64,000 bases of DNA from Sulfurimonas sp. SAG-AH-194-C21. Its GTDB lineage: Bacteria > Campylobacterota > Campylobacteria > Campylobacterales > Sulfurimonadaceae. Position numbers and translations under genes: made by a program. Location of the stretch: positions 48,223 to 112,222 of the forward strand of contig NZ_JAEMVC010000004.1 of the NCBI RefSeq assembly GCF_029215985.1, written 5' to 3'. Position 1 is the stretch's first letter. Each line of letters opens with the position of its first letter. The notes beneath the pieces were generated by a model. The model searched no databases, was not told where the DNA came from, and was given only the letters and a program-made list of their open reading frames with translations. Positions 1 to 64,000 of this stretch are shown in pieces.

Positions 1-861
1 ATAGATAAGATAAAAATAGCACAGTTTAATACAAATACTCTGCGTTTAGTTATACAAAATAGATATAAACTCTCTATTAGTTTTAAAAAAGATAAAAATT
101 CTCTTGTTGTACACATTAAAAAAATCAAGAAATCAAAATATATAGCACCTACTCCACATGGAATAACACCAAAGTCAGTTAAGAGAAATAAGGTTATAGT
201 AATTGATGCTGGACATGGTGGTAAAGACCCTGGTGCAGTGGGATACAAAAAATATAGAGAGAAAGTTGTAGTTCTTCAAATCGCACAAGAGTTAAAGAGA
301 GTACTGAGTAGTCGTGGTTATAAGGTCCACATGACACGTGACTCAGATAAATTTGTAAAACTTAGAAACAGAACACGCTTTGCAAATAAAAAAAAGGCAG
401 ACCTTTTTATAAGTATTCATGCAAATGCAGTCGGCAAAAAAATTGCTCAAAAAGTACATGGTATAGAGTGCTACTTTTTAGCTAAATCACGGTCTTCTCG
501 TGCTAAAAAAGTAGCTGCAAGTGAAAATAGAGCTGATCTTTCAGACATGGGTTTTTATGGTAAAGATACATTTTTAAGTACACTTAATTCACATAATATA
601 GTTGCAGCAAATAAGTTAGCTATAGATTTACAACGCGGTGCACTTGGAAGTTTAAAAAAGAGTTTTAAAAATGTAAAAGATGCTGGTGTTAGAGAAGGAC
701 CATTTTGGGTTTTAGTTGGAGCACAGATGCCAGCTGTTTTAGTTGAAGTTGGATTTATTACAAATCCGAAAGAGGCAAAACGACTCGTTAACCGCAAGTA
801 CCAAAAGTCTATGGCACTTGGGCTTGCTAATGGAGTAGAGCGATACTTTCGAAACAACTAA
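1..861 (+). CDS. N-acetylmuramoyl-L-alanine amidase (Amidase_3), 5'-truncated by the window edge
   Basis: Frame open from base 1; reads ...VIVIDAGHGGKDPGAVGYKKYREKVVVLQIA...MTRDSD...LFISIHANA...PAVLVEVGFITN, the classical amidase_3 motifs. ORF track starts only at an internal GTG (238). Confidence 0.93.
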   Translation: MDKIKIAQFNTNTLRLVIQNRYKLSISFKKDKNSLVVHIKKIKKSKYIAPTPHGITPKSVKRNKVIVIDAGHGGKDPGAVGYKKYREKVVVLQIAQELKRVLSSRGYKVHMTRDSDKFVKLRNRTRFANKKKADLFISIHANAVGKKIAQKVHGIECYFLAKSRSSRAKKVAASENRADLSDMGFYGKDTFLSTLNSHNIVAANKLAIDLQRGALGSLKKSFKNVKDAGVREGPFWVLVGAQMPAVLVEVGFITNPKEAKRLVNRKYQKSMALGLANGVERYFRNN

Positions 862-865
862 TTAT

Positions 866-895
866 CAGTATACTGAGCAAAAGCTCATTATACTG
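866..895. terminator. Imperfect hairpin (13-bp arms, one mismatch, AAAA loop) between convergent genes
   Basis: CAGTATACTGAGC-AAAA-GCTCATTATACTG, directly after the amidase stop codon. Confidence 0.55.
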
Positions 896-916
896 GTAGG
901 GACTTAAAGTCCCTAC
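896..916. repeat. Perfect 21-nt palindrome (10-bp arms, 1-nt centre), possible REP-like element or bidirectional terminator
   Basis: GTAGGGACTT-A-AAGTCCCTAC, abutting the previous hairpin and followed by a C10 tract (919-928). Confidence 0.6.
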
Positions 917-961
917 AACCCCCCCCCCTAAAGCTATAAAAAGTAAACTTTTTAAGAAGCC

Positions 962-2050
962 TTATCCTTCTAAATCCTCTTTCTTCCACTCTAGTTTTCC
1001 ATGAACAGACTCTTTATCACTTATGAGATACTCTATCTGCTCTTTTACCTTAGCGTACTTATACTGCTCTTTAAAATGAGGGATTCTTCCACCTGAAGCA
1101 TTAGGATGTCCACCACCACCAGCCCACTCTTTAGCAATGAGGGCAACACTCACTTTATAGTCTGCTCTAAGACTCATAGCACCCTTAAAACTTATATCTA
1201 CGATAAAATCATACTCAGGGTAAGCTACTAAAAAACCATTTCCTACGATAGAAGTATTACCAACTGCATAAGAGAGGTAACCCTTATAGCCTTTATAGTA
1301 GATAGTATTGTCTTTTCTTTGCGAACCAAGTAGTTTAACAACATAGTCTGTTGCAAGATTATCAAGTGTATCATTCTTCTCATGTGTGAAAAAAGCTTTT
1401 TTGATAAGGTGAATTTTCTCATCAAGTACTATCGGTGCATCTTCTTCATTGATGTATTTTACAGCCTCTTCTAAAAGAGTAAGTTTATATGTATTGTCTT
1501 CGTTTGCAAACATAATGCGGTTAAGCTCTCTTGTTTCTGTAACAAGGCGCATACATACTTTACCGTACTCAAAGTTATCATGTTGCTCTTTTTTCCATAA
1601 GTCTACTGCGTTTACTATATCTACATACTTACACATCCACTCAGGTTCATCAAAGTCAAAGTGCTCTTTTACATAATCATAGACTATCTTTGTAGCACAA
1701 CGCTCAGTATCAAGGTAGTACCACTCATGCTTTTTAGCAGACTCAGCACCACTTCCATGATGGTCAAGTAAAATGAGTTTAACATCAAGTTTAGCGGAGT
1801 TGAGTTTTGCTACTTCCTCAGTCAACCAGCGAGACTCATCTGCCGTAAGGTTCAAGTCACTTATAAGTACCATTGAAGCAGATTTTTCCGTCTTGATATT
1901 ATCTAAAATTATTGTTAGTTTTGATTTTACTTCAGGACCATAGTTCGCATTGTAGTTGTACTTTGTATAGGGTGTGTACTTCATCACAAGTTGACAGCTG
2001 TAGCCATCAAGGTCAATATGAGAGAGGTGGTGGATAGTTCTATTATTCAT
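962..2050 (-). CDS. DHH/DHHA1 family phosphoesterase
   Basis: HIDLDGYSCQ N-term, LILLDHHGSG (DHH motif), C-terminal GGGHPNASGGRI (DHHA1). Confidence 0.85.
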   Translation of the reverse strand: MNNRTIHHLSHIDLDGYSCQLVMKYTPYTKYNYNANYGPEVKSKLTIILDNIKTEKSASMVLISDLNLTADESRWLTEEVAKLNSAKLDVKLILLDHHGSGAESAKKHEWYYLDTERCATKIVYDYVKEHFDFDEPEWMCKYVDIVNAVDLWKKEQHDNFEYGKVCMRLVTETRELNRIMFANEDNTYKLTLLEEAVKYINEEDAPIVLDEKIHLIKKAFFTHEKNDTLDNLATDYVVKLLGSQRKDNTIYYKGYKGYLSYAVGNTSIVGNGFLVAYPEYDFIVDISFKGAMSLRADYKVSVALIAKEWAGGGGHPNASGGRIPHFKEQYKYAKVKEQIEYLISDKESVHGKLEWKKEDLEG

Positions 2051-2085
2051 AATTTATTATTTCCTTTTATATTAGTTTATATTTA

Positions 2086-4251
2086 TTAAAGATCAACAAC
2101 GATAGAGCCTAGTACTTCAAAAGTAGCATTAGAATCTATCTCTGCATGTGAGAGTGTAACTATGTCGAGTGAGAAACGCTCAAATATCTCAGCAACACCA
2201 CGACGAAGTTGCGGATCAACGATAACAACAACAGGACTTATCCCTTTTTGAAGAAGCTCAGCCGCTTTATCGCTTGTTGCTTGGATAAGAGCATTTATCT
2301 CACCTACATTTAGCATTAAGTTTCTCACACCATCTTGTTCAACAGACTTTTGGAGTAGTTTTTGTTCTGAATTTGTGTCAAATGTTAAAAGTCTTACTAC
2401 ATTATCATCACTTGAATAAATTTGTGTGATGACTCGTGATAGTTTTGCACGTACTTGTTCTGTAATGAGTTCAACATTTTTAGTAAACTCTGCTATGTCT
2501 GCAATGGTCTCTAAGATAGTAAGCATATCTTTAAGTGGAATATTTTCATGAAGAAGCCCTTTAAGCACTCTTTGAATAAGCCCAATACTTGCTACTTTCA
2601 TAACATCATCAATGATAACAGGAAAAGAGTCCTTGATTTTATCAATGAGTGTTTGTACTTCTTGACGAGTAAGTAAGTCCTCAGCGTTGCGTTTAATGAG
2701 TTCACTCATATGTGTGGAGATAACAGTTGAGGCATCAACAACTGTATATCCATTTATGATTGCATCTTCTTTATCTTCTGGCATTATCCATAAAGCATCC
2801 AAACCAAATGCAGGCTCTTTTGTTTTGTCCCCGTTTATCTCACCTGTTGCCATACCACTATCCATGGCCAGAAACTTATCTGGTTGGATACTACCATCAC
2901 CGATACTTATACCCTTAAGAAGGATTTGGTACTGCTGTGGTTCTAGGTGCAAGTTATCACGAATCCGAACTTGCGGCATTAAAAAACCAAAATCACTAGC
3001 AATTTTTCTACGCATTGAACGGATACGTTCTAGGAGGTCTCCACCTTGTCCACTGTCTGCGAGTTTTATGAGTTGATACCCAAGGGTGAGTTCTAGCATT
3101 TCAACTTTTAGTATGTCTTCTAAGGCAGTCTCTTCTTCTTTGGCTATCTCTTCATGTGTCTTTTTAGGTTTGATTCTTTCATTTTCTTCTTGTTTTTGAC
3201 GCGAGTTTTTTGCAAAGTTATCTACATCTAAGATACTAAGTTCCCCTTTATCATACTTATAAATCATCCATCCAAGACCTGCAAATAAAATGCCAACAAG
3301 ACCCATAGAAGCAGTAGGAAGACCTGGAACAAGTGCAAAAAGTATCATAATAAACCCAACAATCATCATGATTTTTGAGTTACCAACCATCTGGTTGATT
3401 GTTCCCTCTGCAAAATTATCTCCATCACTAGAACTTCTAGTAATCATAATACCCGTAGCAGTTGAGATAATAAGGGCTGGAATTTGACCTACTAAACCAT
3501 CACCGATAGTAAGGAGTGTAAAAGTAGAGGCAGCTTCTCCAACAGGCATGTCATGCTGAAAAACACCGATAAGAAATCCACCGATGATATTTATCAGTGT
3601 GATGATTATTCCCGCAACCGCGTCACCTTTTACAAACTTAGAAGAACCGTCCATCGCTCCATAAAAGTTTGCATCTTGGAGGATTTCAGCACGGCGTTGT
3701 TTAGCCTCTGCATCATCGATAAGTCCTGCGTTTAGGTCCGCGTCAACTGCCATCTGCTTACCAGGCATAGAATCAAGTACAAAACGAGCTGCTACCTCTG
3801 CAACTCGAGTAGAACCTTTTGTAATAACCATAAAGTTGATGAGTACTAAAATAGAGAAGACGATGATACCGATAACATAATTTCCACCAACAACAAAATC
3901 ACCAAAACTGGTAATAATATCACTCATGTATTCAGGTCCATCCGCTCCATGACTTAAAATCATTCTTGTTGTAGCGATGTTTAGAGAGAGTCTAAAGAGT
4001 GTTAAAATCAAAATAAGAGTTGGAAAAGTAGTTAAGTCTGTTGGTTTTGGAACATAAAGCGAAATAAGAAGAATCAAAACGGCAAAGGCCATAGATACTG
4101 TAAGTAATACATCAAGTATAGCAGAAGGAAGTGGCACGATAATAATCGCTAAAATTGCCATTACAAAAATAACGACACTTAAATCTTTTTGCCCGAGTAA
4201 AAAGTTAAGAGTAATTCCGACTTGCTGTCTTAATGTCCGTTTTTTTGCCAA
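2086..4251 (-). CDS. flhA: Flagellar biosynthesis protein FlhA (type III export)
   Basis: 721 aa; multiple TM N-terminus, PGKQMAVDADLNAGLI, conserved FHIPEP-type cytoplasmic domain. Confidence 0.96.
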   Translation of the reverse strand: MAKKRTLRQQVGITLNFLLGQKDLSVVIFVMAILAIIIVPLPSAILDVLLTVSMAFAVLILLISLYVPKPTDLTTFPTLILILTLFRLSLNIATTRMILSHGADGPEYMSDIITSFGDFVVGGNYVIGIIVFSILVLINFMVITKGSTRVAEVAARFVLDSMPGKQMAVDADLNAGLIDDAEAKQRRAEILQDANFYGAMDGSSKFVKGDAVAGIIITLINIIGGFLIGVFQHDMPVGEAASTFTLLTIGDGLVGQIPALIISTATGIMITRSSSDGDNFAEGTINQMVGNSKIMMIVGFIMILFALVPGLPTASMGLVGILFAGLGWMIYKYDKGELSILDVDNFAKNSRQKQEENERIKPKKTHEEIAKEEETALEDILKVEMLELTLGYQLIKLADSGQGGDLLERIRSMRRKIASDFGFLMPQVRIRDNLHLEPQQYQILLKGISIGDGSIQPDKFLAMDSGMATGEINGDKTKEPAFGLDALWIMPEDKEDAIINGYTVVDASTVISTHMSELIKRNAEDLLTRQEVQTLIDKIKDSFPVIIDDVMKVASIGLIQRVLKGLLHENIPLKDMLTILETIADIAEFTKNVELITEQVRAKLSRVITQIYSSDDNVVRLLTFDTNSEQKLLQKSVEQDGVRNLMLNVGEINALIQATSDKAAELLQKGISPVVVIVDPQLRRGVAEIFERFSLDIVTLSHAEIDSNATFEVLGSIVVDL

Positions 4252-4265
4252 CTTACTACTGCTCT

Positions 4266-4670
4266 CTACTCTTCTACTATGTCAGCTAAAGTAAGGTCTT
4301 GTAAAAAAGAGTCTATTTTACCTTGGAGTTTATGTAAAAAAGGCCAGATAGAGCAGACACTTGCTTGTTCTGATGGACAATTTTTCTCAGATGGAGCACA
4401 CTCAAAAACAGCAGGTGCTTTTCCTTCAACGCAGGACATTACATCTAGCATACTTATGTCTTGTGTCTCTTTATCAAGAGCAAAACCACCTTTAGCACCT
4501 TTATAGGACTTTAAGATACCTGCTTTTGCGAGTGACTGTAAGATTTTAGCTAAGAAACTTTTAGGAATCGAGAGCTCACGTGAAAGTGTTTCACTGTCCA
4601 TTGGCTCTTTTGCAGATGATAGAAGTATTAAAGAGAGTATTGCATACTCACTTGCACGGGTAATTAGCAT
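4266..4670 (-). CDS. Rrf2 family transcriptional regulator
   Basis: MLITRASEYAILSLILLS...LAKAGILKSYKGAKGGFALDK; Rrf2 winged helix with C-terminal Cys (CAPSEKNCPSEQASVCSIW). Confidence 0.88.
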   Translation of the reverse strand: MLITRASEYAILSLILLSSAKEPMDSETLSRELSIPKSFLAKILQSLAKAGILKSYKGAKGGFALDKETQDISMLDVMSCVEGKAPAVFECAPSEKNCPSEQASVCSIWPFLHKLQGKIDSFLQDLTLADIVEE

Positions 4671-4759
4671 GATAGTATACTTTATATATGAATTTAGGAT
4701 TTATTATATCTAAAAAACTTAAAAAATATCAGTATCTATGTCTTTAAAGTTTATTTAGC

Positions 4760-4765
4760 TATAAT
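4760..4765 (+). promoter_or_regulatory. Putative sigma70 -10 box for rpsO
   Basis: TATAAT in ttagcTATAATccc, upstream of the SD/ATG of rpsO. Confidence 0.5.
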
Positions 4766-4828
4766 CCCAACTCAGCTTCACATTTATTTATGTGAATGTT
4801 AGATTTATATACCCATCAGGAGGCTATT

Positions 4829-5104
4829 ATGGCTTTAGATTCGGCTAAAAAACAAGAAATTGTTACAAAATACGGACGTAATGACAACGACACTGGTTCT
4901 AGTGAAGTTCAAATTGCATTATTAACTACAAGAATTGCAGAGTTAACTGAGCACTTAAAGATTTTCAAAAAAGATCATGCATCACGTTTAGGACTTCTTA
5001 AACTTGTTGGTAAACGTCGTCGTTTAATGAGATACTTCAAGCGTGTTAACAAAGAAGCATATCTTAACCTTGTAGAGTCTCTACAAATCCGTGATAACAT
5101 CTAG
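4829..5104 (+). CDS. rpsO: 30S ribosomal protein S15
   Basis: [36 protein letters not shown]...; start moved to 4829 (ATG after CAGGAGG SD); the ORF track start at 4796 adds a non-homologous extension. Confidence 0.96.
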
Positions 5105-5120
5105 TTTCACACTTTTTCTA

Positions 5121-5150
5121 ACGCTTAAAACTACTTAAAGTTTTAAGCGT
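5121..5150. terminator. Perfect 12-bp stem hairpin after rpsO
   Basis: ACGCTTAAAACT-ACTTAA-AGTTTTAAGCGT. Confidence 0.6.
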
Positions 5151-5194
5151 ATCCCCCAAGTAACAGTCATTTCTCACTATTTGCCAATAAATAA

Positions 5195-5220
5195 TAAAAA
5201 TTCCTTAAATTTCACGATAA
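5195..5220 (+). promoter_or_regulatory. Possible sigma28 (FliA)-like promoter upstream of the chemosensory cluster
   Basis: TAAA-N16-CGATAA (5195-5198 / 5215-5220); spacing slightly off the enterobacterial consensus. Confidence 0.3.
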
Positions 5221-5295
5221 ATACAACTAATTCAATTTTAATTTAGTTTACAAAGAGTACCATCATATCAATTGAATTTTATATGGAGGTTTATA

Positions 5296-5724
5296 ATGTC
5301 GACAAATGATAAAGATATTGGTACTGAAGGTCTAACATATTTAGATGATGGAGAAGTACTATACACTGATTTGTATCTTCTATCTGAGACTGATGAAAAG
5401 GGTATAGTAAGTTATGCTAGTGATTCTTTTTTAAAAGTTGCAAATATGAAGGAAAGTGATCTAATAGGTCAACCACATAATGTTGTTAGACATCCAGATA
5501 TGCCAAGAGCTGCTTTTAAATCACTTTGGGATGATGTTCAAACAAAAGGTTTTTGGACAGGTTATGTTAAAAACCAGCGTAAAGGCGGAGGATATTACTG
5601 GGTATATGCAACAGTACTCCGTTCAGTTGATAAAAGTGGAAATACAAAATATGTTTCAATACGAGTTAAACCTTCACGTGAAGATATTCAAAAAGCTGCT
5701 GAGCTTTATGCAACATTAGATTAA
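5296..5724 (+). CDS. Stand-alone PAS-domain protein (Aer/CetB-like)
   Basis: YLLSETDEKGIVSYASDSFLKVANMKESDLIGQPHNVVRHPDMPRAAFKSLWDDVQTKGFWTGYVKNQRKGGGYYWVYATV: Aer-type PAS; no TM or output domain. Preferred start ATG 5296 after GGAGG. Confidence 0.85.
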   Translation: MSTNDKDIGTEGLTYLDDGEVLYTDLYLLSETDEKGIVSYASDSFLKVANMKESDLIGQPHNVVRHPDMPRAAFKSLWDDVQTKGFWTGYVKNQRKGGGYYWVYATVLRSVDKSGNTKYVSIRVKPSREDIQKAAELYATLD

Positions 5725-5741
5725 GATAAAAGGATTATAAA

Positions 5742-7631
5742 ATGGCATTAATGAAAAAAAATGGTTCGGGCTCATCTTCTGCAGTTGTATCTTCAGGTGG
5801 AGTCGATAAACGCAAGCAGAGAACATTAGCAAAACAACAACAAATTAGTGAGAGTATCGCTGGTGTTTCTATGAGTATTTTAGAAAATGCTCAAGAGAGT
5901 GTAAGTGCAATCGAAGAGTTGAAATCTTCAATGGAACAGATAGCAACAGCTGCTGAAGAAAATAGTGGAGCAAGTGAGCAAGCACTTTCAAATGTGAAGA
6001 ACATTAGTTCAAACATTGGTAAAATGACTACAACTATTAATGCAGTAACAGCATCAACGCTTTCTGCTGGTGAAAGTATTATGTCAGCTGTTAGTAAAAT
6101 CAATGTAAGTGTTGATAGAATGGGAAGTGCAGTAAATGTTGCAAAAGAGTCTTCTAAAAAAAGTGAAGAGCTCAAAGAATCTTCACAAAATATTGGAAAT
6201 GCAGTTGGCTTTATCGCAAAGATTGCTGATCAAACAAATTTACTTGCATTAAATGCAGCTATTGAAGCAAGTCGCGCAAAAGAGCATGGTAAAGGTTTTG
6301 CAGTTGTAGCTGATGAAACACGTGCTTTAGCGGGTGAGAGTGAGAAAAATGCTGAGTTTATTTCAGAACTAGTGAATAAAATTCAGACAAGTATTGATGC
6401 TATTATTAAAAGTATTGGTGCAACGACAGATATTATTTCTGGAAATGGTTCTAAGGGTAATGCCTTAGCTCTAAAGATGGAAGAACTTACAAAAATTGCA
6501 GTTTACTCAGTAGAGGCTGCTAGAAGTATAGGTTCATATACAAGTCAGCTTGGTGATTTTATTGAAAAGATTAATACTGGTTCTGGTGATATAGCAAAAG
6601 CATCAGGTGAGATAGCACTTTCAGTTGAAAAAACGCTTAACTCTATAGAGGTTCAGTCTGATGCACTTGGACAAACTGAAGATGATATAAAAGAACTCTC
6701 AAACCTTGCAGAAGAGTTAAAATACTCAACTGATACTATGAAGTCTGCTGAAGATATTGCACTGAGTGCAGATACTATTAGTGCTTCAATGGATGAGATT
6801 CAAAATGCACTTGAAGATGTAACAAGTTCACTCAACCAAATGGAAGAGTCATCTCAAAATACTAATCAGAGTGCGTTAAATAATAAAGAACTTGTTGAAG
6901 CAGGACTCTTAACAGCTAAAGATATTGATAAACTTATAGAAATCGCAAGAAGAAACTTTGACCTTTTAAAAGTATCGTTTAATGAGGTTAAATCATCGGT
7001 TGTTGAGATTAAAACATCATTTGGTGACTCAATAGAAGAAGGAAATACTGCAGGAACCGAGTTAAATATAATCGTTAAAGAGACAAAAAGTGTTGATAAA
7101 ACAGTTGGAAATATCTCTAATTCTATCGTACAGTTAAATATGCTTGCTATTAGTGGTTCTATTGAAGCTGCTCGTGCTGGTGACTTTGGAAAAGGTTTTG
7201 CAGTTGTTTCAGCTGACATTAGAAACTTAGCAAAAGATTCTGAAAGTAATACTGAAAAAATTAATGATATCGTTGAGTCGATGAATTCTGAAATAGATAC
7301 AGTTAAAACAGACTGGGGTGATTTACTACATTCTCAAGGTACAGAAGAGGGGAATATTGATTCTCTTGTTAATGATATAACAGTTATTACAGATGTTCTT
7401 GTTGATTTACTAGATAAATATACAGGACTTAAAGCTGCAAATGATCAAAATCTAGAAGGTATGAATCAGGTGATGATTGGTATTAGTGAGATTCAAAAAG
7501 CAGTGGAACTCAGTGCTAAAAATGCAAGTGAATCACGTAAAGCAAGTGAGTTGATTATAGATACTGTGACACATATCGGTGAAGGTGTTGAAGAGTTAGC
7601 AGTTATGGCAGATGAGCTACAACAAGGTTAA
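5742..7631 (+). CDS. Soluble methyl-accepting chemotaxis protein with two signalling-tip modules
   Basis: No hydrophobic TM segments. Tip 1: IADQTNLLALNAAIEASRAKEHGKGFAVVADETRALA; tip 2: VQLNMLAISGSIEAARAGDFGKGFAVVSADIRNLA. Confidence 0.88.
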   Translation: MALMKKNGSGSSSAVVSSGGVDKRKQRTLAKQQQISESIAGVSMSILENAQESVSAIEELKSSMEQIATAAEENSGASEQALSNVKNISSNIGKMTTTINAVTASTLSAGESIMSAVSKINVSVDRMGSAVNVAKESSKKSEELKESSQNIGNAVGFIAKIADQTNLLALNAAIEASRAKEHGKGFAVVADETRALAGESEKNAEFISELVNKIQTSIDAIIKSIGATTDIISGNGSKGNALALKMEELTKIAVYSVEAARSIGSYTSQLGDFIEKINTGSGDIAKASGEIALSVEKTLNSIEVQSDALGQTEDDIKELSNLAEELKYSTDTMKSAEDIALSADTISASMDEIQNALEDVTSSLNQMEESSQNTNQSALNNKELVEAGLLTAKDIDKLIEIARRNFDLLKVSFNEVKSSVVEIKTSFGDSIEEGNTAGTELNIIVKETKSVDKTVGNISNSIVQLNMLAISGSIEAARAGDFGKGFAVVSADIRNLAKDSESNTEKINDIVESMNSEIDTVKTDWGDLLHSQGTEEGNIDSLVNDITVITDVLVDLLDKYTGLKAANDQNLEGMNQVMIGISEIQKAVELSAKNASESRKASELIIDTVTHIGEGVEELAVMADELQQG

Positions 7632-7637
7632 AAATAG

Positions 7638-9014
7638 GTGCAAATTATGCAAATTGAAGAGATTCTAATCATTAAAAATGCTCAAGAAAGTTATGCTATC
7701 TCAACTGATGACATTAACCAAATTTCTAGAGTTCCAGAACTGATGCCTTTACCTTTACGTCCCTATGGTACGAGAGGTTTATGCTCAGTAGGTGGAAATA
7801 TAGTCTCAATGGTTGACATGAATCAACTGCTTAATATTGAAGAAGTTGATATTAAGGATCATAAAAGTAGAGTCATAAGTTTAAATGAAAACCTCTCATC
7901 AAACACACTACTTGTAAGTGATGTATACAATACAGTAGAAATAGACCAAAGTAGAATTGAATACATAAGTAAAGAAGATGATCCTGTTATCGCGATATAT
8001 AAGTATGAGAAGAGTCTTGTGCAAGTACTTTCTTTGGAAAAGTTGTTTTCTAAAATGAATAAGGTCTCTATAGAAGTAGAGGAAATCGCATCAGGTAAGA
8101 TAAAAGATACGTTAAAAACAGAAGAACCGAGTAATCGCTTTCTTATTTTTTCGATGGGAAATGAGCAGTATGCTTTAGAAATTGACTATTTACAAGAGAT
8201 TATATTAGCTGATAATGATTATACGGATGTGGCCGGTAGTGATGATGACTTATTAGGGCTTATAACACTTAGAGATAAGCTACTTATGGTAATAGACTTA
8301 CGAATTTACTATGGGTTTAAACCTCAAGAGAATGATGCTAATAGAATCCTTGTTATTTCTTATAATAATAAAAAAATTGGTTTATGTATAGATGCTATTG
8401 TTGATATTAAAAGTTTTTATAAAAAAGATATAGAGTACCTAAGTGATACATTTGATGGTAATAAAATAGCGGGTGTAATTCATGATGAAGAGAGTATTAT
8501 TTCATTTTTTAATGACAAACTACTCAATGAAATTTTGACTAAAAATGATACCTTTATAGAATCATCAACTAAAAATGATGATGATGATGATGATGATGAA
8601 AATTTTGCAATGGAAGCCATTGTGTTTAAATTGGCCTCAAAAGAGTATGCATTTGATGTACAAAGTGTTGATGAAATTATCGATATTGTAGACTCTACTA
8701 ATGTTGCGTTTACAGACCGTGCCATTGATGGTATTATAAATATTCGTGGGCAAATTGTTACAATGCTTTCTCTGTTTAGTAAGTTAAACATTGATACATA
8801 TGTCAATGAAGAGTCTAAGATTATTGTCTGTAATATTGCAGATAATAGAATAGGATTTGTTGTTGATAGTGTAAGTGACATACTTATCATAAAAGAAGAA
8901 GATATTCGTAAGGAAGATGATCAATACTTTAGTGGTGTGCTCTCTTTAGATGCGGGAGAGAGACTGGTACTACTTATGGATATAGAAAAAATCGTAACTA
9001 AGGAACTAACATAA
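7638..9014 (+). CDS. CheW-type scaffold with three CheW domains
   Basis: Three CheW-like repeats: ...EEILIIKNAQESYAISTDDINQI...GLCSVGGNIVSMVDM; ...FLIFSMGNEQYALEIDYLQEI...GLITLRDKLLMVIDLR; ...AIVFKLASKEYAFDVQSVDEI...GIINIRGQIVTMLSL. A D7 linker precedes the third. Confidence 0.85.
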   Translation: MQIMQIEEILIIKNAQESYAISTDDINQISRVPELMPLPLRPYGTRGLCSVGGNIVSMVDMNQLLNIEEVDIKDHKSRVISLNENLSSNTLLVSDVYNTVEIDQSRIEYISKEDDPVIAIYKYEKSLVQVLSLEKLFSKMNKVSIEVEEIASGKIKDTLKTEEPSNRFLIFSMGNEQYALEIDYLQEIILADNDYTDVAGSDDDLLGLITLRDKLLMVIDLRIYYGFKPQENDANRILVISYNNKKIGLCIDAIVDIKSFYKKDIEYLSDTFDGNKIAGVIHDEESIISFFNDKLLNEILTKNDTFIESSTKNDDDDDDDENFAMEAIVFKLASKEYAFDVQSVDEIIDIVDSTNVAFTDRAIDGIINIRGQIVTMLSLFSKLNIDTYVNEESKIIVCNIADNRIGFVVDSVSDILIIKEEDIRKEDDQYFSGVLSLDAGERLVLLMDIEKIVTKELT

Positions 9015-10084
9015 TGGGAAAAAGCATATTAATTGTTGATGACTCAGCACTTGTTCGAAAACAACTCAGTGAGATGATAGAGACACTCGGATTTGAGATT
9101 GAATTTGCAAAAAATGGAAAAGAAGCTGTAGATAAGGCAACATCTCACCAATATGATGTGATTACTATGGATATAAATATGCCAATTATGGATGGTATCG
9201 AGGCTGTAAGTCAAATAATGCAAGCACAGCCGACACCTATTCTTATGGTAAGCTCTTTAACAACAGAAGATGCAACTATTACTATGGATGCACTTGATCT
9301 TGGTGCAATAGATTACATAGCTAAACCAGGGACTATGAATGTTGGGAAAAATGAAAATCGTGAAGAGATTTTAAGTAAAGTAAGTTCTTTAAGTCGTATA
9401 TCTACAAGACGATTAAAGCGTCAAATGTCAAGACCACCAGTAAGAGAACGCCGTCGAACACAATCTTCAAGTGCAGAGACAAAGGTTTTAGAAGCGAGAA
9501 CATCTAAAGAGATAGAAAAAGTAGTGCTTATCGGTTCATCTACAGGTGGACCAGGTCTGATAGAGCAGATATGCTCTTCTTTACCTGTAAACTTTAAACA
9601 TCCTGTTTGTATAGTACAGCATATGCCTGAGCAGTTTACTGCTGCATTTGCACAGCGTTTAGATAGAGCTGCGATACTTCCTGTTTTAGAATCAAAACAA
9701 AATATGGAACTTTTACCTGGGCATATTTATGTTGCTCGAGGTGGTGTTCATATGCATTTTGCAAAAAAAGTTTCAGGCAAGATAGTTATACGAGAAGAAA
9801 AAGACAAAGGTGCAAGTTTTTTTCAACCAAGTGTAAATGAGATGATGAATAGCGCTGCAGAAGTTTTTGAGTGTAAAAACCTTGTTGGAGTTATACTTAC
9901 TGGTATTGGTGATGATGGTGCTGATGCAATGGTAAGAATAAAAAAAGATGGTGCATACACCATAGCTGAGAGTGAAGAGAGTGCAACTGTATATGGTATG
10001 CCAAAAGAGGCTTATGATAGAGGTGGTGTTTCTGAGCAACTTAGCTTTAAAGATATACTTAAAAAAGTATCTACATTAAGATAA
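9014..10084 (+). CDS. cheB: Chemotaxis response regulator protein-glutamate methylesterase CheB
   Basis: Receiver (VDDSALVRKQLSEM...TMDINMPIMDGIEAV) plus GSSTGGPGLIEQI, QHMPEQFTAAFAQRLD, GVILTGIGDDGADAM. Confidence 0.95.
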   Translation: MGKSILIVDDSALVRKQLSEMIETLGFEIEFAKNGKEAVDKATSHQYDVITMDINMPIMDGIEAVSQIMQAQPTPILMVSSLTTEDATITMDALDLGAIDYIAKPGTMNVGKNENREEILSKVSSLSRISTRRLKRQMSRPPVRERRRTQSSSAETKVLEARTSKEIEKVVLIGSSTGGPGLIEQICSSLPVNFKHPVCIVQHMPEQFTAAFAQRLDRAAILPVLESKQNMELLPGHIYVARGGVHMHFAKKVSGKIVIREEKDKGASFFQPSVNEMMNSAAEVFECKNLVGVILTGIGDDGADAMVRIKKDGAYTIAESEESATVYGMPKEAYDRGGVSEQLSFKDILKKVSTLR

Positions 10085-10100
10085 TGATGGAGGTGAGACA

Positions 10101-10724
10101 ATGGCATTAGTTAAAAAACATGTAAAACAAGTTGTAGAAGAGTTAGTAACATATACAAATTTAGATGATGCTACAGAAGCTTTTAATGCAACTGATGATG
10201 ATTCAGAGAAAGATTATATAATTGATGAAATTGTAAAGTTTCATGCTGGTGGAGAGTTTTTAATTGATTATATTCATCAAGTAGATGCACATAGACCTGT
10301 TTCAACAAAAATTGCTTCTGCAATTTCTTCTATGGATCCAGATGAAGCACCTATTGAAAAAATAATGGAACTACTGAAGCTTGAAAATGCATATATAAGA
10401 AACCTTGGTATCTCAATGTTGAGAGATTTCGGTGATTCTATTAAGTATTATATTGTGAAGTTTTTAATAGGTGATGATAGAGATTTAAGAATCTTTGCTA
10501 TTAATGTTTTAGGTGATGTGAGTTTTAGTGAATCAAGAGAGATGTTGTTAGAACTACTTGAGACTGAAGAAGATATAAATGTGGCTATGACAGCAGTAGA
10601 TTACATGGGTGAGATTGGTGAAGTTAAGGACATTCCTCTTTTAGAGTCTTTAAAGACACGTTTTAAAGATGAAGTTTATGTAGAGTTCGCCGTTGATGGT
10701 GCAGTTACAATGATAAAAGGATAA
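10101..10724 (+). CDS. HEAT-repeat protein
   Basis: Helical repeats such as EKIMELLKLENAYIRNLGISMLRDFGDS and DDRDLRIFAINVLGDVSFSESREMLLELLE. Confidence 0.75.
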   Translation: MALVKKHVKQVVEELVTYTNLDDATEAFNATDDDSEKDYIIDEIVKFHAGGEFLIDYIHQVDAHRPVSTKIASAISSMDPDEAPIEKIMELLKLENAYIRNLGISMLRDFGDSIKYYIVKFLIGDDRDLRIFAINVLGDVSFSESREMLLELLETEEDINVAMTAVDYMGEIGEVKDIPLLESLKTRFKDEVYVEFAVDGAVTMIKG

Positions 10725-10729
10725 AAAGT

Positions 10730-11560
10730 ATGGCTTACTTGTTATCTAAAGAAAATTTTACCAAAATGGGTGAGTTTATTTATAGAAAAAGTGGTATCCA
10801 CTTAGAAATGAGTAAACACTACGATAAGTTGGCAAAATTTATTGACAGTAGAGCACTTGAACTTGGACTTGAAAACTTTAGAAAGTATTTTTTTAAGCTG
10901 CGTTTTGAAGATAAAGAAGGTTTAGAGTTTCAAGAACTTATGAACGCTATTACGGTAAATGAGACATACTTTTTTAGAGAAAAAGATCAGTTTGAAGTTC
11001 TTGTAAATAAAATTTTACCAGAGTTACATGCAAAATTACCAGCTTCGAAACCCTTGAGAATTTTATCTTCTCCTTGTTCAACAGGTGAAGAGCCGTATTC
11101 TATTATTCTTCATATTGTTGAAGAAGGAAAGGTAGTCGAAGAGAGAGATATTGAAGTTGTTGGTATTGATATTGATTCTACTGTTATTAAAAAAGCACAG
11201 ATTGCTAAGTATAGTGACAGGTCAATTCATGCAATACCTAAAGATATTCTTGCCAAGTGGTTTAAAAAGAGAGCACTTGGTTACGAACTGGGTGAAGACT
11301 TACAGGGGAGTGTTGATTTTCAAGTTGTTAATATATTTGACAAAGCGCAAATGCGTAAACTTGGAAAGTTTGATATTATTTTTTCAAGAAATATGCTTAT
11401 CTATTTTGATGATGCATCAAGAAAAGAAGTTGCAATGACATTTTATGACATGCTCAATCCAGGTGGTTATGTCCTTTTAGGACATGCTGAATATATGAGT
11501 CGAATTGTTTCGGTATTTAATGCCAAAAAGATCGACAGTACTTTAATATATCAAAAATAA
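10730..11560 (+). CDS. cheR: Chemotaxis protein methyltransferase CheR
   Basis: MNAITVNETYFFREKDQFEVL, SSPCSTGEEPYSIIL, FDIIFSRNMLIYFDD. Confidence 0.95.
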   Translation: MAYLLSKENFTKMGEFIYRKSGIHLEMSKHYDKLAKFIDSRALELGLENFRKYFFKLRFEDKEGLEFQELMNAITVNETYFFREKDQFEVLVNKILPELHAKLPASKPLRILSSPCSTGEEPYSIILHIVEEGKVVEERDIEVVGIDIDSTVIKKAQIAKYSDRSIHAIPKDILAKWFKKRALGYELGEDLQGSVDFQVVNIFDKAQMRKLGKFDIIFSRNMLIYFDDASRKEVAMTFYDMLNPGGYVLLGHAEYMSRIVSVFNAKKIDSTLIYQK

Positions 11561-11581
11561 TTTAATAAAAAGGAAAAAATA

Positions 11582-11956
11582 ATGCCATTAGTAATATTTG
11601 TAGATGATAGTGAGACCGCTTTAGCGTCAACGAGAATGGTTACCAACTCAATGCCTATAGAGGTAAAACAGTATACAGAAGCTCAAGTTGCCCTCGCTGA
11701 GATAAAAGCAGGAATGACTCCAGATTTAATTATAACAGACTTAAATATGCCTGTAATGAATGGTTTTGAGTTTTTAAAAGAGTTACGAGCAGTGCCGGCA
11801 ACGAAAAGAACACCCACATTGATGCTAACAACTGAAACAAAACCAGAATTAAAACAACAGGGTAAAGCACTTGGTCTTACAGGCTGGATAGTAAAACCAT
11901 TTAATCCAGCACAGCTTAAACAAGCTATATCTAGAGTACTGCGTTTACCTGCATAA
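11582..11956 (+). CDS. CheY-like single-domain response regulator
   Basis: VDDSETALASTRMV...LIITDLNMPVMNGFEFL...TLMLTTET...GWIVKPFNPAQL. Confidence 0.92.
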   Translation: MPLVIFVDDSETALASTRMVTNSMPIEVKQYTEAQVALAEIKAGMTPDLIITDLNMPVMNGFEFLKELRAVPATKRTPTLMLTTETKPELKQQGKALGLTGWIVKPFNPAQLKQAISRVLRLPA

Positions 11957-11966
11957 GGGATATAAG

Positions 11967-12359
11967 ATGATGATGCTTGAATCGATAGATGAATTACTGA
12001 GTCATATTAAAGATGTGCAGCTGGATGTTATAGAGTTGTCTAGTGAATCTTTAATGAAAATGAGTGCTTTTATGGAAAAGAATGGACTTGAAATTGATGA
12101 AGATATTTCGACTGCTCTTCAGTACCAAGATATTATAACGCAGCAGTTAAATGCAACTATTGAAGCTATTGAGAGTATGAAGCAGAGCATTGATATGTTT
12201 TCGCATGCTTTTAAAAGCGATGAGGGTTTAGCACAGCAGAGTATTGTGAAATTGCAAGAAAAGTTACAAGTGACGCTTAAAGAAGCAAAAGAGAAGAAAA
12301 GTAGATTTTCTGGTAAACACTCAGCAGAACATGCTGATGATGAAATAGAATTTTTTTAG
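11967..12359 (+). CDS. Small helical protein, candidate CheZ-like phosphatase
   Basis: Contains ALQYQDIITQQL (D-x-x-x-Q as in the CheZ active helix) and acidic/aromatic C-terminus DDEIEFF; located between two CheY genes. Confidence 0.55.
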   Translation: MMMLESIDELLSHIKDVQLDVIELSSESLMKMSAFMEKNGLEIDEDISTALQYQDIITQQLNATIEAIESMKQSIDMFSHAFKSDEGLAQQSIVKLQEKLQVTLKEAKEKKSRFSGKHSAEHADDEIEFF

Positions 12360-12365
12360 GAGAAT

Positions 12366-12734
12366 ATGATGTCAACAATAATGGTTGTAGATGATTCAAA
12401 AACGGTAAGAAACTATCATAGTGCTATACTCAAGTCAATGGGTATGGAAATAGTAGAAGCTGAAAATGGCATGGAAGCACTTGAAAAAAGTTTAGGTGCC
12501 CAGATAGACTTGTATCTCGTTGATGTAAATATGCCAATTATGGACGGATATTCTTTTATAAAAGATTTACGCAAACAAGAAGAACATAAGAATGTACCTG
12601 TGATTATGGTTACTACTCAAGCTAAAGAAGAAGATAAGATAAATGCTTACAAAGTTGGAGCAAATCTTTTTGAAACTAAACCTATAAAACCTGACCAACT
12701 TCAAGCATATATAGATATTTTAGTAAAGAAATAG
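12366..12734 (+). CDS. CheY-like single-domain response regulator
   Basis: MVVDDSKTVRNYHSAIL...LYLVDVNMPIMDGYSFI...VIMVTTQAK...FETKPIKPDQL. Confidence 0.93.
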   Translation: MMSTIMVVDDSKTVRNYHSAILKSMGMEIVEAENGMEALEKSLGAQIDLYLVDVNMPIMDGYSFIKDLRKQEEHKNVPVIMVTTQAKEEDKINAYKVGANLFETKPIKPDQLQAYIDILVKK

Positions 12735-12743
12735 GAGAACATT

Positions 12744-15518
12744 ATGGATCAATTATTAGAACAATTTTTAAGTGAAGCCCGTGAAAACTTAGCCTTTATC
12801 GATCAAAACATTGCTGAGATTGGTGGTGATGACCCCGAATTACTCAACTCAGTATTTCGTGCTGCACATACACTCAAAGGTGGAAGTGGTATTGTCGGTT
12901 TTGAAGCTGTTAAAAATATCACGCACCATGCAGAAGATTTACTTGATATGCTTCGTGGTGGTAAGTTAGAGTTTAAAGAATCTATGGTTGAAGTACTCTA
13001 TGATGCTTTTGATGAAGTAGTTAACTTAATTGAAGCCGCTGAAGAAACAGGTGATATTGTTGAAGCAGATGAAGAAACAATAGCTACTTTAGTCGCTAAC
13101 TTAAGTGCACAAATGGGCAAAGAAGTTGAAGGTGAGAAAGTGTGGGCTTGTCCATTTACTTATGCAGATAGAGAAGATGTCCTTAATCTACCTCTGGGTA
13201 CCTTACGGGGTGTAAATAGTGCTAAAGCTAATTTTAACAATACTGAAGTAGATGAAATCTTTTGTAATGAGCCAAACTTATATGCAGTAACTTTTGACAT
13301 AGATGATTCATGTATGGTTTACGGAAATGATCCTGTTTATACACTAAGTCTACTTGGTGATAAAGTTCTTGGTGTCTTTTCATGTATGGGTGATGAAAAT
13401 GCGAAGGGTGTTCTCAGCGGAACTGAAGATGAAGATGGACTTTTACTAAAAACTTCTTTAGTTGCATTTATCCATGCTACATATGAAGAGATAGAAGATT
13501 CATTATTTAACTTTATTGATGAGTTGACTTTTTTACCTCTAGATATAAATAGTTTGTTGAGTATCTCAAACGGAGATACCGGTCTTCAGATAGACTCATT
13601 AAAAGAGTTAGCTAGTATTGCTGAAGATTTAGACTTGAATGCTATAAAAGATGAAGTCTCAAGTGCTATGGATCTTGTAGGTGTGGATACAATTCAGTAT
13701 GCTAAAATAGAGCGCTTTTTAGACATAGTTGGATTGATAAAAGAAGAAGATACAGCTAAACTAGGTGCTTTTTTCTCCTCTTTATCCATAGGTGAAGCAT
13801 ATACTAATAGTGCTGAAGTAAGTCAAGAAGCAGTTGTAGGTACTGATACAAAAGTTGAGAAAAAAGATGAAACACAATTTGAAGTCTCAGCAGAAGAACT
13901 AGATGAAAATATCAAACCTGTTTTACATAGTATCTTTGAACAGCAGAAAAAAGCGATAGAATATATTGAGAATGATGAAGATTTACTTCGTGTTGTTGTG
14001 ACACTTGAAAATGCACGAAAATATATACCTGATATGCCGGAGTTAACAACACTACAAGATGTAGAGGCATTTTTAAATACTCAGTTGGGACTAGAAAGCA
14101 GTTCAGTTGAACCTACTCCTGTAGTAGTAGAAGAAGTTAAAACTATACAAAAGAAAGAAGTTGTTGTAGAGAGCGTTGCTAAAATAGTTCCCGAAGTTGT
14201 AAAGCAGGAGAGTGCACCTGCTGTCATAGCCGAAGTGCTTGTGGAAACTCCAAGTGTAAAAGCAGTCAAAACTGTTGCGAAAAAAGCAGTCAAAGAAGAA
14301 AAACAAAAGGCTGTTGTTGGTAAGACTGTAAAAGTAGAACAAGAATCTATTGACTCACTTATGAATGTTGTAGGAGAACTACTTGTTGCGAAAAACTCGC
14401 TTCCATATTTAGCTGATAATGTTGTAGGTATGACACATGAGCAGATTAAACGAGAGATTATGGATAAGTATATCTTTATAAACCGTCTCTCAGAGCAACT
14501 ACAAGACCTTATTATGGGTATGCGTATGCTACCTATTTCTTATGTATTTGATAGATATCCAAAACTTGTTCGTGATATTGCTAAAACATTAAGTAAAAAA
14601 GTGAAGTTAGAGATGATTGGTGGTGAGACGAAGTTAGATAAAAATATGATAGAGATGTTAGCTGACCCTATGATTCACATCATGAGAAACTCACTTGACC
14701 ATGGTATCGAAACACCAGAAACTCGTGAACAAAAGGGTAAGAACCCAATGGGTTTAGTGAAGTTAAATGCATATGCACAGTCTGATAGAATTATTATAGA
14801 AATTGTAGATGATGGTGCTGGAATTAATGTAGAAAAAGTTGCAAGTAAAGTACTAGAAAAAGGTCTTATGACTTCTGAAGAGATTGATGCACTGAGTGAA
14901 AAAGAGATGGCAGAACTAGTACTACTTCCAGGTCTTTCAACTGCTGATTCTATTACAGAGTTTAGTGGACGGGGCGTTGGTATGGATGTTGTAAAAAAAT
15001 CTATCGAGGGCTTTGGTGGAACTATTGGTATTGTTACAAAAGCAAATGTAGGAACTACCATAACACTCGCTATCCCGATGTCTTTAGCTGTTACTTCACT
15101 TCTTCATATAGAGATGAATCATATTCATTATGGTATCCCAATGGATAGTGTAAGTGAAACTGTTAAAATTGAACGCGAAAGTATAGAGTACTTACATAAT
15201 GAACCATTTATTTATATTCGTGGGGATGTAATTCCTCTTCTGTTTATAAAAAGTATGCTTAACGAAGAAGATATGGAAAATAAACCACTTTCAATTGTTG
15301 TTTTAAACATTAAAGACAATTTACTTGCAGTAGTTGTAAATACATTTTTAGGACAACTTGATGTTGTACAAAAACCTCTCGTTGGTATAATGGAAGGACA
15401 TCCACTTTTTAGTGGAACAGCCCTTCTTGGAAATGGACAAATTATTATGGCAATGGATCCATTAGGATTATTAGGTATTAGTCAAAAACTAAAAGAAGAT
15501 ATACAAATAGTAGCATAA
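12744..15518 (+). CDS. cheA: Chemotaxis histidine kinase CheA (924 aa)
   Basis: Hpt HTLKGGSGIVGF; HATPase DPMIHIMRNSLDHGIE, DDGAGI, GRGVGMDVVKK; C-terminal CheW-like domain. Confidence 0.95.
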   Translation: MDQLLEQFLSEARENLAFIDQNIAEIGGDDPELLNSVFRAAHTLKGGSGIVGFEAVKNITHHAEDLLDMLRGGKLEFKESMVEVLYDAFDEVVNLIEAAEETGDIVEADEETIATLVANLSAQMGKEVEGEKVWACPFTYADREDVLNLPLGTLRGVNSAKANFNNTEVDEIFCNEPNLYAVTFDIDDSCMVYGNDPVYTLSLLGDKVLGVFSCMGDENAKGVLSGTEDEDGLLLKTSLVAFIHATYEEIEDSLFNFIDELTFLPLDINSLLSISNGDTGLQIDSLKELASIAEDLDLNAIKDEVSSAMDLVGVDTIQYAKIERFLDIVGLIKEEDTAKLGAFFSSLSIGEAYTNSAEVSQEAVVGTDTKVEKKDETQFEVSAEELDENIKPVLHSIFEQQKKAIEYIENDEDLLRVVVTLENARKYIPDMPELTTLQDVEAFLNTQLGLESSSVEPTPVVVEEVKTIQKKEVVVESVAKIVPEVVKQESAPAVIAEVLVETPSVKAVKTVAKKAVKEEKQKAVVGKTVKVEQESIDSLMNVVGELLVAKNSLPYLADNVVGMTHEQIKREIMDKYIFINRLSEQLQDLIMGMRMLPISYVFDRYPKLVRDIAKTLSKKVKLEMIGGETKLDKNMIEMLADPMIHIMRNSLDHGIETPETREQKGKNPMGLVKLNAYAQSDRIIIEIVDDGAGINVEKVASKVLEKGLMTSEEIDALSEKEMAELVLLPGLSTADSITEFSGRGVGMDVVKKSIEGFGGTIGIVTKANVGTTITLAIPMSLAVTSLLHIEMNHIHYGIPMDSVSETVKIERESIEYLHNEPFIYIRGDVIPLLFIKSMLNEEDMENKPLSIVVLNIKDNLLAVVVNTFLGQLDVVQKPLVGIMEGHPLFSGTALLGNGQIIMAMDPLGLLGISQKLKEDIQIVA

Positions 15519-15529
15519 GGAGCTTTGTG

Positions 15530-16294
15530 ATGACAGATTTAATTGTTTTTAGTGTTGCTGAAAATAAATATGCAATGAATATTGAAAATGTTCAGCGTAT
15601 TATAGAGTCAACCTCTCTGACTACTATTCCTAATGCTCATGCATTTATTGATGGAATGATGTCTTATGAAGAGAAGGTCATAAAAGTACTCAGTTTTCGT
15701 AAACTGATACAGATGAATACATATAAAAATGATTTAGAGATTCTTTTTGAAGGTCTAAAAAAAGGACATGCTGAGTGGATAGCTTCTCTAAAAATTTCTT
15801 TAGAAACTGGTGCTACTTTCTCAAAAACATTAGACCCTCATGCCTGTGGACTTGGTAAATGGATAGACACATTTACTGCATATGATGATAAGGTCATAGA
15901 GATTTTAAATGAGCTTATGGAGTATCATAAGCAGCTTCATATAACAGGTTCAATTGCACTAGATATGTATAAAAAAGATGAGGAAGAAGCACTTAGAATG
16001 TTTAATGTAGATATTGCACAAATATATGCACATACTATGGGTGCACTTGAATCATTTACTCAAGAGTTAGACTTAGTCGCTGATTCACTTCAAAAGTTGA
16101 TTATTTACGAGAATGAAGGTGCTTTTTTTGCTATTAAAGTAGATACTATTGAAGATATCGCTCATGTTGATGAGAGTGATTTTACCAACTCAACTGAAAA
16201 GCATGAATCAAGTGACTTTTTAGAATTAGATAATGTTTTAGATTTAGACGGTGTTTTAATTAATGTAATTAAAACAATAAAACTACCAAGGTAA
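15530..16294 (+). CDS. CheW-like protein with an inserted CZB (chemoreceptor zinc-binding)-like domain
   Basis: CheW-like N-part (LIVFSVAENKYAMNIENVQRII) and C-part (IIYENEGAFFAIKVDTIEDI...LDGVLINVIKTI) flank KGHAEWIASLK...PHACGLGKWID...EYHKQLH. ATG at 15530 preferred over GTG 15527. Confidence 0.8.
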   Translation: MTDLIVFSVAENKYAMNIENVQRIIESTSLTTIPNAHAFIDGMMSYEEKVIKVLSFRKLIQMNTYKNDLEILFEGLKKGHAEWIASLKISLETGATFSKTLDPHACGLGKWIDTFTAYDDKVIEILNELMEYHKQLHITGSIALDMYKKDEEEALRMFNVDIAQIYAHTMGALESFTQELDLVADSLQKLIIYENEGAFFAIKVDTIEDIAHVDESDFTNSTEKHESSDFLELDNVLDLDGVLINVIKTIKLPR

Positions 16295-16304
16295 GGAAAA
16301 TAAG

Positions 16305-16574
16305 ATGTCAATTACATATGAAAAAAATGAAGTTAATTTTACTTCTGTAATATATGAAGATGAAGTGGTTAGTTTTAGAGACTTTTTACAAGAAAAAGCG
16401 GGTGAAGCAGTTTCTTTTAACTTTAATGAGTGTGAAGATATTCATCTCGCAATTTTACAGCTTATAATGGCATATAAAAAAAACTATGAGTGTTCTTATA
16501 TATTTGGTGATACAAAAAAATTATTTCAGACTGTTTTAGAAGGATTTGTGACTAGTGAAAACCATTGTAGTTAG
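16305..16574 (+). CDS. Small STAS-like protein
   Basis: 89 aa; DIHLAILQLIMAYKKNYECSYIFGDTKKLFQTVLEGF resembles the C-terminal half of single-domain STAS proteins; overlaps the next start. Confidence 0.5.
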   Translation: MSITYEKNEVNFTSVIYEDEVVSFRDFLQEKAGEAVSFNFNECEDIHLAILQLIMAYKKNYECSYIFGDTKKLFQTVLEGFVTSENHCS

Positions 16575-17295
16575 TAATCGTAAGGGTGGCTCAGCTAAAA
16601 CAACAACTGCTGTAAATATAGCAAGTGGTTTAGCAAAAAAAGGTTCAGTCCTTTTACTTGATTTAGATACACAAGGTCATGCTTCTATCGGTGTTGGCTG
16701 TGAGCCTAGTGAAGAGCTTGGCATACACTCGATTTTTGAAGGTAGAACATTAAGTGAGACTTTTATTCCAACAGTACACAAAAATCTCACCCTTTCACCA
16801 GCCTTAGTAAACTTTGATGTGTATGAGTATGCAGATTTAAGAGGGATTTTAAAAAATCGCTTTAAACGTGAAAAAATTGCAGACTTTTTTGACTACTGTG
16901 TAATAGACACACCACCAACCTTTGATGCACTTTTAAAAAACTCTCTTGAAGTTGCAGATAGTGTACTTATTCCTTTTGTTCCTCATCATTTAGGTGTTGT
17001 AGCAGTTGGACAGATGCTTAGAGCACTCTACAAAAGTGCAAAAGCTCAAGAAAGGGAAATAGCAGATGTATCGATACTCCCTGTTATGTACAACCCTCAT
17101 ATTAATGAGCATAAAGAGTCAGTTCTTAAGGTGAAAACATCATTTGGGGCTGATAAACTTTTATCACCAATAGGTGTGGATATTAAACTTGCACAACAAT
17201 TTGAGAGTGGTAATCCAATTATTCTCGACGCAAAGCGTTCTAAAGGAATGAAAGACTATAATAAATGTGTAGAAGAACTACTTAAAAGGATCTAG
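16555..17295 (+). CDS. ParA/MinD-family ATPase in chemotaxis operon (ParC/PpfA-like role proposed)
   Basis: Deviant Walker A RKGGSAKTTTAVN, LLLDLDTQGHAS, CVIDTPPTFDALL; no ParB adjacent. Confidence 0.9.
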   Translation: MKTIVVSNRKGGSAKTTTAVNIASGLAKKGSVLLLDLDTQGHASIGVGCEPSEELGIHSIFEGRTLSETFIPTVHKNLTLSPALVNFDVYEYADLRGILKNRFKREKIADFFDYCVIDTPPTFDALLKNSLEVADSVLIPFVPHHLGVVAVGQMLRALYKSAKAQEREIADVSILPVMYNPHINEHKESVLKVKTSFGADKLLSPIGVDIKLAQQFESGNPIILDAKRSKGMKDYNKCVEELLKRI

Positions 17296-17298
17296 AAA

Positions 17299-18624
17299 AT
17301 GAATCTACTTATTGTTGATGATAATAAAAATAATCGACTGATGCTTAGTCTTTTATTGGAAGAGTATAGTGAAAACAATGCTGATGTACAATTTTCTATG
17401 GATGAAGCAGTTGATGGTCTAGAAGCAGTTCACATGTGCAAGGCTAAGCACTATGATATGGTGCTTATGGATATCATGATGCCAAATATGGATGGAATTG
17501 AGGCTACAAAGCTTATTCGTCAAAATGATAAAAAGATTATGATCATTGCAGTGAGTGCAGTAGATGATCAAGCGAGACAAAAAGAGATACTAACACAGGG
17601 TGCAGAGGACTACATCTCTAAACCTGTTAATGTTGATATCTTTAATACAAGAATCTCAAACTATATACACCTTATAAATGCTAGAAATAGTGAAAAAGCG
17701 AATAAAATCAATAATGAAAAAGGTATTAATCTTTTTACAAAAGAGATATACAATCGTTATACTAAGTTTAGTCTCGCAAGTGAAGATGCTTTATCTGAAC
17801 TGTGGGAGTGTTTCCTTTTAGAAGGAACTGAAAATTTTGAAGGTTTAAGTGATGTTGTACGAATGATTTTTTCCTTAGGAGAAATGCAGTTGCGTTTAGG
17901 GACTAAAAGTCACCTTATAGTGGAAAGTTCATCTGAGTACCAGTACTTTACTGTCACTAATATTGATGCTGTTCCGACTCAAGTTTTAACACTTCTTTTC
18001 AAGAAAAATGAGGTCACTTCAGAGTATAAGACAGAAGATAATAAACTCTCCTTTAAGCTTAAAAAAATATTTGAAGTTTTTGAAGCAGAAGAACCTATTT
18101 TAGTTGTAGTACCTGAACAGACTATAAAAGTTGAAGAAGCAGTAACGAGTGTAGCGTATGCTTCTGTAGAGTTACAGGTTTTTGACTATTTAGATTCTGA
18201 AGATATGGCTGATTTAGAGGAGTATACTACTAAATTAAACTCTTTGATGCTTGTTGTTGGTAGTGGTGATGTAACAAGTGAGGAAGTAGAAGAAATCTAT
18301 ACTTATATAGAGAGACTAGGTTCAATCCTATCGAGTTATTCTGAAATATATGTGATAGCAGATGCTTTGCGTACTTTAGGAAGCACTATGTCTATTCATA
18401 CGGATATCTTTGTGCAAAACTCTGAGGCATTAGGACCAATGTGCGCAGCCTTTAGTAGAGACTTGATGAGCTGGGCAGAGCAGTCTTTTCATACAGGTGC
18501 ACCAAGTATAGACTTTATGAATGATACTATTGCTGTAAACTGTCAAACAATTGGAAGTATGTTAACGATGGATAGCGCACCAGCTGGTGATGCTGAAGAT
18601 TTTGATGATATTTTTGATTTTTAA
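17299..18624 (+). CDS. Response regulator with long uncharacterised C-terminal region
   Basis: Receiver VDDNKNNRLMLSLLL...MVLMDIMMPNMDGIEAT...AVSAVDD...DYISKPVN followed by ~300 aa unassigned, ending DFDDIFDF. Confidence 0.85.
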   Translation: MNLLIVDDNKNNRLMLSLLLEEYSENNADVQFSMDEAVDGLEAVHMCKAKHYDMVLMDIMMPNMDGIEATKLIRQNDKKIMIIAVSAVDDQARQKEILTQGAEDYISKPVNVDIFNTRISNYIHLINARNSEKANKINNEKGINLFTKEIYNRYTKFSLASEDALSELWECFLLEGTENFEGLSDVVRMIFSLGEMQLRLGTKSHLIVESSSEYQYFTVTNIDAVPTQVLTLLFKKNEVTSEYKTEDNKLSFKLKKIFEVFEAEEPILVVVPEQTIKVEEAVTSVAYASVELQVFDYLDSEDMADLEEYTTKLNSLMLVVGSGDVTSEEVEEIYTYIERLGSILSSYSEIYVIADALRTLGSTMSIHTDIFVQNSEALGPMCAAFSRDLMSWAEQSFHTGAPSIDFMNDTIAVNCQTIGSMLTMDSAPAGDAEDFDDIFDF

Positions 18625-18635
18625 GGAATGCTAGT

Positions 18636-18842
18636 ATGTATAAAGTAAATGTAATGAGTCCCTGTAGTTGTTTTGTGAAAAATGGACTTTGGGATACACA
18701 AGATTTCGATACTAAAGATGAAGCTAAAGTAGAAGCTGAGTCACTCCTAAACAAGATGAAAACAACTTTTTGTTCAAAACATGAGTTCTCTATGAGTGAA
18801 CAGTTTGGAACATACACAATCTACACTAAACCTCGTCGCTAG
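18636..18842 (+). CDS. Small conserved-looking hypothetical protein (68 aa) closing the cluster
   Basis: Clean ORF 11 bp after previous gene; MYKVNVMSPCSCFVKNGLWDTQDFDTKDEAKVEAESLL... Confidence 0.6.
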   Translation: MYKVNVMSPCSCFVKNGLWDTQDFDTKDEAKVEAESLLNKMKTTFCSKHEFSMSEQFGTYTIYTKPRR

Positions 18843-19555
18843 AGAAATATCTCTACGGCTCTAGCTAAATCCTCTTTTGTATCGATTCCAAAACCTGTTG
18901 AAGTGACTTTTACCATTGTGATACTCTTTTGATGATAGATAGCCCGAAGTTGCTCTAATTTTTCTATGTCTTCAATAGGGGCATCTTTAAGTGAGCAGAA
19001 CTCTTGTAAACTTTTTTTAGCAAAACCATAAATCCCTATGTGCCCGAAATACTTTGCTCCTCCACCTTGGTTATAAGGAATGGCAGAGCGCGAAAAGTAG
19101 ATGGCATTATCCTCATCATCTAAAACAACCTTAACAAGATTAGGGTCTTTCGCTGAGTCTGCATTAATAGCATTATAGCAACTGCCCATGATAAAAGGTT
19201 CATTGTCATTTTGTAATTTTTTGAGCTTTTTTATAAGCGACTCAACTACATTAGGTTCTATAAAAGGCTCATCTGCTTGAACGTTAATAATCAGTTCATT
19301 ATCATCTAGGTTTAATATTGTCGCACATTCATGAATACGGTCAGTTCCACTTTTATGAGTCGTAGAGGTAAGCATAGCCTCAATCCCATAAGACTTACAT
19401 ACTTCTATGATTTTTTCATCATCAGCGGCAACGACAACTCTATCTAAATGTGCTACTCTTTGGGCCGTACGAACTACCATAGGAAGCCCACCTATGTCTG
19501 CTAAAACCTTTTGAGGAAAACGTGTTGATGCAAGTCGTGCTGGAATAATAATCAT
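18839..19555 (-). CDS. kdsB: 3-deoxy-manno-octulosonate cytidylyltransferase
   Basis: MIIIPARLASTRFPQKVLADIGGLPMVVRTA...INVQADEPFI; start trimmed to the internal Met. Confidence 0.95.
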   Translation of the reverse strand: MIIIPARLASTRFPQKVLADIGGLPMVVRTAQRVAHLDRVVVAADDEKIIEVCKSYGIEAMLTSTTHKSGTDRIHECATILNLDDNELIINVQADEPFIEPNVVESLIKKLKKLQNDNEPFIMGSCYNAINADSAKDPNLVKVVLDDEDNAIYFSRSAIPYNQGGGAKYFGHIGIYGFAKKSLQEFCSLKDAPIEDIEKLEQLRAIYHQKSITMVKVTSTGFGIDTKEDLARAVEIFL

Positions 19556-19625
19556 AAGAGTAAAGCCTTTATAGGATATAATAAGGAAATTATATCTAAA
19601 CATATTAAAAAGGTCTCTTTCTTAC

Positions 19626-20321
19626 ATGACGCTCTATCAACCAGAATCAGGATACTCTTATAACTCAGACTCCCTTTTTTTATATGACTTTATTTCTCGT
19701 TTTAACCCTAAGGGAGAACTGCTTGATGTTGGAGCAGGATGTGGCATAGTCGGTTTACTTATTGGAAGAGATTTTACAAAAGTCAATGTATCTGCTGTAG
19801 AAAAACAAGAACTTTTTATAAAGTATGCAAAAAAAAATGCACTTATAAATAAGATAGAGTATCAACTATTTGAGTCTAATTTTTTAGAACTAGAAGAAGA
19901 AAATAAATATAACTTTATAGTTTCAAATCCTCCTTTTTATCCCCAAGGTGTTCAAAAAAGTGAAGATGAGATACTGCTAAACGCGAGGTATGCTTCAAAC
20001 CTTCCACTTGATGCATTTTTTAAAAAAGTGTCGCGTTTACTTAAACCCCATTCTCACTTTGTCTTCTGTTATGACCCTTCCTCTTTTGGAGATATATGTA
20101 GTGCTTTAGAAAAAGTAAAAATGAAAATATGTGATGTACAATTTGTATATCCTAAAGAGATAAAAAGTGCCTCTTTAGTAATGGTTCATGCCCGAAATGG
20201 CTCTAAGTCTATGATGAAAGTTTTAGAACCACTCATAGTTATGAATGAAAATGAGTACACACAAAGGATACAAGAGATTTTTAAAAAAACAGATACACAG
20301 AGTATAAAATGTCAACTATAA
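19626..20321 (+). CDS. tRNA1(Val) (adenine-N6)-methyltransferase-like methyltransferase
   Basis: LLDVGAGCGIVGLL and FIVSNPPFYPQG (NPPY-type motif). Confidence 0.8.
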   Translation: MTLYQPESGYSYNSDSLFLYDFISRFNPKGELLDVGAGCGIVGLLIGRDFTKVNVSAVEKQELFIKYAKKNALINKIEYQLFESNFLELEEENKYNFIVSNPPFYPQGVQKSEDEILLNARYASNLPLDAFFKKVSRLLKPHSHFVFCYDPSSFGDICSALEKVKMKICDVQFVYPKEIKSASLVMVHARNGSKSMMKVLEPLIVMNENEYTQRIQEIFKKTDTQSIKCQL

Positions 20322-20689
20322 TTAAAAAAGAGGGTTACCCTTATGCTTTTAACCAAGATGCTTGTGCTACTTGTGAGGGAAGATGTTGTACTGGGGAGAG
20401 TGGTTATATACATGTTTCAAAAGATGAGATATTTAAAATAGCTAAGTTATTAAATCTAAGTGTTAATGATTTTGGGGTAAAGTATCTTTTTAAGCATGGC
20501 TATAAATACTCTATAAAAGAAGTTCAACATGAGAACTCTTATGAATGTGTTTTTTATGATAGAGAGAGTAATGGCTGTAAGATATATACAGAGAGACCCT
20601 CTCAGTGTATCACTTTTCCTTTTTGGGATTATTTTAAAACAAATGTGGAAGAACTAAAAGATGAATGTCCAGGAATAGTTGATGATTAG
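20309..20689 (+). CDS. YkgJ-like cysteine cluster protein
   Basis: CATCEGRCCTGESGYI...CVFYDRESNGCKIYTERPSQCITFPFW. Confidence 0.85.
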   Translation: MSTIIKKEGYPYAFNQDACATCEGRCCTGESGYIHVSKDEIFKIAKLLNLSVNDFGVKYLFKHGYKYSIKEVQHENSYECVFYDRESNGCKIYTERPSQCITFPFWDYFKTNVEELKDECPGIVDD

Positions 20690-21962
20690 ACTTTGTATAT
20701 TTTTTATAACTGCTATTATTTTTACTTCATGTTCAGTGAGGGAAGAAGTAAAAGTAAAACCCAATGAAAAATCTTTTTTAGATGAAGACACCTATATACT
20801 TTTTGCCCTACGTGCAGAACAAGTTCAAGATTATAAGTCCGCTTCTGATCTTTTTACAACACTCTATGAAAAATCAGATAAACAAGAGTATATGTATCGC
20901 TCTCTTGAAAATGATTTGATAGCAAGAGAAAATGAAAAAGTTATAAAAAGAGTAGATGCATTTGAAAAAGAAAATATTTTTGATGTGAGACTGCTAAGAT
21001 ATAAAGTTGTAGCACTTTTTGAACTTGGACAACTTGATGAAGCGATAAAACTCTCAGTTCTTTTAGCAAGTAAGACTAAACTCCCCAATGATTATCTATT
21101 AACTTCAGATATCTACATAAAACGACAAGAATTTGATTTAGCTGTTAAGTATTTAGAGAGTGCTTATACAAAAAATAATAATGAAAAAATACTTGATAAA
21201 ATGTCCATCATTTTATATGTAGACTTAGGAAGAAAAAAAGAAGCTATCGCACACCTAGAGACATATTCTAGAATGATTGGTTGCTCAAAACTTATCTGTC
21301 TGCGTTTAATAGCTTTTTACTCTAATGATAATAATATTGATGGCTTACTTACAACATATTTAAGGCTTTACGAGGTTGATAAAAGCCCTAAAATAGCGAA
21401 AAAGATTATTCAAATTTATACATATCAACGTGATTATATACAATTGACAGCTTTTTTAGAAGAGTCTAAGAGTGATGATGTGGTACTTTTGCAGCTGTAC
21501 ACCTCTTTAAAGTATTATGATAAAGCATTTGTGCTTGCTTCGAAACTGTATTTAAAAACACTTAACATTGACTACTTAGGTCAGAGTGCTATTTATGAGT
21601 ATGAAAGTGCTGAGGATAAATCGTCAAAAGTTTTACTTAAAAGTGTTGTGGCTAAGTTGGAAAAAGTTGTAGCGCTAAACCATCAAACAATGTACCTTAA
21701 TTACCTTGGATACATACTCATAGACCATGAGGTAGATGTGAAAAAAGGAATGATGTATATTGAGCAAGTCTTAGCACTACAACCAAAGTCTGCATTTTAT
21801 CTTGACTCTAAAGCATGGGGTTACTATAAACTTGGTGAGTGTCAAAAAGCAGATAAACTTATAAAAGAAGTGGCACAGATGGAAGGTGGTGATGACCCTG
21901 AAGTTAAAGCTCATATTAAAAAGATAGATAGATGTTTAAAAAATAAAAAAGGTAAAAAATAA
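20679..21962 (+). CDS. TPR-repeat lipoprotein
   Basis: Lipobox-like [16 protein letters not shown]; repeated TPR-like helices; [46 protein letters not shown]. Confidence 0.75.
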
Positions 21963-21963
21963 A

Positions 21964-22755
21964 ATGATTTTAGATGATATTATCAAAAAAACAAAAGAAG
22001 ATTTAGAAGAGAGAGAAAAAAAGTTTTCTCTTGACTGGCTTGGACGCTCACTCGCATTTAATGCTAGAGTTCCTCGTGATGTTATCCCTTACTTAAAAGC
22101 GACAGAAGAAGATCCATACCGAATTATCTCTGAAGTAAAAAAAGCCTCTCCTTCAAAGGGTATAATCCGTGAAGACTTTGACCCTTTAGCCATTGCACAA
22201 AGTTATGAACGCGGTGGTGCTAGTGCAATTTCTATCCTTACAGAACCACACTTTTTTCAAGGAAGCCTTGATTATCTTGGCGGTATTCGTCGTTATGTAG
22301 GTATACCACTGCTTCGTAAAGATTTTATTGTCTCAAAGTACCAAGTCTTAGAATCTACTGTTCATGGTGCTGATTTTATATTACTTATCGCAGCAGCACT
22401 CTCTAAAGCTGAGTTAAAAGATTTACTTAACTACACTAGACACTTAGGAATGGAAGCACTAGTTGAGGTTCATGATAAAACTGACTTAACAAAAGCCATT
22501 TATGCAGGAGCTGATATCATCGGTATTAACCACAGAAATTTACAGACATTTGAGATGAATATGAATCTCTGTTATGATCTTATCCCTCTTATTCCAAATG
22601 GGAAAATTATCGTAGCTGAGAGTGGTATATATGAGCATGGACAACTTGAGGACTTAAGTAAAGCTGGTGTAGATGCATTCTTAGTTGGTGAGTCTTTAAT
22701 GCGAACTGATGATGAAGAGACAGCACTCAGAATCCTTAAAAATGGAGTAGTTTAA
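21964..22755 (+). CDS. trpC: Indole-3-glycerol phosphate synthase
   Basis: [48 protein letters not shown]...LLRKDFIV...[10 protein letters not shown]...VAESGIY. Confidence 0.96.
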
Positions 22756-22756
22756 T

Positions 22757-23101
22757 ATGCGAAAAATACTTAGTATTTCTCTTCTTGCATTAGCACTTCT
22801 TTTAAGTGCTTGTACACAAGAGACACAAAACAAGATAGGTCGTAGTATCCAAAACTGGACAGGCACAGATGGTGTTTTAGATGTTTATATGGGTGAAAAA
22901 CTTGTACAGCGTTATATCAAAATAGATAAACTCTCAACTGCTGTTTCTACAAACGGTACTGAGTCTAGAAACTATAGATATGGTTATGGTTACTTAGATA
23001 CTAATCAAAACTATAAGGTAGATGCGGGTGAGAAAAAACTTTATTTTGAAGTGAGTAACTTCTCAACTCCATATATCTTTTATGATAATCCAGGACAATA
23101 A
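22757..23101 (+). CDS. Small lipoprotein, hypothetical
   Basis: Signal plus lipobox ILSISLLALALLLSAC. Confidence 0.65.
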   Translation: MRKILSISLLALALLLSACTQETQNKIGRSIQNWTGTDGVLDVYMGEKLVQRYIKIDKLSTAVSTNGTESRNYRYGYGYLDTNQNYKVDAGEKKLYFEVSNFSTPYIFYDNPGQ

Positions 23102-23104
23102 GCT

Positions 23105-24202
23105 GTGGATGTAATAGATTTATTTAAATTTTTTATCAACTCTAAGAGTGAAACACCAGATGATGGTGGACTACTTGATTTTATTGAAAATTATTTAGAA
23201 GGATTTGAAGCCGTTAGAGTTGATGTTGACGATATTAAAAACCTTTTTATTTATAAAAAATTCTCTGAGGGTGAACATCTCTGTTTTGCAGGACATGTAG
23301 ATGTAGTGCCAGCTGGTAGTAACTGGGATACAAATCCATATGAAGCTGTTGAAAAAGATGGTTTTATTTATGGTCGTGGTGCTCAAGATATGAAGAGTGG
23401 ATTGGCTGCGTTTACACAGGCTGTAAAAGAGACTAAAGAGTTTAAAGGGACACTTTCTCTTATGCTTACCTCAGATGAAGAGGGAGAAGCCGTAAATGGT
23501 ACTGTAAAACTCTTAGAATTTTTAGAAAACAATGACCTGCTTCCAGATGCTTGTGTAGTTGCTGAACCAACTTGCTCAAATAGATTCGGTGATGCTATAA
23601 AAGTAGGACGCCGTGGTTCTATAAATGGTTATCTAACTCTCAAAGGCAAACAAGGGCATGCGGCTTATCCAGAAAAAGCGATAAATCCTATTCATAATAT
23701 TTCAAAAGTTTTAGGAAATATGGCTGGAGTTGATTTGGATAATGGGGATGCGTTTTTCTCACCAAGTAAATTTGTAGTTACAGATATTCGCTCTGGAATG
23801 CAAGTGACAAATGTAACTCCTAATGAGCTCCAAATGATGTTTAACGTTAGAAACAACACAAAAACTACACAAAAAGAAGTTACAATGTTTGTAGAAAAAC
23901 ATTTTAAAGGGCTCGATTTCGAACTGCGTTTAACGCAAGGCTCTTATCCTTTTAGAACGGATACAAACACTAAACTTGTAAGATACCTAGACAGTGCGAT
24001 TGAGAGTGTGACAGGTATACGACCTGAACACTCTACAGCAGGTGGTACAAGTGATGCCCGCTTCATTTCACCTATGGGTGTAGCTGTGGTAGAGTTTGGT
24101 GTTAAAAATGACTCTATTCACTCTGTAAATGAGAGAACTACAAGAGGAGAAGTCGAGGACTTGTGTAAAGTGTTTAAAACTTTAATAGACAACTGGGAGT
24201 AA
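23105..24202 (+). CDS. dapE: Succinyl-diaminopimelate desuccinylase
   Basis: LCFAGHVDVVPAG, GRGAQDMKSGLAAF, TSDEEGEAVNGT, GGTSDARFI, EFGVKNDSIHSVNE. Initiation probably GTG. Confidence 0.95.
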   Translation: MDVIDLFKFFINSKSETPDDGGLLDFIENYLEGFEAVRVDVDDIKNLFIYKKFSEGEHLCFAGHVDVVPAGSNWDTNPYEAVEKDGFIYGRGAQDMKSGLAAFTQAVKETKEFKGTLSLMLTSDEEGEAVNGTVKLLEFLENNDLLPDACVVAEPTCSNRFGDAIKVGRRGSINGYLTLKGKQGHAAYPEKAINPIHNISKVLGNMAGVDLDNGDAFFSPSKFVVTDIRSGMQVTNVTPNELQMMFNVRNNTKTTQKEVTMFVEKHFKGLDFELRLTQGSYPFRTDTNTKLVRYLDSAIESVTGIRPEHSTAGGTSDARFISPMGVAVVEFGVKNDSIHSVNERTTRGEVEDLCKVFKTLIDNWE

Positions 24203-24204
24203 TT

Positions 24205-24606
24205 ATGAAAAAATTATTATCTATAATACTGTTAAGCATTGCACTTTTTGGTGCAAACTTAGATTGGTCAAGTGACTATAAACAAGCTTTAGTAGATGCT
24301 AAAAAAGAAAATAAACTTATATATGTATTTATTACAAGTGATAACTGTAAATGGTGTAAGAAGTTTGCAAACACAACACTGCAAGATGAAAAGATAAAAA
24401 AAAGACTCTATCGTGAATTTATAACTATTCATATGTCTCGTGATCAGCATAGTATCCCAACACAGTTTGAAACAGCACCCGTACCAAGACACTACTTTAC
24501 AGATACAGAGGGAAATATTTTATATAGCTCTTTGGGTCATCGTGGAGTAGCTTGTTTTGATGCCTTTATGGATAATGCACAAGATAAACTCAAAGTAAGT
24601 AAATAA
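24205..24606 (+). CDS. Periplasmic thioredoxin-fold protein
   Basis: Signal peptide, then KKENKLIYVFITSDNCKWCKKFANTTLQD (CxWC redox motif). Confidence 0.8.
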   Translation: MKKLLSIILLSIALFGANLDWSSDYKQALVDAKKENKLIYVFITSDNCKWCKKFANTTLQDEKIKKRLYREFITIHMSRDQHSIPTQFETAPVPRHYFTDTEGNILYSSLGHRGVACFDAFMDNAQDKLKVSK

Positions 24607-24625
24607 AATCAAGGAAATATAATAA

Positions 24626-25006
24626 ATGAAACTAGTACAAACAGATGATGCACCCTCGGCAATAGGACCTTACTCTCAAGCAGTAGTGGCAAATGGCATA
24701 GTATATACTTCAGGACAGATTGCTTTAACACCCCAAGGTGGGGATGAACTCTTGAGTGAAGATGTAGTTGTCCAAGCAGTCCGTGTAATGAAAAACCTTG
24801 AAGCAGTTCTTATAGAAGCTGGAAGTTCTTTAGACAATGTGCTTAAAACCACTATATTTTTAGCAAATATGGATGATTTTGCCCTTGTAAATGAAGTCTA
24901 CTCTGAAGCCTTTGGTTCACATAAACCAGCACGTGCAACGGTAGCCGTAAAAACTTTACCTAAAAATGCACTTGTAGAAGTGGATGCTGTGGCATTAGTA
25001 AAATAG
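24626..25006 (+). CDS. ridA: RidA family enamine/imine deaminase
   Basis: DDAPSAIGPYSQAVVANGIVYTSGQIAL...KPARATVAVKTLPKNALVEVDAVAL. Confidence 0.94.
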   Translation: MKLVQTDDAPSAIGPYSQAVVANGIVYTSGQIALTPQGGDELLSEDVVVQAVRVMKNLEAVLIEAGSSLDNVLKTTIFLANMDDFALVNEVYSEAFGSHKPARATVAVKTLPKNALVEVDAVALVK

Positions 25007-25020
25007 TACTTTATTAAAGT

Positions 25021-25368
25021 TTAGTGACCACAGTAGTTACCATCACAACCAATAACTACACCACTATCTGAAGCACTTTGCATTAAAAATTTGCGAAGAT
25101 GTTTTGTTTTACTTTTTCGCTTGAGTACTTTACGTACTCTCGCATCATCTCCTTTATGAAAAGTAATAAGTTTTTTCCCATCATTAGCAAAAGCTTTTTT
25201 CCATTTTTTAGATTTCATACGATCTGCCATTGTATATGGGTCACGATGACACTCTTTGCAGTACTGTAGATAAACTCGAAAGCCTCTTTCATCATAACGA
25301 TCCATTCTCGCTTCTAAAAGAGTAACGAGAAAAAGACTAAAGATTAGTAGATGTTTTAGATTAAGCAT
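25021..25368 (-). CDS. Small periplasmic c-type cytochrome-like protein
   Basis: Signal peptide and one CKECH haem-binding motif; Cys-containing C-terminus GCDGNYCGH. Confidence 0.65.
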   Translation of the reverse strand: MLNLKHLLIFSLFLVTLLEARMDRYDERGFRVYLQYCKECHRDPYTMADRMKSKKWKKAFANDGKKLITFHKGDDARVRKVLKRKSKTKHLRKFLMQSASDSGVVIGCDGNYCGH

Positions 25369-25513
25369 TGAGAATCCTTTTGTACAAATTGTACGATTAC
25401 ACTCTTAAATGAGAATAAAAGTGCATTTTTACAAGCATTAAACAAAACTTAAAGCTTGTTTGGATAGAATTGCGAACTTTAATGTAGAAATACATATTTT
25501 TTAAGGACCACAA

Positions 25514-25822
25514 ATGTACGCAATTATTAAAAATGGTGGTAAGCAGTATAAAGTGACAGAGGGTGATGAAATATCATTCGATAAAATGTCTCTTGACGCT
25601 GGTACTGTTATAGAAATCAAAGAAGTTTTAGCTGTTAACGCAGGTGAACTAGTATTCGGAGCTCCTTTTGTTGAAGGCGCAATCGTAACTGCTGTAGTTA
25701 TGAATGAAGGACGTGATAGAAAAGTTATTACTTTTAAGAAACGTCGTCGTAAAGACAGTAAAGTTAAGCGTGGTTTCAGACGAGACTTCACTCGTGTTAG
25801 AATCACGAAAATAGCTGCATAG
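25514..25822 (+). CDS. rplU: 50S ribosomal protein L21
   Basis: [20 protein letters not shown]...; adjacent to L27. Confidence 0.97.
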
Positions 25823-25845
25823 CTAAATAACTCAAGGAGCATAAT

Positions 25846-26103
25846 ATGGCACATAAGAAAGGACAGGGAAGTACACAGAATAATCGTGACTCAGCCGGTA
25901 GAAGACTTGGTGTAAAAAAATTCGGTGGGGAATCTGTTATCGCTGGTAACATTGTTATTCGTCAACGTGGAACGAAAGTTCATCCAGGAAATAACATGGG
26001 AATGGGTAAAGATCATACTCTTTATGCATTAATTGATGGTGTTGTTAGATTCGAAAGAAAAGACAAAAAACGTCAACAAGTTTCAATTATACCTGCAGTA
26101 TAA
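25846..26103 (+). CDS. rpmA: 50S ribosomal protein L27
   Basis: [29 protein letters not shown]. Confidence 0.98.
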
Positions 26104-26114
26104 CTCTACATATT

Positions 26115-26128
26115 TGGGCATCTGCCCA
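26115..26128 (+). terminator. Weak hairpin after rpmA
   Basis: TGGGC-ATCT-GCCCA; short stem, no strong U-tract. Confidence 0.3.
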
Positions 26129-26237
26129 GATACTTCATCTCAGAATTAATACAAATTCTAAATAAACAATAAATATTTAATAATTAACTCTTTTCATTAT
26201 AAGTAAATTTTTAAGTATTTAACATTAAGGAAATCAA

Positions 26238-27338
26238 ATGTTTACAGACAGCGTCGAATTAACAGTAAGTTCAGGAAAAGGTGGACAAGGTTGTGTTGCT
26301 TTTCGTCGTGAAAAATTTGTACTCAATGGTGGTCCAAATGGTGGTGATGGTGGAAAAGGTGGAGATGTTTACTTTAAATGTGACAATAATACTCACACAC
26401 TTTCTCATTTCCAAAGAAAGATGCACATAAGAGCAGATGGTGGTAAACCAGGTGAAGGTAGAAACTGTACTGGAAAATCAGGTGATAAAAAAGTTATTAT
26501 AGTTCCACCTGGAACACAGATACTTGATATGGAAACAGGCGATGTACTTTTTGACATGACTACAGATGGTCAAGAAGAGAAGTTTATTTTCGGTGGTAAA
26601 GGTGGGCTTGGAAATACTCACTTCAAATCTCCAACAAACCAAAGACCAACATATGCACAACCTGGTGAAAAAGGTGAGACTAGAGCTATTAAACTAGATC
26701 TTAAACTTATCGCAGATATCGGGTTAGTTGGTTTTCCTAATGTTGGAAAGTCAACACTTATATCAACTGTGTCGAATGCAAGACCTGAGATAGCTAACTA
26801 TGAGTTTACAACACTTACTCCTAAACTAGGTCAAGTAAACATTGGAGATTATGAGTCATTTGTTATGGCTGATATTCCAGGAATTATTGGTGGTGCGCAT
26901 GAGGGTAAAGGTTTAGGGATTCAGTTCTTACGTCATATCGAGCGAACTAAGATTCTTCTTTATATGGTTGATTTAGGTAACTATAGAGAACTAAAAGAGC
27001 AGATAGAAGTACTTAAAAGTGAGATTGCTTCATTTTCAGAAATTCTAGGTTCTTCAAAATATGCTATTGCCTTAACTCGTGTTGATGTAATCCCTCCTGA
27101 TGAGATAGAAGGTTTAGTAAATGACTTTTTAACACTTTTAGGTTTAGAAAAATCATATACTAATGAGTTTAACTTTGATTCTAAAATGCCTTTTTATGTG
27201 CAAGATTCAGCATCAGATGAGTTAGGGTTTGATATAAATAAACCATACTTAGTCGCACCTATATCTTCGCCAACACATAAAAATATAGAAGCATTAAAAC
27301 ATGCACTTTTTAATTTAGTACAAACAGATAGAACATAA
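26238..27338 (+). CDS. obgE: GTPase Obg
   Basis: Gly-rich Obg fold N-terminus, GFPNVGKSTLIS, ADIPGIIGGAHEGKGLG. Confidence 0.97.
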   Translation: MFTDSVELTVSSGKGGQGCVAFRREKFVLNGGPNGGDGGKGGDVYFKCDNNTHTLSHFQRKMHIRADGGKPGEGRNCTGKSGDKKVIIVPPGTQILDMETGDVLFDMTTDGQEEKFIFGGKGGLGNTHFKSPTNQRPTYAQPGEKGETRAIKLDLKLIADIGLVGFPNVGKSTLISTVSNARPEIANYEFTTLTPKLGQVNIGDYESFVMADIPGIIGGAHEGKGLGIQFLRHIERTKILLYMVDLGNYRELKEQIEVLKSEIASFSEILGSSKYAIALTRVDVIPPDEIEGLVNDFLTLLGLEKSYTNEFNFDSKMPFYVQDSASDELGFDINKPYLVAPISSPTHKNIEALKHALFNLVQTDRT

Positions 27339-27346
27339 GGTTAAAA

Positions 27347-28111
27347 ATGAGACGAATTGTCGTTAAAGTTGGAAGTGCAGTTTTAACACAAGATGGTGAT
27401 ATAGCATTAAAACGCATGCATGCCCTTGTTGCTTTTATTGCCGAGTTAAAAAAAGAAAACGAAGTTATACTTGTCTCTTCTGGTGCCGTTTCAGCAGGAT
27501 ATACTGCCTTAGAACTTGACCGAACACTCCTTGCAAACAAACAAGCTTTAGCAGCTATTGGGCAACCTATACTTTTAAGTAAGTATGCTCAAAAGTTCCT
27601 CCCTTTTAAAATCATCACTTCACAAGTTTTAGTTACTGCAGCAAACTTGAACAAATCTGATGATATATCGCGTATAAACAATACTATAAATACATTATTA
27701 GCTAATGATATTTTACCTATCATTAATGAGAATGATGCAACATCAACAGATGAACTTGAAGTAGGAGATAACGATCAACTCTCTGCATATATAGCAAAAG
27801 ACACTGGTGCAGATTTACTTATAATACTCTCAGATATTGATGCTTATTATAATGCTGATCCAAGAGAACACATACATGCCGAAGTTTTAAAAGTTGTAAA
27901 TACTATAAGTGAAGAAGAACTAAACTGTTCTCCTACTCCCAACAATATTTTTGCAACGGGTGGCATAGTTACAAAACTAAAAGCAGCTGCTTATTTACTT
28001 GAAGAAAATATTGATACATTTTTAACGAGTGGATTTGATTTGAGGGATGCAAAATCATTTGCTTTAGATGCAAAACATATAGGTGGAACACTTTTCACAA
28101 AGGTTAAGTAG
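27347..28111 (+). CDS. proB: Glutamate 5-kinase (short form without PUA)
   Basis: RRIVVKVGSAVLTQ...VSSGAVSAGY...NENDATSTDEL...GDNDQLSAYIA; ends after kinase domain. Confidence 0.93.
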   Translation: MRRIVVKVGSAVLTQDGDIALKRMHALVAFIAELKKENEVILVSSGAVSAGYTALELDRTLLANKQALAAIGQPILLSKYAQKFLPFKIITSQVLVTAANLNKSDDISRINNTINTLLANDILPIINENDATSTDELEVGDNDQLSAYIAKDTGADLLIILSDIDAYYNADPREHIHAEVLKVVNTISEEELNCSPTPNNIFATGGIVTKLKAAAYLLEENIDTFLTSGFDLRDAKSFALDAKHIGGTLFTKVK

Positions 28112-29023
28112 ATGATAAATGTAATTTTTATGGGTACACCAGACTATGCCGAAAAAATTTTAGAACGCCTCATTGAAGAAGTAAATATTAATGTAGCCGC
28201 AGTCTATACCCAACCTGATAAACCGGTTGGTCGTAAAAAGATTATTACGCCACCAGAAGTTAAAGTTATGGCTGAGTTAAACAAAATAACAGTCTATCAA
28301 CCAAATCGTCTTCGAGATGAAGAGACTATAGAAGAGCTTTTAACAATAGCTTGTGACTATATAGTAGTAGCTGCATATGGACAGATTTTACCTCGTTTAA
28401 TACTTGAGCATGCTCCGTGTATAAACCTGCATGCCTCGATACTCCCACAGTACCGTGGAGCAAGCCCAATACAACAAACTTTACTTAATGATGACAAAGA
28501 GACAGGTGTAACGGCTATGCTTATGGAAGAGGGCCTTGATACAGGTGATATTTTAAAAATAGATACTATACAAGTACCTAAAGATATGATGGTTGAGACA
28601 CTATTTGATACTCTTACTGAAGTTGCAACAAACTTAACAGTAGATATACTCAATAACTTTGAGACATATACAGCTATAAAACAAAATAATGAAGAGTCTA
28701 CACATTGCAAAAAAATAACAAAACAAGATGGTAAAGTATCATTTTCTGATGCACATACAGTGTATAATAAGTATAGAGCTTTTACCCCTTGGCCTGGAAT
28801 CTACTTAGAAAGCGGTTTAAAGTTAAAAAAGATTGAGCTTCTTGACAAGTGTACTCTTGGAGAAGCAGGAAAGATACTTGAAATTAGTAATGATTCAATA
28901 GTGGTGTCGTGTGAAAAGGGAAGTGTACGAATATACACTGTTCAGCCACAATCAAAAAAAGAGATGAATGTAATCTCCTATATCAACGGAAAAAGATTGG
29001 CAATTGAAGACACTTTATTTTGA
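28112..29023 (+). CDS. fmt: Methionyl-tRNA formyltransferase
   Basis: VIFMGTPDYAEKIL, NLHASILPQYRGASPIQQTLLN, ITKQDGKVSF. Confidence 0.95.
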   Translation: MINVIFMGTPDYAEKILERLIEEVNINVAAVYTQPDKPVGRKKIITPPEVKVMAELNKITVYQPNRLRDEETIEELLTIACDYIVVAAYGQILPRLILEHAPCINLHASILPQYRGASPIQQTLLNDDKETGVTAMLMEEGLDTGDILKIDTIQVPKDMMVETLFDTLTEVATNLTVDILNNFETYTAIKQNNEESTHCKKITKQDGKVSFSDAHTVYNKYRAFTPWPGIYLESGLKLKKIELLDKCTLGEAGKILEISNDSIVVSCEKGSVRIYTVQPQSKKEMNVISYINGKRLAIEDTLF

Positions 29024-29639
29024 TACTTTGGCATCTACCCAAGTATATTTAAAAGAAAAATTAATAGATAAAAATATTTCTTTACCTTTAGCTGTTGTAT
29101 GTGAACTACAAACAGCAGGTGTGGGAAGCCGTGATAATTCCTGGACTTCACAAAAAGGTAATCTGTTTTTATCTTTTGCATTATCTATAAGCTCCTTACC
29201 AAAAGACTTAAAACTAGAATCCGCTTCTATCTACTTCTCATACCTTTTAAAAGAGACACTTGAAGATTTGGGTTCTAAGGTTTTTCTAAAATGGCCGAAT
29301 GATTTATACATAAATAAAAAAAAAGTTGGGGGTATGATTACAAATATTGTGAATGATAATATTGTTTGTGGAGTCGGTCTTAATCTTATAAAGTCCTCAA
29401 ATAGCTTTGCAAACCTAGATTTAGAGTTAGATAAAAATATTATACTAAAAAATTATTTTAAAATAATAGAAAAAAAACCTTCATGGAAGCAAGTTTTTAG
29501 TAAATATAAGATAAACTTTTATACAAATCAAAATTTCTCTACACATATAAAAGGTATAAAAGTTTCACTATCTGAAGCAGTCCTTGAAGATGATGGAAGT
29601 TTAAATATAAATGGTGAGAGGATATATAGTTTAAGATGA
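29004..29639 (+). CDS. birA: Biotin--[acetyl-CoA-carboxylase] ligase
   Basis: LQTAGVGSRDNSWTSQKGNLFLSF, LKWPNDLYINKKKVGGMI, GVGLNL; overlaps end of fmt. Confidence 0.93.
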   Translation: MKTLYFDTLASTQVYLKEKLIDKNISLPLAVVCELQTAGVGSRDNSWTSQKGNLFLSFALSISSLPKDLKLESASIYFSYLLKETLEDLGSKVFLKWPNDLYINKKKVGGMITNIVNDNIVCGVGLNLIKSSNSFANLDLELDKNIILKNYFKIIEKKPSWKQVFSKYKINFYTNQNFSTHIKGIKVSLSEAVLEDDGSLNINGERIYSLR

Positions 29640-30418
29640 GTGAAGTAATAGTAATCGCAAACCAAAAGGGTGGAGTGGGTAAAACAACAACTGCTGTAAA
29701 TTTAGCTGCGTCTCTCGCCGTAGCAGAAAAAAAAGTACTCTTAATCGATTCAGACCCTCAAGCAAACGCGACTACCTCTTTTGGTTTTCATCGTAATGAC
29801 TATGAGTTTAATATCTATCATGTACTTATTGGAACAAAAAAACTAAAAGACATTATCTTAAAGTCTGACTTACCTACACTTCATTTAGCTCCATCAAACA
29901 TTGGTCTTGTTGGAATTGAAAAAGAGTACTATGACACAGATAAGGCAAAAGGCCGTGAGTTAGTACTTAAAAATGCTATTGCAAATGTTAAAAAAGATTA
30001 TGATTACATTATCATAGATTCTCCACCCGCACTTGGACCTATGACTATAAATGCACTCTCCGCATCAAACTCAGTTATTATTCCTATTCAGTGTGAGTTT
30101 TTTGCACTAGAGGGTTTAGCACAGCTTTTAAACACGGTAAAACTTGTGAAGAAGTCTATTAATCCAAAACTAAGTGTAAAAGGTTTTTTACCAACAATGT
30201 TTAGCTCTCAAAATAATCTATCAAAGCAGGTTTTTGCAGATTTAAAACAGCACTTTAAAGGAAAGTTCTTTAAAGATGAAGATGGGAAGTATATAGTTGT
30301 TCCAAGAAATGTAAAACTAGCAGAAGCACCATCTTTTGGTAAACCTGCAATTCTTTATGATGTAAAATCAAGCGGTTCTATCGCTTACCAAAATTTAGCA
30401 CAGGCGATTATTAAATAA
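29636..30418 (+). CDS. parA: Chromosome partitioning ATPase ParA/Soj
   Basis: NQKGGVGKTTTAVNLAASLA, LIDSDPQANATTSFG; adjacent parB. Confidence 0.95.
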   Translation: MSEVIVIANQKGGVGKTTTAVNLAASLAVAEKKVLLIDSDPQANATTSFGFHRNDYEFNIYHVLIGTKKLKDIILKSDLPTLHLAPSNIGLVGIEKEYYDTDKAKGRELVLKNAIANVKKDYDYIIIDSPPALGPMTINALSASNSVIIPIQCEFFALEGLAQLLNTVKLVKKSINPKLSVKGFLPTMFSSQNNLSKQVFADLKQHFKGKFFKDEDGKYIVVPRNVKLAEAPSFGKPAILYDVKSSGSIAYQNLAQAIIK

Positions 30419-31260
30419 TGAAGACACAGAGACTAGGACGAGGACTTGATGCCCTTTTAGGTGAGATGGACGAAGCATACGAAAATGAAGGTTCTCAACG
30501 TGATATGGTTTTAGAAATAGCACTCAAAGACATTAGACCCAATCCCTTTCAACCGAGAAAATCTTTTGACGAGACTGCTCTTGCAGAACTTGCAGAATCA
30601 ATTAAAGAAGATGGTTTAATTCAACCTATCGTTGTAACAGAAGATATAGATGGTTATGTTCTTATAGCAGGTGAGCGTAGATATCGTGCGAGTAAGTTAG
30701 CAAAACTCAAAGAGATACGTGCGATTGTTTTAAACTCTGATGAGCAAAAAATGCGTCAATTCGCTCTTATAGAAAATATTCAACGTGAAGAGCTAAACTC
30801 TATAGAGCTTGCAGATGCATATAGTGAACTTATTAAACTACACGATTTGACACATGATGAACTAGCAACTATGTTGCATAAAAGTAGAACACATATTACA
30901 AATAGTTTAAGATTACTTCAGCTCTCTGTAAAAACACAAAAAGCACTCTTAGAGAAAAAGATTTCAGCAGGACATGCAAAAGTTTTAGTTGGCCTTGATG
31001 ATAAAGAACAGCAACTTATTGTAAACTCAATTATAGGACAAAAACTAAGTGTAAGAGAAGTTGAAGCGCTGACAAAATCAATGAAAGTCACTAATAAACC
31101 GCTTATTTCAAAAGTGCAAGAAGTCTCTTTTAACTTCAACAGCATAAAAAACAGACTCCAGTCTTTTGGTCTAAAATCAAAAACAAGTAAAAAATCCCTC
31201 ACAATAGAATTCTCATGTGAAGAAGAAATTGAAGATTTCTTGTCACATCTTAGGGACTAA
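30418..31260 (+). CDS. parB: Chromosome partitioning protein ParB/Spo0J
   Basis: RLGRGLDALLG, IRPNPFQPRKSFDE, LIAGERRYRASKLA, ALIENIQREELNSIE. Confidence 0.95.
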   Translation: MKTQRLGRGLDALLGEMDEAYENEGSQRDMVLEIALKDIRPNPFQPRKSFDETALAELAESIKEDGLIQPIVVTEDIDGYVLIAGERRYRASKLAKLKEIRAIVLNSDEQKMRQFALIENIQREELNSIELADAYSELIKLHDLTHDELATMLHKSRTHITNSLRLLQLSVKTQKALLEKKISAGHAKVLVGLDDKEQQLIVNSIIGQKLSVREVEALTKSMKVTNKPLISKVQEVSFNFNSIKNRLQSFGLKSKTSKKSLTIEFSCEEEIEDFLSHLRD

Positions 31261-31316
31261 TCTTTCAAATTATAAATCTTTTTCTTCATTTAACTATCCT
31301 TTCAATTTAATCATAG

Positions 31317-31322
31317 TATAAT
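31317..31322 (+). promoter_or_regulatory. Putative -10 box for ATP synthase operon
   Basis: TATAAT in catagTATAATctcgc, ~25 bp upstream of the first atp CDS. Confidence 0.45.
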
Positions 31323-31344
31323 CTCGCAACTTTTAGGAGGTGCT

Positions 31345-31767
31345 ATGTTAGATATAAATCCAATACTACTCTTGGTTACATTTGTTGTATTTGTTTCCCT
31401 TATAGCCGTTCTAAATAGTTGGCTTTATAATCCATTATTTAGTTTTATGAATAAGCGCGATGAAGACATTAAAAAAGACCTTGATAAAACAGGTTCTAAT
31501 GACGATGAAATCAATGCTCTTAATGAAAAAGCTAATTCAATAATTATGACTGCTAAACTAGAAGCTGCGGCCCTAAGAGAAAAAGTTATAACAGATGCTA
31601 AGGAATTAGCAGAGAGTAAGTTAGAGGCAAAACGTGCTGAACTTGCTAGTGAATATTTAGAGTTTGAGCAATCACTCTCTAAAGCTAAAGATGAGTTGAC
31701 TTCTGACTTAATGTCTCAAGTTCCAGGGTTTAAAGAAGCTGTAAAAGCTAAATTTAGTCAAATATAA
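31345..31767 (+). CDS. atpF': ATP synthase F0 subunit B'
   Basis: MLDINPILLLVTFVVFVSLIAVLNSWLYNPLFSFMNKRDEDIKKDL. Confidence 0.9.
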   Translation: MLDINPILLLVTFVVFVSLIAVLNSWLYNPLFSFMNKRDEDIKKDLDKTGSNDDEINALNEKANSIIMTAKLEAAALREKVITDAKELAESKLEAKRAELASEYLEFEQSLSKAKDELTSDLMSQVPGFKEAVKAKFSQI

Positions 31768-31776
31768 GGGTGTAAT

Positions 31777-32289
31777 GTGAGTAGAATTTTATTATTAATT
31801 GTAATGATATCAACTTATGCATTTGCATCTGAAGCTGGGCATGGTGAAACAGATATTGTACAACGTACAGTAAACTTTTTACTATTTGCAGGGCTTGTTT
31901 GGTATCTAGTTGCAGAACCAGCAAAGAATTTCTTTGCATCAAGAAGTCAAGCTATTGCTGATGAATTGAAAAAGGTTCAAGACAAACTGAATGAATCAGT
32001 AACTCTTAAAAAAGAGGCACTAGCTAAAATCTCTGATGCAGAGAAATTTGCACAAGATTTAGTAGTGTCTGCTAAGAAAGAGAACAAGATTCTTAATGAC
32101 AACATCATGACTCAATGTGAGTTAGATTTAGAAACATTATCTAAGCAGGGTTCTTCTACAAGAGACTATGCACAAAGAAAAATGGTTCGTGGTGTTGTTG
32201 AAGACGTGATTACAGAGACTCTTGCTCAAAGTTCAGGTGACTTTGATAAAGAAGCTATGGCAAATGTTATTTTGAAGAAGGTTGCTTAA
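31777..32289 (+). CDS. atpF: ATP synthase F0 subunit B
   Basis: Signal-like N-terminus, TVNFLLFAGLVWYLVAEPAKNFFASRSQAIADEL. Confidence 0.92.
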   Translation: MSRILLLIVMISTYAFASEAGHGETDIVQRTVNFLLFAGLVWYLVAEPAKNFFASRSQAIADELKKVQDKLNESVTLKKEALAKISDAEKFAQDLVVSAKKENKILNDNIMTQCELDLETLSKQGSSTRDYAQRKMVRGVVEDVITETLAQSSGDFDKEAMANVILKKVA

Positions 32290-32823
32290 ATGGAAGAACT
32301 TATTGCAAAAAAATATATTAAAGCTTTAAATGCAGGTTCAGATTTAGCGACAATACAAGGTGTGTCAGAAATTTTTTCAGTATTAGCAGACTCATTTAAA
32401 AATGATAAGTTTTTGAGTATAGTGGCTAATCCACATGTAAACGCTTCAGATAAATCTTCACTTCTTTTAGATGCAGTAAAGTCAGCACAGTCCGAGCAGA
32501 TTAACAACTTAATTAAACTTTTAGTTGAAAATAAGCGTATTAATATAATTCCTGCTATTGCAAGTGAATTAAAAAAAGATATAGCCAACTCTACTAAAAC
32601 TTATGAGGGAATTATTTACAGCGATAGTGATATCGATGCTAAAGTAATTACTGAATTAAGTAGTGGTTTAAATAATAAGTTTAATTCTACTATTACTTTA
32701 ACATTTGTAAAGAATGACTTTAATGGTATTAAAGTAGAAGTGGAAGGTCTGGGTATTGAGATTAATTTCTCTAAAGATAGAATCGATAGTCAAATGATAG
32801 AACATATCATTAAAGCAATTTAA
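32290..32823 (+). CDS. atpH: ATP synthase F1 subunit delta
   Basis: KKYIKALNAG...NLIKLLVENKRINIIPAIASEL. Confidence 0.93.
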   Translation: MEELIAKKYIKALNAGSDLATIQGVSEIFSVLADSFKNDKFLSIVANPHVNASDKSSLLLDAVKSAQSEQINNLIKLLVENKRINIIPAIASELKKDIANSTKTYEGIIYSDSDIDAKVITELSSGLNNKFNSTITLTFVKNDFNGIKVEVEGLGIEINFSKDRIDSQMIEHIIKAI

Positions 32824-32844
32824 CTTGATAAGAGGAGAACAATA

Positions 32845-34368
32845 GTGGTAGCAAAAATCCAAGCTGATGAAATCAGCTCAATAATTAAAGAACGTATTGA
32901 CAACTTTGAATTAAGTGTTGATATAAATGAAACAGGTAAGATTGTTTCTTATGCTGATGGTGTTGCACGAGTTTACGGACTTAGCAATGTTATGGCAGGA
33001 GAAATGGTAGAATTTGAAGATACAAACGGAACTCAAGGTCTTGTAATGAATCTTGAAGAATCTGCTGTAGGTGTTGTAATACTTGGAGCGGGTACAGAAC
33101 TACGCGAAGGTATGAGTGTTAAGCGTTTAGGAAAACTTTTACGTGTTCCTGTAGGTGATGCACTTCTTGGTCGTGTTGTAAACGCACTAGGTGAGCCAAT
33201 AGATGGTAAGGGTCCAATTGAAACTACTGAAACTCGTTTCGTAGAAGAAAAAGCACCTGGAATTATGGATAGAAAATCTGTTCATGAGCCTTTATCAACT
33301 GGTATTAAAGCAATTGATGCACTAGTTCCAATTGGTCGTGGTCAACGTGAGCTTATCATTGGTGACAGACAGACTGGTAAAACTACAATCGCAATTGATG
33401 CAATCATTAACCAAAAGGGTAATGGTGTTTCTTGTGTATACGTAGCAATCGGTCAAAAAGAATCAACAGTAGCACAAATTGTTCGTCGTTTAGAAGAACA
33501 CGGCGCTATGGAATATACAATTATTGTATCTTCAACTGCTGCTGAAGCTGCTGCACTTCAATTCTTAGCTCCATATACTGGTGTTGCAATGGGTGAATAT
33601 TTCCGTGATAACGCAAGACATGGTCTAATTGTTTATGATGATTTATCTAAGCATGCAGTTGCTTACCGTGAAATGTCACTTATCCTTCGTCGTCCTCCAG
33701 GTCGTGAAGCTTATCCTGGTGATGTTTTTTATGTTCACTCTCGTCTTCTTGAGCGTGCTGCAAAAATGTCTGATGAGAAGGGTGCTGGATCGCTTACTGC
33801 GTTACCAATCATTGAAACACAAGAGGGTGATGTTGCGGCATATATTCCAACAAATGTTATCTCTATTACAGATGGTCAGATTTTCTTAGAAACAGATCTA
33901 TTTAACTCGGGTGTTCGTCCAGCAATTAATGTTGGTCTTTCAGTTTCTCGTGTTGGTGGTGCTGCTCAGATTAAAGCTACTAAACAAGTTGCTGGTACTC
34001 TTCGTCTTGACCTTGCTCAGTATCGTGAACTTCAAGCATTTGCTCAGTTCGCTTCTGATTTAGATGTGACTTCTCGTCAACAACTTGAACGTGGTCAAAG
34101 AATGGTAGAGGTTCTTAAACAAGGTCCTTTTTCACCTCTTGCTGCTGAAAAACAAGTTGCAATCATATTTGCTGGAAATGCAGGTTTCTTAGATGATATG
34201 GATGCATCAAATGTTGTTCGTTTTGAAGCTGAAATGTATCCATTTATTGAAGCATCTTATCCTCAAATTTTTGAGAACATTAGAAGCACTTCTAAAGTTG
34301 ATGATGATACAAAAGCATTATTAATGAAAGCTCTTGAAGAATTCAAAGCTAGCTTTATAGCTAAGTAA
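32845..34368 (+). CDS. atpA: ATP synthase F1 subunit alpha
   Basis: [49 protein letters not shown] start. Confidence 0.99.
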
Positions 34369-34379
34369 GGGATTATTCA

Positions 34380-36679
<2,300 letters not shown>

Positions 36680-36699
36680 TTGTTATTTAAAGGACTATA

Positions 36700-37092
36700 A
36701 TGGATAAGATTAAACTTGAAATCCTAACTCCAAATGGCGAAATCTTTAATGGTGAAGTAATTAGCGTTACTTTACCTGGTGAAGAGGGCGAATTTGGTGT
36801 TCTTGCTGGACATGCATCTTTAACAACACTTTTAACAAGTGGTGTAATAGATGTTGAAAAAGAAGACAAATCAGTTGAAGCAATTGTTATCAACTGGGGT
36901 GTTGTTCAAGTAGATGAAGAAAAAGTAATTATTTTAGTTGAAGGTGCTGCGGCTATCCGTGGTGCTGATGAAGCTGAAATTGCACAAGCTCTAGAAGATG
37001 CTAGAAAACTTATAAGTGATGTTGCAGACTCTAGTTCAGCTATTGCTTCTGTTTCAGCTAAAATTGAGTCAGCTGCTCAAAGACTTATATAA
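36700..37092 (+). CDS. atpC: ATP synthase F1 subunit epsilon
   Basis: MDKIKLEILTPNGEIFNGEVISVTLPGEEGEFGVLAGHASL. Confidence 0.97.
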   Translation: MDKIKLEILTPNGEIFNGEVISVTLPGEEGEFGVLAGHASLTTLLTSGVIDVEKEDKSVEAIVINWGVVQVDEEKVIILVEGAAAIRGADEAEIAQALEDARKLISDVADSSSAIASVSAKIESAAQRLI

Positions 37093-37096
37093 GAAA

Positions 37097-37663
37097 ATGT
37101 TAAATAACTTAATAGATTTTTATCTTAAAAGTCATCCTGTTACAATAGGTGTACTCGCTTTATTAGCGATATACTTCATTGTACTTAACTGGGTGTTTTT
37201 TTATAGATACTTTTCTATTAATACTTGGTTAAATAATGAAAGTAACTCACTTGATTCACTTTTAATGGGTGCTACTACAGTAAATGAAAACTCTTTTTTA
37301 AATAATTTTATCAAAACAAGTAATAATATTTCAAAAGAAGTTTTATCTTTAGGTATGATGGCTGCTACCAAAGAAGCTACTAAAGGACTCTCAATCCTCT
37401 CTATTTTTGCTTCTACAACTCCATTTATAGGTCTATTTGGCACGGTTGTTTCTATACTAGACACTTTTACGCATATTGGTCAGCGTAGTGGAAGTATGTC
37501 TATCATAGCAGGTGGTGTCTCAGATGCACTGATAGCAACTGCAGCTGGTATCTTTGTAGCGATTTTTGCATACACTTACCACCAAGTACTTAAGAGAAAA
37601 TCATTTGAACTTATCTCTTATCTTCAAATGCAAAGTGATGCGATTATAGCTCGTAAGGTATAG
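37097..37663 (+). CDS. tolQ: TolQ/ExbB-family proton channel protein
   Basis: GLSILSIFASTTPFIGLFGTVVSILDTF...ALIATAAGIFVAIFAYTYH; start trimmed to MLNNLIDF. Confidence 0.92.
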   Translation: MLNNLIDFYLKSHPVTIGVLALLAIYFIVLNWVFFYRYFSINTWLNNESNSLDSLLMGATTVNENSFLNNFIKTSNNISKEVLSLGMMAATKEATKGLSILSIFASTTPFIGLFGTVVSILDTFTHIGQRSGSMSIIAGGVSDALIATAAGIFVAIFAYTYHQVLKRKSFELISYLQMQSDAIIARKV

Positions 37664-37665
37664 AT

Positions 37666-38058
37666 ATGCTATATGATTGGGATGATAAACCTGAGTTAAA
37701 TATTACTCCTCTTGTAGATGTTATGCTTGTTCTCTTAGCGATACTTATGGTAATAGCTCCAAATATTATATATGAAGAAAATATAAGACTACCTCAGGGT
37801 TCAACTTCACAACAGCTCTCTAAAATACCACCTGTACATATTAGTATTGATAAAGACAAACATCTAAAGATAAATAAAGATACTTTTGTTCTCAATGGAT
37901 TTACAGATAATTTTTTTCTCTATTCTCAAAAATTGGATAAAAAAGCAACGGTACTTATCAGTGCAGATAAAAGCTTAGATTATGGTTTAGTTATGTCTAT
38001 ACTTGGTGCAGTTAAGCAAGCGGGGTTTACAGAGGTCTCCTTAGCTACCAATGGATAA
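37666..38058 (+). CDS. tolR: TolR/ExbD-family protein
   Basis: KPELNITPLVDVMLVLLAILMVIAP. Confidence 0.92.
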   Translation: MLYDWDDKPELNITPLVDVMLVLLAILMVIAPNIIYEENIRLPQGSTSQQLSKIPPVHISIDKDKHLKINKDTFVLNGFTDNFFLYSQKLDKKATVLISADKSLDYGLVMSILGAVKQAGFTEVSLATNG

Positions 38059-38725
38059 TAATACAAATTTTTACATTAGCGGTTTTATAGCTTTTACTCT
38101 TTTTGCTCTTATCTTTTTTCTTTTTGCAATACTTCTTTCTAATCCACAAAGTTCTAAAACATTTGCCCTCAAAAAAGATAAGTTTATCTCCATCTCTTTA
38201 GTTAGCAAAACTGTAGTAATACCAAAAGAAAAAAAACAAGAGATATCAAAACCAGTTGAGGAAAACATAGACATAAATAATCTTTTTTCAGATGTATGGA
38301 CAAAAAAGATTCTTCCTAAAAAAGAGCAAGTAAAACCAAAAGACTCAAAAAGACTTTTTGCTATACAAAAAAAGATACAAAAATCTACTCTTAATGATGT
38401 AGAAGCTATCTCTCATAAGAAAAATAAAGAAACAGAACAAACTTCGACAGCAGATGAAGTTAATGAATATTTGGCTAAGATTCAAGCTATTGTTTATCAG
38501 CATTTCAGAGTTCCTGCAAACTCTGAGGGAAGTAGTGTTAAAACTGTTATTGAGTTAAATGCCTTAGGTCGAGTCTTAGACTTTAGAGTTTTAAATTACT
38601 CCGCAAACGAAGCATTAAATGCTGAAGCTGATAAAATTAGGGAAAGGTTAATGTACATTACTTTTCCTAGTAATCCAGAAAAAAAATCAAGTAGAACTAT
38701 TGTTATACTTATATCTAAGGAATAA
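38051..38725 (+). CDS. TonB/TolA C-terminal domain protein
   Basis: Single N-terminal TM, Lys-rich linker, YLAKIQAIVYQHFRVPANSEGSSVKTVIELNALGRV. Confidence 0.8.
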   Translation: MDNNTNFYISGFIAFTLFALIFFLFAILLSNPQSSKTFALKKDKFISISLVSKTVVIPKEKKQEISKPVEENIDINNLFSDVWTKKILPKKEQVKPKDSKRLFAIQKKIQKSTLNDVEAISHKKNKETEQTSTADEVNEYLAKIQAIVYQHFRVPANSEGSSVKTVIELNALGRVLDFRVLNYSANEALNAEADKIRERLMYITFPSNPEKKSSRTIVILISKE

Positions 38726-38728
38726 AAC

Positions 38729-39979
38729 TTGAAGATACTATTTTTATTAATGTTACTGTTTGGACTAATGTTTGCAGGTGATGCTACAATTGAAGTTATT
38801 AAAAAGGTAGATGCATTACCATCGATTGCGATTGAAGATGCTTCAATAAGTTATGATGATACATTTAAATTACAGTTTTTTAAATCTCTTGTTGCAGATT
38901 TAAATGTAATTAGTCTATTTAATGTAGACAGATACCATAGATTGACTTATTATAATGCAACAGATGTTGTAGTTGAAAATAAAGATATGAATTATGTACT
39001 CCGTTATAAAATGTATGAAGATGATTCTACAGCACTTAATATAGACATGAAAATAATCCAAAATGACTCTACCGTGTTTTCTAAAAGTTATAAAGTGAGT
39101 AGACAGAATATTTATATGTTTGTAAGTCATGCTATGGCCTATGATATAAATGAGTTTATGGGTGAGTCTTCCGTTGAGTGGATGAAACGCAAGGTGATAT
39201 TTTCGCGTATAGTTGGACCTAAAAAAAGTGAAATTGTCATCTCTGATTACTCTCTTGCTTATCAGCATGTGATAGTTAAAGGTGGATTCAATTTATTTCC
39301 AAAGTGGGCGAATAGAGCTCAAAATGCTTTTTATTACACATCTCTAGATGCTGCAACTCCAACATTAAAACATGTAAACATAAAAACTCTAAAAGTTTCT
39401 AGTGTTATATCTTCTGATGGTATGATGATATGTTCTGATGTAAGTCGTGATGGACAGACCCTTCTCTTAACTATGGCAAAAAAAGGACAACCTGATATTT
39501 ACACATATAATGTAAAAACTAAAAGGTATAAACGAGAAACTACATACGGTGGGATAGATGTAAATGCACAGTTTATGGATAAAAACCGTATTATTTTTAT
39601 ATCTTCGCGTTTAGGGTATCCAAATGTTTTTTCAAAAAGACTAGATACGAAAGAAGTAGAACAGATGGTTTATTATGGAAGAAGTAATTCTGCATGTAGC
39701 TCTCATGGTGATTATATTGTTTATAAAGCGAGAGAAACTTCAAATGCATTTGAAAACAATACTTTTAACTTACATCTTATAAGTTTAAAAACTGATTTTA
39801 TTCGTCGTTTAACTGCTACTGGAGTAAATGAGTTTCCTAGGTTTTCTGGTGATGGTGATGCAATTCTTTTTATAAAAAATTATAAAAACCAGAGTTCAAT
39901 AGGAATTATCCGCCTAAACCATAATAAAAACTACCTTTTTCCTCTAAAATATGGAAAAGTACAGTCTATGGACTGGTAA
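38729..39979 (+). CDS. tolB: Tol-Pal system protein TolB
   Basis: WD/propeller repeats (DVSRDGQTLLLTMAKKGQPDIYTYNVKTK; NEFPRFSGDGDAILFIK), signal peptide, position in tol operon. Confidence 0.9.
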   Translation: MKILFLLMLLFGLMFAGDATIEVIKKVDALPSIAIEDASISYDDTFKLQFFKSLVADLNVISLFNVDRYHRLTYYNATDVVVENKDMNYVLRYKMYEDDSTALNIDMKIIQNDSTVFSKSYKVSRQNIYMFVSHAMAYDINEFMGESSVEWMKRKVIFSRIVGPKKSEIVISDYSLAYQHVIVKGGFNLFPKWANRAQNAFYYTSLDAATPTLKHVNIKTLKVSSVISSDGMMICSDVSRDGQTLLLTMAKKGQPDIYTYNVKTKRYKRETTYGGIDVNAQFMDKNRIIFISSRLGYPNVFSKRLDTKEVEQMVYYGRSNSACSSHGDYIVYKARETSNAFENNTFNLHLISLKTDFIRRLTATGVNEFPRFSGDGDAILFIKNYKNQSSIGIIRLNHNKNYLFPLKYGKVQSMDW

Positions 39980-40006
39980 ATTTAATTATAATTATATATT
40001 TTTTGG

Positions 40007-40012
40007 TATAAT
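40007..40012 (+). promoter_or_regulatory. Putative -10 box for pal
   Basis: TATAAT in tttttggTATAATaat upstream of pal. Confidence 0.45.
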
Positions 40013-40045
40013 AATTTAATTTTAAAATATCAAAGGAAATAAAAT

Positions 40046-40594
40046 ATGAAAAGTATAGTACTTTCAAGTGTTGTAGTAGCACTTTTAGTGTTTGGTGGTT
40101 GTAGTTCAAAAGATGTCGCAGTTGATACTGAAAAAACTGAGACTACATCTTCAGCAGAAGAAGTTAAGGCAGTAGAAACAGAAACTATCGCAGCGGAAGA
40201 AAGTGTTGTTAATTCAGATACAAATTCATTAGCAAATATGAGTATGTCTGATATTGAATCTAAACTTTCAACTGTTTATTTCGGCTTTGATAAGTTTAGC
40301 ATTGACTCTGATGCACAAGTTCAAATTACTAAAGCAGCAGAATTAGGTAAAACAGGTGCAGCTGCATACAATGTTAAGCTTGAAGGTAATTGTGATGAAT
40401 GGGGAAGTGATGAGTATAACTTTGCTCTAGGTCTTAAACGTGCAAGTGCTGTTAAAAAAGCTTTAATTGCTGAAGGAATTGATGGAAGTCGTATTTCTAT
40501 GGTTAGTTATGGCGAATCAAACCCAACATGTGCAGACAAAACACAAGATTGTTATTCTAAAAATCGTCGTGTAGATTTTAAACTTCTACCGTAG
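40046..40594 (+). CDS. pal: Peptidoglycan-associated lipoprotein Pal (OmpA-like)
   Basis: Lipobox LLVFGGCSS; LEGNCDEWGSDEYNFALGLKRASAVKKALIAEGI...RRVDF. Confidence 0.95.
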   Translation: MKSIVLSSVVVALLVFGGCSSKDVAVDTEKTETTSSAEEVKAVETETIAAEESVVNSDTNSLANMSMSDIESKLSTVYFGFDKFSIDSDAQVQITKAAELGKTGAAAYNVKLEGNCDEWGSDEYNFALGLKRASAVKKALIAEGIDGSRISMVSYGESNPTCADKTQDCYSKNRRVDFKLLP

Positions 40595-40611
40595 TTTAAA
40601 TAGTAGTAACA

Positions 40612-41529
40612 ATGAAATACAGTAAGATAGTTTTACTACTCTCTACTGTACTCCCAATTCTTTTATCTGCAGCTGAACCTTCAGCGTTTGGTGCAGGTGA
40701 CCTCACAAGTTCAAATCCTTATGGCTTAACATCAAATGAAAAAGTTATTTTAGATACCAAAAATAAATTACATAAAGTTTCTGTTAAAAGCAATAACCAA
40801 GCAGATAAACTTGATTCATTAAGAGAAAGAATAGATGGACTACAGAGTATAATAGAGAGTCTCAGTAGACAAGCACACAAAAATAAAATAGACTTAAAAA
40901 AGCAGATACATGAGAACGAACTTAAAGCAAGCAATAGCTCTGAATATGAGAAACGTTTAAGTGAACTTGCTCAAAAAAATGAAACCCTAATCACACAACA
41001 AAAAGTTCTAATAAATGAAATTACTCTTATAGTTGATGAGATTAATAAAAAGTATGTTTCTAAAAATGAGTTTAATGCGCTAGTGAAAGATGTAAATGAT
41101 TTTAAAACTCTTGTTGCAAAAGAACTCAAAAATAAGAGTAGTAAAATATCTAAAGCAAAAGTAGAGAAGAAAAGCTCTGGACAACTTGATACAGATGCAA
41201 AAGCTTTTTTTGATAAGCAGTACTATACGAATGCTATTAAAAATTATGAGCTTTTGATAAGTAGAAATTATAAACCTGCTTATGCACATTATATGATTGG
41301 TGAGATGAACTATAAGAGAAAGAATTACTCAAATGCAATTTCATATTTTAAAAAGAGTTCAGCACTTTACTCAAAGGCTTCCTATATGCCTGCTCTTATG
41401 TTGCATACAGCTTTGAGTATGGAAGAGACTGGTGACACAGGACATGCAAAGGCTTTCTTTGGGGCAATAGTTGCTAAGTACCCTAACTCAGCTGAGGCTT
41501 CAGAGGCAAAACTCTATCTTCAGCCATAA
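40612..41529 (+). CDS. YbgF/CpoB-like TPR protein
   Basis: Coiled coil plus TPR C-terminus AKAFFDKQYYTNAIKNYELLIS...AHYMIGEMNYKRKNYSNAISYFKKS. Confidence 0.85.
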   Translation: MKYSKIVLLLSTVLPILLSAAEPSAFGAGDLTSSNPYGLTSNEKVILDTKNKLHKVSVKSNNQADKLDSLRERIDGLQSIIESLSRQAHKNKIDLKKQIHENELKASNSSEYEKRLSELAQKNETLITQQKVLINEITLIVDEINKKYVSKNEFNALVKDVNDFKTLVAKELKNKSSKISKAKVEKKSSGQLDTDAKAFFDKQYYTNAIKNYELLISRNYKPAYAHYMIGEMNYKRKNYSNAISYFKKSSALYSKASYMPALMLHTALSMEETGDTGHAKAFFGAIVAKYPNSAEASEAKLYLQP

Positions 41530-41576
41530 TATAGAAAATTATGTTAAAATCGCGCAATTAAAATTATAAGGAAATA

Positions 41577-42089
41577 ATGATGGCAATAGAAGCAAATCAA
41601 ATCGTATCAATAGAATATGAAGTAAAAGATGGTGACAAAGTAGTAGATAGTAATATTGGTGGAGCTCCATTAGTATTTATGTTTGGTAAAGGTCAAATTA
41701 TTCCAGGTTTAGAAAATGGAATTGTCAACATGACAGCTGGCGAAAAAGGTGACATTTTAGTTGAACCTACTGATGCTTACGGTGAGTACAATGATGATGC
41801 AACTCAAGAAGTCCCTGCTGATCAATTTGCTGGTATTCAACTTGAAATTGGTATGACTCTTTATGGTCAAGCTGAAGATGGTGGAACTACACAAGTAACT
41901 GTTAAAGAATTTGGTGGTGAGACTGTAACAATTGACTTTAACCATCCTTTAGCTGGAAAAACATTAATGTTTAGTGTTGCTGTTAACAGTGTTCGTGAAG
42001 CAACTGCTGATGAAGTACTAACTGGTATGCCAGCTGAAAATAAACCTGCTGAGGGTGAAAGCTGTGGAACAGGTTGTGGTTGCCACTAA
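41577..42089 (+). CDS. slyD: FKBP-type peptidyl-prolyl isomerase, SlyD-like with short Cys-rich tail
   Basis: IVSIEYEVKDGDKVVDSNIGGAPLVFMFGKGQIIPGLENGI; ends ESCGTGCGCH. Confidence 0.92.
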   Translation: MMAIEANQIVSIEYEVKDGDKVVDSNIGGAPLVFMFGKGQIIPGLENGIVNMTAGEKGDILVEPTDAYGEYNDDATQEVPADQFAGIQLEIGMTLYGQAEDGGTTQVTVKEFGGETVTIDFNHPLAGKTLMFSVAVNSVREATADEVLTGMPAENKPAEGESCGTGCGCH

Positions 42090-42837
42090 TTTTGTAACAG
42101 CGAGTGAAGCTTCATATCAGGCTCTTAAAACAGCCACACTTTTAAAAACCTTGAATGTTAATGCCTTAATAATGGGCGAAGTAGGGGTTGGTAAAAAGTG
42201 TTTAGCTTCATTTATACTTCCAGATGCATCTATTGTAGATGCATCTTATTTTGATGAGTTACTAGTCAGCCTTGAGTGTTGTAGTGAACTTATCATTACT
42301 AACATTGAGAACTCTCCAAACATTAAACGCCTTATTGATACGATTAAAGAAAAGCAGGTTAGAGTTATTGCAACTTCTAAAGGGGCTTTTTCAAATGAAT
42401 TTATTGATGATTTATTTAGTGTTAAATTCGATATTCCATCTTTATCACAACGAAAAGAAGATGTTGAATTATTAATAAAATTATTTGAAGAAGAGGCACT
42501 CACACTGTTTGGTGGTGAACTCAAGTTTGATATAGCTGACTTTACACCTGACTTGAGTCAAAATGCTAAATCTTTAAAACGCCAGGTTATGATTTCTTAC
42601 TTACATCAAGATATTCAAGATACAGAATTAATGCAAATTATTGAGAATTATTTACATGATAAAATGGGCTCTTTAAGTGATTATAGAAAGTATCTTTACC
42701 TTTATGAAGTACCCCTTATTAAAGCGGGTTTAGATAGGTTTGGTTCACAGTTACAGTTATCTGATAAACTTGGACTCAATAGAAATACATTAAGAAAAAA
42801 GATAGCAGACAATAAACAATATTTACAAGGAAAATAA
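42055..42837 (+). CDS. Degenerate sigma54-activator-like AAA+ protein with Fis-type HTH
   Basis: P-loop-like GEVGVGKK, C-terminal HTH LSDKLGLNRNTLRKKI; no receiver and no GAFTGA motif. Starts GTG inside slyD 3' end. Confidence 0.65.
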   Translation: MKAVEQVVVATNFVTASEASYQALKTATLLKTLNVNALIMGEVGVGKKCLASFILPDASIVDASYFDELLVSLECCSELIITNIENSPNIKRLIDTIKEKQVRVIATSKGAFSNEFIDDLFSVKFDIPSLSQRKEDVELLIKLFEEEALTLFGGELKFDIADFTPDLSQNAKSLKRQVMISYLHQDIQDTELMQIIENYLHDKMGSLSDYRKYLYLYEVPLIKAGLDRFGSQLQLSDKLGLNRNTLRKKIADNKQYLQGK

Positions 42838-43776
42838 ATGAGTAAAATAGCAATGATTTTTGCAGGACAAGGTTCTCAAGCAGTAGGAATGGGGAAAGAC
42901 TTTTATGATAATAGTGAAGTAGCTAGAGAAATGTTCGCTAAAGCTGGAGAAAGAATAGGTGTTGATTTCAAAGAATTAATTTTTGAAGAAAATGAAAAGC
43001 TTGCTCAAACTGCTTATACTCAGCCTGCTATTTTATTAGTGCAGATGATAGCTTATAAACTTTTTACTGATGCTTGTCCTGATGTGAAACCAACTATGTT
43101 TTTAGGACACTCTTTAGGAGAGTTTTCTGCTTTATGTGCATCTGGTGCTATTGATTATATTGATGCTGTTGAACTTGTACATAAACGCGGCTCATTTATG
43201 CAAGAAGCTTGTGTTAGTGTAAACGCAGGGATGATGGTTCTTGTTGGACTTGATGATGAGTCGGTTGAGAAAGTATGTGCAGAAGCATTAGCAGCGGGTA
43301 AAAAAGTATGGCCTGCTAACTATAACCAAGATGGTCAGTTAGTAGTTGCTGGAATAAAAGATGATTTAGCTTCTTTAGAGCAGACTTTTAAAGATGCTGG
43401 GGCAAAACGTGCCATATTACTTGATATGTCAGTTGCCTCTCATTGTGAGCTTTTAGCTTCTGCACAAGAGCCTTTGGCAGAGCTAATGGGAAAAATGGTT
43501 AGTGATAACTTTTCAGCACCAATTATCTCTAATGTAACAACTGAGAAATACTCTTCTAAAGCGCAAGCAGTTGCACTTCTTAAAGATCAACTTGTTAAAC
43601 CAGTAAAGTACAAGCAGTCTATCTTAGCAGTAGCTCCAGAACTTGATATGGCGATAGAGTTTGGAAATGGTATAACACTTAAGGGACTTAACCGAAGAAT
43701 AGCAAAAGAGTTAAAAACAGTAAACATCTCTGATATGGTATCTTTAGAAAAAGTTAAAGAAGAACTAAGCGCTTAG
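42838..43776 (+). CDS. fabD: Malonyl CoA-acyl carrier protein transacylase
   Basis: IFAGQGSQAVGMGKDFYD, FLGHSLGEFSALCASGA. Confidence 0.97.
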   Translation: MSKIAMIFAGQGSQAVGMGKDFYDNSEVAREMFAKAGERIGVDFKELIFEENEKLAQTAYTQPAILLVQMIAYKLFTDACPDVKPTMFLGHSLGEFSALCASGAIDYIDAVELVHKRGSFMQEACVSVNAGMMVLVGLDDESVEKVCAEALAAGKKVWPANYNQDGQLVVAGIKDDLASLEQTFKDAGAKRAILLDMSVASHCELLASAQEPLAELMGKMVSDNFSAPIISNVTTEKYSSKAQAVALLKDQLVKPVKYKQSILAVAPELDMAIEFGNGITLKGLNRRIAKELKTVNISDMVSLEKVKEELSA

Positions 43777-43778
43777 TC

Positions 43779-44495
43779 ATGAAAGTTACACTTGCCCAAA
43801 TATCACCTAAGTTAAACAAAACTAACTTAGCTGATATGGTAAAAATTATAAATAGTGTTAAAGATAGTAGTGAGCTGATAGTCTTTCCTGAACTCTCTTT
43901 AAGTGGTTACATGCTCCAAGATAAACTAAGCGAAGATGCTTGGAGTATTGAAGAGTTAGACGAACTTAGAGGGCTGAGTAAAGATATAGATATAGTTGTG
44001 GGTGCTGCGTTTAGAGGTAAAAGTCATTTTAGAAATGCCGCTCTTTACTTTTCTAAAGGTGAGTTTATAAGTAGACATAACAAGGTACACCTTCCAAATT
44101 ACGGAATGTTTGAAGAAGCTCGTTACTTTGAAGCTGGGAATATTTTTGAGAGTTTTATAGTTGATGATAAAACTATCTCTATGGTTATTTGTGAAGATCT
44201 TTGGCACAAAAATGTACATCATGACCTGATAGGACAAAATCCTGATATTATTATAGCACTAGTTGCTTCTCCTGCACGTGGATTTAGTGATGATGGTTTG
44301 GAGATACAAACGCAGTGGTATGATATTATCAAAACAGTGGCGTTAGAGTGCTCAGCTAAACTTATCTTTGTAAACCGAGTTGGTTTTGAAGATGGGCTTG
44401 GTTTTTGGGGTGGCTCTTGCACGGTTGATGAGTCAGGTAGTATTCACAACAGGCAAGAAAATTTTAAAAAAATAATTAAAACAGTAGAGGTTTAA
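43779..44495 (+). CDS. Carbon-nitrogen hydrolase (nitrilase family)
   Basis: LIVFPELSLSGY, KVHLPNYGMFEEARYFEAG, SMVICEDLWH (E-K-C triad). Confidence 0.88.
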   Translation: MKVTLAQISPKLNKTNLADMVKIINSVKDSSELIVFPELSLSGYMLQDKLSEDAWSIEELDELRGLSKDIDIVVGAAFRGKSHFRNAALYFSKGEFISRHNKVHLPNYGMFEEARYFEAGNIFESFIVDDKTISMVICEDLWHKNVHHDLIGQNPDIIIALVASPARGFSDDGLEIQTQWYDIIKTVALECSAKLIFVNRVGFEDGLGFWGGSCTVDESGSIHNRQENFKKIIKTVEV

Positions 44496-44496
44496 A

Positions 44497-45195
44497 ATGA
44501 AGAAAATAGCAATTATGGGTGCAATGCCAGAAGAAGTGGCTCCAATATTAGAAAAACTAGGTGCGTACAAAACAACAGAGTATGCAGGTAATAAATATTA
44601 TGAAGCTACATATAATGGTGTAGAGTTAGTTGTGGCTTACTCAAAAATTGGAAAGGTGTTTTCAGCACTTACTGCGACAACAATGATAGAGCATTTTTCT
44701 TGTGATATGCTTCTTTTTTCAGGTGTTGCTGGAGGAATTAATCCCTCTCTTAAAATTGGAGATTTAATTGTTGCTACAAAACTCTCACAACATGATTTAG
44801 ATATCACTGTTTTTGGTCATCCAATGGGTTATGTTCCTGAAGGTTCTGTTTTTATTGAGGCAGATAAAGACTTACTGACACTTTCAAAAGTTGTAGCATC
44901 TGAGCTTGGTAAAACTGTAGTTGAAGGTGTTATAGCTAGTGGAGACCAGTTTGTCAATGATGAAGCAGTTAAAGCAAATATTGTCAAACACTTTAATGCA
45001 GATGCCCTAGAGATGGAGGGAGGAAGTGTTGCTGTTGTTTGTAATGCACTTAATGTACCTTTTTTCATCCTTCGCGCTATAAGTGATACAGCAGATACAG
45101 ATGCAAGTTTTTCATTTGATGAATTTATGGAATCAAGTGCAATTATTAGTGCAGAATTTATCATGAAGATGGTTGATAAAGTAATAGCAAAATAA
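44497..45195 (+). CDS. mtnN: MTA/SAH nucleosidase
   Basis: IAIMGAMPEEVAPILEKL, FSGVAGGINPSLKIGDLIVA, ALEMEGGSVAVVC. Confidence 0.95.
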   Translation: MKKIAIMGAMPEEVAPILEKLGAYKTTEYAGNKYYEATYNGVELVVAYSKIGKVFSALTATTMIEHFSCDMLLFSGVAGGINPSLKIGDLIVATKLSQHDLDITVFGHPMGYVPEGSVFIEADKDLLTLSKVVASELGKTVVEGVIASGDQFVNDEAVKANIVKHFNADALEMEGGSVAVVCNALNVPFFILRAISDTADTDASFSFDEFMESSAIISAEFIMKMVDKVIAK

Positions 45196-45944
45196 TGGGT
45201 ATCAAACTCTCTAAAAAAATCATGTCAAAACTAGGCAAGACTAATGCCGAGTTTAAACTAATAGCAGAGGGTGATAAGATACTTGTAGGCCTCTCTGGAG
45301 GTAAAGACTCACTTACTATGATTCATGCGATGAGAGAGCAGCAGAGACGTGCTCCTTTTGAGTTTGAGTTTATCGCTGTAACTATCTCTTATGGAATGGG
45401 TGAGGACTACTCAGCACTTGCTGCTCATTGCGCGGAGCATGGTATCAAACATATTATCAAAGAGACACAGACTTATGAACTTGCAAAAGAGAAGATTCGT
45501 AAAAATTCCTCTTTTTGTAGTTTTTTCTCTCGTATGAGAAGAGGGTATCTTTATAGTGTAGCATTAGAGTTAGGTTGCAATAAAGTAGCACTTGGACATC
45601 ACCTTGATGATGCTGCTGAGAGTTTTTTTATGAACTTTATTTATAATGGCCAGATGAGAAGTTTAGCCCCAAAATATACTGCAACTAATGGGCTTATAGT
45701 TATCCGTCCACTCATCCAAATGCGCGAACGCCAACTTAGAGCTTTTGTAGTAGATAATGATATAGAAGCTATTGGTGATGAGGCTTGTCCTGCTATGCAC
45801 TTTGATGTTAAAATGCCTCATGCAAGAGAAAATACTAAACAGATGTTAGCAAAAATGGAAGTAGATTTTCCACAACTTTTTACTTCTCTTAATTCTGCAT
45901 TTAAAAACATCAGTGCAGATAGTTTTTTTATAGTCGAAGAGTAA
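45195..45944 (+). CDS. ttcA: TtcA-like tRNA thiolation ATPase
   Basis: KILVGLSGGKDSLTMIHAM (PP-loop), ALGHHLDDAAESFFMN. Confidence 0.85.
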   Translation: MGIKLSKKIMSKLGKTNAEFKLIAEGDKILVGLSGGKDSLTMIHAMREQQRRAPFEFEFIAVTISYGMGEDYSALAAHCAEHGIKHIIKETQTYELAKEKIRKNSSFCSFFSRMRRGYLYSVALELGCNKVALGHHLDDAAESFFMNFIYNGQMRSLAPKYTATNGLIVIRPLIQMRERQLRAFVVDNDIEAIGDEACPAMHFDVKMPHARENTKQMLAKMEVDFPQLFTSLNSAFKNISADSFFIVEE

Positions 45945-45951
45945 CATTTTT

Positions 45952-45976
45952 AAGCTAATTATTGATTAGTCGATAT
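45952..45976 (+). promoter_or_regulatory. Possible sigma28-like promoter
   Basis: TAAG-N15-CGATAT upstream of the ATG at 46001. Confidence 0.35.
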
Positions 45977-46000
45977 TATCCTTAACTCAAAGGATATATC

Positions 46001-46981
46001 ATGAAAATCGCTAATTCAAACATCGCCTTAGCATCTTCGTATAAACAAGAAAAACAAACGATAGAAAAAGAATCTCTTATACAATGGTTCAGGGCAGAAG
46101 ATGCACCTAACCAGATAGTAAGAGGCTCAAATACTTTTCTTTCAAACAATCTAAAATCCTTAAATATATCAGATAAAGAGTTGATAGATGAACCACAACT
46201 CGACCCAAAATTAATGCAAATAGTTAGAGCATTAGAAGCATTGATGGGTAAAAAAATCAAGATAGTCATGCCCTATAGTCAAGACTCTCGGGAGCCTAAT
46301 GGACAAAGTGAACTTCAAGGTTGGGGCATAGACTACAGTTATTCAAAAACAGAAACTTCACGCCAAGAGTTGAACTTTTCTGCAAAGGGTAGTATTGCAT
46401 TAGAAAATGGAAAAACTATAGACTTTAAACTTATGCTGAGTATGAAAAGTGAGAGTATAAAAAGTGAGTCTATTACTTTTAAAGGAGGTGATGCACTCAT
46501 AGACCCTTTAGTTATAAACTTTGGTAATGAACAGGTCTCTTTTAGTGATATAAAACAAAATCTTGACCTTGACTTGGATGGTAATGTAGATGAGTTTAAT
46601 TTTATCAACAGTTCAAGCGGTTTTTTAGCCTTAGATAAAAATGAAGATGGACAAATAAATGATGGGAGTGAACTCTTTGGTCCAAATTCTGGAAATGGTT
46701 TTAGAGATTTAAAAGAGTATGATAATGATAAAAATGGCTGGATAGATGAAAATGATAGTGTCTTTGATAAACTCTTGATATGGACAAAAGATAGTGAGGG
46801 AAAAGACACTTTTTATAGTTTAAAAGACAAGGGCATTGGTGCACTGTATCTAGAGAGTGTTACAACTAAGTTTGATTTTGAAAAAGGAGAAGAGTTGTTT
46901 GGAAAAATGGCTGAGAGTTCTGTATTTTTAAGAGAAAATGGCTCGGTTGGGGTGATAAATGAGTTAGATATTAAAATCTAA
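46001..46981 (+). CDS. EF-hand-like Asp-rich repeat protein, uncharacterised family
   Basis: DLDLDGNVDEFNFINSSSGFLALDKNEDGQINDGSELFGPNSGNGFRDLKEYDNDKNGWIDENDSVFDKLLIWTKD. Confidence 0.75.
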   Translation: MKIANSNIALASSYKQEKQTIEKESLIQWFRAEDAPNQIVRGSNTFLSNNLKSLNISDKELIDEPQLDPKLMQIVRALEALMGKKIKIVMPYSQDSREPNGQSELQGWGIDYSYSKTETSRQELNFSAKGSIALENGKTIDFKLMLSMKSESIKSESITFKGGDALIDPLVINFGNEQVSFSDIKQNLDLDLDGNVDEFNFINSSSGFLALDKNEDGQINDGSELFGPNSGNGFRDLKEYDNDKNGWIDENDSVFDKLLIWTKDSEGKDTFYSLKDKGIGALYLESVTTKFDFEKGEELFGKMAESSVFLRENGSVGVINELDIKI

Positions 46982-47463
46982 TCATCTTCATAAATTACAA
47001 CTGTTCCCGCTAAGAGATCATGTAAGCCGCGTTTATCATCTCTTATAGCAACCATAATGAAACCGATAAGAAATGAAAAAGTAGAAGCGATATAACCAAA
47101 AGATCGAGTTATTGCTTGTCTATTATCGATATCTTGAAAATTTTTAGCATCAACAATTTTAATATGTACAAACTTTTTTCCAGGTGTAGCCCCTTTAAAT
47201 CTTTTCCAAAACAGCATTGTAATAAGTAAAACAGAGACTTCAAAAAGTAGTTCCCATTTGAAGGAGGTTTGCGGTAGAGTATCTAGTGCATGAGTATTCG
47301 CACTCATAGCCATCATCACATTATGTTTATATTGTGAAAAGTCAAACCAGTTACCATCACTTAAAAGGTAGATAACAATTCCAACCGGTAGTGCTAAAAA
47401 AACCGTATCAAGAAGTGAGGCTACAAAACGAATAGTAAAACCTGCATATCTAATAGTGCCCAT
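46978..47463 (-). CDS. RDD family membrane protein
   Basis: YAGFTIRFVASLLDTVFLALPVGIVIYLL...GATPGKKFVHIKIVDAK. Confidence 0.85.
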   Translation of the reverse strand: MGTIRYAGFTIRFVASLLDTVFLALPVGIVIYLLSDGNWFDFSQYKHNVMMAMSANTHALDTLPQTSFKWELLFEVSVLLITMLFWKRFKGATPGKKFVHIKIVDAKNFQDIDNRQAITRSFGYIASTFSFLIGFIMVAIRDDKRGLHDLLAGTVVIYEDD

Positions 47464-49601
47464 TACTCAAGTAGTCCATACTCATGAGGTGGTTTTGGCT
47501 CACCATAATAGTAACCCTGAATATAATCAATCCCAAGCTCATGAACTATATCATTAAGCTCTTTTGAACTTACAAATTCTGCAATGGTTTTTATATTCGC
47601 ACTTTTAGCATAGCTTAGCATACCTTTTAACATATGTTGTATATTTTCATCATAGGTCAGCTTTTGTATGATGGAGCCATCAATTTTTATATAGTCAATT
47701 TTTAGCTGTAATATATGTGCAAAGTTAGAGTATCCAGATCCAAAATCATCAATAGAAACTTGACAACCGTAACTCTTTACCATAGTAATAAATTCTTTTA
47801 AAAGATCATAATCTGCTATATCCTCTGATTCTAATATTTCAAATGTCATACCTTTACCACCATATTTTTCAAGACGATTACGTATATACTCTACCATACT
47901 TGTAGAAGTGATATTTTCATATGTAAGATTCATTGAAATATCAATACTGTTTTTTTCAAATATATTAAAAACTTTTTGCATCATCTGGCGTGAAAAGTAT
48001 TCAAATGATTTATCTTCTTTTGCTGAATCTAAAAAATAATATGGAGAAATAACTTCGCCATCATCTGTTTCTATTCGAGCAAGAGCCTCATATTTTAATA
48101 TTTTAGCTGTTTTAGTATCTACTATAGGTTGTAAATATGGAGTGATATTTCCCTCATTAAGAGCACGTTTGTATATCATGAGCCTCTTAAGTGTTTCTTC
48201 TTCTAATTGCAAGGAAGATTGATTGTTTTTATACACTTTATATTGTATCTTAGAAAGAATTGCTTCTTGAAGTACTAAATCTGCATGGTTAAATAGGTTA
48301 GATAGTCCATATGCGATACCGGCAGTAAAATCTGCACTTATATCTTCATTTAACGTATTGACATGGTATGTATTGTCCATTAGAATTGAGTGTTGTATCA
48401 GTAGTAAATATTTCTCAAAAAGAAGAGGATTTGGGATAAGAATAGCAAACTCTTTGAGGTTGAGAGAGTAAAGGGAAACTTCTGCATCTCGAATTATATT
48501 TTGAAGTTGTTGTGTCTTATTTGAAATCATACTCACTGTAAAATCAAAACCATAGAGGTTTTTCAACATATTGACCTGTCTAATATGTAAGATAATAAGC
48601 ATTGCTTCTTCATCTAAAAGATTGATATCATGGACTAGTGTATTCCTATTTGGTAGTTTTGTTACATGGTCCATGTTTTTTAAATTAGTGATTTCATCAT
48701 CATGCATATCAAGTACAACACTGTTTCTACCATTTTTTTTAGCTTTTGAAAGATTTGAGTCTGCTAAATTATAAATATCATTACAGTATAAATTTTTATC
48801 TTGAGTATGGATGTTTACCGCTCCAATAGAGAGTGTGAAAAAGTCAGAGACTTGACTCTTTTCATTAATAATCTTGAGTGATTCTACACAGTTTAATAAT
48901 TTTTTACTTAAATTTTCTATATAGCTATCATCGTAATCAATTAGAATGATAGCGAATTCTAATTCAGTAACTTTGAAAATTTCATAGATTTTATTTTCTA
49001 AACATATCTTGAGACCATCCGCAATCTGTAAAATTGCTTTATCTGCTAAGAGTCGGCCATGTGTATCTTTATAGTCTTCATAATAGTCTACACTTAGTAA
49101 AAGTAGGGCAAAATACTCTTTTTTCCAATTTGTACGGTTTAGCTCTCTTTTAAAAAATGTATCAAAATATCTTCGATTACTTAAAAGTGTTAAGGGATCC
49201 TTGATAGATAATTCTTCAAGCTTTTTTTTACTTGTAATGTCTTCATTCACAGCGGTATAACCAATCTTTATATCTTGATCATCATAAAGAGGCTCTATAA
49301 ATGCTTTAACCCAATACTCTTCACCCGTGACTTTGTTGTTTTTAAATTCTCCAGTCCATATTTCATTTTTGTGAAGTGTTTTCCAAAGGTCTTGTATAAC
49401 AGATTTATCTAAATCTTGATTGCGAAATATACTATGGTTTTGTCCAATAATTTCTTCTCTTTTATACCCTGTTAATTCTAAGTATGCAGTAGAAATATCG
49501 ATAATCTTTCCAGCGAGATCAGAAGTAGTTATATATACATATTTGTCAATAATTTTATCTTTTTGAGATAAAAGAAACTTTTTATTGTTAATTATATTCA
49601 A
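47463..49601 (-). CDS. PAS - degenerate GGDEF (two copies) - EAL protein
   Basis: PAS (STAYLELTGYKREEIIGQNHSIFRN); DPLTLLSNRRYFDTFF...TELEFA; MDHVTKLPNRNTLV...NLKEFAILI; EAL (YEALARIE...DDFGSGYSNF...KIDGSII). Confidence 0.88.
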   Translation of the reverse strand: MNIINNKKFLLSQKDKIIDKYVYITTSDLAGKIIDISTAYLELTGYKREEIIGQNHSIFRNQDLDKSVIQDLWKTLHKNEIWTGEFKNNKVTGEEYWVKAFIEPLYDDQDIKIGYTAVNEDITSKKKLEELSIKDPLTLLSNRRYFDTFFKRELNRTNWKKEYFALLLLSVDYYEDYKDTHGRLLADKAILQIADGLKICLENKIYEIFKVTELEFAIILIDYDDSYIENLSKKLLNCVESLKIINEKSQVSDFFTLSIGAVNIHTQDKNLYCNDIYNLADSNLSKAKKNGRNSVVLDMHDDEITNLKNMDHVTKLPNRNTLVHDINLLDEEAMLIILHIRQVNMLKNLYGFDFTVSMISNKTQQLQNIIRDAEVSLYSLNLKEFAILIPNPLLFEKYLLLIQHSILMDNTYHVNTLNEDISADFTAGIAYGLSNLFNHADLVLQEAILSKIQYKVYKNNQSSLQLEEETLKRLMIYKRALNEGNITPYLQPIVDTKTAKILKYEALARIETDDGEVISPYYFLDSAKEDKSFEYFSRQMMQKVFNIFEKNSIDISMNLTYENITSTSMVEYIRNRLEKYGGKGMTFEILESEDIADYDLLKEFITMVKSYGCQVSIDDFGSGYSNFAHILQLKIDYIKIDGSIIQKLTYDENIQHMLKGMLSYAKSANIKTIAEFVSSKELNDIVHELGIDYIQGYYYGEPKPPHEYGLLE

Positions 49602-49692
49602 ATAAAAACCCCCAAATTAGTAATCTATATTATTATACATAATAAAAAATTATAAAATACTAAGAGGAGAAAGATTTTTGATATTTTGGAAG

Positions 49693-49721
49693 TATAGAGA
49701 AACTGGAGAAGCCTCTCTATA
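49693..49721 (-). terminator. Candidate hairpin downstream of guaB
   Basis: TATAGAGA-N13-TCTCTATA. Confidence 0.35.
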
Positions 49722-49728
49722 TTAAATA

Positions 49729-51183
<1,455 letters not shown>

Positions 51184-51245
51184 TTAAAATTTTTGGATTA
51201 TATCTATATTGTGCTAAAAAAGAGGTAAAAGTATTTCTTTAATGG

Positions 51246-53228
51246 CTATAACCAATCCTTAAGAGGTTTAGGTTTTCCAAGAAAATAACCCTGCCCATAA
51301 GTGATACCTATCTCTCTTAATGCATCAACATCTTCTTGTGTTTCAACATACTCTGCGACTGTCTCTTGGTTATTAAGCTCTGCTATCTCGTGAATATATT
51401 TTATAACAGCTCTATCCGTAAGGTCATTATGCATATCCTTTACAAAACTGCCGTCTATTTTTACAACATCAAAAGGCATAGATTTAAGATACTCAAATGA
51501 TGCCATACCTGTTCCAAAGTCATCAAGTGCAAGACCAATTCCAACATTTTTAAGCCATACTATAAACTCATTTGCTTTGGCAAAATTTCCAACAGCCGAG
51601 GTCTCTGTAACTTCTAACTCTAGTTTATGCCATGGAAAGTTAAAGTGCATAACTGCTTCTTTTACTTTTGCTTGAAAGTCAGGGTTTGTTAGAGAAGAAC
51701 CTGCAAGGTTTATATGTGCTGAGTGTAGTTTTTCTATATGCTTAGGATTTTGTGTAACAGTCTCTAGGTACGTCCATAAAACCCAAATATCTATCTCGTG
51801 CATCTGTTGATAACGCTGTGCTGTAGGTAAAAAATTATCTGGAGGAATAAAGTTATTGTCCTTATCCCACATTCTAATAAGTATCTCATATGAGTACATA
51901 TCTGTTTCATACTGCAGTGGTACTATGTCTTGTGCAAAAAGTTCAAAACGAGAAGGTCCTGAGAGTAGAGCTTCCTTAATAAACGCAGCAGTTTTAAGTT
52001 CTATGTTAAAGCGTTCAGTAATATCATCCTCTGGATCATATACATAAGACTTATTTCTTCCTTGTGCTTTAGCACTGTAAAGGGCTGAGTTAAGAGCTTT
52101 TATCAACTCTTTAAATGTATACTCAAAGGATTTAAAGTGAACAAAACCGATACTTGCGGAAACACTGTACGATTCATTATCAGAAGTAAAACGAAAATCA
52201 CGTAGTTTTTCAAGACTTTTATCTAAAACATCTAAACCGTCTTTTTCACTAGAATTTTTTAGTAGAACCATAAATGCATCACCATCAACTCTTGAAAAAA
52301 TAGAATTTTTAGGAAGTATTTTTGCATAGTCACTTGCAATCATTTTTAGTAGTTCATCTCCTGCTTGGTAACCAGCTGAGTCATTTATAAGTTTAAACTG
52401 ATCAAGATTGAGAGATAAAAGATTATATGTGAAGCCTGACTCATCTTTTAGTACTGCTTTAATCTGTTCTTCTATAAAGAAACGGTTTTTTATACTTGTA
52501 AGTTGGTCATGCTCTGCTTGAAAGTGTAACTCTTTTGATGAGTCTGCGACCTGTTGCATAAGGTTGTTATATCCACTAAAGAGCTCTTCTATCTCATTTT
52601 TAGCATTTGTTTGTACTAGTGTTATTTTTTCATGTGTTGGATCACTTTTTTTCATAGCATTTAAGAGTTGTGTAAAAGGTTTTGTATAGTTCGCTCCAAG
52701 AAAAAAACTGACGATTAAACCTAAAAGAAGAGCAAAAGGAAAGATACTGATAATGCTCCAAGCTATCTCTTCTTGTGTCTTTTTATGTTCAGCGAGGTCT
52801 ATATCTACGAGTGTATAACCATACACATAACCATCCATACTGAGATCTTTTTTAATATAAAGACTATTTTTTGTAAAGAGTGAAATTTTTTGTAGTACTT
52901 CTTCTTTATGTTTTTTGATATTTGCTATGGAACCATACCTGTAGAGAGTATTATTTAAATCATCTACAAGAACTATACCAACAACACTATGAAATGCCCC
53001 CAACCGATAGCTGATGTCAGAAAAAGCATCTGTAGTAGGATTTAATATGACTTTTAAAAAGTCATTATTAAGAGACTTCGTAACTGATTCAACTTGTGCA
53101 ACTGCACTCTCTTTACTTTGAGAAGATTGTATATTTAAAACACTAAAGAGGGTTGTAAGCTCGACGAGAGTGACAACTAAGGTCATTATTAAAATTAGCT
53201 GCCATTTTATACCAAGTCTATTCCACAT
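51246..53228 (-). CDS. Membrane GGDEF (degenerate)-EAL protein
   Basis: N-terminal TM, periplasmic-like segment, second TM; DQLTSIKNRFFIEEQ...RVDGDAFMVLL; EAL SYEILIRM...LEVTETSAVG...DDFGTGMASFEYLK...VKIDGSFVKD. Confidence 0.9.
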   Translation of the reverse strand: MWNRLGIKWQLILIMTLVVTLVELTTLFSVLNIQSSQSKESAVAQVESVTKSLNNDFLKVILNPTTDAFSDISYRLGAFHSVVGIVLVDDLNNTLYRYGSIANIKKHKEEVLQKISLFTKNSLYIKKDLSMDGYVYGYTLVDIDLAEHKKTQEEIAWSIISIFPFALLLGLIVSFFLGANYTKPFTQLLNAMKKSDPTHEKITLVQTNAKNEIEELFSGYNNLMQQVADSSKELHFQAEHDQLTSIKNRFFIEEQIKAVLKDESGFTYNLLSLNLDQFKLINDSAGYQAGDELLKMIASDYAKILPKNSIFSRVDGDAFMVLLKNSSEKDGLDVLDKSLEKLRDFRFTSDNESYSVSASIGFVHFKSFEYTFKELIKALNSALYSAKAQGRNKSYVYDPEDDITERFNIELKTAAFIKEALLSGPSRFELFAQDIVPLQYETDMYSYEILIRMWDKDNNFIPPDNFLPTAQRYQQMHEIDIWVLWTYLETVTQNPKHIEKLHSAHINLAGSSLTNPDFQAKVKEAVMHFNFPWHKLELEVTETSAVGNFAKANEFIVWLKNVGIGLALDDFGTGMASFEYLKSMPFDVVKIDGSFVKDMHNDLTDRAVIKYIHEIAELNNQETVAEYVETQEDVDALREIGITYGQGYFLGKPKPLKDWL

Positions 53229-53238
53229 TTATGTTCCT

Positions 53239-54099
53239 TTATTTAGCGTTTTGGAGGTTAATTACCGGAAGTTTGAAGTCATTTCCCCACTCTCTCCATG
53301 AAGCATCATAGTTAGATACATTATAACCGAGTTCACGCAAAGCAAAGTAGTTTGTAGCTGAGATTTTACCTATGGCACAGTATATAATGATTTTTTTATT
53401 TTTATCTAAACCTTTATAAAGGTCTTTAAGATCTGTAAGGTCTTTGAGCACTGCACCTTTGTTGTTCGTATCAATGTTGTGGCTTGCTGGAATATTTATA
53501 GCTTTAGGAATATGTCCATAACGTTTAGCAGAAGAAACTTCGCCTTCATAGGCCTTATCTGGACGAGCATCAATGATAATTTGATTTGGATTTCTTGTTG
53601 CTATTTGTGTTGCAAATTTTGTAGCAAGTCTATTGTTATCAATAATAGTAATATAATCACTTTTACTCACAGTGGGTGTCTGTGTCGAAGTCTCAAACTT
53701 TTTGTCTGACCACTGTTTGTATCCTGCGTTTAAAAGTTTTACATCCTTAAACCCATAGACCTCTAATGCCCAAAAAAGACGAGCTGCATCAAAGAATGAT
53801 CCATCGTCGTATATAACTAACTTATCATTTGCATTTAAACCTAAGTTTTGTACAACTTTTTGCATTGTAAATGGATCTGTGAGTTTACCATTAACTTGCA
53901 TGTTGGCATATGTAAGGCCTATTGGAAAGTTTAGAGCACCTATTATATGTCCTTTACTATAAACATCAGCAGCTCTAGTATCTATAAGTTTATAGTTTGT
54001 TCTTTCTTGGTTAAAGCTAGATGCTTCGATACGAAGAGAAGATGCTTGAAGACTGAGGGATGTAAAGAGTAGCACGAAGATGAGAAATAGTGTTTTCAT
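53239..54099 (-). CDS. Exported two-domain rhodanese/thiosulfate sulfurtransferase
   Basis: Signal peptide; LIDTRAADVYSKGHIIGALNFPIG; IIYCAIGKISATNYFALRELGY. Confidence 0.88.
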   Translation of the reverse strand: MKTLFLIFVLLFTSLSLQASSLRIEASSFNQERTNYKLIDTRAADVYSKGHIIGALNFPIGLTYANMQVNGKLTDPFTMQKVVQNLGLNANDKLVIYDDGSFFDAARLFWALEVYGFKDVKLLNAGYKQWSDKKFETSTQTPTVSKSDYITIIDNNRLATKFATQIATRNPNQIIIDARPDKAYEGEVSSAKRYGHIPKAINIPASHNIDTNNKGAVLKDLTDLKDLYKGLDKNKKIIIYCAIGKISATNYFALRELGYNVSNYDASWREWGNDFKLPVINLQNAK

Positions 54100-54163
54100 T
54101 ATGAAATCCTTTATTGCAATTATTCTACATTAAAAAAGATAATATCAACCTATAATAAACAAA

Positions 54164-54580
54164 CTATAAATACATTATTTGTGAGAGGAAAATAATAATG
54201 GCTACGAGACTAAAAGGAAAAAGATGTGCCTTGAAAATCCAAGGTTGAATTCCGAATAATTTTTGATTGATCCCACGAAAACCTAACCATAAACCTAAAA
54301 AGGCTTTAATACTTAAAACTATTTGGAAATAACTCATACCATTATCACTAATCTCACCAAAAACTTGTGAAAAAAGATATAAGCCACTAGCTACTGCAAC
54401 CATAAGAGAGTAGGGTACCACTTTTCGAACATGTATCATGATAGCTTCACGAGCCACTTTATGCTCTTCTTCACTTAAAGTTTGTTTCATTTTTGAGAGA
54501 AAAAGAATATCCACAAAAAGAAATCCTCCGTAAATAAATACAGAGTAGATGTGGATGGTGTGGATGAGTGTATAAAGCAT
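54164..54580 (-). CDS. Small integral membrane protein (CopD/DUF2269-like)
   Basis: 138 aa, four hydrophobic segments, LIHTIHIYSVFIYGGFLFVDILFL. Confidence 0.55.
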   Translation of the reverse strand: MLYTLIHTIHIYSVFIYGGFLFVDILFLSKMKQTLSEEEHKVAREAIMIHVRKVVPYSLMVAVASGLYLFSQVFGEISDNGMSYFQIVLSIKAFLGLWLGFRGINQKLFGIQPWIFKAHLFPFSLVAIIIFLSQIMYL

Positions 54581-55923
54581 TATTTTTGGTAAGATACTTC
54601 GCGTTCAAGTGAGAGTGAACCATCAAAAAGAGTCTGCTCATCATAAGCTTTTGCAATGAGTTGTAAACCAACAGGCATTCCATCTGCATTTTTCATGATA
54701 GGAAGTGAGAGTGCTGGTAATCCAGCGAGGTTTACACTAATAGTGTAAATGTCACTAAGGTACATATCCATAGGCGTTGCAAGTTCACCAAATTTTGGTG
54801 CAACACTTGGAGCAACAGGCGATAAAATCAAATCAACATCTTCAAATATCTTTGCATAATTATCTTTAATGATATGACGTGCTTTTTGTGCTTTTACATA
54901 ATAAGCCTCGTAGTATCCACTAGAGAGTACAAAATTTCCAAGCATAATACGGCGTTTTACTTCATCTCCAAAACCATTACTACGAGTGTTAATAAAAGTC
55001 TCTTCTAGATTTTTACCATCAACACGGTTACCATAACGGATACCATCATAACGAGCAAGATTTGTAGTAGCTTCAGCAGTCGCTGTAATATAATACGCAG
55101 AGATGTCAAACTTAGAGTCTTTCATCTCATGTTCTACTATAGTATGACCTTGAGCTTTTAGTGCTTCTAAAGCTTTAGCATAAGCATCTTTTACATCTTG
55201 GTTTGCACTCTCTAAGTACTTTGGAAGAGAGGCAATACGAAGTTTTCTCTCTGCATTTAATGAGGGAGTCACTTTGTCGTCTTTACCTGCGTTTGTAGAG
55301 TCTTTTTCGCATGAACCAGAGATGATGTCATACAAAATTGCAGCATCTTCAACATTTTGTGTGAGTGGACCAATCTGATCAAGACTAGAAGCATAAGCCC
55401 CTAAACCATAACGCGAAACGCGACCATAAGTAGGTTTCATTCCAACTATTCCACAATAAGCTGCCGGTTGACGAATACTTCCACCCGTATCACTACCAAG
55501 TGCAGCGATAGCAAGACCCGCACCAACAGCAGCAGCAGATCCACCTGAACTTCCCCCTGGCACATATTGAGGATTTATAGGATTCAGTGTTTTACCATAA
55601 AAGCTAGACTCAGTAGTACTTCCCATAGCAAATTCATCCATATTCACACGACCAAATGGAGATAATCCTGCATCTGTAAGTTTGTTGATAACAGTTGCAT
55701 TGTAGGGAGAGATATAACCTTGAAGGATATTTGAAGCAGAAGTAACAGACCAGTCTTTAACTTGAATGTTGTCTTTAATAGCGATAGGCACACCCTCACC
55801 TACATTTTTTACATCAATGTAAGCGTTAAGTGCAGGGTTGGCTTCAATTTTCGCTTTTAAATCATCTTTAAATTTCTTAAGTTCGTCTTTACTCAGCGTA
55901 AGTGCTTTTTTTAATGTAATCAC
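54580..55923 (-). CDS. gatA: Asp-tRNA(Asn)/Glu-tRNA(Gln) amidotransferase subunit A
   Basis: [24 protein letters not shown]...[36 protein letters not shown]. Confidence 0.97.
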
Positions 55924-55984
55924 TAAAATTCCTATTTTTTATATTAATAATAGCGATTATATCAAAATGTAGATATAAGGAGTA

Positions 55985-56950
55985 TTAACGGGGTATTGCT
56001 TTTAATAAAAGGTCTTTATCTGTTGCTTTGATAAAACCATAACTCGCATAAATATTCTGTGCATCATTACTTGTTAAATAAGCAAGGTATCTAGAAGCAT
56101 TATATGCATGTTTACCTGTCTTTAATATACCTATAGCATATCCAACTTTATCACCCATATTGTAAGCATCAGATATTTCTACACCTTCAAGTTTACGACC
56201 CTCTTTTTTTGCATGCTCAACTTCTGTTGCCCATACTATTCCAACATCAGCTTTTCCATTCTCTATAAGGTATGGTGTTTCTCTATGGTGTCTTTGTGTG
56301 AAAAATGTTTCACCTTTAATTGCCCAACATCCTTTACACTTTTTATTCGCTGTAACTGCTTCATAAATACCTAGTTTGTCAAGCATTGTTGAACCATAAA
56401 ATTTAAATATTCCCTCTGTTAAAGGATTTGGAAGTGATTTAACTAAAGATTTATTTGCTAAATCTTGAGGACCTTTGATATTTTTAGGATTTCCCTGTGC
56501 AACCATTAGCTCTAACTTATTGTGAGTATAAATCATATAATCATCCATAATGTTTTTCTTCTTAAGTTTTTTAAGGTGTCCAAGATTAACACTGGCAAAG
56601 AGGTCTGGATTCTGTGCAGTTTTAATACCATTAATTGAACCCTGTTTTAAGATTTGTCCTTTTAAAATTTGTCCAGGTGGAATAGTTTCTAGATATATTT
56701 TTTGTATATCTGGATTTTTACTTTGAAAGTCATGGATTAACTCTTCCATTGCCATAAACTGGTTACCAGCAACATAAATAGTTAAATCCGAATTGTACGA
56801 ATCACTAATGTTTCCGTACTCAACATTTTGGTTAATGTGAAAAGTTCTGTAGTCGTGGTTTTGCCCAGCTTCATCTTTTGCAGATAGGTTTACAGATAAA
56901 CAAGAGAGTGTAAGTAATGCTGTCGAAGCAATCTTTGTGTATAATTTCAT
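55985..56950 (-). CDS. Periplasmic solute-binding protein (ModA-like)
   Basis: Signal peptide; LTIYVAGNQFMAMEELIHDFQSKNPDIQ...GKADVGIVWATEVEHA; no adjacent ABC permease/ATPase. Confidence 0.75.
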   Translation of the reverse strand: MKLYTKIASTALLTLSCLSVNLSAKDEAGQNHDYRTFHINQNVEYGNISDSYNSDLTIYVAGNQFMAMEELIHDFQSKNPDIQKIYLETIPPGQILKGQILKQGSINGIKTAQNPDLFASVNLGHLKKLKKKNIMDDYMIYTHNKLELMVAQGNPKNIKGPQDLANKSLVKSLPNPLTEGIFKFYGSTMLDKLGIYEAVTANKKCKGCWAIKGETFFTQRHHRETPYLIENGKADVGIVWATEVEHAKKEGRKLEGVEISDAYNMGDKVGYAIGILKTGKHAYNASRYLAYLTSNDAQNIYASYGFIKATDKDLLLKAIPR

Positions 56951-57016
56951 GTTATAAATCCTTTATGATTTTGATATGAAAAATTATACTCTTGGAGCGT
57001 AAAGAAAGTGTGAAGT

Positions 57017-57673
57017 TTATGTAGGAGTATTTACGAAGTATCTCATGTTTATACTACCAAGCCTATCACCCCATGCGATGTAGGTGATTTTGCGTCCTGC
57101 TTCGACAAAGATATGATTATCTCCAAAGTAGTGTTCAAGGATATCGACAATTTTTTCAGTTTTTGGAAGTGTAACTATCCAGACAAACCCGATAGATTTA
57201 AGTGAAGGTATCTCTTTAGAGCTTCGCATGATGTCTCGTAACTTAGTTTCTATAATAGTGCTTGTATCTTCAGTTGTAAACTTTGAAGTCTCAACAAAGG
57301 CTTCAAGATTATACGTCTCATCCCTTACTTTTTTCCAACGGTCATGTTGGAACTTTTCTACAAAGTTATACTCTGGAGTCGTTTGTTCTTTAAGACAAAC
57401 GCAGTAAGCTGTTTTAATTGCCTCTGGCACATTTTCTCTTAGGTACTTTATCTCATCTTTTGTATAGTTGTTTTTGGAAAATCCTTCTTCGTTAAAGAAG
57501 CTGATTTTTTGTAGTTTTTCTAAGCTTTGTGTATCTGTGATACGGTTTATCTCATTTACAACAGCGGTAGGATAGTTCCCTATCCAAGTCCATTTAGAGT
57601 TTTTTTGAAGAAATTCTACTGTTTTTCTACTGTTTTGAATTCCATTATGTATATCAGATATTATTTTTTTCAT
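57017..57673 (-). CDS. Hypothetical protein
   Basis: Long ORF in a gap between SBP and purE; no recognised motif. Confidence 0.6.
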   Translation of the reverse strand: MKKIISDIHNGIQNSRKTVEFLQKNSKWTWIGNYPTAVVNEINRITDTQSLEKLQKISFFNEEGFSKNNYTKDEIKYLRENVPEAIKTAYCVCLKEQTTPEYNFVEKFQHDRWKKVRDETYNLEAFVETSKFTTEDTSTIIETKLRDIMRSSKEIPSLKSIGFVWIVTLPKTEKIVDILEHYFGDNHIFVEAGRKITYIAWGDRLGSINMRYFVNTPT

Positions 57674-57678
57674 GAGAG

Positions 57679-58209
57679 TTATTTTTTCTTTGGCATCTGT
57701 TGTAAGTAATCTTTATAACCTAGTTCTTGAAGTTTAGAAGATTTATTGTCTACTTCTTGTCTCATGTTTAGTTTATAAGCTGTGATTTTCTCTCTAACAG
57801 AATTATCCATTGCCCCAATAATCTGTGCAGCTAAAATACCTGCGTTTTTTGCACCGTTGATTGCAACAGTTGCAACCGGAACGCCACCGGGCATCTGAAC
57901 GATAGAAAGAAGTGAATCCATACCATCTAAAGATGAACTTCTAACGGGCACACCGATAACAGGGAGAGCTGTCTCAGATGCAACCATTCCGGGTAAGTGA
58001 GCAGCACCACCAGCACCCGCGATGATAACTACTAGACCTCTATCCTCAGCACTTTTTGAGTAAGATATTAACTTCTCGGGCGTTCTATGTGCTGAAACGA
58101 TGTCAACCTCATAAGCAATTCCAAACTCTTCACACATAGCAACGGCTGCACTCATAACTGGAAGGTCAGAGTCACTCCCCATAATAATTCCAACTAATGC
58201 TTTACTCAT
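57679..58209 (-). CDS. purE: N5-carboxyaminoimidazole ribonucleotide mutase
   Basis: GIIMGSDSDLPVM, VSAHRTPEKL, AGAGGAAHLPGMVAS. Confidence 0.97.
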   Translation of the reverse strand: MSKALVGIIMGSDSDLPVMSAAVAMCEEFGIAYEVDIVSAHRTPEKLISYSKSAEDRGLVVIIAGAGGAAHLPGMVASETALPVIGVPVRSSSLDGMDSLLSIVQMPGGVPVATVAINGAKNAGILAAQIIGAMDNSVREKITAYKLNMRQEVDNKSSKLQELGYKDYLQQMPKKK

Positions 58210-59357
58210 ATCTTTTTACTTCCTTTGATTTTTAAAATGTTTTTTGCCTTCATCGCTTTTTCTAAAGCCTTGTCTATATCATCATCTAAAATTGTAATAT
58301 GCCCCATTTTTCTAAATGGTTTTGTGAAAGTTTTTCCATAAAAATGAAAAGAGAGTTCTGGAATCTCTAATGCATCGTGAATACCATCAATAAATGGCTC
58401 ACCAGCATAACCCTCTTCACCAAGTAAGTTAACCATTACAGATGGAGAGAGTAGTTTTGTCGAACCTAAAGGAAGGTTTGTAACAGCACGGATGATTTGC
58501 TCAAACTGAGAGGTTGCACATGCTTCAACAGTATAGTGTCCTGAGTTGTGAGGTCTTGGAGCGATTTCATTTACGAGTATCTCACCACTTTTTGTTAAAA
58601 ATAACTCAACACCAAAAATACCAACACCATCAAGAATTTCTATACATTGTGTAGAAATTTCCACTGCTTTTTCTTCTACTTCTTTAGAGATTTTAGCAGG
58701 TGCCATAACGATGTCACAAATGTTTGTTCTATCATCAAAAAGCATCTCAACAACTGGATAACATTTTATCTGTCCTTCCATATTTCGAGCTACGATGATT
58801 GCTAGTTCTTTATCTATGTCAACAAGTTCTTCTATGAAAGACTCAGCTTGGATGGCGTGAAGTACATCTTCCGCTTTTTTAAGCATCATAACGCCATTGC
58901 CGTCATAACCCTCTAGTTTTGCTTTTTGAACAACAGGAAATCCAAACGCAGCCAAGTCTTCATCTGATGAAACACTTTTGTATTTTGGTACAGGAATACC
59001 GCGTTCATCAAGAAGTTTTTTCTGCTCGTACTTGTTTTGGATAAGTTCTATGACATAAGGGGAGGGGTGGATGATGTGTCCGTTGTCAAACAGTTCTTTT
59101 AAGATAGAAGTCTCAACGTGTTCTAACTCAAAAGTTGTAACATCAGTCTCTTGGACTAACTGCTCCAACATTGCCACGTCATGAAAACCACCCATGATAT
59201 GCTTGTCTGAAACCTGAGCGGCAGGACAGTTAAAAGTAGGGTCAAGTATAGTCACATGAAAACCCATCTTTTTAGCTTTTTGAGACATAATCTTACCGAG
59301 TTGTCCACCACCGATGATACCTAGCTTTAAGTTAGAGTAGTTGAAATTTTTATCCAT
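58206..59357 (-). CDS. purK: 5-(carboxyamino)imidazole ribonucleotide synthase
   Basis: LGIIGGGQLGKIMSQKAKKMGFHVTILDP; ATP-grasp; NEIAPRPHNSGHYT. Confidence 0.96.
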   Translation of the reverse strand: MDKNFNYSNLKLGIIGGGQLGKIMSQKAKKMGFHVTILDPTFNCPAAQVSDKHIMGGFHDVAMLEQLVQETDVTTFELEHVETSILKELFDNGHIIHPSPYVIELIQNKYEQKKLLDERGIPVPKYKSVSSDEDLAAFGFPVVQKAKLEGYDGNGVMMLKKAEDVLHAIQAESFIEELVDIDKELAIIVARNMEGQIKCYPVVEMLFDDRTNICDIVMAPAKISKEVEEKAVEISTQCIEILDGVGIFGVELFLTKSGEILVNEIAPRPHNSGHYTVEACATSQFEQIIRAVTNLPLGSTKLLSPSVMVNLLGEEGYAGEPFIDGIHDALEIPELSFHFYGKTFTKPFRKMGHITILDDDIDKALEKAMKAKNILKIKGSKKI

Positions 59358-59412
59358 TAGTTTCTCTTTGAAGTTTTATAAGAGAGATTTTAACACAATT
59401 CTACTTTGGATA

Positions 59413-60063
59413 TTATTTTGAACGATTTCTCACTTTAGAGACTCTTTTTTTATTTACTTTGTATTTATATGCATCGAGTGCATAAGTGATTTTATCTGAG
59501 AGATGATGGATGTCTTTTACTCTACATACATCACCACTTTGAAAATACTCTCTATTCTCTTCAAACTTACTCATAAGTTCTAAAAAGTCTATGTCTTTTA
59601 AAAATGGATAGAGTGCAACTGAGTGTTCTTCTCCCATCCAGTTTTCTAGTATGCAGATAACTAAAAACTCAGGTAAGTATGCAAGTTGATCTCTATAGTG
59701 TGACTGGATTACTTTTGCCATTACATCATAGTAGTTGATGAGGGCCTCTTCACTTTTAGCAAGTTTCCTAAAAAGAGGAGAACTGTTTGATAACTGTACT
59801 AAGTCTATAAAATAGTCTACATTTACAACACTATCTTCAAGTTTTACTAAGAGGCTTCTCAAAGTGTCATATACATAAGTTGTGTCTGCGTTTGTACCAA
59901 CACTTGCTACATAGTTGGCTTCATCTATCTTAGCAAAGTATCTCTCTAGTGCTGTTCGACAAAAGACAAGTAGTGCTTCTGTCTTTACATCTCTTAGCAT
60001 TGTTGGTTTTACCCTGTTTAAACAGTTGTTTCTCATAAAGTCATTTTTTGGAATGATGCTCAT
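59413..60063 (-). CDS. Hypothetical helical protein
   Basis: Long ORF, no recognised motif. Confidence 0.6.
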   Translation of the reverse strand: MSIIPKNDFMRNNCLNRVKPTMLRDVKTEALLVFCRTALERYFAKIDEANYVASVGTNADTTYVYDTLRSLLVKLEDSVVNVDYFIDLVQLSNSSPLFRKLAKSEEALINYYDVMAKVIQSHYRDQLAYLPEFLVICILENWMGEEHSVALYPFLKDIDFLELMSKFEENREYFQSGDVCRVKDIHHLSDKITYALDAYKYKVNKKRVSKVRNRSK

Positions 60064-60092
60064 TTTAGCTCCTCATATACTTCTAGTTTATT

Positions 60093-61562
60093 TTAATACA
60101 GTGTAAAGTCGTTTTTTAATGATACTAGATTGTTCTCTTTGATGATTTTAAGCATATTAGCGAGTTGCGTAGACTTTGCTTCTTCATCAGCAATAGAACT
60201 CTTCGCTTCCATCTTAAAGTGTTTCATATTTGAGTCTAAGTAACCCGTATTAAATTTACCTGCCATAAAGTCAGCATCTCTTACTATTTCTCTATGAAGT
60301 GGAATGTTCGTTTTAAATCCTTCTATATGGTACTCATCAAGTGCACGTCTCGCTTTGTTAACTACACCCTTCCAATCAAGTGCTGAAACAATTAATTTTC
60401 CAAGCATAGAGTCATAACAAGTTGGAAGTTCGTAGCCTGAGTAAAGAGAAGTATCGAGTCTAACCCCTGGACCACCTGGCGTTAAGTACTTCTTAACAGT
60501 TCCAGCAGTTGGCATAAAGTTGTTTTGAGGGTCTTCTGAGTTGATGCGAAACTCTATGGCATAACCTCTGAAGTTAATCTCTTCTTGTTTATAGAGTAGT
60601 TTATCTCCACCCGCTATCTCTATCATTCTTTGAATGATGTCAACACCGGTTACTATCTCACTCACAGGATGCTCAACTTGAACTCTTGTGTTCATCTCTA
60701 TGAAGTAGATATTGTCTTTTTCATCGAGTAAGAACTCAACTGTACCAACACTTTCATAACCCAAGTCTTTCATCGCGTTTACAGAAATGTCAGCAAGTTT
60801 TTTTCTTGTTGCATCATTTAAAAGAGGTGAGGGTGTTATCTCTATAACCTTTTGGTGACGTCTTTGAATAGAACAATCTCTCTCACCCAAATGAACAACA
60901 TTCCCATAAGCATCGGCTACAACTTGAATCTCTATGTGTCTAGGATTCTCAACATACTTTTCTATGAACACTTCATCTCTTGCGAAGTACTTCATAGACT
61001 CGTTTGTAGCAGAGTCAAACATATCTGAGAAGTCTTTTGCATGATAAACGATTCTCATCCCACGTCCACCACCACCAAACGCAGCTTTTATGATGATAGG
61101 AAAACCAATCTCAGTAGCGATTCTCTCACCCTCGGCTTTATCAACAACTGGAGTGTCAGTTCCTTCAAGAACGGGAACACCAATCTTTTTCATAGCCACT
61201 TTTGAAGCCATCTTATCACCGAATAGTTCTATATGGTGAGGTTGTGGTCCTATAAATATCAAACCATTGTCTGCACAGGCTTGAGCAAATTCAGCACTCT
61301 CTGAAAGAAATCCATAACCAGGATGGATAGCATCACAGTCTGATTTTTTTGCTAAATCAATAATCTTATGATAGTTTAAGTATGCTTCAACAGGATTACC
61401 CATGATAGGGTAACACTCATCTGCTCTTGGAACCCAAACACCATTTACATCAGCTTCTGAAAATACAACAACACTTTTAATCTCTAACTCTTTACAAGCT
61501 CTAATTATCCTCAGTGCTATCTCACCTCTGTTTGCGATTAATACTTTTGATATTTTTGTCAT
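60093..61562 (-). CDS. accC: Biotin carboxylase (acetyl-CoA or pyruvate carboxylase subunit)
   Basis: KVLIANRGEIALRIIRACKEL, ATP-grasp GGGGRGMRIV, EMNTRVQVEHPVSE. Could be pycA-type; not distinguishable here. Confidence 0.9.
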   Translation of the reverse strand: MTKISKVLIANRGEIALRIIRACKELEIKSVVVFSEADVNGVWVPRADECYPIMGNPVEAYLNYHKIIDLAKKSDCDAIHPGYGFLSESAEFAQACADNGLIFIGPQPHHIELFGDKMASKVAMKKIGVPVLEGTDTPVVDKAEGERIATEIGFPIIIKAAFGGGGRGMRIVYHAKDFSDMFDSATNESMKYFARDEVFIEKYVENPRHIEIQVVADAYGNVVHLGERDCSIQRRHQKVIEITPSPLLNDATRKKLADISVNAMKDLGYESVGTVEFLLDEKDNIYFIEMNTRVQVEHPVSEIVTGVDIIQRMIEIAGGDKLLYKQEEINFRGYAIEFRINSEDPQNNFMPTAGTVKKYLTPGGPGVRLDTSLYSGYELPTCYDSMLGKLIVSALDWKGVVNKARRALDEYHIEGFKTNIPLHREIVRDADFMAGKFNTGYLDSNMKHFKMEAKSSIADEEAKSTQLANMLKIIKENNLVSLKNDFTLY

Positions 61563-61741
61563 CTAATGCTCCATGTGATTAAGTACGCAAATTTTAGTAT
61601 GTTTGGTAGAATAACTCTACACATATTTTGCACATAAAGTTATCTATTTTTGTCATAAAAAGACTCTATTAATAACTTTTAATCTCTCTTAAATTGTTAT
61701 ATTGCCTATTTTAGCTATACTATTACAGATGATGAGGGACA

Positions 61742-62614
61742 ATGAAAAGAGAAACACTTAACAAAAAAACAAAGATATCTAACGATATACTGTTCTATAT
61801 ATACACAAATATAGAAGTGGATATAAACATGGATGAGCTTGCCCAGAGTTATGGTTTAAGTAAGTTTTATATGCATAAGGTTTTTAAAGAGATTTTTGGA
61901 AGAAATATCTACGAGAGTATAAAATCTATTCGCCTGCAAAAAGCATCCTCTTTACTTCTTACAAATAAATACTCTACTATTACAGAGATAGCTGCACTAT
62001 GTGGGTACAGTTCTCAAACGTCTTTTATCCGTGTGTTTAAAGAACGATTTTTGGTAACGCCAACGGCTTGGAGAAAGGGTGGATATAAAAAATACTCAAA
62101 AACCATACTAGAAGAGTCCAAAAAAGCAAAATCATCCAATGCAAGTTTTGAAAATTTAGAAGCGACAATAGTAAAAATGCCTCCAATCCAAACTTACTAT
62201 ATAAGACACAATGGATATAACGATGATGTAAAGCAGACATGGCAGAAAATACAGACATGGATGTATAGTAATGATATAAAAAAGTATAAACATATAGCAC
62301 TTTTTCATGATAACCCAGTTGTAACACACCTTGATGAGTGTCAGTATGTAGCTTGCATCGAGGTTGAGGATGAACTTTTAGGTGAGCAAAGATTACCGAA
62401 GTTTAATATCTCTGATGGCGTTTATGCACGATTTGATATAAGTGGGGTTGATGGGGATTTTTTAAAGTTTATGCACTGGTTATACAATGAGTGGCTTCCA
62501 AGTAGTGAGTATGAAACTACTACAAAACCACCCTATGCTATCTACAAAAAGAACAAGTATCTTTCAGATGATCATATCTTTGAACTTAGTTTTTATCTTT
62601 CTATAAAGTATTAA
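61742..62614 (+). CDS. AraC family regulator with GyrI-like C-terminal domain
   Basis: LAQSYGLSKFYMHKVFKEIFGRNIYESIKSIRLQKASSLLL...IAALCGYSSQTSFIRVFKERF; C-term matches effector-binding GyrI-like pattern. Confidence 0.85.
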   Translation: MKRETLNKKTKISNDILFYIYTNIEVDINMDELAQSYGLSKFYMHKVFKEIFGRNIYESIKSIRLQKASSLLLTNKYSTITEIAALCGYSSQTSFIRVFKERFLVTPTAWRKGGYKKYSKTILEESKKAKSSNASFENLEATIVKMPPIQTYYIRHNGYNDDVKQTWQKIQTWMYSNDIKKYKHIALFHDNPVVTHLDECQYVACIEVEDELLGEQRLPKFNISDGVYARFDISGVDGDFLKFMHWLYNEWLPSSEYETTTKPPYAIYKKNKYLSDDHIFELSFYLSIKY

Positions 62615-62615
62615 C

Positions 62616-63140
62616 TTAAGCTTGAATAGCCATCATTTTTGGATGCTCAGCTGCAACTTCTCGTACATCTTCATTTTCATCTTTAGCAAGTACTTTGAGT
62701 ATATCTAAAGATATTTTAGGGTTCTTCGCAACTGCTGCACGAACATTTTCATCGTCGTCTTTAGAAAGTGTGTAGAGGATTCCCATCGTGATACTAGGAT
62801 TTACAGAAACAGAAAGACGTATAAATATATCTTCATCTTTAGAGAGTTTATGTATAACTCCCGCTGGTGCGTTAGGATTACCTGCTACCCAAGAAGCGAT
62901 ATGGGTATCTTCACTTAACATAACTAAAGTCTCAACTGATGTGTTAAAGTGCTCTGCAACAAACTGTCGAACAATCTGGTTTTCATTTTTAGCGAGGATA
63001 TCTAAAGTCTCTGTATCTGTGTTGAGGTGTGCTGCTACTTGAAGAAGAACAAAACTATCCGCATTATCAACGAGTCCAGCTAAAACCTCCGCACTTGTAT
63101 CTTTATCTTTTGCTATTAATAGTGCTTCCATAGTTGTCAT
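62616..63140 (-). CDS. LRV/HEAT-like repeat protein
   Basis: Repeated ~24-aa units such as LAKDENEDVREVAAEHP / LSKDDDENVRAAVAKNP / LSKDEDIFIRLSVSVNP. Confidence 0.75.
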   Translation of the reverse strand: MTTMEALLIAKDKDTSAEVLAGLVDNADSFVLLQVAAHLNTDTETLDILAKNENQIVRQFVAEHFNTSVETLVMLSEDTHIASWVAGNPNAPAGVIHKLSKDEDIFIRLSVSVNPSITMGILYTLSKDDDENVRAAVAKNPKISLDILKVLAKDENEDVREVAAEHPKMMAIQA

Positions 63141-63257
63141 GTGTGAGTACCTTAAAATTTATTTTATTATGCGAATTATAGCGAATGGAGTTTAAAGGGG
63201 TATGGGTTTTTTATTTGGGTTTATTCTGATTGAATATATTTAAAACTTCAAAAGATG

Positions 63258-63286
63258 TTGACAAGTAACAAGTTTACCACTATACT
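63258..63286 (+). promoter_or_regulatory. Near-consensus sigma70 promoter
   Basis: TTGACA (63258-63263) - 17 bp - TATACT (63281-63286). Confidence 0.65.
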
Positions 63287-63292
63287 TTTTTC

Positions 63293-63598
63293 ATGAAGAT
63301 TAATAAAACATATTTTTTTATCATTACTTTAATGCTTACTCTTTCGCTTTTTAATGTTGGTTTTTCCTCTCTTATCTTGGATGAGTCATCAAAAACAGCA
63401 ACTGAAATATCTCTTGAAAAAGATCTCTTAGAAAAAGATGCAGAAAAGAAAAAAGACAAAATGACTCTTGCTACTTTTTTTAATATATCAAATTTACAAA
63501 AAGAATATAACAAACAAACAGATATAGAAAACCATTACTCTTATTTAGATATAAATCAGCTCCTCAAACCTCCTAGATACACTTACCTTTTCGTTTGA
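63293..63598 (+). CDS. Small exported hypothetical protein
   Basis: 101 aa; signal-like N-terminus KTYFFIITLMLTLSLFNVGFSS, charged middle. Confidence 0.5.
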   Translation: MKINKTYFFIITLMLTLSLFNVGFSSLILDESSKTATEISLEKDLLEKDAEKKKDKMTLATFFNISNLQKEYNKQTDIENHYSYLDINQLLKPPRYTYLFV

Positions 63599-63634
63599 TT
63601 TTATATAAAACCATTCAGTTTCAAAGAAAAAGTT

Positions 63635-64000
63635 ATGTTATCGACTAAACATTTATCCGGGGACATATTTAGTGGCTTAACAGCTGCTATAGTCGTTTTT
63701 CCTCTAACTTTAGCCTTTGGTATTGAGTCTGGTCTAGTTCGATAGTTGGTCGTTTATTATTATCATCATGCAAATATTCCCTTTCTTTGGATTTTAATCT
63801 CCAAAGAGCATCGTTGATAATCTAAGTTAGATAGAGTCTATTATTAGTCAAATTAATACAGATGCACTTGTCCTCTCTGTTGTAACCATCGCTATTATTT
63901 ATCCTTTTCCCGAAGGTAAGTAAGAAGATTCCCTTTTGTGTTGGTTGCACTTGTAGGACTCCCCTAATTGCATCTGTGTTATATATGTAGGAACGTTTAC
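63635..64000 (+). pseudogene. Decayed SulP-family anion permease remnant (continues to window edge)
   Basis: MLSTKHLSGDIFSGLTAAIVVFPLTLAFGIESGLVR* (stop 63743-63745), then out-of-frame SulP-like pieces INTDALVLSVVTIAIIYPFPEGK* and KKIPF/FVLVALVGLP in other frames. Confidence 0.7.

What the first reader, a model, noticed from the sequence alone, without database searches (positions are those of the whole stretch)
5272..18842. Fifteen-gene chemosensory cluster with a ParA ATPase: candidate self-positioning cytosolic array
Seen: an uninterrupted same-strand run of PAS, soluble MCP, CheWx3, CheB, HEAT, CheR, CheY, CheZ-like, CheY, CheA, CheW-CZB, STAS-like, ParA, receiver+novel C-term, and a small Cys protein. 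Known: in Rhodobacter sphaeroides the ParA homologue PpfA partitions cytoplasmic chemoreceptor clusters with TlpT, and ParC positions polar arrays in Vibrio. Inference: this cluster encodes a complete cytosolic array, sensing through PAS and Zn/redox modules, that is spatially segregated by its own ParA. The combination of HEAT, STAS, CheW-CZB, triple CheW and tandem-tip MCP is unlike standard Campylobacter/Helicobacter Che sets. It may correspond to an already named chemosensory class I cannot assign.
Basis: partly seen in the sequence, partly recalled or inferred. Interest (0 to 1): 0.85.

Follow-up and report, generated by a model that had tools for sequence, protein, structure and literature searches.

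The report
F9 cytoplasmic chemosensory cluster with ParA
This is a complete set of genes for a soluble, two-layered sensing array of a known but functionally obscure kind (class F9, best studied in the cholera bacterium), here in environmental sulfur bacteria and equipped with its own ParA ATPase, a protein of the kind that moves and shares out cargo when cells divide, plus redox and zinc sensing parts.

Summary
In detail: fifteen same-strand genes, window 5296-18842, gaps of at most 21 nt. One correction matters: "CheWx3" is a single protein with three CheW domains. HEAT and STAS-like genes are ordinary F9 parts, found in the same places in alpha- and betaproteobacterial F9 clusters. The ParA is not a chromosomal Soj: it belongs to an F9-associated branch shared with Methylosinus and Methylobacterium F9 clusters, is absent from several other F9 clusters, and co-occurs with CheW3 in 119 related genomes (24 both, 3 discordant, 92 neither), even where the two sit at separate loci. 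Gene order is conserved in 52 Campylobacterota contigs; an F9-negative genome has an empty rpsO-kdsB site. Best explanation: a cytosolic redox/zinc-sensing F9 array, positioned by its own ParA (inferred, untested). New details: an Aer/CetB-type PAS, CZB inserted inside a CheW, CheYs lacking most FliM-binding residues, and a response regulator whose middle domain resembles anti-sigma factor RsbW. Verdict: new variant of a known kind; the published survey read here reports only partial F9 sets in this phylum.

The parts
5296..5724 (+). PAS-only sensor of Aer/CetB type (142 aa), with the FAD-site Arg-His-x-Asp
   Evidence: phmmer to Aer PAS 8dik E 1.3e-27; VRHPDMP motif; role of the residues from PMC2628428
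5742..7631 (+). DosM-type soluble chemoreceptor with two signalling domains in tandem (629 aa)
   Evidence: two MCPsignal matches; 60-91% identical orthologues in conserved order
7638..9014 (+). CheW3: three concatenated CheW domains (458 aa)
   Evidence: three Pfam CheW stretches, E 1.6e-68
9014..10084 (+). CheB, receiver plus methylesterase
10101..10724 (+). HEAT-repeat protein, an F9 core gene between cheB and cheR
   Evidence: HEAT_2 E 3.9e-13; same place in L125-L128, L140, L141
10730..11560 (+). CheR methyltransferase
11582..11956 (+). CheY1, single receiver; phospho-acceptor site kept, most FliM-binding residues not (Y106 to W, W58 to L, K119 to A; K91 kept)
11967..12359 (+). CheZ-like putative phosphatase, YQDIITQ motif and EIEFF C-terminus
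   Evidence: motif and tail in the orthologues read; no Pfam match
12366..12734 (+). CheY2, single receiver; FliM-binding residues mostly absent (Y106 to F, W58 to V, K119 to Y; K91 kept)
12744..15518 (+). CheA with Hpt, dimerisation, ATPase and CheW domains and a long central linker
   Evidence: catalytic motifs
15527..16294 (+). CheW with a zinc-binding CZB domain inserted inside the CheW fold
   Evidence: leaving the insert out gives one continuous CheW match, 71.5 bits; zinc ligands kept in 51-55 of 58
16305..16574 (+). STAS-like F9 core protein (89 aa), its end overlapping parA by 20 nt
   Evidence: hhalign to the alpha/beta F9 small protein, probability 97; STAS_2 weak; overlap
16555..17295 (+). 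ParA-type ATPase of an F9-associated branch (246 aa), deviant Walker A KGGSAKTT
17299..18624 (+). Response regulator: receiver, RsbW-like (anti-sigma-type, degenerate) domain, CheA-P1-like helical domain, C-terminal DDIFDF
   Evidence: AlphaFold2 pLDDT 86 and 83; Foldseek; tail
18636..18842 (+). Small CxC...CxxH protein (68 aa), likely metal-binding
   Evidence: motif conserved in the orthologues listed; no family match

Best explanation
The locus is one operon-like cassette encoding a full class F9 chemosensory system. DosM bridges two CheA/CheW3 baseplates and so builds a soluble, two-layered receptor array (shown for V. cholerae F9, inferred here by orthology). Inputs are likely internal: an Aer/CetB-type flavin PAS protein reporting redox or respiratory state and a CheW carrying a zinc/oxidant-sensing CZB domain. 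CheA phosphorylates CheB, two CheY proteins that lack most motor-binding residues, and probably the receiver of the three-domain regulator at 17299; a CheZ-like protein resets them. The output is therefore probably not direct control of the flagellar switch. The ParA, whose gene overlaps the STAS-like gene, is most likely the dedicated positioning ATPase of this array, so that the cytosolic cluster is placed and inherited rather than diffusing. Shown: class, gene content, conservation, ParA lineage and co-occurrence with F9. Inferred: array formation, sensing, phosphotransfer and positioning. The ParA partner is unknown; the STAS-like protein is the leading candidate, CheW-CZB the second.
For: F9 signature DosM + CheW3 with the F9 order DosM-CheW3-CheB-HEAT-CheR-CheY-CheA-small STAS gene, the same in Methylosinus, Methylobacterium, Eleftheria, Sphaerotilus and Azospirillum and as defined in PMC9321776 and PMC7534058. 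52 Campylobacterota contigs carry the complete core, STAS and ParA in the same order; 71 of 80 ParA contigs carry CheA. ParA and CheW3 in 119 relatives: both 24, CheW3 only 2, ParA only 1, neither 92 (Fisher p 9e-22; genomes are related, so the p overstates). In two genomes (G380, G382) ParA lies at another locus than the F9 core, yet both are present. ParA groups with the alphaproteobacterial F9 ParAs against Soj, 100/100, and the Methylosinus F9 ParA is the only plasmid hit at E 1e-30 among 72,556 plasmids. The cassette is absent as a unit in G307, where rpsO and kdsB are 63 bp apart. No membrane spans.
Against: No experiment. Soj-type DNA-contact residues are not strictly kept (R189 position His, R218 position Lys/Asn/other), so nucleoid binding is uncertain. 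The DosM N-terminal tail, which would be the TlpT-like partner, is similar in ParA-less F9. Several F9 systems do without ParA (L126, L128, L140, L141). One genome (G210/G381) has STAS-ParA-kinase-regulator-Cys protein but neither DosM nor CheW3, so the ParA module may work without an array, unless the assembly is missing the core. The two alphaproteobacterial ParAs are long branches in the tree.
Confidence: 0.62

Rival explanations
1. ParA, STAS-like protein and the receiver-RsbW-like regulator form a separate signalling output module (partner switching or a phospho-controlled switch), and the ParA is a signalling ATPase rather than a positioner of the array.
For: STAS is next to ParA in nearly all loci; the regulator's middle domain matches anti-sigma factors UsfX, RsbW and SpoIIAB and the whole protein's best PDB match is LvrC, a receiver plus anti-sigma domain; a histidine kinase gene sits between ParA and the regulator in several relatives; the module persists in G210 without DosM or CheW3.
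Against: Foldseek E-values are only 0.01-0.1; no ATP-binding N-box is visible and the STAS has His where SpoIIAA/RsbV has the phospho-Ser; F9 STAS exists without ParA or the regulator in other classes; the module follows the F9 core in nearly all genomes; no regulator match was found in the ParA-bearing L078, L087, L088, L101 stretches.
Confidence: 0.2
2. ParA anchors the F9 array to a cell pole or to the membrane-bound F3 chemotaxis array (ParC/ParP-like), not to the nucleoid.
For: V. cholerae F9 components were reported polar at low oxygen (PMC11940527); the Soj DNA contacts are weakly conserved; a CheW-domain protein, as in ParP, lies beside ParA in Campylobacterota.
Against: No ParP-type protein found; the alphaproteobacterial ParA+ clusters have no extra CheW; the CheA linker is longer in ParA+ F9 but not homologous between lineages, so no LID-like domain was shown.
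Confidence: 0.12
3. ParA is a hitchhiker from a plasmid or island and serves DNA partition, not the array.
For: The cassette is patchy within the genus and some F9 clusters lie on plasmids.
Against: No ParB follows it, it overlaps the STAS gene, it is distinct from plasmid and Soj ParA, and it co-occurs with F9 across families even when unlinked.
Confidence: 0.03

Closest known systems
Vibrio cholerae cluster I / class F9 (DosM VC1403, CheW3 VC1402, CheA VC1397)
   Same: DosM, CheW3, CheB, CheR, CheY and CheA; class-defining proteins; purely soluble arrays.
   Different: The sources read mention no ParA in F9 (V. cholerae's ParC serves F6). Here ParA, a CheZ-like protein, a CheW or CheW-CZB, a three-domain regulator, a Cys protein and an Aer/CetB-type PAS protein are added. 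V. cholerae sequences themselves were not compared.
F9 clusters of Methylosinus trichosporium pOB3b_01 and Methylobacterium currus
   Same: F9 core in the same order, followed directly by STAS-like and ParA genes.
   Different: CheW3 about 22%, ParA 33-37% identical; no CheZ-like, CheW-CZB, three-domain regulator or Cys gene.
Rhodobacter sphaeroides CheOp3 cytoplasmic cluster with PpfA and TlpT
   Same: A ParA-type ATPase encoded with a soluble chemoreceptor cluster.
Vibrio ParC/ParP
   Same: ParA-family ATPase linked to a chemosensory system.
   Different: Polar, membrane array (F6), needs ParP and the CheA LID; neither was found here.
LvrC of Leptospira (receiver plus RsbW-like domain)
   Same: Receiver followed by a Bergerat-like domain; best full-length PDB match of the 17299-18624 protein.
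   Different: Extra CheA-P1-like helical domain and DDIFDF tail; no ATP-binding N-box seen; confidence of the fold match is modest.
Campylobacter jejuni CetB / E. coli Aer PAS
   Same: PAS-only (CetB) protein with the Aer FAD-site Arg-His-x-Asp.
   Different: Encoded with a soluble receptor lacking membrane parts instead of CetA.

Membership tests
Chemosensory class F9 | Soluble receptor with two signalling domains (DosM) | tested here: met
   two MCPsignal stretches in one 629-aa ORF, no membrane span
Chemosensory class F9 | CheW with three concatenated CheW domains | tested here: met
Chemosensory class F9 | F9 gene order with CheB, (HEAT), CheR, CheY, CheA | tested here: met
   same order as annotated F9 plasmid clusters, with CheZ-like and CheY2 added between CheY1 and CheA
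Chemosensory class F9 | 44H receptor signalling domain length | not tested
   no class HMMs at hand
Chemosensory class F9 | Double-layered cytoplasmic array about 35 nm high | not testable with these tools
   needs cryo-tomography
ParA-type ATPase | Deviant Walker A KGGxxKTT and ParA fold family | tested here: met
   SNRKGGSAKTTT; Soj structures matched at about E 1e-21
ParA-type ATPase | Nucleoid-binding basic residues (Soj R189, R218 equivalents) | tested here: inconclusive
   His, and Lys/Asn/other, at these positions
PpfA-type array-partitioning ATPase | Encoded in a cytoplasmic-receptor operon | tested here: met
PpfA-type array-partitioning ATPase | Receptor N-terminal tail as stimulating partner | tested here: inconclusive
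   DosM has a basic N-tail, but so do DosMs of ParA-less F9
PpfA-type array-partitioning ATPase | Same ParA clade as PpfA | not tested
   no PpfA sequence obtained
Vibrio ParC/ParP | ParP and CheA LID domain | tested here: inconclusive
   no ParP recognised; longer CheA linker in ParA+ F9, not homologous between lineages
Chromosomal Soj/ParA | Neighbouring parB and Soj clade | tested here: not met
   no ParB in the cluster; separate side of the tree, 100/100
CheZ | QDxxxQ phosphatase motif | tested here: met
   kept in the orthologues read
CheZ | Pfam/NCBIfam CheZ match | tested here: not met
   none; filed as CheZ-like only
RsbW/LvrC-type anti-sigma domain | Bergerat fold | tested here: inconclusive
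   top Foldseek hits are anti-sigma factors, prob 1.00, but E 0.01-0.1
RsbW/LvrC-type anti-sigma domain | ATP-binding N-box and G boxes | tested here: not met
   absent from the conserved columns of A4/A9, by inspection
CZB | 3His/1Cys zinc site | tested here: met
   H81, C107, H134 and H138 kept in 51-55 of 58

The most novel reading that the evidence does not exclude
F9 arrays exist in a ParA-partitioned subtype, spread across Campylobacterota and Alphaproteobacteria, in which a STAS-like core protein is the array-side adaptor of the ParA and a receiver-RsbW-like-P1-like regulator, fed by the array's CheA, links the array's redox/zinc state to a partner switch that controls transcription or ParA cycling. 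This would be a signal-controlled positioning or non-flagellar output not described for F9 in the papers read.
Probability: 0.2. Interest if true: 0.85.

Novelty: new variant of a known kind. Interest (0 to 1): 0.52.

Why it matters
The function and the placing of F9 cytoplasmic arrays are open questions; in V. cholerae deletion of the F9 kinase gave no phenotype under standard conditions (PMC7534058). Here is an F9 version with its own ParA, an identifiable redox PAS, a zinc-sensing coupling protein and a distinct response regulator, present in some Sulfurimonas-genus genomes and absent from close relatives at an empty site. That gives a natural comparison and a short list of testable parts (positioning, input, output) for a class whose purpose is unknown. 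It also shows that the STAS-like and HEAT genes, not mentioned in the F9 passages read, are conserved F9 core genes.

Tried and rejected
Rejected: three separate cheW genes (one ORF). Rejected: ParA as chromosomal Soj or plasmid partition protein. Tested and not discriminating: a DosM N-terminal tail unique to ParA-bearing F9. Tested: an extra CheA domain tied to ParA, as LID is to ParC; linkers are longer in ParA+ F9 (566-603 against 410-489 residues between phospho-His and N-box) but share no homology between lineages. First thought that L115 and L120 showed the ParA module living without an array; whole-genome searches found DosM and CheW3 elsewhere in both, leaving only G210 as a real exception. 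Family libraries gave nothing for the regulator C-terminus, the Cys protein or the CheZ-like protein. PDB profile search with the STAS-like alignment found only chance hits. Promoter and terminator scans were at chance level. Could not centre genome searches outside the phylum, so Vibrio F9 was compared through papers only; the DosM paper, one paper tried for the original class scheme and the PpfA paper were not held.
Full report
What is there. The window lies in a 2.2-Mb, 88% complete genome of 103 contigs; its nearest relatives in named collections are Sulfurimonas MAGs. Fifteen + strand genes run from 5296 to 18842 with spacings between -20 and +21 nt. They lie between rpsO (4796-5104, +) and a KdsB-type gene (18839-19603, -); the names rpsO and KdsB rest on my reading of the sequences. 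The important correction is that the three CheW domains lie in one 458-residue protein, and the MCP carries two signalling domains in one soluble chain.

Class. A receptor with double signalling domains (DosM) and a concatenated triple CheW (CheW3) are described as architectures unique to class F9 (PMC9321776), the class of V. cholerae cluster I, whose arrays are purely cytoplasmic and two-layered, bridged by DosM (PMC7534058). Annotated F9 clusters on plasmids of Methylosinus, Methylobacterium, Eleftheria, Sphaerotilus and Azospirillum show the same order, DosM-CheW3-CheB-HEAT-CheR-CheY-CheA-small gene. The HEAT gene and the small gene are thus F9 core genes and not oddities of this window. 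The small gene after cheA is the homologue of the window's STAS-like gene (hhalign probability 97) and matches STAS_2 weakly. It has a near-invariant His followed by LQ (HxAxLQ) where SpoIIAA/RsbV-type proteins have the phosphorylated serine (the comparison with SpoIIAA/RsbV rests on my knowledge of those proteins).

Conservation. Of 80 Campylobacterota contigs fetched with the ParA, 71 carry CheA and 52 carry the complete core, STAS and ParA in canonical order; many of the rest are cut by contig ends. A cyclically permuted order occurs in L078, L087 and L088. The downstream genes KdsB, methyltransferase, YkgJ-like, TPR and TrpC are kept in many Sulfurimonas loci. In G307, a one-contig genome of the same genus without F9, FlhA-Rrf2-rpsO-KdsB-methyltransferase follow each other with 63 bp between rpsO and KdsB: the fifteen genes are one cassette, present or absent as a unit. 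The published survey read here reported only partial F9 sets in this phylum (Nitratiruptor, Nautilia), so full F9 in Sulfurimonas, Sulfuricurvum and Arcobacter-labelled MAGs is an extension.

The ParA. It has the deviant Walker A motif, no ParB neighbour, and is mostly 61-95% (50-56% in a few distant cases) identical among F9-bearing Campylobacterota but only about 35% identical to their chromosomal Soj. Among 72,556 plasmids its only hits at E 1e-30 are the F9 ParA of Methylosinus; the Methylobacterium F9 ParA is among the few further hits down to E 1e-22, the rest being ordinary or unexamined ParA proteins. In a maximum-likelihood tree the Campylobacterota and alphaproteobacterial F9 ParAs lie on one side (100/100) against Soj and two plasmid ParAs, with the caution that the alphaproteobacterial rows are long branches. 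They share SNRKGG or ANRKGG for the Soj ANQKGG, and a DIxLAxxF stretch for the Soj PRNVKLAESP. In 119 related genomes CheW3 and this ParA are both present in 24, discordant in 3, both absent in 92. In G380 and G382 the ParA module and the F9 core are at different loci but both present. This co-occurrence without linkage is the best evidence that ParA works with the array. G210/G381 is the one exception: STAS, ParA, a receiver-PAS histidine kinase, the regulator and the Cys protein, but no DosM or CheW3. Nucleoid binding cannot be judged from sequence: the two Soj DNA-contact positions hold His and Lys/Asn/other (which Soj residues contact DNA is from my own knowledge).

Inputs. The PAS protein matches the E. 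coli Aer PAS domain at E 1.3e-27 and has the Arg-His-x-Asp triad needed for FAD binding in Aer; like C. jejuni CetB it has no other domain. The second CheW holds a CZB domain inside the CheW fold: the two halves join into one continuous Pfam CheW match when the insert is left out. Its zinc ligands are kept in 51-55 of 58 sequences, and relatives (L046, L054 and others) have the same CheW without the insert. CheW-CZB fusions are known (PMC8262984), and CZB proteins there sense zinc and HOCl.

Outputs. CheY1 and CheY2 keep the phospho-acceptor site but not W58, Y106 or K119, which PMC9321776 uses with K91 to mark motor-binding CheYs, so direct motor control is unlikely. The CheZ-like protein has the QDxxxQ motif and ends in EIEFF; the three-domain regulator ends in DDIFDF. 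Both tails resemble the CheY-docking tail of CheZ in character; this is inference. AlphaFold2 models of the regulator (pLDDT 86 and 83) show a receiver, a middle domain whose best PDB matches are anti-sigma factors (UsfX, RsbW, SpoIIAB) and a helical domain matching CheA P1; the best full-length match is LvrC, a receiver plus anti-sigma regulator. E-values of the trimmed search are only 0.01-0.1 for these, weaker for CheA P1, and no ATP-binding box or phospho-His is conserved, so this is a lead. In several relatives a histidine kinase gene sits between parA and the regulator.

Judgement. Class F9 membership is secure (about 0.95). A ParA dedicated to the F9 system is well supported (about 0.85). 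That it positions or partitions the array is the most likely function (0.62) but untested; the main rival is a STAS/RsbW-like signalling module in which ParA plays another part (0.2).

Noticed in passing
L116/L044 (G210) 7808-11874: STAS-ParA-(receiver-PAS-histidine kinase)-regulator-Cys gene group in a 99% complete genome that lacks DosM and CheW3: either a leftover after loss of F9 or an independent system.
   Followed up: partly
L143 and L120 (same genome, G382): F9 core ending in STAS at one locus, ParA-kinase-regulator at another locus beside rpsO, FlhA and Rrf2, the same upstream neighbours as in the window.
   Followed up: yes
window 12744-15518: CheA linker between phospho-His and N-box is longer in ParA-bearing F9 (566-603 residues) than in ParA-less F9 (410-489), without homology between lineages; few cases, possibly chance.
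   Followed up: partly
window 18636-18842: Tiny CxC...FCxKHxF protein without any family match, ending the operon; a likely metal or redox protein.
   Followed up: no
L078, L087, L088: F9 cluster in cyclically permuted order (HEAT...ParA, then PAS-DosM-CheW3-CheB) with no CheZ-like, regulator or Cys match in the fetched stretch.
   Followed up: no
window 47463-49601 and 51246-53228, - strand: Two GGDEF-EAL proteins (one with a PAS domain) near each other, outside the finding.
   Followed up: no
L145 (G307): Empty site: rpsO and kdsB 63 bp apart in an F9-negative genome of the same genus.
   Followed up: yes
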